Part shown: positions 1 to 32,319 of the stretch, one piece after another
How positions within the stretch are numbered: position 1 is the stretch's first letter
Layout of the letters: every line of letters begins with the position of its first letter
DNA from: an uncultured Desulfohalobiaceae bacterium
GTDB taxonomy: Bacteria; Desulfobacterota; Desulfovibrionia; Desulfovibrionales; Desulfothermaceae
Reading direction: 5' to 3'
Assembly (NCBI GenBank): GCA_913055815.1
Contig: CAJXKR010000004.1
Coordinates: 1-32,319, forward strand
DNA: 32,319 nt
Notes under the pieces: model-generated
The model's database searches: none
The model's input: the letters and a program-made list of their open reading frames with translations, nothing else
Told to the model about the DNA's origin: nothing
Translations under genes and position numbers: made by a program

Positions 1-360
1 GAGGAGCTTTTTGAATCCGGGGCACTGGATTTGTTTTATTCCCCGGGAATCATGAAGAAGAATCGTTCCGGAGGAATGTTGCAGGCAATTTCTGATGCCG
101 CTTCCTTGGATAAAGTGCAAGATAGCCTTTTCAAACATACTCTGTCTCTGGGAGTTCGGCGTAGAGAGATGGAAAGAGTGATTCTGCCGCGTGAGGAAAA
201 AAAATATCCTACCCCTTGGGGAAATATTCGGGGAAAACAGTTGCAGGTAGGGGAAGAGAAATTTAAAAAGCCAGAATTCGATTCCTTGCGGGAGTTTGCC
301 CGCTCCAGGGGGCTTTCTTTGGTCCAGTTGCGCTACTTGCTTCAGGAGTACAAAGAATGA
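1..360 (+). CDS. larC: LarC, nickel-pincer cofactor biosynthesis protein (3' end only)
   Basis: The reading frame is open from base 1, so the ORF-track start at 31 is only the first internal start codon and the gene begins before the window. The visible 119 residues match the C-terminal end of LarC (DUF111): a GALDLFYSPGIMKKNR-type segment, then a LGVRRREMER stretch and a short C-terminal helix. In known systems LarC is the nickel insertase that completes the pincer cofactor of lactate racemase and related LarA enzymes. The 3' end overlaps the photolyase start by four bases (ATGA), so the two genes are probably translationally coupled. The family call rests on remembered motifs, and the N-terminal two thirds cannot be seen. 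Confidence 0.85.
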   Translation, partial: EELFESGALDLFYSPGIMKKNRSGGMLQAISDAASLDKVQDSLFKHTLSLGVRRREMERVILPREEKKYPTPWGNIRGKQLQVGEEKFKKPEFDSLREFARSRGLSLVQLRYLLQEYKE

Positions 361-1721
361 TCCACGAGGCCAGAATTACTCATTTAAAAGATGTAGCCCT
401 GCCGCAGGACGGTGAGTATGTCTTCTATTGGATGCAACAGGCCCAAAGGACTGAATACAATCACGCCCTGGACTTTGCCGCAAAAAAGGCAGAGGAGCTA
501 AATCTACCTCTAGTAGTGGGTTTTGTCTTGATCCCGAATTTTCCAGAGGCAAATCTGCGCCACTACAGTTTCCTGCTCCAGGGAATCGTCGATGTGCGGG
601 ATAAATTGGATCAACTGGCCATACCTTTTGTCTTGAAAAGCGGGGAAATGGTTTCTTCAGTGCTAAGCCTGTCCCAGAAGGCCGCTTGGGTGGTAACAGA
701 TGTGGGGTACCTGAACATACAAAGATGGTGGCGCAGCCAGGTGGCGGAAACAATTATGCGTCCTTTTTCTGCAGTAGAGACGGATATTATTGTCCCTGTG
801 GACAGTGCCTCGGAAAAACAGGAAACAGCAGCCCGGACCCTTAGACCCAAGTTGGCCAGAATCAAGGAAGCCTTTCTGGATGCTCCGAAAACTCCAATGG
901 GAAAAGGAATGCCGGAAAATTTGCCCGGGGAAATAATTGGATCTATTGATTGCGAGAATCTACTTGCAGGGCTTTCTATAAGCAAATCTCCAGAGCCTGT
1001 GTCCGCTTTCCAAGGAGGGCAGAGGACAGCCAAGAACTTGTTGGAGGATTTTTTAGAAGAACGTTTACCTGACTACGAAAAATTTGCCAGTGATCCGGTT
1101 GTTCAGTCTAACTCTCATATGAGTCCCTATTTGCACTTTGGCCAGATATCTCCCCTGCAGATATACGAGCAGGTACAAGGCTCAAATGCTCCAGAATCCT
1201 GTAAATCGGCATTTCTGGAGCAATTGCTGGTGAGAAGAGAACTTTCCATAAATTTTGTGTATTACAATTCTGGCTACGATAAATACGAGAAAGCAGTGCC
1301 GGATTGGGCGCGACAGAGCCTAGACAAGCACAAAAAGGATCCTAGGCCGTATATATATTCCCTGGAGGAGTTCGAAGAGGCGAGAACACACGATCCCTAC
1401 TGGAACGCAGCACAGACTGAGATGCTAGATAGTGGTAAAATGCACAATTATATGCGCATGTACTGGGGCAAAAAAATTATGGAGTGGACAGAAGACCCGT
1501 GTGAAGCCTTTTACCTCATGCTTTTTTTAAACAACAAGTACGCGTTAGATGGGCGTGATCCGAATAGTTTTGCCGGTGTTGCCTGGTGCCTGGGCAGGCA
1601 CGACCGCCCTTGGCAGGAGAGGCAAATATTCGGTAAAACACGTTATATGAACGAGCGGGGTTTAAAACGCAAATTCAAGATAGATAAATACGTAGAGATG
1701 CTGGGCAGAAAAGAAAGTTAA
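357..1721 (+). CDS. phr: Class II CPD deoxyribodipyrimidine photolyase
   Basis: A 454-residue FAD-dependent DNA repair enzyme that splits cyclobutane pyrimidine dimers using light. The N-terminal alpha/beta domain contains YVFYWMQQAQR and FPEANLRHYSF. The FAD/DNA-binding C-terminal half contains SPYLHFGQISP (about residue 259 onward), NYMRMYWGKKIMEW, NKYALDGRDPNSFAGVAWC and the terminal GLKRKF. These are hallmarks of class II rather than class I photolyases. Length is normal for the class. The ATG at 357 lies in the larC stop (ATGA overlap) with AGGAG about 9 nt upstream, inside larC. Class II photolyases are scattered in bacteria. The pairing with larC has no obvious functional logic and is probably simple operon packing. 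Confidence 0.93.
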   Translation: MIHEARITHLKDVALPQDGEYVFYWMQQAQRTEYNHALDFAAKKAEELNLPLVVGFVLIPNFPEANLRHYSFLLQGIVDVRDKLDQLAIPFVLKSGEMVSSVLSLSQKAAWVVTDVGYLNIQRWWRSQVAETIMRPFSAVETDIIVPVDSASEKQETAARTLRPKLARIKEAFLDAPKTPMGKGMPENLPGEIIGSIDCENLLAGLSISKSPEPVSAFQGGQRTAKNLLEDFLEERLPDYEKFASDPVVQSNSHMSPYLHFGQISPLQIYEQVQGSNAPESCKSAFLEQLLVRRELSINFVYYNSGYDKYEKAVPDWARQSLDKHKKDPRPYIYSLEEFEEARTHDPYWNAAQTEMLDSGKMHNYMRMYWGKKIMEWTEDPCEAFYLMLFLNNKYALDGRDPNSFAGVAWCLGRHDRPWQERQIFGKTRYMNERGLKRKFKIDKYVEMLGRKES

Positions 1722-2050
1722 GCAGATTCAAGATTGGTAGAAAATTTGTAATTACAGATAATTATCTATTTTTGGAGTGAAGTTGTTCGACCCGTTGAAA
1801 TCGTATATATTCATTTGCTCGATTTTGCGTTATCAGTGTTTGGGCTCAATCAGTTGATCAAAAAAAGCAAGAAGATATAAACATCTAGGTAGTGAAGATT
1901 GTTTTTCTGGCACTTTGAAATAACTACTCATATACATTCAAAATTGGAATTGCTGTAGATTGCGGACAGTCGTTGATATTGGATAAAATCCATGATATCC
2001 AGACAATCTATGTTTAGGGTAAAAGCAAACATCTAATATATTTTTCTTGC
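1722..2050. other. Intergenic region between phr and the CLC gene
   Basis: This 329-bp, A+T-rich stretch has no convincing ORF. The only structure I see is a 12-bp perfect palindrome AGATAATTATCT (1756-1767) followed by ATTTTTGG, which could be a weak terminator for larC-phr. I could not identify a confident promoter for the downstream gene. Confidence 0.4.
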
Positions 2051-3811
2051 ATGGCTATAAAATCCAACACAAAATGGCTATCCCTGTTTGTTGTTATCGG
2101 GGTTATAGCTGGCTTAGGTTCTATCCTGTTTCAAGTTCTAAGCGAACTGGGTATGCATTTTATACTCGATCAGTTAGCCGGATATAGACCCCAAGGTCCT
2201 GCCAACGAACACCCCATGCTCGCTCACACTTCTACTCCCTTCAACCGTTGGATTCTTTTGTTTTTGCCCGCTTTGGGTGGCATAGTCAGTGGTTGGCTGG
2301 TATATACATATGCCCCTGAATCCGAAGGGCACGGCACAGATGCGGCGATTGAGGCCTACCACAAAAAGGGTGGATTGATAAGGCCCCAAGTACCAATTGT
2401 TAAAACCATAGCTTCGGTCTTTACCCTGACTTCAGGTGGCTCTGGCGGAAGGGAGGGGCCGATAGCTCAAATCGGCGCAGGTTTTGCGTCCTTTTTTGCC
2501 AACAAGCTCCAACTTTCCCAGCGACAACGCAGAATAATGATGGCAGCAGGTGTGGGAGCCGGTGTGGGAAGTATATTTCGGGTTCCTTTGGCCGGGGCTT
2601 TATTTGCTTCGGAAGTCCTGTACAAAGATCCGGAATTTGAGGCAGAAGTCATAATTCCTGCCGGAATATCCTCTGTGGTTGCTTATTGTATTTTTTGCAT
2701 GCTCTTTGGTTGGGGGTCTCTTTTTCATTCTCCGGAATATGAATTTTCCAATCCTCTGGAACTAGGTCCCTATGCGGTCTTGTCTTTTATTCTGGTGGGA
2801 ATGAGTTTTGTCTATGTGAAAACCTTTTATGGGATGCGCGATTTGTTCGCAAAAATACCCATACCCATACATTTAAAACCCGCCTTGGGTGGTTTGGGAA
2901 CCGGGATTATAGGTTTTTTTGTTCCGGAGACACTCGCTTTCGGTTACGGAGTCTTGCAAAATGCCCTGTTTAATGAAGTAGGATTTTTATTGCTTGCAAG
3001 CGTGGCTTTTGGAAAGATACTCACCACTTCCTTTACTATTAGTTCGGGTGGCAGCGGGGGTGTATTTGGTCCCTCGATTGTTATCGGTGGAGCACTGGGA
3101 GGATGTGTGGGGCATATATTTCACGAATTAACTCCCGGATTGACTCCTGCCCCAGAAACTATGGTTATTTTGGGTATGGCGGGATTTTTTACTGCTGTTT
3201 CCAACGCCACCATATCCACGATAATATTTGTCAGTGAAATGACCAACTCCTATCAGCTTTTGCTCCCCAGCTTTATGGTTTGCCTACTCTGTTATTATTT
3301 TGGGCAAAAATGGACTATCTATGAAGAACAAGTAAAGAACAAGGCCCTTTCCCCTGCTCACGCAGGTGAATTTTTCACTGATATTTTGCAAACATATAAA
3401 GTAGAGGATTTGAAGGAACAGATAAAATCGACTGATACTGTGCCCGAATCCATGAAGTTTTCTGATTTCAAGGAGTATTATTCCCAAACCAATCAAGAAT
3501 ATTTCCCGGTAGTGGATGAATCCGGGAAGCTAACCGGGATTTTCTCCAGTTCAGATTTTCGGGGTGTACTCTTTTCTATGGAAATTGAAGATTTGGTGGT
3601 GGTTAAGGATATAGCCACCTCGGATATAATTACCACTTGTCTCTCGGAAGATCTGCAGACAGTTATGAATAAATTTACTCGCAAGAACCTGGAAAATATT
3701 CCGGTGGTAAAAGAGAGCAATCCGGACCAGCTAATAGGGATGCTAAGAAGAAAGGAAATGATAGATTTCTATAATCAAAAGGTGCAGAAACTGCAAAATA
3801 CCCCGGATTGA
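2051..3811 (+). CDS. CLC-family chloride channel/antiporter with C-terminal CBS pair
   Basis: A 586-residue integral membrane protein of the CLC superfamily, moving chloride (possibly other anions) across the inner membrane by channel or Cl-/H+ exchange. Many hydrophobic helices span about residues 8-430. The CLC signatures are present: GREGP at about 133-137, whose Glu is the external gating residue, and GGVFGPSIVIGG around 345. The canonical GSGIP element is replaced by EGHGTDA near 92-98. Residues about 440-585 form a soluble tail with two CBS-like repeats (YFPVVDESGKLTGIF and NIPVVKESNPDQLIG), probably a nucleotide-sensing regulatory module. The frame is closed by a TAG at 2015 and ATG 2051 is the first start, but there is no clear Shine-Dalgarno site, so the exact start is less certain than the family. 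Confidence 0.92.
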   Translation: MAIKSNTKWLSLFVVIGVIAGLGSILFQVLSELGMHFILDQLAGYRPQGPANEHPMLAHTSTPFNRWILLFLPALGGIVSGWLVYTYAPESEGHGTDAAIEAYHKKGGLIRPQVPIVKTIASVFTLTSGGSGGREGPIAQIGAGFASFFANKLQLSQRQRRIMMAAGVGAGVGSIFRVPLAGALFASEVLYKDPEFEAEVIIPAGISSVVAYCIFCMLFGWGSLFHSPEYEFSNPLELGPYAVLSFILVGMSFVYVKTFYGMRDLFAKIPIPIHLKPALGGLGTGIIGFFVPETLAFGYGVLQNALFNEVGFLLLASVAFGKILTTSFTISSGGSGGVFGPSIVIGGALGGCVGHIFHELTPGLTPAPETMVILGMAGFFTAVSNATISTIIFVSEMTNSYQLLLPSFMVCLLCYYFGQKWTIYEEQVKNKALSPAHAGEFFTDILQTYKVEDLKEQIKSTDTVPESMKFSDFKEYYSQTNQEYFPVVDESGKLTGIFSSSDFRGVLFSMEIEDLVVVKDIATSDIITTCLSEDLQTVMNKFTRKNLENIPVVKESNPDQLIGMLRRKEMIDFYNQKVQKLQNTPD

Positions 3812-4035
3812 TATACTATCGCCCCAAAAACCGCGGATTTTGAACCTTCTCAAATAATTATTTAGTATTGTTGTTTCTTGCCCTAAGTACAGCATTCCCC
3901 AAAAAGGCACAAACCCGGGTTGAGGTTCAGATAGGCAGATTGGGTAGATAAAAATATGTTTTCGCACTACAAAATCATTTCCGGTCCTGATTCCAAAAAA
4001 AACAAAATCACTATATTGCATTGCAAATAAATTGC

Positions 4036-4064
4036 TTGACAAAGTAAACAATGTTATTTAATTA
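4036..4064 (+). promoter_or_regulatory. Putative sigma70 promoter for the phasin-like gene
   Basis: A perfect -35 TTGACA (4036-4041) is followed after 16-17 nt by A+T-only sequence (TTAATTA) that could act as a poor -10. It would give a roughly 35-nt leader before the GGGAGG ribosome-binding site. The rest of the 3812-4105 spacer shows no gene. Confidence 0.4.
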
Positions 4065-4105
4065 TTAAATGTCTTTTGACTAAATATAAAAAAAGGGAGG
4101 ATGTC

Positions 4106-4369
4106 ATGCAACAAATAAATCGTGCCACCATGCAAATGCTGGATTTTCAAAAAGGTGTTCTAAATAGTTTGTTCGATGCAACCTACAAGATTCAACTTCA
4201 AACCGAAGCAATGACAAATGATGTTATCGAGCGCTATGCGAGCTTTGCACCGGCAGGTACAACTGCAGCACTAAAAGGCTATATGGAAATGTGCAAGCTA
4301 GGTAGAGAAAATGTGAAGCAATTGATGGATCTGAATTTCAACAACTTGAGATCCTATTTTGAAAACTAG
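4106..4369 (+). CDS. Small phasin-like protein
   Basis: The ORF track starts at 4076, but the ATG at 4106 is preceded by GGGAGG (4095-4100) at 5-nt spacing and is the better start, giving 87 residues. The protein is a helical, Met/Gln-rich polypeptide without a signal or membrane segment. The pattern MLDFQKGVLNSLFDATYKIQ, then ASFAPAG, then CKLGRENVKQLMDLNF resembles phasin-family proteins, which coat polyhydroxyalkanoate granules or act as small helical scaffolds. It is monocistronic, with its own putative promoter and terminator, consistent with an abundant structural protein. No PHA synthase is in the window, so granule association is inference. The fold resemblance is moderate and it could be another small helical protein. 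Confidence 0.6.
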   Translation: MQQINRATMQMLDFQKGVLNSLFDATYKIQLQTEAMTNDVIERYASFAPAGTTAALKGYMEMCKLGRENVKQLMDLNFNNLRSYFEN

Positions 4370-4380
4370 TTTAGTTTAGC

Positions 4381-4403
4381 GGGCTACATGCTAATTGTAG
4401 CCC
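4381..4403 (+). terminator. Putative Rho-independent terminator after the phasin-like gene
   Basis: A perfect 8-bp inverted repeat GGGCTACA / TGTAGCCC with a 7-nt loop begins 11 nt after the stop codon and is followed by a T-rich run (CTTCCTTTTTGTTT). Confidence 0.65.
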
Positions 4404-4834
4404 AATACTTCCTTTTTGTTTCCAACCTGAGCAGAATCTTGACCCCCCCCCCTTTGAAAACTTGTTTCCCCAGTACTTGCAAGTTAACTTTCATTTTTTA
4501 GTGGATGCAGAACGGGCAATCTCTCCAACATAACTTGCCAGAATATTTAGCTAACACGCTAAGTTAGCTGTAATTTTTTATTTTAACTGGACTGTCAAGA
4601 TTCATAACTATTTGAAATATTATTGTGTTTCCTTGTCTGATTTGGGCATGCTAGTCCCTTAATGTAATTATGCAAAATCAATGGAAATTTTCTCTTGTAC
4701 TTAAAACTTGAAACTTTTACTAGATTCCAACTGCATCTGGAAAAATCCACCGCAAAAAGAGGGAAAATTCACTTGTTCTATTAATTATATTAGTGTATAG
4801 GCATTAGAAAATTTATGCTCTAGGGAGGTCGGAA
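4404..4834. other. Intergenic region with homopolymer C tract and a second hairpin
   Basis: No ORF is supported here. A run of ten C residues lies at 4443-4452. A perfect 7-bp inverted repeat AGCTAAC / GTTAGCT (4549-4569) is followed by GTAATTTTTTATTTT and could be a terminator on the + strand. Near the right end TTGTTC and TATAGG are separated by 17 nt and could be the promoter of the crotonase gene, whose ribosome-binding site AGGGAGG lies at about 4821-4827. Each of these assignments is weak. Confidence 0.35.
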
Positions 4835-5614
4835 ATGAAATATGAAAACATTGAGCTGGAAATAGGCGAGGATTTTGTCGCCCGGGTAACTCTAAATCGC
4901 ACTGAACAGCTAAATACTTTCAATACCCCTATGGCCCTGGAATTACAAGAGGTATTGAACGAACTAGACAGCAACACAAGCGTACGAGTGATTTTGATTA
5001 AAGGTTCGGGCAAGGCTTTTTGTGCAGGAATTGACCTTAAGGAATTTCATAATCAAACCCCAATGCAGTACCGGGAGTGGATTGAAACCATGGAAAGACC
5101 CTTGTCCACTATCACTCGGATGAACAAACCCGTGCTCGTCCAGGTACACGGGGTGGCTGCAGCAAACGGGGCAGGGTTGGTTGCAGCTGCGGATCTGGCC
5201 ATAGGATCCCAGGATGCTAGGATAGGGCTTACAGCCATCAATGTGGGCTTAAATTGTGTAGGTCCTGTTGTGCCGGTGAGTAAATGTGTAGGTAGAAAGC
5301 AGGCCTTGGAAATGCTTTTTTACGGTGAATTGCTAGGGGCCCAACAAGCCATGGATATGGGATTGTTCAATAAAATAGTGCCTTCTGAGGAACTAGAACA
5401 AGAAGCAGAGAAATGGGCAACAAAACTAGCCCAAAAAAGTCCTTTGGCAGTAGAAAACGCAAAAAAATCGTTTTATACAGCTGCAGACATGGAGTACCAG
5501 CAGGCGGTGCAGTATATGAACGAAGCGTTTTCCAGGCTTTGTACAACAGAAGATGCCCAGGAAGGGATCTCTGCCTTTATGGAAAAGAGGCAGCCTCAGT
5601 GGAAGAAAAAGTAA
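4835..5614 (+). CDS. Enoyl-CoA hydratase/isomerase (crotonase) family protein
   Basis: A 259-residue cytoplasmic crotonase-fold protein of normal family length. The CoA/oxyanion-hole motifs are clear: GSGKAFCAGIDLKEF (about residues 52-66) and GVAAANGAGLVAAADLA (about 105-121). The usual first catalytic glutamate, expected in the PEI.LG position, is replaced: the segment reads ARIGLTAINVGLNCVGP. The second glutamate position (ALEMLFYGE) is retained. This pattern resembles the ECHDC3-like subgroup more than a standard fatty-acid hydratase, so the reaction is uncertain; it may be a CoA-thioester isomerase, a hydrolase or a non-catalytic member. AGGGAGG precedes ATG 4835. The gene ends 12 nt from the convergent ion-channel-like gene. 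Confidence 0.85.
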   Translation: MKYENIELEIGEDFVARVTLNRTEQLNTFNTPMALELQEVLNELDSNTSVRVILIKGSGKAFCAGIDLKEFHNQTPMQYREWIETMERPLSTITRMNKPVLVQVHGVAAANGAGLVAAADLAIGSQDARIGLTAINVGLNCVGPVVPVSKCVGRKQALEMLFYGELLGAQQAMDMGLFNKIVPSEELEQEAEKWATKLAQKSPLAVENAKKSFYTAADMEYQQAVQYMNEAFSRLCTTEDAQEGISAFMEKRQPQWKKK

Positions 5615-5626
5615 ATATCCCCAGTT

Positions 5627-6622
5627 TTAGTGTTTATGTTTCCATTGTTGGATAAGTACCTGTTGTTTAACTATTTCTAGGGATTGAATAAGCGTGTCCG
5701 ATATCACCTTGTTGAGATCAATGTCTTTATTTTCCTCCACGATTGTTTGGAAAACGACCTCTGTGATTTCATCAATTGCTTGTTCTAGTTTGTAAGAATT
5801 TATATCCTGCATGGTATCGTCCAAAACATTGAAAATTAGCTCACTTATTATACTCTCTAGGTTACGATTTACTTTTTGTCCCAGAATAGGTAGGTAACCG
5901 ATAGTAGATATTTTCTTGTTTTTATAAACTGCCTTTTTAATACGCATGTTTATATAACTTCTGACTTCTTCTTTGTAGACAGGATATTGATTTTGGACAG
6001 CTTTGTACAATCCAGAGGAAAGCCAGGATATAACTTGGGGTTTTTGGGACCTAATGATATTGTGGTTGATTTGTTCTATAACCTGGCTTTCCCCGCTCAA
6101 ATGTTCTTGTACTCCGTTGATCATTTTTACAGTTACCCGGTCAGTGATCTCTTCAGTCAATGCATCAAGGTACTTATATATTTTTTTGTATATGTAAGTG
6201 TTTGTAAAATCGATAAGATGTAAGCGCTGTAGCCTGAAAAGAATGGATACTATCCTGATAATTCTAAGAAAGCGTAGAGTACCTATAGGAATACATCCAA
6301 GGGTATCGTACCAGTGTACAAAAGGATAAAAAAACCAGCTGTGGTAAGTTTTTTTATATATGGATATTCCCCACCGGATTAGGATCTCAGAGACAAATAT
6401 GCCCACAAAGAAAAGGTCGTAGTAGAAAAAGTGTCTATGAATAGGGGTATAAAAGTGGTTAAAGCTGGAAAGATTGTTTGCTAAAAAAAATTCTACTGCC
6501 GGAATAGAATAGATCCAGTCAAATACGATCCAGGATAAATTTACCATCAAGATTAACATCATAATTATGTCAAAGAAAAAATAAACTAATTGCTTGGAGT
6601 CCAAGTCGCGCAGTGATATCAT
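5627..6622 (-). CDS. Voltage-sensor-like integral membrane protein (ion transporter family)
   Basis: A 331-residue protein. The N-terminal half has about four hydrophobic segments: around residues 11-35, a longer aromatic stretch near 64-86, one near 92-110, and the S4-like segment. The S4-like segment LRFLRIIRIVSILFRLQRL (about 117-135) has basic residues at three- to four-residue spacing, as in voltage sensors. No S5-P-S6 pore with a selectivity filter follows. Residues about 145-331 are instead a soluble, helical, charged tail (DRVTVKMINGVQEHL, EEVRSYINMRIKKAV). Similar bacterial proteins are annotated as ion transporter or voltage-sensor-only proteins. The substrate is unknown. The gene is convergent with the crotonase gene and separated from fdhA by a hairpin. 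Confidence 0.65.
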   Translation of the reverse strand: MISLRDLDSKQLVYFFFDIIMMLILMVNLSWIVFDWIYSIPAVEFFLANNLSSFNHFYTPIHRHFFYYDLFFVGIFVSEILIRWGISIYKKTYHSWFFYPFVHWYDTLGCIPIGTLRFLRIIRIVSILFRLQRLHLIDFTNTYIYKKIYKYLDALTEEITDRVTVKMINGVQEHLSGESQVIEQINHNIIRSQKPQVISWLSSGLYKAVQNQYPVYKEEVRSYINMRIKKAVYKNKKISTIGYLPILGQKVNRNLESIISELIFNVLDDTMQDINSYKLEQAIDEITEVVFQTIVEENKDIDLNKVISDTLIQSLEIVKQQVLIQQWKHKH

Positions 6623-6712
6623 AAGCCACCTCAGATATAGTCTGCAGGAATGTACTTTCTTCGGAATGTGCTTATTATTGTAAAGGCAGGCAAGAGTTGG
6701 GATTAATTTTAG

Positions 6713-6736
6713 TCCCTGGCCTTATTGGACCAGGGA
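6713..6736 (-). terminator. Hairpin downstream of fdhA, possible end of the Hdr-Fdh cluster
   Basis: TCCCTGGCC pairs with GG(A)CCAGGGA around the loop TTATT, about 10 nt beyond the fdhA stop on the - strand. It is strong but lacks a good U-tract (CTAAAATT follows), so it may be a Rho-dependent or mRNA-stabilising 3' end. Confidence 0.45.
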
Positions 6737-6746
6737 AAGATTTGCG

Positions 6747-8783
6747 TTAACTTGCTTTGTCTAATTTTACCGCGCATACTTTGTATTCCGGTATTTTGGC
6801 TATGGGATCAATGGCGGGATTGGTCAATTCATTGGCATTGCTTTCCACAAAATGAAAGGGTAGAAATACAGTTCCCGGTTCAACACGATCGGTCACCAGG
6901 GCAGAGATTTCGATATTACCCCGCCTGGAGGAGACCTGAACCTTGTCTTTCTGCGATATTTGGAGCTTGTCCGCGTCTGCGGGATTTATTTCTACAAATC
7001 CGTTTTCAACCGCAGAATTCAGTGTGGGCGAATTCCTGGTCATTGTACCAGTATGATAGTGGGCAAATACGCGACCGGTGGTTAGCCACAAGGGGTATTC
7101 TTCATCCACTGTCTCTGCAGGGGCCTTGTGTTCTATGGCGTGGAACTTGCCTTTTCCACGTGCAAATCCGTCCTTGTGCAGGTATTTGGTCCCGGGATGG
7201 GACTGATCGGTACACGGCCACTGCAGGCCCTCGCCTTCCAGGCGCTCAAATGTTATGCCACCGTAGGATGGGGTCATTTCGGCTATTTCCTGCATGATTT
7301 CTTCTGCCGAAGAATATTGCATGCTGTAGCCCAATTTGTTGGACAAATCTTGGATAATTTCCCAATCCCTTTTGCTCTCACCCACGGGCTCAATTGCTTC
7401 TCTTACCCGGCTCACACGCCTTTCAGTATTGGTGAAAGTCCCTTCCTTTTCCGCGAATGAGGCACCGGGCAGTACCACGTCTGCCAGTTCCGCGGTCTCG
7501 TTCAGGAATATGTCCTGTACAACTACTAATTCAGAGTTTTGCAACGCCTTGCGGACGTGATTGCAATCAGGATCACTCATTACCGGGTTTTCTCCCATGA
7601 CGTAAAGTGCCTTGAGCGAACCGTCCTCAAGTCCGGCAATCATTTCCGGTATGGCAAGCCCGATCTGATTGGATAGCTCAGCGTTCCAGGCCTGGGAGAA
7701 TTTTTGATTGATATTTTCATTGTTTACCGCTTGATAACCGGTAAAAACATTGGGCAATCCGCCCATGTCGCACGCCCCCTGGACGTTGTTCTGGCCTCGC
7801 AGGGGATTTACCCCGGTGGCATATTTGCCCACGTTTCCGGTTAACATGGCCAGGTTGGCGAGTGATTTCACGTTGTCCACACCAGTGGTGTGCTGGGTTA
7901 TGCCCATGCAGTAAACAATAGAGGAGGTCTCGGCAAGGGCAAAGTATTCGGCAATCTTTTCGATGTCCTGTTTGTCTATATTGGTAATCTCGGATACCTT
8001 TTCCGGGGAGTAGTTTTGTATTTCCTTTTGGAAGTCTTCAAAGTCCTCGGTGTAATTATCTATGAATTCCCTGTCCTCCCAGCCATTTTGCAGGATTACG
8101 TTCATTATGCCGTTCAAGAGGGCCACATCGGTGCCCAATTTTTGATGTACCTGGATATCTGCAATGTCCCCGATTTGTATCTTGCAGGGGTCTGCCACTA
8201 TTACCTTGGCACCTTTCTCCTTGGCCCGGAATATGCGGGAAGCTATGATCGGATGCGAGGAGGTGGTGTTTGAACCGGTAATAAAAATGCACTTGGCATC
8301 TTCCAGTTCGTCGATGGAATTAGTCATCGCTCCGCTTCCAAACGAGGCGGCAAGCCCTGCCACCGTGGAAGAATGTCAGAGCCGCGCGCAGTGGTCTATA
8401 TTGTTAGTACCTATCCCTGCCCGGGCAAACTTCTGGAAGACGTAGTTCTCTTCATTGCTCACCTTGGCGGAAGCCAAAAATCCGATGCTGTCCTTGCCGT
8501 GGTTATTTTTGATTTCCTTTAGCTTGGATGCGGTATAATCAAGGGCTTCCTCCCAGGAAACCTCGGTAAGCTCACCCTGTTTTCTAATCATGGGCTTGGT
8601 AAGCCTTTTTTTGCTTTGCACGAACTCGTGCACGTTCCAGCCTTTTATACACAGGGTTCCCTGGTTTACAGGACTGGTTTTGCAGGGTATGGTACCCACA
8701 ACTTCCCCGTCCAAAACTTCCAGATAGAAGTTGCACCCGCACCCGCAATAGGGACATGTGGTAAGTACTGTTCTATAGTCCAT
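6747..8783 (-). CDS. fdhA: Formate dehydrogenase catalytic subunit, selenocysteine-containing
   Basis: The track shows two pieces (6747-8363 and 8376-8846) in the same frame, separated only by a TGA at 8378-8376. Read as Sec, the product is 678 residues, the usual size of a cytoplasmic molybdo/tungsto-formate dehydrogenase. The start chosen is ATG 8783 (MDYRTVL), with GGAG 7 nt upstream. The N-terminal [4Fe-4S] ligands TCPYCGCGC and GTLCIKG are followed by the bis-MGD domain. The active-site stretch is DHCARL-U-HSSTVAGLAA with Sec136, exactly where FdhA/FdhF carry Sec or Cys. The C-terminal molybdopterin dinucleotide-binding domain is complete. No Tat signal is present, so it is cytoplasmic. 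It is the last gene of the Hdr cluster and would feed electrons from formate to MvhD/HdrA. Confidence 0.96.
8346..8364 (-). promoter_or_regulatory. Putative SECIS hairpin for fdhA Sec136
   Basis: On the transcript, GGTGGCA / TGCCGCC (7 bp, one G-U) encloses the loop GGGCT. Counting the U of UGA as 1, it spans nt 15-33, the spacing seen in the E. coli fdhF SECIS. Confidence 0.7.
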
Positions 8784-9155
8784 GTTATGACTCCATGTTC
8801 GAAGTTCGATGTTAATATGAAAAAGTTTTAGGGTTTTATGGTTCAAGGTTCCACGTTCACGGTTGAAGAAAATATACCCAGCTAGATAATCGAGTTCCCC
8901 AATTTTCTAATTCTCTAATTTCTCTGCACTAATTCCCAATTCTCTTAATAACACTACAGCGAAAGTTACTTTTTATATCCGTCATTCCAGTGAAAGCAGG
9001 AACCTAGACAAAGAACTGGATTCCGGCCTTCGCCGGAATGACAAGAATGGTTGCAATTCAAAGTTTCACTGTAGTGATAACCAATTTTCTAATTCTCCAA
9101 TTTTCTCTGCACTAAAAACCAATTCTCTAATTTCTTTGCACTAATTATCTAGTCT
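8784..9155. other. Repeat-rich spacer between the FdhB-like gene and fdhA
   Basis: This 372-bp spacer has no ORF worth keeping. It contains CCAATTCTCTAATT-type pyrimidine-rich repeats at about 8890-8945 and 9080-9150, flanking a 125-bp MITE-like element. Next to fdhA lies low-complexity sequence (GGTTTTATGGTTCAAGGTTCC). Confidence 0.6.
8952..9076. mobile_element. MITE-like 125-bp inverted-repeat element
   Basis: The ends are CACTACAGCGAAA and TTTCACTGTAGTG, inverted repeats that match at 12 of 13 positions. They are flanked by ATAA on both sides (8948-8951 and 9077-9080), a possible target duplication in A+T-rich DNA. The interior contains CCGGCCTTCGCCGG, a short hairpin, followed by AATGAC. 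A partial relative lies at 22678-22724. No transposase is encoded. Confidence 0.6.
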
Positions 9156-9944
9156 CTAGCCAACCACATTGAACGGTGGCTTTTGTTCATCAGTAATACC
9201 GGTGGTATAGCCAAAGTCCTGTTCCATGATTTCCGACACCTTCTTGTAAAGCGTACGCAAGGGAATATCAGCTGGGCAGGCTTCTTCGCAGAGTCCGCAA
9301 TCTATACATCTGCCTGCCATGTGTACCGCCCTGGTCAAGTGGAATATGGGATTTTCAGGGGGAAGATTATAAGTTTGTATCAATTGCTGGTTTTCCAGGC
9401 TGCATTCGTTACAGAAGCACATGGGGCATACATCCCTGCAGCCGAAGCATTTGACGCATTTGTCGAATTCCTTTTGCCAGTATTCCATTCTCCCTGGAAA
9501 ATCCATTTCCTCTACGGTATCAACTGAATTGAAAGATACAGGGTTGGCTTTTTCACCAAAGCCCTCGGTATTGGTGTATGGCTGAAAGCATTCACATTTG
9601 TCAGCCAATTCCTGGGGACAATTGATACCCACCAAAACAACCTTGTCCAGATCTATTTGGTTCCAGATATGCAGGGCATTTAATCCCCTTTCATCGCATC
9701 CGCGTACCAGAATACCAAAGGTGTCTTCCGGATATTTCCTGCTCAATGTAACCAGGATCTTGTCCAAAGGGTATCTGCTGTCCCCGGGTTGTTCTTTTTC
9801 CCCCAGGTTCAGATTTTCCAATTCCTCTTCAGTGGTGAAAAAGTGCGGCCCGATGTGGCCGTTTTTTTCAACAAGGCCGATAAAGCCTTTTATTTGCTGG
9901 GAAGCAAGTAGTTCTTTTACTTTGGATTTTACCTCTTCAATCAT
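9156..9944 (-). CDS. FdhB-like two-[4Fe-4S] electron-transfer protein
   Basis: A 262-residue soluble protein. Residues 1-150 form a domain resembling the beta subunits of F420-type hydrogenases and formate dehydrogenases (FrhB/FdhB), with Cys83, Cys109, Cys117 and Cys119 as scattered extra cysteines. Residues 163-181 (CVKCFGCRDVCPMCFCNEC) are very Cys-rich. Residues 213-223 carry a second ferredoxin motif, CIDCGLCEEACP. Together they predict at least two [4Fe-4S] clusters. Its position between mvhD-1 and fdhA suggests it wires formate dehydrogenase to MvhD/HdrA. No nucleotide-binding motif is obvious to me, so direct use of F420 or NAD is not supported. The start at 9944 has only a weak ribosome-binding site. 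Confidence 0.75.
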   Translation of the reverse strand: MIEEVKSKVKELLASQQIKGFIGLVEKNGHIGPHFFTTEEELENLNLGEKEQPGDSRYPLDKILVTLSRKYPEDTFGILVRGCDERGLNALHIWNQIDLDKVVLVGINCPQELADKCECFQPYTNTEGFGEKANPVSFNSVDTVEEMDFPGRMEYWQKEFDKCVKCFGCRDVCPMCFCNECSLENQQLIQTYNLPPENPIFHLTRAVHMAGRCIDCGLCEEACPADIPLRTLYKKVSEIMEQDFGYTTGITDEQKPPFNVVG

Positions 9945-10223
9945 GAGTATCTCTAAATTTTTTATAGGTTAAAAACTATGTATTCTTTTCCAATGTCCTT
10001 TTTCTTGTGTGGATGACCTTAACATGAAAAAGTTTTATGTTTTAGAGTGTTAAGGTTTTAAGTAAGAAAAAGAACCAATAGCCTGTTTATTCAACAAGTT
10101 GAGTACCTTTTCATGCTTCGTTGTGCCCGCCAGGGCATGGGAGTTAGTATGAAAGACTGTTATCTGTTATCTTGGAATGCCAGTACTAAACCAGATAACT
10201 GATAACTATTAACTGGTTTCAAC
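9945..10223. repeat. Spacer with short palindromic GATAAC repeats
   Basis: No gene is seen. At about 10158-10218 the words GTTATCTG and CAGATAACTGATAACTATTAACTGG occur. The same words recur in inverted form near 15033-15047 and in the 30198-30233 hairpin. The segment GAAAAAGTTTTA near 10025 also has a near copy at about 8820. Confidence 0.5.
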
Positions 10224-10667
10224 CTAGGCAGCACCCTGCAGCTTAATATCACCGGATTTCAGAGGTGAAGGCCCCAGTTTGCGCAGGGTTTCCACAAAAT
10301 CGATTACTTCCGCCTTGAATTCCGGTGCTTCGGCGGAGGAAACCCATCTGGCCCTTAGCCTCTCCTGTTCAATACCGTTGAAGGCGAGTAGTTGCTGCAG
10401 AAAATTGATCCTTTTCTTTGCGGAATAATTACCGTACAGGTAATTGCAGTCTCCCAGGTGTCAACCGCCCACAAAGATGCCGTCAGCTCCCTGCTGCAGG
10501 CCAAGCAGCATATGGTGGAAGGATACGCTGCCGCTGCACATGACCCGAATAATCCGTATATTACTCGGGTACTGAAACCGACTGACCCCGGCCAGGTCAG
10601 CAGCTGCGTAAGCTCACCAAGTACACAGGAAACTGATTATTTTGGGCTCAAAATTTTGTTCTGTCAT
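10224..10667 (-). CDS. mvhD: MvhD-like [2Fe-2S] subunit with two predicted selenocysteines (MvhD-1)
   Basis: The track misses this gene because two in-frame TGA codons break it. Reading through from ATG 10667 (GGAAG upstream) to TAG gives 147 residues covering the whole MvhD family. The N-terminus [18 protein letters not shown] has Sec18 (TGA 10616-10614) where MvhD-2 in this window has Cys ([15 protein letters not shown]). After RIIRVMCSG comes GG-U-HLGDCNY with Sec69 (TGA 10463-10461). MvhD carries electrons between the hydrogenase or formate dehydrogenase and HdrA. It lies between the hdrA-like gene and the FdhB-like gene, as expected for the formate-linked module. Conservation on both sides of both stops argues against decay. 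Methanogen VhuD is a known selenoprotein relative. Confidence 0.9.
10427..10445 (-). promoter_or_regulatory. Putative SECIS hairpin for MvhD-1 Sec69
   Basis: A perfect 7-bp stem AATTACC / GGTAATT with loop TGTAC lies at nt 19-37 from the UGA. MvhD-2 has a closely similar hairpin at the equivalent place. Confidence 0.65.
10581..10601 (-). promoter_or_regulatory. Putative SECIS hairpin for MvhD-1 Sec18
   Basis: GCTGACC / GGTCAGT (six Watson-Crick pairs plus one G-U) with loop TGGCCGG spans nt 16-36 from the first UGA. Confidence 0.6.
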
Positions 10668-10681
10668 ATTTATCTTCCGTT

Positions 10682-10726
10682 GTAAGTTGTAAGTTGTAAG
10701 TATTAAGTTATAAGTAGTAAGTTGTT
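10682..10726. repeat. Low-complexity GTAAGTT direct repeats
   Basis: TAAGTTGTAAGTTGTAAGTATTAAGTTATAAGTAG-type degenerate direct repeats occupy the spacer upstream of mvhD-1. The remainder up to 10816 is similar simple sequence (ATCACCTAACCACATAATC). Confidence 0.6.
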
Positions 10727-10816
10727 GAGGAAATATATATCCTAAAACTTTAACACCTTTAGACCCTTAAAACCTAATCACCTAACCACATAATCACGTA
10801 ACCACGTAAAAACTTA

Positions 10817-12508
10817 TCATATCGCAGCCCTTATCTGGGCAAACAGTTGATCCGGCTTGTATCCCTTCAGCTTGATGCTGTGTGAAGGGCAAGTTGCAGC
10901 ACAGTTGCCGCATCCCTTGCAAAGGACCTCGTTTATTTCGCAGGCGTTTATTTCCGGATTGTAGGTAATAGCCTGATAGGGGCAGGTATCGATGCAACCC
11001 AAACAACCGATACAAGACTGCGGATCTATTTCCGCAACAATGGCACTGGAAACGAGCTTGTCCTTGAACAGGATAGTGCTGACCCTGGAGGCAACGCCAA
11101 TGCCCTGGGATCTGGCTTCTTCTACTGTTGCCGGGTACCTGGCGGATCCACAGACAAAAATACCGTCTGCGGCAAAGTCCAATGGCCTCAACTTGGCGTG
11201 TGCTTCCAGGAAAAAGTTGTTCTGGTCTGTTGGTACCCGCATCATCTGGGAAATCTTGCCTGCGTCTTCCCTGGCTACCAATGGAGTTGACAAAACTGCC
11301 AAATCATAGGGTAGCTCCACTGTTCTCCCCAAAATATTTTGATAAAAGCTGACCTTGTCTCCGGATAGTTCTGGCGGGTTTTCCGGATCATATACTTCGA
11401 AGTTTATCCCTTTACCCCTGGCGTCCCAGAGCATTTTCTCCTTTTCAGTTCCGTACATCTGCATGTCCCTGTACAGTATGTGGATATTAGCCTCCGGGTT
11501 CAATTCCTTCAGGTAGAGTGCATTCTTAACCGCGCTCATGCAACAGATCCTGGAGCAATAAGTCCTTTCCTCGCATCTGGCACCCACACATTGGATCATC
11601 ACGATATTCTGAGCCTGGACAGTACCCTGGGCCATTTTTGATTCAAGTTCCATCTGGGTTATTACCTTTTCACCGTCGTAACCAAATAGGCCGTGGGGTT
11701 TCAAGGGTTCGGCGCCGGTGGCTACCACTATGCAGCCTACGTTTTCCGAAATATTTTCACCGCCCTTGGTTTTCAGATCTACTTGGTAGTTCCCGATATA
11801 TCCGCCCACGCTCTCTACTTCGGTTTCCTTGTATATCCTGATATTGGAATGATGCGTAACATTGTCCACCAGTGAACTTATCCAGTCCTCGGCTTTTTCG
11901 TTGTACGGAGCAAGCTTGTTTATGGACTTAAGCAGCCCACCGAATTCCGCCTCCTTTTCCACCAGATACACCTGGACTCCCATGGATGCCAGGGCCTCTG
12001 CAGCGGATAGTCCGGCAATCCCACCTCCGATAACCAAGGCTTTGGCTACCAGGGAAGTCTGTATGTCTTCCTGGGGTTCAAGGTAGGCACTCTTGGCCAC
12101 CCCCATGCGCACTAGCTCCTTGGCCTTTTGTGTGGCGTTTTGTTGTTCCTGCATATGCACCCAGGAACACTGATCCCGGATGTTTACCATTTCGAACAGG
12201 TAGGGATTCAGTCCCGCTTCTGCGCAGGAGGATGCAAACAGGGGTTGATGGGTCCTGGGAGAGCAGGAGGCAACAACCACTCGATTGAGAGCGTGTTCCT
12301 GGATTGCGTTCTTGATCTCGTTAACTCCTGCCTCGGAACATGTATACAGATTTTCCTTGGCAAAAGCCACACCCGGCAATGAGGCCACGTACTCGGTAAC
12401 TTCGCTGCAATCCAGGTGTCCGGCAATATTGGACCCGCAGTCGCAAATAAATACACCTATTCTCACTTCGTCCTGATTGTTGTTTTGATCTGGACTTTGT
12501 TCATTCAT
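10817..12508 (-). CDS. HdrA-like FAD/Fe-S protein, second HdrA-like unit of the cluster
   Basis: 563 residues, soluble. Residues 16-140 are the HdrA N-terminal domain (RIGVFICDCGSNIAG, VVVASCSPRTHQPLF, NIRDQCSWVHM). The FAD-binding GGGIAGLSAAEAL lies at 161-173, and the CVGARCEERTYCSRICC cluster-ligand region is near 305-321. The C-terminus holds two [4Fe-4S] ferredoxin motifs, CIGCLGCIDTCP and CKGCGNCAATCP. It lacks the inserted ferredoxin and the FPTNDCAxU/C motif of classical HdrA. In size and order it matches the last 560 residues of HdrL in this window, so it looks like the separated second HdrA unit. It starts at ATG 12508 with AAGGAA upstream. It lies directly downstream of hdrA and probably works with it as one flavin-containing electron-transfer unit. 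Confidence 0.85.
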   Translation of the reverse strand: MNEQSPDQNNNQDEVRIGVFICDCGSNIAGHLDCSEVTEYVASLPGVAFAKENLYTCSEAGVNEIKNAIQEHALNRVVVASCSPRTHQPLFASSCAEAGLNPYLFEMVNIRDQCSWVHMQEQQNATQKAKELVRMGVAKSAYLEPQEDIQTSLVAKALVIGGGIAGLSAAEALASMGVQVYLVEKEAEFGGLLKSINKLAPYNEKAEDWISSLVDNVTHHSNIRIYKETEVESVGGYIGNYQVDLKTKGGENISENVGCIVVATGAEPLKPHGLFGYDGEKVITQMELESKMAQGTVQAQNIVMIQCVGARCEERTYCSRICCMSAVKNALYLKELNPEANIHILYRDMQMYGTEKEKMLWDARGKGINFEVYDPENPPELSGDKVSFYQNILGRTVELPYDLAVLSTPLVAREDAGKISQMMRVPTDQNNFFLEAHAKLRPLDFAADGIFVCGSARYPATVEEARSQGIGVASRVSTILFKDKLVSSAIVAEIDPQSCIGCLGCIDTCPYQAITYNPEINACEINEVLCKGCGNCAATCPSHSIKLKGYKPDQLFAQIRAAI

Positions 12509-12844
12509 AACTTGTTCCTTGGTGTCTGTGTATGTGTAAGCAATTGGTTATATTGATTTCGTTAATCTACTCACTGATTCTCTAAGTCTCTTTTTTCAAA
12601 CAACCAATTATCCAGTTCTCTAATTCTCAAATTTTCCAACTCTCCAGTTCTCTAATTCTCCAATTTTCTTAATCCCCAATTCTCTCTTCATTCTTAACCA
12701 ATTCTCTAATTCTCCAATTTTCTTAATCCCCAATTCTCTCTTCATTCTTAACCAATTCTCTAATTATCCAATTTTCTTAATCCCCAATTCTCTCTTCATT
12801 CTTAACCAATTCTCTAATTCTCCAATTCTCTCTGCACTAGGTAG
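12509..12844. other. Repeat-filled spacer between hdrA and the hdrA-like gene
   Basis: No ORF is seen in these 336 bp. Apart from the 54-bp tandem array (12644-12838), positions 12560-12643 contain degenerate relatives of the same AATTCTCTAATTCTCC words. Confidence 0.7.
12644..12838. repeat. 54-bp tandem repeat, about 3.6 copies
   Basis: Units start at 12644, 12698, 12752 and 12806 (last copy partial). Each reads CCAATTCTCTAATTCTCCAA followed by TTTTCTTAATCCCCAATTCTC and ends TTCATTCTTAA. Copies differ by single bases (for example TTATCC for TTCTCC at about 12765). On the transcribed strand the array is purine-rich. Confidence 0.95.
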
Positions 12845-14395
12845 TTAAGATGCCTTGCTCACTCGATCTGATCCTGAACCGCCAAGACTGGTCAAGACCT
12901 GCACCGCCCTGGATGAGGCACTGCTTGCCTGGGCTACTGACTCCGGAATATCCATGGGATCGTTGGCGCATCCACATATAAAAATACCCGGCTTGGTAGA
13001 GTCCAAGGGATTTTTGTGATCGGTTTGGAAGAATCCGAATTCGTTGATCTCTATACCCAGTATCTCAGCCAGGGGCTTGGTACTGCTGCTGGGTTCGCAG
13101 GCAGTTGCCAGGATAACCAGTTCAAATTCCTCGGATTTGACTTTCTGTTCCTTGGTATCCTCGTAGGTAAGCACCGGATTTTTGTTTGGAGATTCGGTGA
13201 TTTCCGCGACTCTTGCTCGCTTGTAGAAAACGTTGGAACTGTTTTGGCTCCTGATCTTGTATTCCTCAAAACCTTTGCCCACTGCCCGTATATCCATTCC
13301 GAAGATGGTGGAAGTGGTTTCCGGATCGTGTTCGTGGGCAATTATTGCTTCCTTTATGGAATGCATACAGCAGTATCCGGAACAAAACGGGAAGAAGCGC
13401 TTGTCCCTGGATCCAACGCACTGAATAAAGGCCAATTTGGAGGCATCCTTGAAATTCTCAGCCTGTTCCAGCAGTGGCCGCAGTGTTTCCTTGAGCCCCA
13501 GGTACTCCTCGTATTTGTCAGCCCATTTTTTCCTTTCCTTGTCTTCCGGGTAGTTGTCCTGTTTGTATTCGGAGTAGAAGGTCTCAGTGTCCTGTTGGTA
13601 TTCGTCTTCGAATTTCCCTAGGCTCTTTTCCGCCTTTTGCAGTTTTTTCTCCAGGTCCTGGATCTGATTTTTTATCCTCCGGTCAGACGGCCTCTCCAGG
13701 TGTCCCTCGGTGGGTCCGCTGGCACCCAGCATCCTCTCGAACTCCATGGATGTTAGAACATTGGGAATCTGGTTGTATCTGTACTCCGGTATCCTGGTAG
13801 GATCGAAAACCTTGTATCCGGTGGCCACTATTATGGCACCCACCTCAAGTTCCAGTAATCGGTCCTCCTGTTCGAAATTTATTGCATCTGCCTGGCAACT
13901 CTTTTGGCAGATACCGCACTTTTTACCTTGGAAATGCCTGCAGTAATCCGTGTCTATGGTGAATGTGGAAGGAATGCCCTGTGCAAACCAGCTATAAATT
14001 GCTTTTCTGTTGCTAAGTCCCTCGTTAAAGGCATCAGGTACAGTAGTGGGGCACTTGGCTGCGCAATTACCGCATCCGGTGCACTTGTCCTCGTCCACAT
14101 AGCGGGCCTTTTTGCGTACAGTGGCCAGGAAGTTTCCCGCCTCTCCGCTTATATTTTCCACTTCGCTGTAAGCAAGCAATTCAATATTTGAATGTCGACC
14201 GACATCCAGCATCTTGGGAGAGAGAATTCAAATGGCGCAATCGTTGGTGGGAAAAGTCTTGTCCAGTTGGGCCATTTTTCCCCCGATACTGGGCAGGCTT
14301 TCCACCAAGTACACCTTGTAATTCATTTCTGCCAGATCCAGGGCTGACTGTATTCCGGCTATTCCTCCACCTATTATGAGAATATCCTTGTTCAC
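12845..14395 (-). CDS. hdrA: HdrA-type FAD/Fe-S electron-bifurcation subunit, selenocysteine-containing
   Basis: The track shows only 12845-14212. Upstream, the same frame continues through a TGA (14230-14228) to GTG 14395, which has AAGGAG at 7-nt spacing, giving 516 residues. The N-terminus has the Rossmann FAD motif [33 protein letters not shown] follows with Sec56, where most HdrA proteins have Cys. Next come [12 protein letters not shown] (about 105-116) and a [16 protein letters not shown] cluster (152-167). The FAD domain then resumes with [18 protein letters not shown]. An extra segment of about 80 residues (241-319), Glu/Lys/Gln-rich and predicted coiled coil, interrupts the FAD domain; HdrL lacks it. 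It should bifurcate or transfer electrons from formate via MvhD. The classical HdrA N-terminal domain is absent here and is found in the downstream hdrA-like gene. Confidence 0.92.
14191..14206 (-). promoter_or_regulatory. Putative SECIS hairpin for HdrA Sec56
   Basis: GATGTC / GACATT (one G-U) closes the tetraloop GGTC, which resembles the GGUC apical loop of the E. coli fdhF SECIS. It lies at nt 25-40 from the UGA, slightly further away than usual. Confidence 0.55.
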
Positions 14396-14525
14396 GGTAA
14401 TTCTCCTTGTTTTATTTTATGTGGTGGTTTAAACAAAAACCGTCCAATTTATTCAAAAAACTGCGAGTCATGGTATAATTGCCTGTTTTTTCAATGTCCA
14501 GTTTTAGTTACCATTTATTAAGGAT

Positions 14526-14972
14526 TTACGCAGAAATTGTTTCACTCGATTTTTTCGTTTTGTCAAATAAATCCAAGGGGCCCAAGGATCTTATTTGTTC
14601 TGTGAATTCCTGGGCAACTTTTGCAAAAAGATTGCCTTCTGCAGAAGAAATCCACTTCAACATCATTCTGTTGGTATCGATTCCCAGTGTATCCACAAGT
14701 TCCTTGGTGGTTTCAAACATTTTTTCCGCTTTTAAATTACCATCCAGGTAATGACAATCCCCGATGTGTCAGCCGGATACCAGCACACCATCTGCACCTT
14801 TTTCAAAAGATTTGAGAATGAAGTTGGCGTTTACTTGTCCGGAACACATTACCCTGATTATCCTTAGATTGGGAGGGTATTGGAATCTACTTACTCCGGC
14901 CAGGTCGGCTGCGGAATAAGCACACCAATTGCAGGCAAATGCTATTATTTTGGGATTAAATTCTGTAGTCAT
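14526..14972 (-). CDS. mvhD: MvhD-like [2Fe-2S] subunit, selenocysteine-containing (MvhD-2)
   Basis: The track pieces 14769-15008 and 14526-14720 share one frame, joined through a TGA (14771-14769). The start ATG 14972 (MTTEFNPK) is chosen because it aligns with the MvhD-1 start; an upstream ATG at 15008 would add 12 residues. The product is 148 residues. [15 protein letters not shown] has Cys17 where MvhD-1 has Sec18. RIIRVMCSG follows, then [15 protein letters not shown] with Sec68. MvhD proteins bring electrons to HdrA. Lying just downstream of hdrL, it is probably the partner of HdrL rather than of the separate hdrA pair, so each HdrA module has its own MvhD. Confidence 0.93.
14736..14752 (-). 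promoter_or_regulatory. Putative SECIS hairpin for MvhD-2 Sec68
   Basis: A perfect 6-bp stem ATTACC / GGTAAT with loop TGGAT lies at nt 20-36 from the UGA. The stem is the same as in MvhD-1 although the loop differs. Confidence 0.65.
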
Positions 14973-15085
14973 ATTTATTACCGCTTTTTGAGTGTTCAAG
15001 TTTGACAATGTCTATAAAAAAAGATTCCTGTTATCAGTTATCTGTTTAAAAACGGGTGTTCCCGGATAATATATAACAATAACTA

Positions 15086-18000
15086 TTAACAAATCTCCCT
15101 TTCCAGTGCGGTTCCCACCATGGTAAGTATTTGATCATCTTCAAAATTCCTGACCCCTGCTGCTCCGGTCGGACAAGCCACTGCACAGGATCCACAACCC
15201 TTGCAAAGTGCTGCCTGCACTCTGGCAACCATCCTACCATTGTCCAGTTCTTCCAAGCCGATTGCATTGTAGGGACATGCCTCAACACATTCTCCGCATC
15301 CACGGCACAACTCTTCGTTTACTTGTGATACTTCTCCTTCCACTGTGATTTGATCCTTGGAAAGGATCACCGCCGCCCGGGAAGCAGCTGCTTTGGCCTG
15401 GGAAATACTTTCTTCCAACGGTTTGGGGTAGTGGGCCATTCCAGTGACAAAGAGTCCATCATTGGCGAATTCCACTGGCCTCAACTTGGCGTGGGCCTCC
15501 ATAAAGAAGTTATCCTCGGTCAAGGGAAGCTTGAACATTCCGGCGATGGTGTCGTTGTCCCGGGGTACTATAGCTGAGGCCAGTACAACAAGGTCAGTGC
15601 CTATCTCCATATTTTGTTGGAGGATATGATCCTTGACCCTTACCTTTAGATCGGAATCTTCTTTTGTGACCTCTGGCTTCTCCTCTAGATTGTAGCGTAT
15701 AAATACTACTCCCAATTTCCTGGCTTCCTGATAAAGTTCCTCTCTCTGTCCATATGTCCGGATGTCCCTGTATAAGATGTATATTTGCATTTCAGGATTG
15801 TTTTTCTTCATGCTTATTGCGGATTTTATGCTATGTGTACAGCACACCTTGGAACAATAGGGGCGTTCAGGTTCCCTGGAGCCCACACATTGGATGAATA
15901 CCGCAGTATTGGCCTGTTCGATCTTGTTGCTTTTGTTAGCCATCGTTGCATCAAGATCCAAGTGGGTAAGTATCCGTTCATCTTGACCGTAGAGGTATTC
16001 CCCGGGTTTGTATTCTTCTCCCCCGGTTGCGATTATTACTGCACCGTGTTCCAGGTTGATATCGCTCGAACCAGAGACAATAGTGGTTTTGAAGTTGCCC
16101 ACGAAGCCTGAGGCCTCTTTTAACTCTGCTTGTGTATATACATCGATCAGTTTATGATCTTTTACCTTTTGGACCATATCTTTGAGTTCTTTCTGGACAT
16201 CGTCACCTTTCCAGGTGGAATTCAGGTGCAGTGCGTTCCCACCAAGTTCAGGGGATCTTTCCACCAGATAGGTGTGAAATCCCTGCTCAGCCAAACCCAG
16301 GGCAGAGCTCATTCCCGAGACACCACCTCCGATTACCATTGCGTTGTTGTTTACTCCTATGGAAGGCTGGTCCAGTGGTTGTTCCCTTCTGCATCTTGAT
16401 ATTGCCATGCTGACCAGGTCTTTTGCTTTTTCCGTAGCCTGTTCCTTTTCCCTGCTGTGTACCCAGGAGCAGTGATTGCGTATGTTGGCCATCTCGAAGA
16501 GATACTTATTCAGTCCCGCATCCTGAAGTGTTTCTTGAAAGAGGGGTTCGTGCGTCCTGGGTGTGCAAGCCCCTACCACAACCCTGTTAAGTCCCTTTTC
16601 CTGGATAATTTCCTTCATCTTGTCCTGGGTATCCTGGCTGCAGGTGAACAGGTTGTCCTCAACATATTCCACATTGGGCAGTCCCCTGACGTGTTCCACA
16701 ACTTGGGGTACATCCACTATACCTCCTATATTGGAACCGCAATTACAAACAAAAACCCCTATTCTGGGTTCTTGGTCAGCTATGTCCTTTTCCTTGGGAT
16801 ATGTCTTGGACTGGGCTTGACTCCCCCTGGCTTGCCACAGGTCCTTTTCTGCCTCACAAGCCGCTGCACTGGCTTCTACAACAGAACCCGGGATGTCCTT
16901 GGGTTCCTGAATTGCTCCGCAGGCATATATCCCGTCCCTGGAAGTTTCTACAGGATTGAAGGTGAAGTTGTCTACCAGATTGTCCTTGTCCAGGTCTATA
17001 TCCAATCTTTGACTGAGCTCAATAAACTGAGGGGAAGTCTCCATGCCGGTGGACAGGATTACCAGGTTGAAAGTCTCTTTTTGTAGTTCACCGTTTTCAT
17101 CCATGTATTCCAGGATGAGATCTCCGGTTTCTCTGTCTTCTTGCAATGAATGAATCTTGGAAGGAACAAACCTGACCCCTTGCTCGTCCTTGGCGCTCTG
17201 GTAGTATTTTTCAAAGTCCTTTCCGAATGCCCTCATGTCCATATAGAATATGGCTGTGTCCAAGGGTTCCTCGGTATGTTCCTTGGCTATCATGGATTGT
17301 TTTATTGCGTACATGCAGCAAACCGCAGAACAGTAAGCGTTGTTGCACCTGTTGATATCCCGGGAACCAACGCATTGAAGCCAAGCAATCTTCCTGGGAT
17401 GTGCGTGATCTGATGGTCGAATCAAATCTCCCTGAAATGGGCCGGTTGCACTCAGTATCCTTTCGAATTCCAGGCTGGTAATGACATTTCCAAAATTCTT
17501 GTATTGATATAGGTCCAGGTTGGAGGGATCAAAGGATTGAAAACCTGCGGACAGAATGACTGACCCTACATTCAACTCCATTTGGGCAGACTTTTGGTCG
17601 TGTTCTATTGCTTCGGTCTGGCATACTTCAACGCATTGCATGCATTCGGAACAAATGCCGCAATTTAGGCACCTATCCGCTTCTCTGCTTCCTGAATCCG
17701 GATCATATCCCTGTTCTACTTCCAGAAAGGAACACTTCCTCTCTTCCGGGTTCAATTCCGGCATGCTACACCTGGATGATTGGGTGATATCATCCGGGAT
17801 GGGACGATAATTGGGCTCTTCTGGTTCCTCGATAGGTGTTCTGCCTGCCTGCATGTCTTCACCCTGGATGTAGCGGTACATGGATTCAGCTGCTTCTCTC
17901 CCGGCAGCAACAGCACCAATAGCGATCCATGGTCCGGTTTGGGCATCTCCGCCTGCAAATACCCCGTCGAGATTAGTGGAATAAGTGATAGGATCCACAT

Positions 18001-19546
18001 CTATAGTGCCCCAGCGAGTGAATTCAAAGTCTTCCAAGTCTTCAAGCATGGATATGTCCGGTTTTTGGCCTATAGCAGGAATAACCTGATCTACTTGCAA
18101 ATCGTATTCGCTTTCCGGTATGGGTATTGGCCTCCGCCTTCCGGATGAATCCGGTTCTCCCAGTTCCATTTGAATACAACGCAGTCCGGAAACCTTTCCA
18201 TCCCTGGTTTGTATTTCCTGGGGCGCTGCCAGAAAATATATATTGATTCCCTCTTCCAGGGCTGCTTCCACTTCTTCCGGCAATGCCGGCATTTCTTCCC
18301 TGGTCCTGCGGTAGATAATATTTATCTCTTGGGCTCCCAGTCTGCATACCACCCTGGCTACGTCGATCGCTACGTTACCTCCCCCCACAATGGCTACTTT
18401 GTTTCCTATCCAGGGACTTCCAGTAGTGTTTATTTCTCTTAGAAAATCCACTCCCTGTCTAACCCCGGTTGACTTTTCCCCCGGGATTCCCAGGGGCATC
18501 CCAGTATGTGCGCCAATGGCCAGGTAAACCGCTTTGTTCCCTTGATCAAAGAGTTCGTTTAGTTGGAAGTCTCTGCCCAAAGCGGAATTGGTCTTTATTT
18601 CCACACCTAAATTGGTGATGACTTCTATTTCCTGATCCAGGATTTCACGCGGCAGTCTATGTTCAGGTATTCCCATCCTTAGCATTCCCCCTGCATGGGA
18701 ATTTGCCTCGTAAATCGTGGATTTTATACCTTTTCTGGCAAGGTGATAAGCTGCCGATAGTCCGGCTGGACCGGATCCTATAATAGCAACACTTTCTTGT
18801 TTTGTTGGTTCACAGTTTATTTGTACCTGCCTGGGATCGAATTGATCAGCTGCCAGTCTTTTCAAAGCCCGTATAGCAACTGGTTCGTCTACTTCGCACC
18901 TTCTGCAGGCATCTTCGCAAGAACGGGGGCATACCCTGCCCAAAATGCCAGGCAAAGGCAATTCTTGCATAATAATGTTCAGTGCCTGCTCGTATTTTCC
19001 CTGTTTGACCATTTGTACATATCCCTGGACATTCAATCCAGCGGGGCAGGCCTTTCTGCAAGGGGCATTGTCCAGTTTGGAAATTACATAGGCACCCGGT
19101 ACTGCCTGGGCATAGTTCCGGTAGGCAGCTTTTTGGGTAGACAGGCCCACATTGTATTCACTCTTTATTTCCACCGGGCAGACTTGTTCGCATTCTCCGC
19201 ATCCTGTACATTTGTCTGTATTAACATAACGCGGAGCTTTTTCCATATTTACAGTGAAATTGCCCTGTTCTCCCTGTACCGATTTTACCTCGGAGAGGGT
19301 GTGTATTTCTATATTGATGTGCCGGCCGACCTCGACCAGTTTTGGAGAGATGATTCACATTGCGCAATCGTTGGTGGGAAAAGTCTTGTCCAGTTGGGCC
19401 ATTGCACCACCAATACTTGAAGACTTGTCCACCAAGTAGACGTAATATCCTGAATCCGCAAGATCCAAAGCGGACTGCATTCCAGTGATTCCGCCTCCTA
19501 ATACAGCAATTGAACCTTGAATATCTTTTGGGGAACTGGATGCCAT
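15086..19546 (-). CDS. hdrL: HdrL: giant HdrA-GltD-HdrA fusion, selenocysteine-containing
   Basis: The track gives 15086-19246 and 19355-19546. They are one frame through a TGA (19357-19355), giving 1486 residues with GGGAGG before ATG 19546. Residues 1-160: FAD motif [28 protein letters not shown] (Sec64), [12 protein letters not shown]. Residues about 162-625: a complete GltD/NfnB-like unit with [17 protein letters not shown] motif [11 protein letters not shown] (about 257) and a second dinucleotide motif [12 protein letters not shown] (about 386), probably for NAD(P)H. Residues about 626-910: the HdrA FAD domain resumes ([33 protein letters not shown]). Residues about 926-1486: a second HdrA unit ending in two ferredoxin motifs. 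Similar HdrL proteins are reported in Desulfobacterota. It could exchange electrons among NAD(P)H, ferredoxin and the Hdr/Mvh chain; the direction is unknown. Confidence 0.9.
19322..19339 (-). promoter_or_regulatory. Putative SECIS hairpin for HdrL Sec64
   Basis: CTGGTCG / CGGCCGG (7 bp, two G-U) with loop AGGT lies at nt 19-36 from the UGA. Confidence 0.6.
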
Positions 19547-19661
19547 TTATTCCTCCCAAAGGAAATTGTTGTTTTGGTTTAAATCTAGTTTCCGAATTGA
19601 AAGCTTACTATTTCCGCATCCAGAAATCAGTAATTTCAGGATGTGCTCTACTTAATCGATT

Positions 19662-20777
19662 TTATTCCAAATGTTCAGACAAATATGTGTATATATCCTT
19701 AATATTTATTCCTATATCTGTATTGGTCTTGGAACATGAAAAATGGATTTGGCATTTAGGGCAAGCGGTTATCAATGTATTTGCACCAGTGTCTTCAGCC
19801 TCGGTAAGCCTTTCCATCTGCATGGCCTTGGAACAGCTGGAACACTCCATCCAGGCAGTTGTTCCGCAACACAGGGCACCTTCTTTGTTTCTGGGCATTT
19901 CTGTCAGAGTGGCTCCTGGTACCTGCTTGAGAATTTCTCTGGGTTGTTGGTATATACCTGACCATCTGCCCAATCTGCAAGGATCGTGATATGTTATGGT
20001 CTCTTCCTTGTCCGGTGTGAACGATATATTGGCTTCCGGAATTCTGGAAGCCAGGAGTTCGCTGAGATGTATTACTTCAAAGGGCAAGTTTCCAAAGTAC
20101 TTGGGGTAGTAGTACTTAAAGTTCATATAACCTTCCGGACAGCCGAAGATTACAGTTGATGCCCCGCTTGCCTTTATTTGTTCGATATTCTTTTTCCCAA
20201 GTTCCAGGAATTGCTCCTCGTTTCCGCTCCACAGTGCATCGTGTCCGCAGCAACATTCCTCGTTACTTATTACCGGTTCTATATCTACTTTATTCAATAA
20301 TTTAAGCATGCTTTTTGCTATATCAATACAGGAAAGATCCAGATACCTGAAGAAGATATCGTAATACGGCAGACAACCTACAAAGAGGTAATATTCACCT
20401 TGTTCACGGAATTTTCCTGCGTCTGTCGCCCATGCAGTCCTGTTTTGATTTATGTTTCCGGTTTGTAGATTTACCAAGGTATGAAAGATGCCATGATGGC
20501 TCTCGTGGGGAAAGTTGTTTCTTTCCCTGGCTTTTGCCCTATAGGAACGGATGAATTCGGGAAAGTCTATTTCCACTGGGCAGCGGTCGCTGCACCTGGC
20601 GCAGCTTAGGCATGCCCATATGTCCCGGTTTTGCAGTATGTCCTCTTCTTGTTCCTCTAATGTCCTTTTTATCATTTGCCTGGGGGAGAACCTAGTATCC
20701 ACCTGACTGATGGGGCAACTGCCAGTGCATACCCCGCATTCCATGCAATAATTGATTTGTTCGCTTGTAAGTTCCAT
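19662..20777 (-). CDS. hdrD: HdrD-like protein: HdrC + HdrB fusion with CCG domain
   Basis: A 371-residue soluble protein. The N-terminal HdrC-like part has two [4Fe-4S] motifs: C11/C14/C17/C21 (CMECGVCTGSCP) and C56/C59/C62/C66 (CLSCARCSDRCP). The C-terminal HdrB-like part has two CCG repeats. The second is complete (DPCRLG, LCCG, CPKC). The first has GCLPYY and ECCCGHD but ends GCPEG, losing the final Cys of CxxC. It may therefore bind a single noncubane [4Fe-4S] disulfide-reducing cluster, as in one-CCG relatives such as DsrK. No membrane helices are present, unlike complexes with HdrE. It is the first gene of the cluster, divergent from degP, and should be the thiol/disulfide-reactive end of the complex. 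The natural disulfide substrate cannot be read from sequence. Confidence 0.88.
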   Translation of the reverse strand: MELTSEQINYCMECGVCTGSCPISQVDTRFSPRQMIKRTLEEQEEDILQNRDIWACLSCARCSDRCPVEIDFPEFIRSYRAKARERNNFPHESHHGIFHTLVNLQTGNINQNRTAWATDAGKFREQGEYYLFVGCLPYYDIFFRYLDLSCIDIAKSMLKLLNKVDIEPVISNEECCCGHDALWSGNEEQFLELGKKNIEQIKASGASTVIFGCPEGYMNFKYYYPKYFGNLPFEVIHLSELLASRIPEANISFTPDKEETITYHDPCRLGRWSGIYQQPREILKQVPGATLTEMPRNKEGALCCGTTAWMECSSCSKAMQMERLTEAEDTGANTLITACPKCQIHFSCSKTNTDIGINIKDIYTYLSEHLE

Positions 20778-21080
20778 AATCGTTCCCGAACCTGTTGTTG
20801 CCGGTTTTTACAGTTGGTTTGGGTGTACTTGAATAAAGTTAACTTAAGACAATGATTAAAACTTACTGTTTACTAACTGAACTTATTGTGCAATGTCAAT
20901 GTTAAATCTTAATTTTCATTTTTCTTGTCAAGTACATAATTTTGTATTAAAAGAAAATAAACGTTTAAGAAATATTTTATTTAATGATTTTGAAATTTGC
21001 AGGTAATTTTTTGCACACCGGATAACAATAATAAGATTGTACATTAGATACTTGAAACCCAAAAGGAGGTAATTGGCTAT
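20778..21080. other. Divergent intergenic region between hdrD and degP
   Basis: This 303-bp A+T-rich region must hold the promoters of both the Hdr cluster (-) and degP (+). A candidate for the - strand is listed separately. On the + strand TTGTCA (about 20926) and TAAAAG 17 nt further on are a weak possibility. I see no operator-like long palindrome and no ORF. Confidence 0.5.
20870..20899 (-). promoter_or_regulatory. Putative promoter of the Hdr-Mvh-Fdh cluster
   Basis: A perfect TTGACA (20899-20894 on the - strand) is followed after 18 nt by TAGTAA (20875-20870), a weak -10. It would leave a leader of about 90 nt before hdrD. Confidence 0.35.
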
Positions 21081-22502
21081 ATGCAATTCAAAAGACTGAA
21101 ATTTTTCTGTATGTGTACAGTGACTTTGATTTTGGCATTGTGCCTTGGCAGTGCAAATTCTTGGGCAGAACTTCCCGATTTTACCGAATTGGCAGAAGAT
21201 TCCGGATCTGCGGTTGTGAATATAAGTACAGTAAAAACTGTTAAGACTTCCAAGAGATTGAAAAAATTCTTTAATCCATTCCAGGAACGCAAATCTCCGT
21301 TCAATGATTTTTTTGAAAAGTTTTTCCCGGATATGCCGGAAAAAAGAAAGAAAAACGCTTTGGGATCCGGATTTATAATATCCAAGGACGGATATATAGT
21401 TACTAATGCTCATGTGATTAGCGGTGCTGACAAGATTAAGGCAAATCTACAGGGTGAAAATGATGATTCCTACACTGCCGAAGTGGTGGGCAAGGACGAA
21501 GAAACAGATCTAGCTCTTTTGAAAATAGATGTGGACCGGGATCTGCCGGTTTTGGAATTCGGAAATTCAGATGAAATCGAGGTTGGAGAATGGGTCTTGG
21601 CGATCGGGAATCCTTTCGGACTCGATCATACTGTTACCGCGGGTATAATCAGTGCAAAAGGCAGGGTTATAGGTGCAGGACCGTATGACAATTTTATTCA
21701 AACCGACGCCTCGATTAATCCCGGTAATAGTGGTGGACCGTTGCTTAATCTGCAAGGCGAGGTAGTGGGGATTAATTCCGCAATTGTAGCCAGGGGAGAA
21801 AATATTGGATTCGCTATTCCCAGCAATATGGCAGAGGATGTAATAAGGCAGTTAAAGAAATACCAGGAAGTAAAAAGGGGATGGCTAGGTGTAAGTATTC
21901 AGGATGTGGATCAAGATACTGCCAAGGCCTTGAATCTGCCGGAAGCAAAAGGTGCCCTGGTGTCTTCGGTTAGGCCGGGAGAACCCGCAGACGAGGCAGG
22001 CATACAGGTGGGTGACGTGATTGTTTCGGTACAGGGAGATTCCATAGAGGACGCAGGCGAATTGACCCGTGCTATTGGAGATATGTCTCCTGGACAGGAA
22101 GTGGAGATCACCATCAGGAGAAATGGAAAAGTTAAAAAATTAACTGTTGAACTCGGTTTAAGGGATCTGGATAGACAGGCAGCCAAGGAAGAACAACAAG
22201 AATCTTCTGACAAGTTGTTGTTGGGGATGAAGGTAAGGAAATTGAATGAAAAGGAAGCTCGTTCCTTGGAAATGGCTACTGCAAAAGGGCTGGTAGTTTT
22301 GGGTATAAAACAGGGATCTCCAGCTGCGAAAGCCAATATACAAAGGGGTGATGTAATACTGAGGGCCAACAAGCATACAGTTAATAGCAGGAATGAATTG
22401 AAACAGATAATTGAACAGGCCGAGGACAAAAAAGTCCTTATGCTTTTTATTAACAGAAAGGGCCAAAATCTGTTTACAACCATTTCCTGGGATGATGAAT
22501 AA
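21081..22502 (+). CDS. degP: Periplasmic Do-like serine protease (DegP/HtrA family)
   Basis: A 473-residue envelope quality-control protease/chaperone. A signal peptide is evident: basic KRLK, hydrophobic core, and probable cleavage after ANSWA near residue 29. The trypsin-like domain carries the triad His111 (TNAHV), Asp143 (ETDLALLKID) and Ser217 (NPGNSGGP). Two PDZ domains follow at about residues 260-350 (GWLGVSIQDV, ALVSSVRPGEPADEAGI) and 375-465 (KGLVVLGIKQGSPAAKANI). A strong AAGGAGG lies 11 nt before ATG 21081, a slightly long spacing. It is transcribed divergently from the hdr cluster and ends before a structured spacer. The choice among degP, degQ and mucD-type names is arbitrary. 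Confidence 0.95.
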   Translation: MQFKRLKFFCMCTVTLILALCLGSANSWAELPDFTELAEDSGSAVVNISTVKTVKTSKRLKKFFNPFQERKSPFNDFFEKFFPDMPEKRKKNALGSGFIISKDGYIVTNAHVISGADKIKANLQGENDDSYTAEVVGKDEETDLALLKIDVDRDLPVLEFGNSDEIEVGEWVLAIGNPFGLDHTVTAGIISAKGRVIGAGPYDNFIQTDASINPGNSGGPLLNLQGEVVGINSAIVARGENIGFAIPSNMAEDVIRQLKKYQEVKRGWLGVSIQDVDQDTAKALNLPEAKGALVSSVRPGEPADEAGIQVGDVIVSVQGDSIEDAGELTRAIGDMSPGQEVEITIRRNGKVKKLTVELGLRDLDRQAAKEEQQESSDKLLLGMKVRKLNEKEARSLEMATAKGLVVLGIKQGSPAAKANIQRGDVILRANKHTVNSRNELKQIIEQAEDKKVLMLFINRKGQNLFTTISWDDE

Positions 22503-22580
22503 TAGTCTAGCTTGCTAGTGAATTCTTACATTTAATTTGTAAGCTGGTATAAGCACTTGAATTTTGATTTTGTAATCCCG

Positions 22581-22670
22581 GACCCCGTATCTAGGTAGTT
22601 CCCATCCGTCAATTCTTAATTTCAGGAAACGGAAATAGCAGGTTTTCGGATGAAAAGGAGGTACGGGGTC
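22581..22670. repeat. Nested inverted-repeat structure downstream of degP
   Basis: GACCCCGTA (22581-22589) pairs with TACGGGGTC (22662-22670). Nested inside, CATCCG (22603-22608) pairs with CGGATG (22647-22652). An AAAAGGAGGT word sits between the right arms with no ORF behind it. It could be a degenerate mobile repeat, a 3'-UTR structure or a small RNA. Confidence 0.45.
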
Positions 22671-22677
22671 TTAGTTT

Positions 22678-22724
22678 GATCCGGTTTTCGCGGGAATGAC
22701 GTTGTGGAAAGTTTCGCTGTAGTG
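22678..22724. repeat. Partial copy of the MITE-like repeat
   Basis: GATCCGGTTTTCGCGGGAATGACG followed by AAAGTTTCGCTGTAGTG resembles the right half of the 8952-9076 element, including its terminal CTGTAGTG. No matching left end (CACTACAG) is found in the spacer. Confidence 0.55.
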
Positions 22725-22791
22725 TGAAGTGTTCTTCAAGATTCGGTTCAGGATAATATTAGCGGGTGCGAGAGTAAAATGAGGGAATGAG

Positions 22792-23670
22792 ATGAGTGGG
22801 CAGATTGTTCTTCGATCCAAGAGCAAGGTTAATCTTTATTTTGAAATAAAACAACAGCAAGAAAATGGCTTGCATGAGTTGGAAAGTTTGTTTTATCCCT
22901 TGGAGCATCCTTGTGATTATTTGTATATTTACCCACAGCAAAACGACAAGGGGCTGCGAGTTGTTTGTCCAGTAACTGCACTGGAAAAAGATAGTATACT
23001 ACATAGAACCTACAATACTTTTTTTCACCATACTGGATTGAATCCCGGAATTTCTCTTTATCTGGAAAAGAATGTCCCCATGGGGGCCGGATTGGGCGGT
23101 GGCAGCTCCAATGCCGCTGTTTTCCTGAAATTCCTTTGGAATTTCTTTGAAAGTCATATTGACAAAACAAGCCTGAACATCAGAGATCTGGCTTTGAGCC
23201 TGGGTTCGGATGTCCCGTTTTTCTTGTACGATTCACCTGCTTGGGTGAGCGGAGTGGGGGAAAGAGTCGAATCCTGTGCTATTGATTTGAGTGGCTACTT
23301 CTTATTGGTGGTTATACCGGATATATTTGTTTCCACTGCTGATGCTTATAAAGCTTGGGATGACAGTTTTTTGGAGCGAAAATGTTTTTCTGAAACACAA
23401 AGTCTCTTGACAAGGAAAGGAAATAGTAATATCAAAAAAAAGTTCGCAACGGATATATGGATGTTCAATAGTTTTGAACAGGTGGTTTTCCCCAAATATC
23501 CGGAGCTAAGGTTGATCAAAAGCGAGCTTTTGCAATGTGGAGCAAGTGGTGTAGCCTTGAGTGGATCCGGAGCTGCAATTTCGGCTCTGTTCAGAAATGG
23601 AGCGGAAGTGGAAAAAGCCAGTAGTTGGTTAACTGAAAGAGGGATAAAGGCTTATTTAAATAGCTTGTAA
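22792..23670 (+). CDS. ispE: 4-diphosphocytidyl-2-C-methyl-D-erythritol kinase
   Basis: A 292-residue GHMP-family kinase that phosphorylates CDP-ME in the MEP isoprenoid pathway. The N-terminal SKVNLYFEI contains the conserved Lys. The ATP-binding glycine loop is VPMGAGLGGGSSNAAVFL (about residues 96-113), and SLGSDVPFFLYDSPAWVSGVGE is the substrate-site stretch. The C-terminal GASGVALSGSGAAISALF is the third GHMP motif. Length is normal. GAGGGAAT precedes ATG 22792. The tRNA-Gln gene begins two nt after the stop codon and prs follows, the arrangement typical of Desulfovibrio relatives. Confidence 0.96.
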   Translation: MSGQIVLRSKSKVNLYFEIKQQQENGLHELESLFYPLEHPCDYLYIYPQQNDKGLRVVCPVTALEKDSILHRTYNTFFHHTGLNPGISLYLEKNVPMGAGLGGGSSNAAVFLKFLWNFFESHIDKTSLNIRDLALSLGSDVPFFLYDSPAWVSGVGERVESCAIDLSGYFLLVVIPDIFVSTADAYKAWDDSFLERKCFSETQSLLTRKGNSNIKKKFATDIWMFNSFEQVVFPKYPELRLIKSELLQCGASGVALSGSGAAISALFRNGAEVEKASSWLTERGIKAYLNSL

Positions 23671-23672
23671 GT

Positions 23673-23747
23673 TGGGGTGTAGCCAAGTGGTAAGGCAGCG
23701 GGTTTTGGTCCCGTCATGCGGAGGTTCAAATCCTCCCACCCCAGCCA
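23673..23747 (+). tRNA. tRNA-Gln (anticodon TTG)
   Basis: A complete cloverleaf: acceptor TGGGGTG/CACCCCA with discriminator G, D-arm AGCCAAGTGGTAAGGC, anticodon stem GCGGG/CCCGT with loop TTTTGGT, T-arm GGAGGTTCAAATCCTCC and an encoded CCA end. The anticodon TTG reads CAA/CAG. It begins two nt after the ispE stop, so it is probably processed from a shared transcript. Confidence 0.97.
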
Positions 23748-23938
23748 TATCAAACAATCCTTCCTGATTCAGATCCACAAATTTTAAAAAGTTTTAAAAT
23801 TCGTATAAACAGGCCGTAATTAAATCAGTTCTTGAGGTTAAGCAACTAGATTTTGATGCAATGAAAAATATATGGGATCAATCTTAGAGATGTGTTTTGA
23901 TAAGTGATTTGGTAAGCTACTAAAGACAGGAAAGAAGT

Positions 23939-24886
23939 ATGGTTACTAACAACAATCTACAGATTATTACGGGAAATTCAAACCCGGAATTAGCTGAATC
24001 AATTTCTGGGGAACTAAATTGTTCATTGACACCGACAATAGTTGAATCTTTCAAGGACGGTGAAATCAGGGTAGAGATAGGGGCAAACGTACGTGGATCA
24101 GATGTTTTTGTTGTTCAACCTACGTGTAATCCGGTCAATAGGAACTTGATGGAATTGACTTTGATGCTGGATGCATTGAAAAGGGCTAGTGCAAAGAGGA
24201 TAACTGCAGTGGTACCCTATTATGGTTATGCCAGACAGGATAGGAAGGTAGTACCCAGGGTCCCCATAAGTGCAAAAATGGTGGCTGATTTTATTTCAGT
24301 ATCCGGAGCAGACAGGTTGTTGACAGTGGATCTTCATGCAGGCCAGATACAGGGGTATTTCGATTTACCTGTGGATAATCTATATGCTTCCAAAGTCCTT
24401 TTGGAATATGTGAAGCAGGTATGTAATGACGATTTGGTAATAATATCACCTGATGCAGGAGGCACCGAAAGGGCAAGGGCATATGCCAAGAGATTGAATG
24501 CCGGTTTAGCAATCGTGGATAAGAGGAGAGATCAGCCCAATCAGGCAGAAGCAATGAATATAATCGGAGATGTTAAAGACAAGTGCGCTATTGTTGTAGA
24601 CGATATTGTCGATACCGCCGGCACTCTTGTTACAGCGGGGCAGACCCTGCATGAAAAAGGGGCTAAGTCAGTAATGGCTTGTATAACTCATCCAGTTCTC
24701 TCCGGCCCTGCAGTGGAGCGAATTGCTAATTCCAAATTCACCGAGTTGATTGTATCGGATACCATTCCATTAAATAGAGAAGCCCAACAACTTTCCAATA
24801 TAAAGGTTATTTCCGTTGCAGGTTTACTCGCTCAAGCAATAAACAATATTCACAATGAGTCTTCGGTAAGTTCATTATTTTCTTGA
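23939..24886 (+). CDS. prs: Ribose-phosphate pyrophosphokinase (PRPP synthetase)
   Basis: A 315-residue class I PRPP synthetase that makes phosphoribosyl pyrophosphate from ribose 5-phosphate and ATP. Visible motifs are [11 protein letters not shown], the ATP-loop segment [48 protein letters not shown] and the PRPP-binding [10 protein letters not shown] near residue 222. Length and order are as in E. coli and B. subtilis enzymes. GACAGGAAAG lies just upstream of ATG 23939. It is followed closely by rplY. Confidence 0.97.
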
Positions 24887-24956
24887 AACAATGTCATTTT
24901 GACGTTAGTTATTATAAAATTTTTAAGTACATAGTATATAGAAAGGGGAGATGAAT

Positions 24957-25583
24957 ATGTCAGAACAATATTCATTGAGTGTAGAGAAAAGGGAGTCTAC
25001 TGGAAAAGGTTCAATGAGGCGGTTGCGTAATCAAGGTTATGTCCCTGGTGTTTATTACAGCAAAAAGGGAGATAATATTTTAGTACAAATGAATTACGGG
25101 ACTTTTCAAAGAGTTTTTGAAAGAGCCCAAAAAAGTAACATTGTAAATCTTGAAATTCCAGGAGAAAAAGGAAAGGGAAAAAAGCCCGTCTTGATATGGG
25201 ATGTCCAATCCCATCCTGTGAAGGACCAATTTTTACATGTTGATTTTTTGGGTGTGGATCTGAAGGAAGAAATGGATGTAGATGTCACAATTGAGGTTAC
25301 AGGGAAAGCCAAGGGTGAGGATCAAGGCGGAATAGTCAGTATTTACCGGGATGTTTTATCCGTTGTCTGCCTGCCCACAAATATTCCTGATAGTATAGTG
25401 ATTGATGTAAGCGAGCTTGAAATTAACGAAAATATAAATTTGGACGAGTTGGAATTACCGGAAGGTGTAAGGTTGAAAGAAGAGTTCGAGGAAAATGTTG
25501 CCATAGTCGGAGTAAGTGCTCCTGCTGCTGAAGAGTCGGAGGAACCAAGTGAAGAGGGAGAAGAACCCTCGGAAGAAGAATAA
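24957..25583 (+). CDS. rplY: 50S ribosomal protein L25/TL5/Ctc form
   Basis: The track starts at ATG 24951, but GGGGAG ends at 24950, directly touching it. ATG 24957 (MSEQYSLSVEKRES) has a proper 6-nt spacing and is preferred, giving 208 residues. The N-terminal L25 domain binds 5S rRNA (STGKGSMRRLRNQGYVPGVYY). The C-terminal TL5/Ctc beta domain follows (HVDFLGVDLKEEMDVDVTIEV). The tail is acidic (EESEEPSEEGEEPSEEE), as in many long Ctc-type proteins. Its position between prs and pth is conserved in Desulfovibrio-type genomes. Confidence 0.95.
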   Translation: MSEQYSLSVEKRESTGKGSMRRLRNQGYVPGVYYSKKGDNILVQMNYGTFQRVFERAQKSNIVNLEIPGEKGKGKKPVLIWDVQSHPVKDQFLHVDFLGVDLKEEMDVDVTIEVTGKAKGEDQGGIVSIYRDVLSVVCLPTNIPDSIVIDVSELEINENINLDELELPEGVRLKEEFEENVAIVGVSAPAAEESEEPSEEGEEPSEEE

Positions 25584-25679
25584 TTAGTGCTTGGACGTAA
25601 ACTCACCCACCTACTTCGTCGCTTTAAGCCTTTGAAATCCTCATGTATTAATATACACTGCGGTTTCAATATTTTTCGC

Positions 25680-25704
25680 CCCGCCCTGCCAAGGCAGGGA
25701 CGGG
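25680..25704. repeat. G+C-rich hairpin downstream of rplY
   Basis: CCCGCCCTG and CAGGGACGGG pair with one bulged A around CCAAGG. It is much more G+C-rich than its surroundings. It could be a terminator part or a dispersed palindromic repeat. Confidence 0.5.
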
Positions 25705-25810
25705 ATCGAGATAGCCTCCGCTCTTAGTATTTGGGTATGTTCACGTCCAATCACGGTTTCGGTGAGGCACTATTTATTTTTTTGTATAAATATATTCACC
25801 AAATACCTGG

Positions 25811-25830
25811 CAGGCGTTAATATTCGCCTG
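25811..25830. repeat. Short hairpin CAGGCG / CGCCTG
   Basis: A perfect 6-bp stem with the loop TTAATATT, extendable by two weaker pairs. No T-run follows, so termination is not supported. Confidence 0.4.
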
Positions 25831-26421
25831 TCCTGCATAGCTAATTGAATGATCAACAATTATATATTTTGGGGTTGTAAAATGTTATCCAAGATAATAT
25901 ATTTGTATTATGGATTGTTATTTTAGATGTGGTTATAAAAACAAGTACAAATCGCAATCTCACTCCATTTTATGTTCAGTCGGATAGAAAAAAGCCTTAA
26001 TCCTTCCTATTATCGACTCAGTATTAAAGAGATTAATCGTACGTAGAGCTGAAGATATTAGAACAATTTTTTCCAGTCAGAAGATTTATAAAATAATACT
26101 AGGTTACCGTATTTTCTAAAGTTAGCATGAATTCAAGAGTCTTGATCAAGTCAAAAAACAAGAAATATGTTCAGGGAGTTTCTTTGTTGTCCCTGCCAGG
26201 AAATAATAAGCAGGATCCCTTTTCGTATTGAATGTTCGAGATTCACTGTACTTGACTCAAAAGATGTCGGATTTATTCCATGTCCAATTAACTGCAGAAA
26301 CAAGCTAAGGATGGTTAAATTTCTTTTTTACCCTGCATGGAAAATTGTTTTGAATTCATAAAGTTAGCAACTTTTTCTTTAAACATTGAATTTGACAGGC
26401 GTGAAAATTTACAAAGTCATT

Positions 26422-27012
26422 ATGAATTATAGCGGTTTGATAATTGGGCTTGGCAACCCGGGAAATAAATATGCCTCCACTAGGCACAATATCGGATTCA
26501 TGGTAATAGAGACCCTCTTAGAGAGTAAGGATCCTCCCAAAATAAATGTTAAGAATTCCGAATATAACAAGAAATTATACAAATTGTGGAAAGTGAATTT
26601 GGAGGATGCAAAACAGGATTGGCTAGTGTGTGCCCCTTTAACTTACATGAATTTGAGCGGAAAAGCTGTGAATAAATTGTGCAAAAAATACGGTTTCAGG
26701 CCCGATCAGATAATTGTAGTACACGATGAGTTGGATTTATCCTTTGGCAAACTCAGATTAAAATATGGTGGCGGACTCTCAGGTCACAATGGTTTGCTTT
26801 CCATTGCCCAGGAACTCGGCAGCAGGGATTTCTACCGCTTGAGAATGGGAATCGGCAGGCCAGGGCAGGGTAATGATATAGTGGATTACGTACTGTCAAA
26901 GTTTAGCAAGCAAGAATCGGATCAATTGAAGCAAATCCTGGATAAAGCTGCAACAGGTCTTTATTCGTTTTGCACTCAAGGTATGCAGCAAGCAATGAAC
27001 TTGATTCACTGA
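26422..27012 (+). CDS. pth: Peptidyl-tRNA hydrolase
   Basis: Releases tRNA from stalled peptidyl-tRNA. The track begins at a TTG (26386), but the family N-terminus fits ATG 26422 (MNYSGLIIGLGNPGNKY), giving 196 residues, the usual length. GTG 26401 is a possible alternative, and neither start has a strong ribosome-binding site. Motifs are LGNPGNKYASTRHNIGF with the catalytic His, APLTYMNLSGKAV, the catalytic Asp region VVHDELDLSFGKLRLKYGGG, and SGHNGLLSI. It follows rplY in conserved order, but after an unusually long gap here. Confidence 0.93.
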   Translation: MNYSGLIIGLGNPGNKYASTRHNIGFMVIETLLESKDPPKINVKNSEYNKKLYKLWKVNLEDAKQDWLVCAPLTYMNLSGKAVNKLCKKYGFRPDQIIVVHDELDLSFGKLRLKYGGGLSGHNGLLSIAQELGSRDFYRLRMGIGRPGQGNDIVDYVLSKFSKQESDQLKQILDKAATGLYSFCTQGMQQAMNLIH

Positions 27013-27181
27013 TCGTGTATATGAGTGAAGGTTGTTAAGATTATTAGCAGTTCAGGTTTCGAGTAAGAGGATGTTAGAAGTAGAAGATGTGTATCCCTTC
27101 ACAAGGTGGACTTTAATTGGAGTTGGGTGCATTTTTTCCTGGATAAATTTATTATAAAAATTAAAATGGAGAGATATTGGT

Positions 27182-28444
27182 ATGGAATCGCAAATTATGA
27201 ATCTATCTGATTTAAAGAAAAAATCGATGAATGATCTGATGGACTTGGCTACGCACTATGACGTGGAAAATCCCAGTAGCCTACGCAAACAGGAGTTGAT
27301 ATTTTCTATTTTACAAGCGTGTTCCTTGCAAAACGGTAATATCTACGGTGAAGGTGTTTTGGAGATTCTACCCGATGGATTCGGATTTTTGCGGTCACCT
27401 ACCTATAATTACATGCCCGGCCCAGACGATATCTATGTGTCACCCTCCCAGATAAGGAGATTCGGACTGAGAAAAGGAGACGTTGTTTCCGGTCAAATCA
27501 GGCCTCCCAAGGAAGGTGAACGTTATTTCGCATTGTTGAGGGTGGAAGAAGTCGGATATGCACCTCCAGAGGAATCCAAGAGTTTAGTGTTGTTTGATAA
27601 TTTAATTCCGGTTTACCCTGACGAACGTTTTCAGATTGAAAACAGTCCGCAAAATTATTCCTCTCGGATTATGGATTTGCTAACCCCGATCGGCAAAGGA
27701 CAAAGAGGGCTGATAGTTGCACCTCCCAGGACCGGAAAGACTATGTTTTTGCAAACCATTGCCAATTCTGTGATGATTAATCACCCGGACGCCTATTTGA
27801 TTGTATTGCTCATAGACGAAAGACCTGAAGAAGTTACCGATATGGAACGTACTGTAAACGGTGAAGTAATTAGTTCCACTTTCGATGAACCGCCTCATAG
27901 ACACGTTCAAGTGGCCGAGATGGTTTCCGAGAAGGCAAAAAGGCTTGTGGAAAGGAAAAAAGATGTAATAATACTACTGGATAGTATTACCAGGTTGGGC
28001 AGAGCTTACAATGCGGTAACCCCTTCTTCCGGCAGGATACTTTCCGGTGGCTTGGATGCCAATGCCTTGCAGCGGCCCAAACGTTTTTTCGGTTCTGCTA
28101 GAAATATTGAAGAAGGCGGTAGTTTGACTATAATGTCCACAGCCTTGATTGATACTGGATCCAGAATGGACGAAGTTATATTTGAAGAATTCAAGGGAAC
28201 AGGTAACATGGAAATATATCTGGATCGCTTTTTAGCTGATAAACGGGTGTTCCCGGCGATGGATATAAACAAGTCAGGTACCAGAAAAGAAGAATTGTTG
28301 CTCTCGGAGAATGTCTTGAACAGGGTTTGGATTCTGCGCAAACTCTTATCCTCGATGAATAGTATTGATAGTATGGAGTTCCTCTTGGATAAAATGAATG
28401 GTACAAAAAACAATCAAGAATTTTTGGATATGATGAATAAGTAA
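27182..28444 (+). CDS. rho: Transcription termination factor Rho
   Basis: A 420-residue hexameric RNA helicase/ATPase that ends transcription at rut sites. The N-terminal Rho-N helix bundle ([21 protein letters not shown]) is followed by the RNA-binding cold-shock fold ([20 protein letters not shown]). The ATPase core has Walker [16 protein letters not shown] (about residues 179-193) and Walker [18 protein letters not shown], then the R-loop region [23 protein letters not shown]. Length is standard. GGAGAG lies 8 nt before ATG 27182. The strong presence of Rho fits the lack of clear intrinsic terminators in this window. Confidence 0.98.
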
Positions 28445-28787
28445 GACGCTGCAAGATGTCCCTGCAAAAAGTTGTTTTGCAAGTAATTTTATAGATGTCT
28501 CGCTACTTCGTAGTCGAGATTGCCCTCGCTACTTCGTAGTCGAGATTGCCAAGGTGTTAAAGTTTTCGGTAAATCAAGGATTTATAACTAGCATGTTTTA
28601 AAATTTAATTGTTGAAATTGATTTTCAAGGTGGCATCCTGTAAGCTTAAGTGCAAGTGACTGCATAATAAATAAGTCGATTATTAGATGTTGATCCCAAT
28701 GTTGCCGAATTTATTTCTAACAATTTCCTACAGAGTTGCAGTCAAGTAATACATATACCCAATATTTATTGCATCTGGAGAGACTAC
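28445..28787. other. Intergenic region between rho and the M48 protease gene
   Basis: 343 bp with no ORF. It contains a 7-bp hairpin TGCAAAA / TTTTGCA (28463-28481) followed by AGTAATTTT, a weak terminator candidate for rho. It also holds the 2 x 26-bp direct repeat listed separately. The rest is A+T-rich without clear signals until the GGAG (28777-28780) ribosome-binding site. Confidence 0.5.
28499..28550. repeat. Perfect 2 x 26-bp tandem repeat with internal hairpins
   Basis: CTCGCTACTTCGTAGTCGAG plus ATTGCC occurs twice with no mismatch and no spacer (28499-28524, 28525-28550). Each unit can fold as CTCG-CTAC / GTAG-CGAG around a short loop. Confidence 0.95.
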
Positions 28788-30188
28788 TTGATATCTTTTT
28801 TTAAGAGCTCATTACTTGTAATAAGCTTAATATTGATTGTCTTGTTTAGTTCTCCTTCCCATGCGGGTTTAAGCGTGGAAGAAGAAAAGGAACTGGGTCA
28901 AAAATTCTATATCCTACTGCAATCGAACTATGATTTTGTTAAAGATCCGGTAGTTACACAATATGTCCGGAATATTGCCGACCGGATCAAAAATGTTCTT
29001 CCTTCCCATCCCTTCCGAATACGTATCAATGTTATAAAAAATAATAGTATCAATGCCTTTGCCGCTCCTGCCGGATATGTTTATCTCAATACCGGTTTGA
29101 TACTAAAAATGCAGTCCGAATCAGAATTGGCTGCGGTGATCGCCCACGAGTTCGCGCATGTAACCGAAAGGCATCTGGCCCAGAATGTCGAGCGCTCCAA
29201 GTACATCAATATTGCTACTTTAGCCGGAGTCTTGGCAGGAGCATTGGTGGGAGCCCAGACTTCCGGACTTGGACAGGCGCTGGCTGTTGGATCCATGGCC
29301 GGTGGAAAGGCAGCTGCTTTGAAATATAGTAGAGATCAGGAACAAGAGGCAGACAGAGCGGGGTTGTGGTATTTGGTTAAGGCAAATTATGATAAGACAG
29401 GTATGCATCATTCCTTGAAAAGGATAAAACAAGAAAGCCTTTTGAGTGGTACCAACAGTCCTCCTGCTTATATGTTAACCCATCCGGGATTGGGAAAGAG
29501 GATGAATTATTTGGAGAGCATGGAGAGTCAACTCCAAGCACCTGACAAAGAAAACTCCCAGACGAACAAGTCTTCCTTGCAAAGGGTCCAGATGCTCCTG
29601 AAATCCAAATATTCTCCTTTGGACATTGCTAATAGTTATTCGAAAATAAATAACAAAGAGTTGTCTTGTCTCGATACACTGGGAAAGGCCATTGTTTTAC
29701 AGAGAAGGAATCAAATTGAAGAAGCCAAGAAATATTTTCAAAAGTCTCTGGAATGTTCAAAAAAGGATTTTCTCTATTATAGAGAGGCTGGAATATTTTA
29801 TTTTAAAGCCGGGGAATTCGGGAAGTCATACAAATTTTTAAAAGATGCGGTTGAGTTGAATCCCAGGGATAAGCTCGCACTTTTTTACAAAGCAAAGGTT
29901 TTGGCTGCAAAGGGTAAGGATAATAAGGCAGCGAAGGATTTCAGGAGTGTTTTAAAAGTTATGCCAGAAAGTGCAGATGTGCACTATAGCCTGGGGAGGC
30001 TTTTGGGGCAAAATGGCAATAAATTCGATGGTTTTTTGCATTTTGCCTATGCCTATATGTTTTTGAACAAAAAGGAAAATACAGAGTACTACTTCCAAAA
30101 GGCTGAGGCTTTGGCCAAGACTGCAAAACAACAGTCCAAATTGAAAAAGTTCGAGGAAAAATACAAGTTAAGGAAAAAATATTGGTGA
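28788..30188 (+). CDS. bepA: BepA-like periplasmic M48 metalloprotease with TPR domain
   Basis: The 466-residue protein starts at TTG 28788, supported by GGAG at 7-nt spacing. A signal peptide covers about residues 1-26 (FFKSSLLVISLILIVLF, then SHAG). The M48 zinc protease domain has HEFAH at 120-124 (both His and Glu121) and the third ligand in QEQEADRAGLWYL near 187. Residues about 280-460 are tetratricopeptide repeats (for example IEEAKKYFQKSLECSKKD and GKSYKFLKDAVELNPRD). BepA/YfgC proteins degrade or chaperone stalled outer-membrane proteins such as LptD, so a similar envelope-quality role is likely. It is near degP and yajC-secD, which serve related envelope functions. Confidence 0.92.
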   Translation: MISFFKSSLLVISLILIVLFSSPSHAGLSVEEEKELGQKFYILLQSNYDFVKDPVVTQYVRNIADRIKNVLPSHPFRIRINVIKNNSINAFAAPAGYVYLNTGLILKMQSESELAAVIAHEFAHVTERHLAQNVERSKYINIATLAGVLAGALVGAQTSGLGQALAVGSMAGGKAAALKYSRDQEQEADRAGLWYLVKANYDKTGMHHSLKRIKQESLLSGTNSPPAYMLTHPGLGKRMNYLESMESQLQAPDKENSQTNKSSLQRVQMLLKSKYSPLDIANSYSKINNKELSCLDTLGKAIVLQRRNQIEEAKKYFQKSLECSKKDFLYYREAGIFYFKAGEFGKSYKFLKDAVELNPRDKLALFYKAKVLAAKGKDNKAAKDFRSVLKVMPESADVHYSLGRLLGQNGNKFDGFLHFAYAYMFLNKKENTEYYFQKAEALAKTAKQQSKLKKFEEKYKLRKKYW

Positions 30189-30197
30189 GATGGGTAG

Positions 30198-30233
30198 ACG
30201 TCAGTTATCTGACCGTTAACAGATAACTGACGT
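30198..30233. repeat. Perfect 14-bp inverted repeat after bepA
   Basis: ACGTCAGTTATCTG and CAGATAACTGACGT flank an 8-nt loop, starting 10 nt after the bepA stop. It has no U-tract. It shares the CAGATAACTG word with repeats in the hdr cluster spacers. Confidence 0.75.
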
Positions 30234-30288
30234 GATAGCACAATCGAGATCTGTTAACCAAGTTCCATTTTGATTGCCAAAAAATAGC

Positions 30289-30317
30289 TTGACATGGACT
30301 AGGATTAACAGTTAGTT
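30289..30317 (+). promoter_or_regulatory. Possible promoter of yajC-secD
   Basis: A perfect TTGACA (30289-30294) is followed 17 nt later by TTAGTT, a poor -10. Only the -35 is convincing. The rest of the spacer to 30446 is A+T-rich without other signals. Confidence 0.3.
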
Positions 30318-30446
30318 AGCGACTTTATAAATCTTACTTTATATAGTGTTGGTTTCTAAAAACAAGAGTACCAACAAAGACATTATTTGAGGATGATTAA
30401 TTAAGTCCAGGTAGTATATAAATTGTAATAAGGAGCGGGGAAAATT

Positions 30447-30812
30447 ATGTTTTTTGATCAATTAGCTTTTGCCATGAGTCAGACCGGTGCAGGAGGTTCA
30501 GGAGAACAGGGAAGTCCTTTGATAGCATTTTTGCCTTTGATAATATTGTTCGTAATATTTTATTTTTTGTTGATCAGGCCCCAACAAAAAAAGGCAAAAG
30601 AGCACAGGGAGATGTTGAATAATTTGAAAAAAGGAGACTCCGTAATAACTGGAGGAGGATTGTACGGCAGGATAAAAAATATTTCCGAAGAAATGCTTAC
30701 CCTGGATCTGGGTGGAAATATGGAAGTTAAAGTAAACAGGAACTATATCTCCCAAGTTACTGAAAATACGGTGGTAGATTCTGACAAGGAAGATAAGAAA
30801 TCCAAGTCTTAA
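30447..30812 (+). CDS. yajC: Sec translocon accessory protein YajC
   Basis: A 121-residue single-span inner-membrane protein that associates with SecDF. After a short Gly/Ser-rich N-terminus, the hydrophobic helix PLIAFLPLIILFVIFYFLLI (about residues 24-43) is followed directly by the diagnostic RPQQKKAKEH. A small beta domain comes next (LKKGDSVITGGGLYGRIKNI) and a Lys/Asp-rich tail ends the protein. AAGGAGCGGGG lies just before ATG 30447. secD starts 50 nt downstream, the standard order. Confidence 0.96.
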   Translation: MFFDQLAFAMSQTGAGGSGEQGSPLIAFLPLIILFVIFYFLLIRPQQKKAKEHREMLNNLKKGDSVITGGGLYGRIKNISEEMLTLDLGGNMEVKVNRNYISQVTENTVVDSDKEDKKSKS

Positions 30813-30862
30813 TTCGATTATACAATAATTTCTGCATGATCACATTTTAAAAGGGCGTTAAC

Positions 30863-32319
30863 ATGAAAAACAATATTCTTTGGAGGATAATAGTAGCCGC
30901 CATAGTTATCGGGATCGGAGCAATCTATGCCCTTCCTTCTTTCTTGGCTGAAGACAATGCATTGCGCAATGTACTTCCTGATAAAGAGATCAATTTGGGC
31001 CTTGACCTACAGGGAGGAATCAACCTGACCCTCGGGGTGGACATGGAGACCTCCTACAAGAATTCCCTGAATCAACTTGGAGAGCAGATTAGATCCGAAC
31101 TCAGGGATGATGAAGTGCTGATATTGCGTCCCAGGGCTATAAACAAGGAAAAATTGCAATTTGTATTGCTCAAATCCTCTCAGAAGCAAAAATTGGAAGA
31201 TTATATAAACAAGTATTATAATAAGCAATTGAAGATAACAAGAGTTGAGGATTTAAAAAAGGATCAGCTCCGGTATACACTCGCCTATACCTCCTCCTAC
31301 AAGGAAAAGATAAAGGATATGACCATCGATCAGGTCCTGAAGGTGGTAAGGAATCGAATAAATCAATTCGGGGTTAATCAACCGGATATCCGTAAATTGC
31401 AGAATGACAGGATTCAAGTCCAACTTCCTGGACTGGAGAATGCCAAACGCGCTATTGAACTGGTTAAGAGGACAGCACTTCTGGAGTTGCAATTGGTAAA
31501 CGATGAGGCCGACCTTGAGAAGGCTCGAGATGGTGTAGTGCCACCCGGTTCTGAATTGGCATATATGTATGAATCCGGAGCTCAAGGTGACAAAAAGGGA
31601 GAACCTATTGTCCTGAAGAAAAGGACTTTAATGACAGGGGAGCATATAAGCGATGCGAATGTAGCCTACGGTAGATATAATAATCCGTATGTATCCCTGA
31701 CTTTCGATCCCATAGGTGCTAGGAAGTTCGAACGATTGACCGGCAAGTATCAAGGTAAACGCATGGCCATAGTACTTGATGACAAGGTCTATTCCGCTCC
31801 CACTATTCAGGAGAAGATAAGAGGGGGGAAGGCTAGTATTACAGGTCAGTTTAAACTTCAAGAAGCACGGGATCTTGCCATAGTGTTAAGGGCCGGATCC
31901 TTGCCCGCTCCGGTGGAAATACTCCAGGAAAGGAGCGTAGGTGCTTCCCTGGGGAAATTGTCCATTCAGCAGGGTGTACGTTCCATGGTAGTAGGCGGTA
32001 TACTGATACTTCTTTTTACCATAATATATTACGGAATCGGTGGAGTGATTGTAGATACACTCCTGGGATTCAATCTGTTGTTAATCTTGGGAGTTTTGGC
32101 AGGTTTCGGAGCTACATTGACCCTGCCCGGAATTGCCGGAATAATTCTGCTTATCGGGACAGCAGTGGACGCTAGCGTGTTAATCTTCGAACGTATAAGA
32201 GAAGAATTCCGAAGAGGTATGAGCGCCAGGAAGGCAGTAGACGAAGGTTTTTCCAAGTCCACGTTGACGATTGTGGATGCCAATGTAACCACGATCATTG
32301 CAGCAATTATTCTTTATCA
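30863..32319 (+). CDS. secD: Protein translocase subunit SecD (5' part; runs off window)
   Basis: It is absent from the ORF track because no stop occurs before the window end. ATG 30863 has AAGGG upstream, and the frame is open for 485 codons. SecD uses the proton-motive force with SecF to finish protein export. Visible parts are the first transmembrane helix (IIVAAIVIGIGAIYALPSFL), the LGLDLQGG motif, the large periplasmic P1 domain with SFDPIGARKFERL-type sequence (here TFDPIGARKFERLTG), and several membrane helices from about residue 375. The conserved GTAVDASVLIFERIREE carries Ser where Asn is more common (VDANVLIFER). The last helices lie beyond the window. Confidence 0.95.
   Translation, partial: MKNNILWRIIVAAIVIGIGAIYALPSFLAEDNALRNVLPDKEINLGLDLQGGINLTLGVDMETSYKNSLNQLGEQIRSELRDDEVLILRPRAINKEKLQFVLLKSSQKQKLEDYINKYYNKQLKITRVEDLKKDQLRYTLAYTSSYKEKIKDMTIDQVLKVVRNRINQFGVNQPDIRKLQNDRIQVQLPGLENAKRAIELVKRTALLELQLVNDEADLEKARDGVVPPGSELAYMYESGAQGDKKGEPIVLKKRTLMTGEHISDANVAYGRYNNPYVSLTFDPIGARKFERLTGKYQGKRMAIVLDDKVYSAPTIQEKIRGGKASITGQFKLQEARDLAIVLRAGSLPAPVEILQERSVGASLGKLSIQQGVRSMVVGGILILLFTIIYYGIGGVIVDTLLGFNLLLILGVLAGFGATLTLPGIAGIILLIGTAVDASVLIFERIREEFRRGMSARKAVDEGFSKSTLTIVDANVTTIIAAIILY

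Follow-up and report, generated by a model that had tools for sequence, protein, structure and literature searches.

Gene organization of the locus

The window analysed here is a stretch of 32,319 nucleotides from an uncultured, anaerobic Desulfohalobiaceae bacterium, and its minus strand carries a block of genes in the order hdrD-hdrL-mvhD-hdrA-hdrA'-mvhD-fdhB-fdhA (6747–20777; Table 1). Five of them (fdhA, mvhD-1, hdrA, mvhD-2 and hdrL) contain a total of six TGA codons, every one in frame. The first-pass annotation had placed six such codons in these genes and claimed that they are mis-split by ORF calling; all six were confirmed at their coordinates, and standard ORF calling indeed breaks 5/5 of the genes.

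Table 1. Genes of the block, their in-frame UGA codons and the free energy of the hairpin located 3′ of each codon
Feature	Coordinates	Strand	Length or residue	Evidence or context	Hairpin (kcal/mol)
fdhA, formate dehydrogenase catalytic subunit	6747–8846	minus	699 aa (read-through)	TIGR01591	
fdhA UGA	8376–8378	minus	aa157	CARLUHSSTV	-10.8
fdhB-like Fe-S protein, no Sec	9156–9944	minus	262 aa	C-terminal FdhB ferredoxin domain	
mvhD-1, Sec18 and Sec69	10224–10667	minus	147 aa (read-through)	FlpD PF02662, E 9.6e-49; double-TGA orthologues	
mvhD-1 second UGA	10461–10463	minus	aa69	GGUHLGDC	-4.9
mvhD-1 UGA69 with predicted SECIS	10427–10463	minus		AATTACC-TGTAC-GGTAATT	
mvhD-1 first UGA	10614–10616	minus	aa18	CTWU	-12.8
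mvhD-1 UGA18 with predicted bacterial SECIS	10576–10616	minus		stem ...CTGACC-TGGCCGG-GGTCAG...	
hdrA, N-terminal-domain half, no Sec	10817–12508	minus	563 aa	aligns to 5odc_A 2–237 and 378–647	
hdrA, Sec half, Sec56	12845–14395	minus	516 aa (read-through)	FAD domain carrying a ferredoxin insert; N-terminal domain absent	
hdrA (Sec half) UGA	14228–14230	minus	aa56	DCAIUILSPK	-8.1
mvhD-2, Sec80	14526–15008	minus	160 aa (read-through)	PF02662, E 1.1e-53	
mvhD-2 UGA	14769–14771	minus	aa80	SGUHIGDC	-4.7
hdrL, Sec64	15086–19546	minus	1486 aa (read-through)	PRK12771 559 bits (cut-off 516); HdrA2 972 bits in four pieces	
hdrL UGA	19355–19357	minus	aa64		-9.1
hdrD-like protein, no Sec	19662–20777	minus	371 aa	CCG PF02754, E 6.2e-30	

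The likely start of fdhA is the ATG at 8783, and its product scores 916.7 bits with TIGR01591 (cut-off 666.25), the Sec/Cys metal ligand also being present. The FdhB-like protein has Fer4 as its sole Pfam domain and aligns to residues 272–379 of the 383-aa FdhB 9t1s_M, with a weak second stretch at 84–128; at its shorter length it is missing most of the F420/flavin part, the F420/FAD-binding region by which an F420-dependent FdhB is recognized. Both MvhD proteins score over the PF02662 cut-off, and their five conserved Cys/Sec positions read CUCUC in mvhD-1 and CCCUC in mvhD-2, the latter having Cys at its CxxC site and a likely start at the ATG at 14972. MvhD orthologues form a natural series in which Cys-Cys, Sec-Cys, Cys-Sec and Sec-Sec combinations all exist. 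Double-Sec MvhD was found in 5 of 348 genomes of the class, and its restriction to one family was rejected on the basis of a phylum-wide sample, in which four other families carry it. This double-Sec clade, extending across several bacterial families, is a new detail, and we infer a single change for its N-terminal Sec.

The hdrA gene of the first-pass annotation turned out to be the Sec-carrying member of an asymmetric two-gene pair. Sec56 corresponds by gap-free alignment to Cys197 of 5odc_A, a position at which the HdrA structure sequence 9sfi_A has X (non-standard residue). The features of a one-chain HdrA (N-terminal Fe-S domain, FAD domain with a ferredoxin insert, C-terminal ferredoxins, Cys/Sec197) are divided between the two genes, and the partner of the Sec half combines the N-terminal Fe-S domain, FAD and C-terminal ferredoxins with a Trp at the Cys197-equivalent position. 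In HdrL, all HdrA features lie inside one fused chain, in which a Sec-bearing HdrA half with an inserted GltD-like NAD(P)H domain (~aa 157–640) is followed, from aa 928 onward, by a second HdrA that does have the N-terminal domain and carries Lys at the ligand position. Cys197 has been described as a cross-subunit ligand, together with complementary tandem HdrA genes (PMC9012536). Predicted Sec at the Cys197 position in both HdrA-type proteins is a new detail, and since residue 197 ligates the Fe–S cluster of the partner and the partner halves are without it, the arrangement suggests asymmetric HdrA pairs joined through selenium. The hdrD-like product, composed of an HdrC-type ferredoxin and two CCG (HdrB-type) domains, is encoded next to hdrL also in two other genomes of the family (G001 and G005).

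Predicted selenocysteine at the UGA codons

Comparison with relatives bore out the first-pass claims that the family alignment continues past each UGA and that relatives or the paralog in the window have Cys at these positions. At the MvhD sites only TGA or Cys codons were found, save two Ser at the CxxU site. TGA or Cys also predominates at the HdrA-type and FdhA sites, where the exceptions come from more distant or paralogous matches; the FdhA homologues compared have Sec in 20 cases and Cys in 7. Peptide patterns in the contig scan for homologues wrote Sec positions as Cys, biasing it toward Cys-containing relatives, and its matches serve as a Cys comparison set, unsuited to counting Sec cases. 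The reading frame is conserved both upstream and downstream of the UGAs, and the flanking regions are under purifying selection, with raw pN/pS of ~0.08–0.44 for correctly matched orthologues, synonymous sites being near saturation (mvhD2 of L049 and L052, where wrong ORFs had been matched, was left out). The same TGAs are kept in syntenic clusters of four more genomes of the family (G001, G004, G005 and G007; the start of hdrL is missing in G004 at a contig end), and other families of the phylum have similar clusters in which four or five Sec are predicted.

A SECIS-type hairpin with G in the apical loop lies 3′ of the UGA at 6/6 sites, and none was found at the Cys29 (CxxC) site of mvhD-2. 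The criteria, a loop starting 14–33 nt past the codon and a G within the first two loop bases, follow published bacterial SECIS models. The UGA18 hairpin of mvhD-1 is seen in TGA orthologues and is mostly weaker or displaced in TGC/TGT homologues, and that of UGA69 is retained in TGA orthologues and lost in Cys orthologues; in G007, a G-C pair replaces an A-T pair of the latter (GTTACC...GGTAAC). With count thresholds set after the distributions had been seen, hairpins at or below threshold were counted in 53/57 Sec genes vs 4/140 Cys genes at the MvhD GUH site, 45/46 vs 8/113 at the HdrA site, 21/22 vs 39/174 at the MvhD CxxU site, and 20/20 vs 3/7 at the FdhA site. Mann-Whitney p values for this contrast range from 4e-4 to 3e-29, in statistics that ignore relatedness. 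Phylogenetically independent pairs gave ~3.7, 3.0 and 0.9 in the expected direction against ~0 in the opposite one, the rest being equal, contrasts too few for significance alone.

Regarding the decoding machinery, the selABCD set looked for after the first-pass annotation is present in part. The draft genome has tRNA-Sec(UCA) and two selB genes, which are only 89% identical to each other and make it probable that the draft is mixed. Neither selA nor selD turned up in this assembly (85% complete, 353 contigs). Both were found in genomes of the same family, including G001, which carries the whole six-Sec cluster.

Given the fact that the source is a draft metagenome-assembled genome and that ORF calling breaks the five genes, the UGAs could be taken as real stops in pseudogenes or truncated forms, or as sequencing errors. 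This reading is very improbable and was rejected: independent assemblies, some of them from other families, have the identical TGAs, conservation persists 3′ of each TGA, and hairpins go with TGA and not with Cys codons. Moreover, Cys and Sec together make up 91 of the 3008 codons (3.0%) of the five genes, and all six TGAs fall on Cys-type positions (p ~8e-10). Read-through in five genes would also be expected if UGA were reassigned genome-wide, or decoded as Cys, Trp or Gly. However, TGA is the terminal codon in 5 of the 16 other window genes checked and thus still serves as a stop in the window, none of the 16 has an internal TGA, and each internal TGA of the block is followed by a SECIS-type hairpin in a genome with tRNA-Sec and selB; reassignment, which was likewise rejected, is the least probable of the readings. 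Because of the TGA/Cys interchange, the two-sided conservation of frame, the TGA-specific hairpins, tRNA-Sec and selB, and the selA and selD of relatives, the six UGA codons of this formate-linked Hdr block are almost certainly read as selenocysteine.

A proposed selenium-dependent electron-transfer system

The six codons, the TGA/Cys interchange, the TGA-specific hairpins, the conservation of the block and the half-and-half layout of HdrA are features of the sequence itself. The likely product of the block is a formate-linked Hdr system that bifurcates or confurcates electrons at flavin, with Sec inserted at the six UGAs. SelB and tRNA-Sec would read the bacterial SECIS hairpin after each UGA. 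FdhA, with Sec coordinated to Mo or W, would oxidize formate or reduce CO2, and the shortened FdhB may act as an electron wire to double-Sec MvhD-1, which in turn would pass electrons to the FAD of the asymmetric HdrA pair, where the Sec half would donate the selenium at its Cys197 position to the [4Fe-4S] cluster held by the N-terminal domain of its partner. HdrL could represent the same HdrA pair as one chain with an inserted NAD(P)H (GltD) module, and together with MvhD-2 and HdrD it would connect NAD(P)H, ferredoxin and a putative disulfide acceptor. Gene order and homology are the basis for proposing one complex of the two HdrA systems, a direction of electron flow and an acceptor for HdrD. 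Sec at these sites may tune or speed the redox chemistry of metal clusters and thiols.

It is quite possible, if somewhat short of an even chance, that the Sec assignments are right and the block nevertheless encodes two machines, a formate-linked FdhAB-MvhD1-HdrA and an NAD(P)H-linked HdrL-MvhD2-HdrD, possibly working toward CO2 reduction or passing electrons without bifurcation. Some other families (L202, L203 and L205) have HdrA-MvhD1-FdhBA without the rest, two genomes (G708 and G726) keep hdrL, mvhD2, hdrD and hdrA with no fdhA within the stretch examined, and the NAD(P)H module is confined to HdrL in the block. Against this division, the whole block is intact in five genomes of the family, allowing contig breaks in three.

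Within the reading as a single bifurcating system, a bolder and rather doubtful proposal is that selenium sits at every electron hand-over, as the FdhA catalyst, as two Se in the [2Fe-2S] carrier MvhD-1 and as Se ligands across the interfaces of two asymmetric HdrA pairs, forming native Se-ligated Fe-S clusters selected as a set. Why Sec should take the place of Cys in presumed ligands of metal clusters, beyond catalytic thiols, is poorly understood, and the Cys/Sec series of MvhD together with an HdrA ligand occurring as Cys or Sec make the role of selenium in electron bifurcation directly testable. With the five genes split by ORF callers, their numbers come out too low in surveys of Hdr/Fdh energy metabolism among sulfate-reducing bacteria and their relatives, and because the arrangement recurs in related bacteria, automatic annotation will break these genes wherever they are present.

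Comparison with known systems

The first-pass annotation regarded selenium dependence of nearly every redox step in one bacterial cluster as unusual, which is overstated in view of Desulfobacterium autotrophicum, Methanococcus maripaludis and the multi-Sec clusters in several families of the phylum. In D. autotrophicum HRM2, hdrL, hdrA, mvhD and fdhA all encode Sec-containing proteins, HdrL is a glutamate-synthase/HdrA fusion, and hdrA/hdrL adjoin mvhD, accompanied at some loci by fdhB and fdhA; however, the parts of that report consulted describe no six-Sec single cluster, double-Sec MvhD or present gene order (PMC2702500). In M. maripaludis, the Sec-containing proteins include HdrA, VhuD, VhuU, FwuB and FdhA (PMC11097638), and its Hdr-Vhu-Fdh likewise forms one electron-bifurcating system with Sec in HdrA, VhuD and FdhA (PMC11097638, PMC2933860). 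It differs in the archaeal SECIS outside the coding sequence, in its hydrogenase and formylmethanofuran dehydrogenase parts, and in having no HdrL.

FrhD/MvhD/VhuD proteins contain up to two Sec each, multiple Sec having been reported for archaeal FrhD/VhuD, and a four-selenoprotein operon with clustered frhA-frhD-hdrA-glpC is found in Deltaproteobacteria (PMC13188914), whereas the double-Sec MvhD described here belongs to a clade widespread among bacteria, and its cluster is linked to Fdh and has no FrhA. A literature query on Sec197 found no paper. In ANME archaea and M. thermoacetica, HdrA proteins in tandem or fused form similarly place the N-terminal Fe-S domain and Cys197 on opposite halves (PMC9012536), but in the present block Sec is predicted at the Cys197 position, both in a two-gene pair and in the HdrL fusion. 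Finally, Type III HdrA of methane-metabolising archaea also has a GltD-like NAD(P)H module inside HdrA (PMC12054007), in contrast to which the present protein comes from a bacterium, is predicted to contain Sec and is fused with a further HdrA.

Six in-frame UGA codons

The six TGA codons lie where the first-pass annotation had placed them; each is in frame in a minus-strand gene (fdhA codon 157, mvhD-1 codons 18 and 69, hdrA codon 56, mvhD-2 codon 80 and hdrL codon 64). As that annotation had anticipated, each of the five genes is split by standard ORF calling. Reading through the TGAs yields single proteins matching FdhA, two MvhD/FlpD proteins and HdrA/HdrL, of which the FdhA product scores 916.7 bits against TIGR01591 (cut-off 666). 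Cys and selenocysteine (Sec) account for 3.0% of the 3008 codons in the five genes, and all six TGAs fall on Cys-type sites (p ~8e-10). None of the 16 other window genes checked carries an internal TGA, and five of them use TGA as terminal stop.

The block with the same TGAs is kept in same-family genomes (table below). Across 80 loci from named genomes, and in a later set of sampled genomes, both MvhD sites have TGA or a Cys codon except for two Ser. TGA and Cys also predominate at the HdrA-type and FdhA sites, where more distant or paralogous matches show other residues. Between correctly matched orthologues, protein-level constraint is seen on both sides of each UGA (raw pN/pS ~0.08–0.44, with synonymous sites nearly saturated). 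In one further genome (G010, L063) HdrL is split over many frames with mixed stops, so that draft looks error-prone.

TGA codons of the block in relatives of the same family
Genome	TGAs	Contigs
G001	all six	one contig
G005	all six	across two contigs
G007	all six	across two contigs
G004	five	hdrL start past contig end

SECIS-type hairpins were scored as the best hairpin with G as the first or second base of the loop and a loop start 14–33 nt past the codon, and genes at or below an energy threshold, picked after seeing the distributions, were counted. They were found in 53/57 TGA genes vs. 4/140 Cys genes at the second (GUH) MvhD site, 45/46 vs. 8/113 at the HdrA site, 21/22 vs. 39/174 at the N-terminal (CxxU) MvhD site and 20/20 vs. 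3/7 at the FdhA site (Mann-Whitney p 3e-29 to 4e-4 across sites, uncorrected for relatedness); phylogenetically independent pairs, few in number, nearly always go in the expected direction. Since protein constraint is alike in both groups, codon choice is the main difference between them. Most close Sec genes encode the HYLYGN-type residues of the GUH site as CATTACCTGTA(C/T)GGTAAT, other genes use codons freely there, and in G007 the stem stays intact despite a swap of an A-T pair to G-C. Within the window, the mvhD-1 Sec18 site has a hairpin of -12.8 kcal/mol, and the homologous Cys29 site of mvhD-2 has none. An Asgard archaeon (Candidatus Borrarchaeum, L095) has TGA at the same sites of HdrA and MvhD. 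No local hairpin accompanies its HdrA codon, which would be expected for archaeal SECIS located elsewhere, and the MvhD codon has only a weak one.

The exchange of TGA and Cys in relatives, the flanking constraint, the TGA-linked hairpins and the presence of tRNA-Sec and selB together uphold the Sec interpretation, and we consider it nearly certain that the six UGAs are read as Sec.

Selenocysteine machinery

The proposed search for selABCD gave a mixed result: the draft genome (85% complete) holds selB and a tRNA-Sec with UCA anticodon (81.7 bits), selA was not found in it, and selD gave weak, below-cut-off matches only. Of 20 relatives, 16 have selA and 19 a selD match above cut-off; both genes occur in G001, which carries the whole six-Sec block. 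In most relatives selD has an in-frame TGA of its own, i.e., is itself a Sec gene (L155–L164). Two selB genes of the draft genome (L001 and L002, contigs C234 and C82) are 89% identical over 2.8 kb, which suggests that the bin is a mix of two related organisms.

Gene content and proposed mechanism

The gene order is hdrD, hdrL, mvhD-2, hdrA (Sec half), hdrA (N-terminal-domain half), mvhD-1, fdhB and fdhA. The N-terminal domain is missing from the Sec half, whose Sec56 corresponds in a gap-free alignment to Cys197 of crystallised HdrA (5odc). This Cys is described as ligating the N-terminal cluster of the partner HdrA (PMC9012536). The other half possesses the domain and carries Trp at the Cys197 position. 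Such complementary splitting of the N-terminal domain and Cys197 between tandem HdrA genes has been described (PMC9012536). HdrL is the same pair fused into a single chain; a GltD-like NAD(P)H domain interrupts its first half, and its second half has Lys as the residue at the ligand position. HdrD combines HdrC-like and CCG domains. FdhB (9156–9944, 262 aa) aligns mainly with the ferredoxin domain at the C terminus of the FdhB proteins in solved Fdh-Hdr complexes. Most of their F420/flavin part is missing from it, which suggests a pure electron wire.

In Methanococcus maripaludis, VhuD passes electrons directly from Fdh to HdrABC (PMC6019823). Here, electrons from formate would enter at FdhA and reach the FAD of the HdrA pair by way of FdhB and MvhD-1; HdrL and MvhD-2 would link NAD(P)H, and HdrD would reduce a disulfide. 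Such formate-linked bifurcation is somewhat favoured; the sequence is compatible with one complex or two and with either direction of flow. Some other families possess parts of the block without the remainder.

Distribution and evolution of double-Sec MvhD

Of 348 genomes of the class, 5 have double-TGA MvhD-1 orthologues, and all 5 belong to the window's own family. A 395-genome sample of the phylum, probably Thermodesulfobacteriota to judge by named relatives and gene content, adds ten more genomes, which represent four other families and in which the surrounding clusters contain up to five Sec (L196, L198, L199, L201). A tree was built from 78 MvhD sequences after masking both Sec/Cys sites; the protein is short, and many forks are unsupported. 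On this tree the N-terminal Sec requires one change and marks a clade of 19 rows, of which 15 are double and 4 single, with Cys-Cys forms outside it, and the second site requires eight changes; a wider 175-row tree gives three changes at the first site. The one-contig genome G708 (L196, L206) holds MvhD-1 homologues as Sec-Sec, Sec-Cys and Cys-Cys, a natural comparison set. Six more MvhD genes with in-frame TGA lie on contigs C13, C30, C62 and C103 of the draft genome (L055–L058), several adjoining Sec-containing HdrL-type genes, and 8/11 of its FlpD domains contain Sec.

Comparison with known systems

In the literature outside subscription papers, no description was found of a six-Sec Fdh-linked block, a bacterial double-Sec MvhD clade or Sec at the complementary HdrA interface. 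The kind of system is not new, given its precedents, and the rarity first attributed to it was overstated: Desulfobacterium autotrophicum has Sec in hdrL1, hdrL3, hdrA1, hdrA2, four mvhD and several fdhA (PMC2702500), HdrA, VhuD and FdhA of methanogens carry Sec (PMC11097638, PMC2933860), and a 2026 review notes FrhD/MvhD with up to two Sec for archaea and a Deltaproteobacteria operon of four selenoproteins (PMC13188914).

Follow-up and report, generated by a model that had tools for sequence, protein, structure and literature searches.

A conserved four-cysteine CCG1 site in an HdrD-like subunit encoded with HdrA, MvhD and formate dehydrogenase genes in a sulfate-reducing Desulfohalobiaceae bacterium

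CCG motifs are usually judged as intact or degraded. How, then, should one read a protein in which one motif is complete and the other lacks a single Cys? The question is raised by an HdrD-like gene on the reverse strand of a stretch of 32,319 nucleotides from an uncultured Desulfohalobiaceae bacterium (contig CAJXKR010000004.1 of assembly GCA_913055815.1), which we call the window. A first-pass annotation of the gene, made from the letters of the window, took the first of its two CCG motifs to be degraded and predicted that the protein holds only one noncubane cluster. Here, we ask which ligand is missing, whether its absence reflects decay, and what the answer implies for the complex to which the protein may belong.

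The ORF is complete, with an ATG start and a TAA stop, and spans exactly 19662-20777 (-). Its 371 residues form a fusion of HdrC and HdrB, an assignment based on Pfam domains and orthologues. The N-terminus matches HdrC and contains a 4Fe-4S dicluster domain (PF13183, residues 8-70; 20568-20756, -) with two motifs of invariant Cys (Cys11, 14, 17 and 21; Cys56, 59, 62 and 66). The C-terminus matches HdrB and contains two CCG stretches (PF02754, E 6e-30). These elements follow one another in a single chain without membrane helices, and the gene is linked to genes of HdrA/HdrL and MvhD, which is what defines a soluble HdrD-like fusion. Among solved structures, EtfD of Mycobacterium is the closest in sequence (9ojn, E 4e-34), and it is also the best fold match (TM 0.80 by query) of an AF2 model built from 18 homologues (pLDDT 84.1, pTM 0.87), followed by a LutA-LutB model and then by HdrB. 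Architecture, sequence matches and fold thus agree with the initial description of the protein as HdrD-like. Its scores lie far under the curated NCBIfam cut-offs of related families (50 bits against 400 for DsrK, 57 against 735 for TmcB, 50 against 750 for HmcF), and no dsrMJOP-type neighbours were found within the window.

The motifs themselves had been read correctly. CCG2 (19734-19994, -) is complete, with LCCG and CPKC: the letters DPC267, LC303-C304-G305 and AC339-P-K341-C342 provide the five Cys (267, 303, 304, 339 and 342) of an HdrB-type catalytic domain, and the stretch includes the additional conserved residues Cys312 (19842-19844), Lys341, His345 and Cys348 (19734-19736). CCG1 (20127-20384, -) contains ECCCG and ends in CPEG, reading FVGC135, then E-C175-C176-C177-G178-H179-D180, then GC213-P214-E215-G216-Y217. 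It provides Cys135, Cys176, Cys177 and Cys213, has Glu215 at 20133-20135, and carries Gly216 (20130-20132) at the place of the bridging Cys81 of HdrB, so that the protein lacks the fifth Cys that CCG1 would have in an HdrB-type catalytic pair.

To place this motif among its relatives, we took homologues from named genomes, from relatives, from 395 genomes of the phylum and from further regions that were fetched. The resulting alignment holds 91 distinct HdrD-like proteins, 69 with Glu at position 215 (Glu-type) and 22 with His (His-type). The pattern C-x-E-G (C213-x-E215-G216) occurs in 58 of the 91, down to 36% identity with the window protein, x being Pro except for Ala in two rows, and CPEG itself is present in every close orthologue. 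Residues 213 and 216 are Cys and Gly in these 58, Ser and Cys in 20, Cys and Cys in 11, Ser and Ala in one, and Ser and Asp in one. One might suspect that CPEG comes from faulty sequencing or that the gene is decaying, since the assembly is a draft, 85% complete and in 353 contigs; but the residue is identical in all close orthologues, which come from independent genomes with intact ORFs and high overall conservation. This refutes an explanation to which we give practically no credence, and the word "degraded" does not fit. Judged by its distribution, the CPEG form of CCG1 is an old, conserved four-Cys version of the site and not the product of decay.

The same alignment shows what is kept when one Cys is missing. 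All 58 C-x-E-G proteins retain the other four CCG1 Cys. Across the 91 proteins CCG1 has four Cys in 78 cases, five in 11, none in two (L002 and L083) and one to three in no case, while CCG2 has its five Cys in every row that covers it. Since the CCG1 Cys are present all or none, the four-Cys metal site appears to be kept under selection, with one Cys of the CxxC dispensable, and this speaks for a metal cluster still being bound in CCG1. In a quick tree, made with the trait columns left out, the root not inferred and some long branches (e.g. L030) unsure, six or more changes fall at position 216, three at position 213 and a single one at position 215. In L076 and L080 the loss of Cys216 is nested inside a five-Cys group and thus looks independent. 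Two relatives deserve mention in their own right. An Asgard contig (L030, Candidatus Hodarchaeota archaeon, 2811-7449) encodes an HdrD-like protein with a five-Cys CCG1 (CAEC) and the set Glu215/Cys312/Cys348, next to a fused HdrA and MvhD. A His-type HdrD-like gene (L096; G365:C219:3468-4553) has one in-frame TGA.

Which ligand is missing? Profile alignment places C213-P-E215-G216 over C78-N-G-C81 of HdrB (numbering counted on chain 5odc_B) and over C581-P-H583-C584 of EtfD. In HdrB, Cys81 and Cys234 act as bridging ligands to the catalytic irons, and the substrate displaces them (PMC13083937). The residue lost at 216 would therefore be a supernumerary bridging ligand: because Gly216 aligns with a displaceable Cys, its loss need not abolish the CCG1 cluster. 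The step from CPEG to "one noncubane cluster" is not supported, given that the lost residue is at the Cys81 position and that the other four CCG1 Cys are all-or-none. That CCG1 is empty or holds zinc, leaving a single noncubane cluster in CCG2, nevertheless has points in its favour, as one of five ligands is missing, and L002 and L083 have lost every CCG1 Cys and live with CCG2 alone. Zinc bound by four Cys would likewise agree with the all-or-none pattern. Yet the Cys of a site without a metal function should drift, whereas 89 of the 91 proteins have four or five of them and the remaining two have none. A single noncubane cluster is thus possible but less likely given this pattern, and we regard the loss of the CCG1 cluster as unlikely.

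The strongest rival to our reading comes from EtfD itself. There, a linear [3Fe-4S] cluster occupies the four-Cys CCG1, and the CCG1 loop supplies His583 as the ligand that completes the CCG2 noncubane cluster (PMC13083937). If CCG1 of the window protein held the same linear cluster, the protein could be a pure electron wire, without disulphide chemistry of its own. Among solved relatives EtfD comes nearest in both sequence and fold, and the analogy has a modest chance of being correct. The Cys that are kept differ, however: in EtfD it is the second Cys of the CC pair that is missing (Thr539), the CxxC being complete, whereas the window protein has the full CC pair and has lost the second Cys of the CxxC.

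The missing ligand could also be supplied from elsewhere, by a Cys of CCG2 or of another subunit. The first-pass annotation had named another Cys at the missing-ligand position as the finding that would count against its prediction. Within CCG1 we found no conserved spare Cys, as C149 and C175 are both variable among the aligned relatives; C175, the first Cys of ECCCG, is Cys in 10 of the 69 Glu-type proteins and Arg in 50. Both were rejected as replacement ligands. Because C175 is mostly Arg in relatives, the real CCG1 motif is, on this comparison, C176-C177-G, and C175 is a lineage quirk. CCG2 offers two candidates. Among Glu-type proteins Cys312 is present in 69/69 and Cys348 in 68/68 of those covered, as are Lys341 (67/68) and His345 (68/68); among His-type proteins Cys312 is found in 0/22 and Cys348 in none. 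But Glu-type proteins whose CCG1 has all five Cys carry Cys312 and Cys348 just as often, so the presence of these two is not tied to the loss of Cys216. The model has low confidence at residues 306-312, the loop that holds Cys312. We consider a ligand supplied in this way very unlikely.

What, then, does Glu215 do? L083 and L002 have lost the CCG1 Cys altogether, yet the former keeps its Glu and the latter its His; because residue 215 persists where this whole set is gone, it seems to follow CCG2 and not CCG1. Glu215 sits at the place of EtfD His583 and probably contacts the CCG2 cluster rather than replacing a CCG1 ligand. In the same genome as the window, a TmcB/HmcF/DsrK-like protein likewise has, as read by eye, a His two residues past the place of C213. 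At L005:2146 (contig C13 of this genome), a TGA in the frame of a TmcB/HmcF/DsrK-like protein falls precisely where the remaining CCG1 Cys would be (WLNTE-U-GHEMYA), which makes it a possible selenoprotein with Sec in this domain.

The HdrD gene heads a block that continues downstream on the same strand in the order HdrD-HdrL-MvhD-HdrA-HdrA-MvhD-FdhB-FdhA. Several of these genes were hidden or cut in the initial list of ORFs, because each is interrupted by TGA and ordinary ORF callers truncate or split such genes. The block comprises an HdrL-type fusion of HdrA, a GltD-like part and HdrA2 (15086-19546, -; TGA at 19355-19357); an MvhD-like gene (14526-14972, -, ends counted by hand from the translation; TGA at 14769-14771, VSG-U-HIGDC); an HdrA-like gene (12845-14395, -, start approximate; TGA at 14228-14230, NDCAI-U-ILSP); a second HdrA-like gene, HdrA2 (10817-12508, -); a second MvhD-like gene (10224-10667, -, ends again counted by hand; TGA at 10614-10616 and 10461-10463); an FdhB-like iron-sulfur protein (9156-9944, -), which has 4Fe-4S matches and aligns with the protein preceding FdhA in L019; and FdhA, the alpha subunit of formate dehydrogenase (6747-8846, -; TGA at 8376-8378, CARL-U-HSST), which matches TIGR01591 on both halves, with frames continuous across the TGA. 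Between the two HdrA genes, at about 12630-12825 (-), lies a short, apparently intergenic tandem repeat that translates as repeated ENWLRMKRELGIKKIGEL.

Six in-frame TGA thus occur in five genes (HdrL, MvhD, HdrA, the second MvhD with two, and FdhA) between 6747 and 19546 (-). All of them lie at places known to carry Sec in selenoproteins of these families, and the genome has a tRNA-Sec gene (81.7 bits). RNA folding after the six codons was no better than in shuffled sequences (z -0.3 to -1.2), so the Sec reading rests on the known Sec positions and the tRNA-Sec gene; we think that the six codons probably encode selenocysteine. The two TGA of the second MvhD lie in an N-terminal CxxC-like motif (LCTW-U-AYAA) and in VGG-U-HLGDC, making it a candidate double-Sec MvhD. 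Similar Hdr clusters recur across Desulfobacterota. In L019 (Desulfobacula sp.) the gene order is that of the window, the HdrA fusion lacking the GltD part, and in almost all loci whose flanks are long enough the HdrD gene adjoins fused or tandem HdrA and/or MvhD, L014 being an exception.

Could DsrC be the partner of this protein, as the first-pass annotation suggested in view of CoM-S-S-CoB being an unlikely substrate? The genome carries dsrA and a DsrC that ends in ACKMAGLPKPTGCV, with both C-terminal Cys present, which identifies the organism as a Dsr-type sulfate reducer, as had been supposed. Since the genome thus has DsrC, a DsrC-type partner is a reasonable candidate. Among 32 genomes with an orthologue, DsrC is found in 29 and DsrA above the cut-off in 29. 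In the phylum sample, dsrA is present in 27 of the 30 genomes with an orthologue versus 161 of the 365 others (Fisher p 6e-7, not corrected for ancestry). Two genomes (G131 and G167) have the HdrD gene and no match to dsrA or DsrC, and DsrC is therefore not a universal partner. In Desulfovibrio vulgaris DsrC interacts with FlxABCD-HdrABC, according to work cited in PMC10553843, and by analogy a DsrC-type thiol/disulphide partner of the HdrD-like protein is plausible.

Taken together, we favour with moderate confidence the view that the protein is the electron-transferring, HdrCB-type end subunit of a cytoplasmic HdrL-MvhD-HdrA-FdhAB complex that bifurcates or confurcates electrons, with a noncubane cluster on five Cys in CCG2, a four-Cys iron-sulfur cluster in CCG1 and DsrC as the best candidate partner. 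In such a complex, formate would feed the HdrA flavins via FdhAB and MvhD, and NAD(P)H would feed them via the GltD-like domain of HdrL. Electrons would pass between these flavins and the pair of [4Fe-4S] clusters in the HdrC-like part, next through the CCG2 cluster, and from there to or from a thiol/disulphide partner such as DsrC. The CCG1 cluster would be held by Cys135, 176, 177 and 213; as only the displaceable bridging Cys is absent, its outer iron would either stay open at all times or carry a cap from some other group. Glu215 would not substitute for a CCG1 ligand; its likely contact is with the CCG2 cluster. A bolder extension, which we advance tentatively and think rather improbable, is that C-x-E-G HdrD proteins have an undescribed CCG active site. 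CCG1 would be an open-iron noncubane cluster, Glu215 would ligate the CCG2 cluster in place of the EtfD His, and Lys341, His345, Cys312 and Cys348 would tune it or form a dithiol relay, the site being suited to a protein disulphide such as that of DsrC and not to a small-molecule heterodisulphide.

In place of a choice between intact and degraded, these results give a specific, testable map of dispensable CCG ligands. The four-Cys CCG1 is the commonest state among the surveyed HdrD-like proteins of Desulfobacterota, reached through loss of either Cys of the CxxC while the remaining core is fixed, and position 215 (Glu or His) is a marker residue, apparently associated with the CCG2 cluster. 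If DsrC is truly the partner, the complex would link the oxidation of formate and NAD(P)H to sulfite reduction with energy coupling at the level of ferredoxin, a link that has long been a gap in the bioenergetics of sulfate reducers.

Among known systems, DsrK, TmcB and HmcF resemble the window protein in having two 4Fe-4S motifs and CCG domains and in occurring in sulfate reducers, and their profiles match it weakly; a search of the open literature for a DsrK structure paper found none. EtfD (Mycobacterium smegmatis, PDB 9ojn) shares the core fold, the four-Cys CCG1, the five-Cys CCG2 and the placing of residue 215/583 in the CCG1 loop. It differs in being membrane-bound, with heme, and in having His583 and Cys584 in that loop and Thr in the CC pair, where the window protein has Glu215, Gly216 and both Cys of the CC pair. 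In methanogens (PDB 5odc, 8rvu, 7bkb) HdrB and HdrC are two separate subunits and both CCG domains of HdrB have five Cys; in the window protein the halves are fused and Cys81 is Gly. The genes of HdrD1-4, HdrL and MvhD of Desulfobacterium autotrophicum HRM2 are also similar, a likeness drawn from the published description. That description (PMC2702500) presents soluble HdrC-HdrB fusions without a membrane part, HdrL as a fusion of HdrA and glutamate synthase, MvhD following HdrA or HdrL and, at some loci, genes of FdhAB; many of the proteins are selenoproteins, and the HdrL/HdrD/MvhD clusters contain Sec. The HdrA-FdhAB clusters of ANME archaea, as given in PMC9012536, have multiple or fused HdrA, FdhAB-like genes and occasionally an HdrD-like protein; confurcation has been proposed for them, and they differ in being archaeal. 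Because such neighbourhoods have been described in both HRM2 (PMC2702500) and ANME archaea (PMC9012536), the Hdr neighbourhood of the window is of a kind already known.
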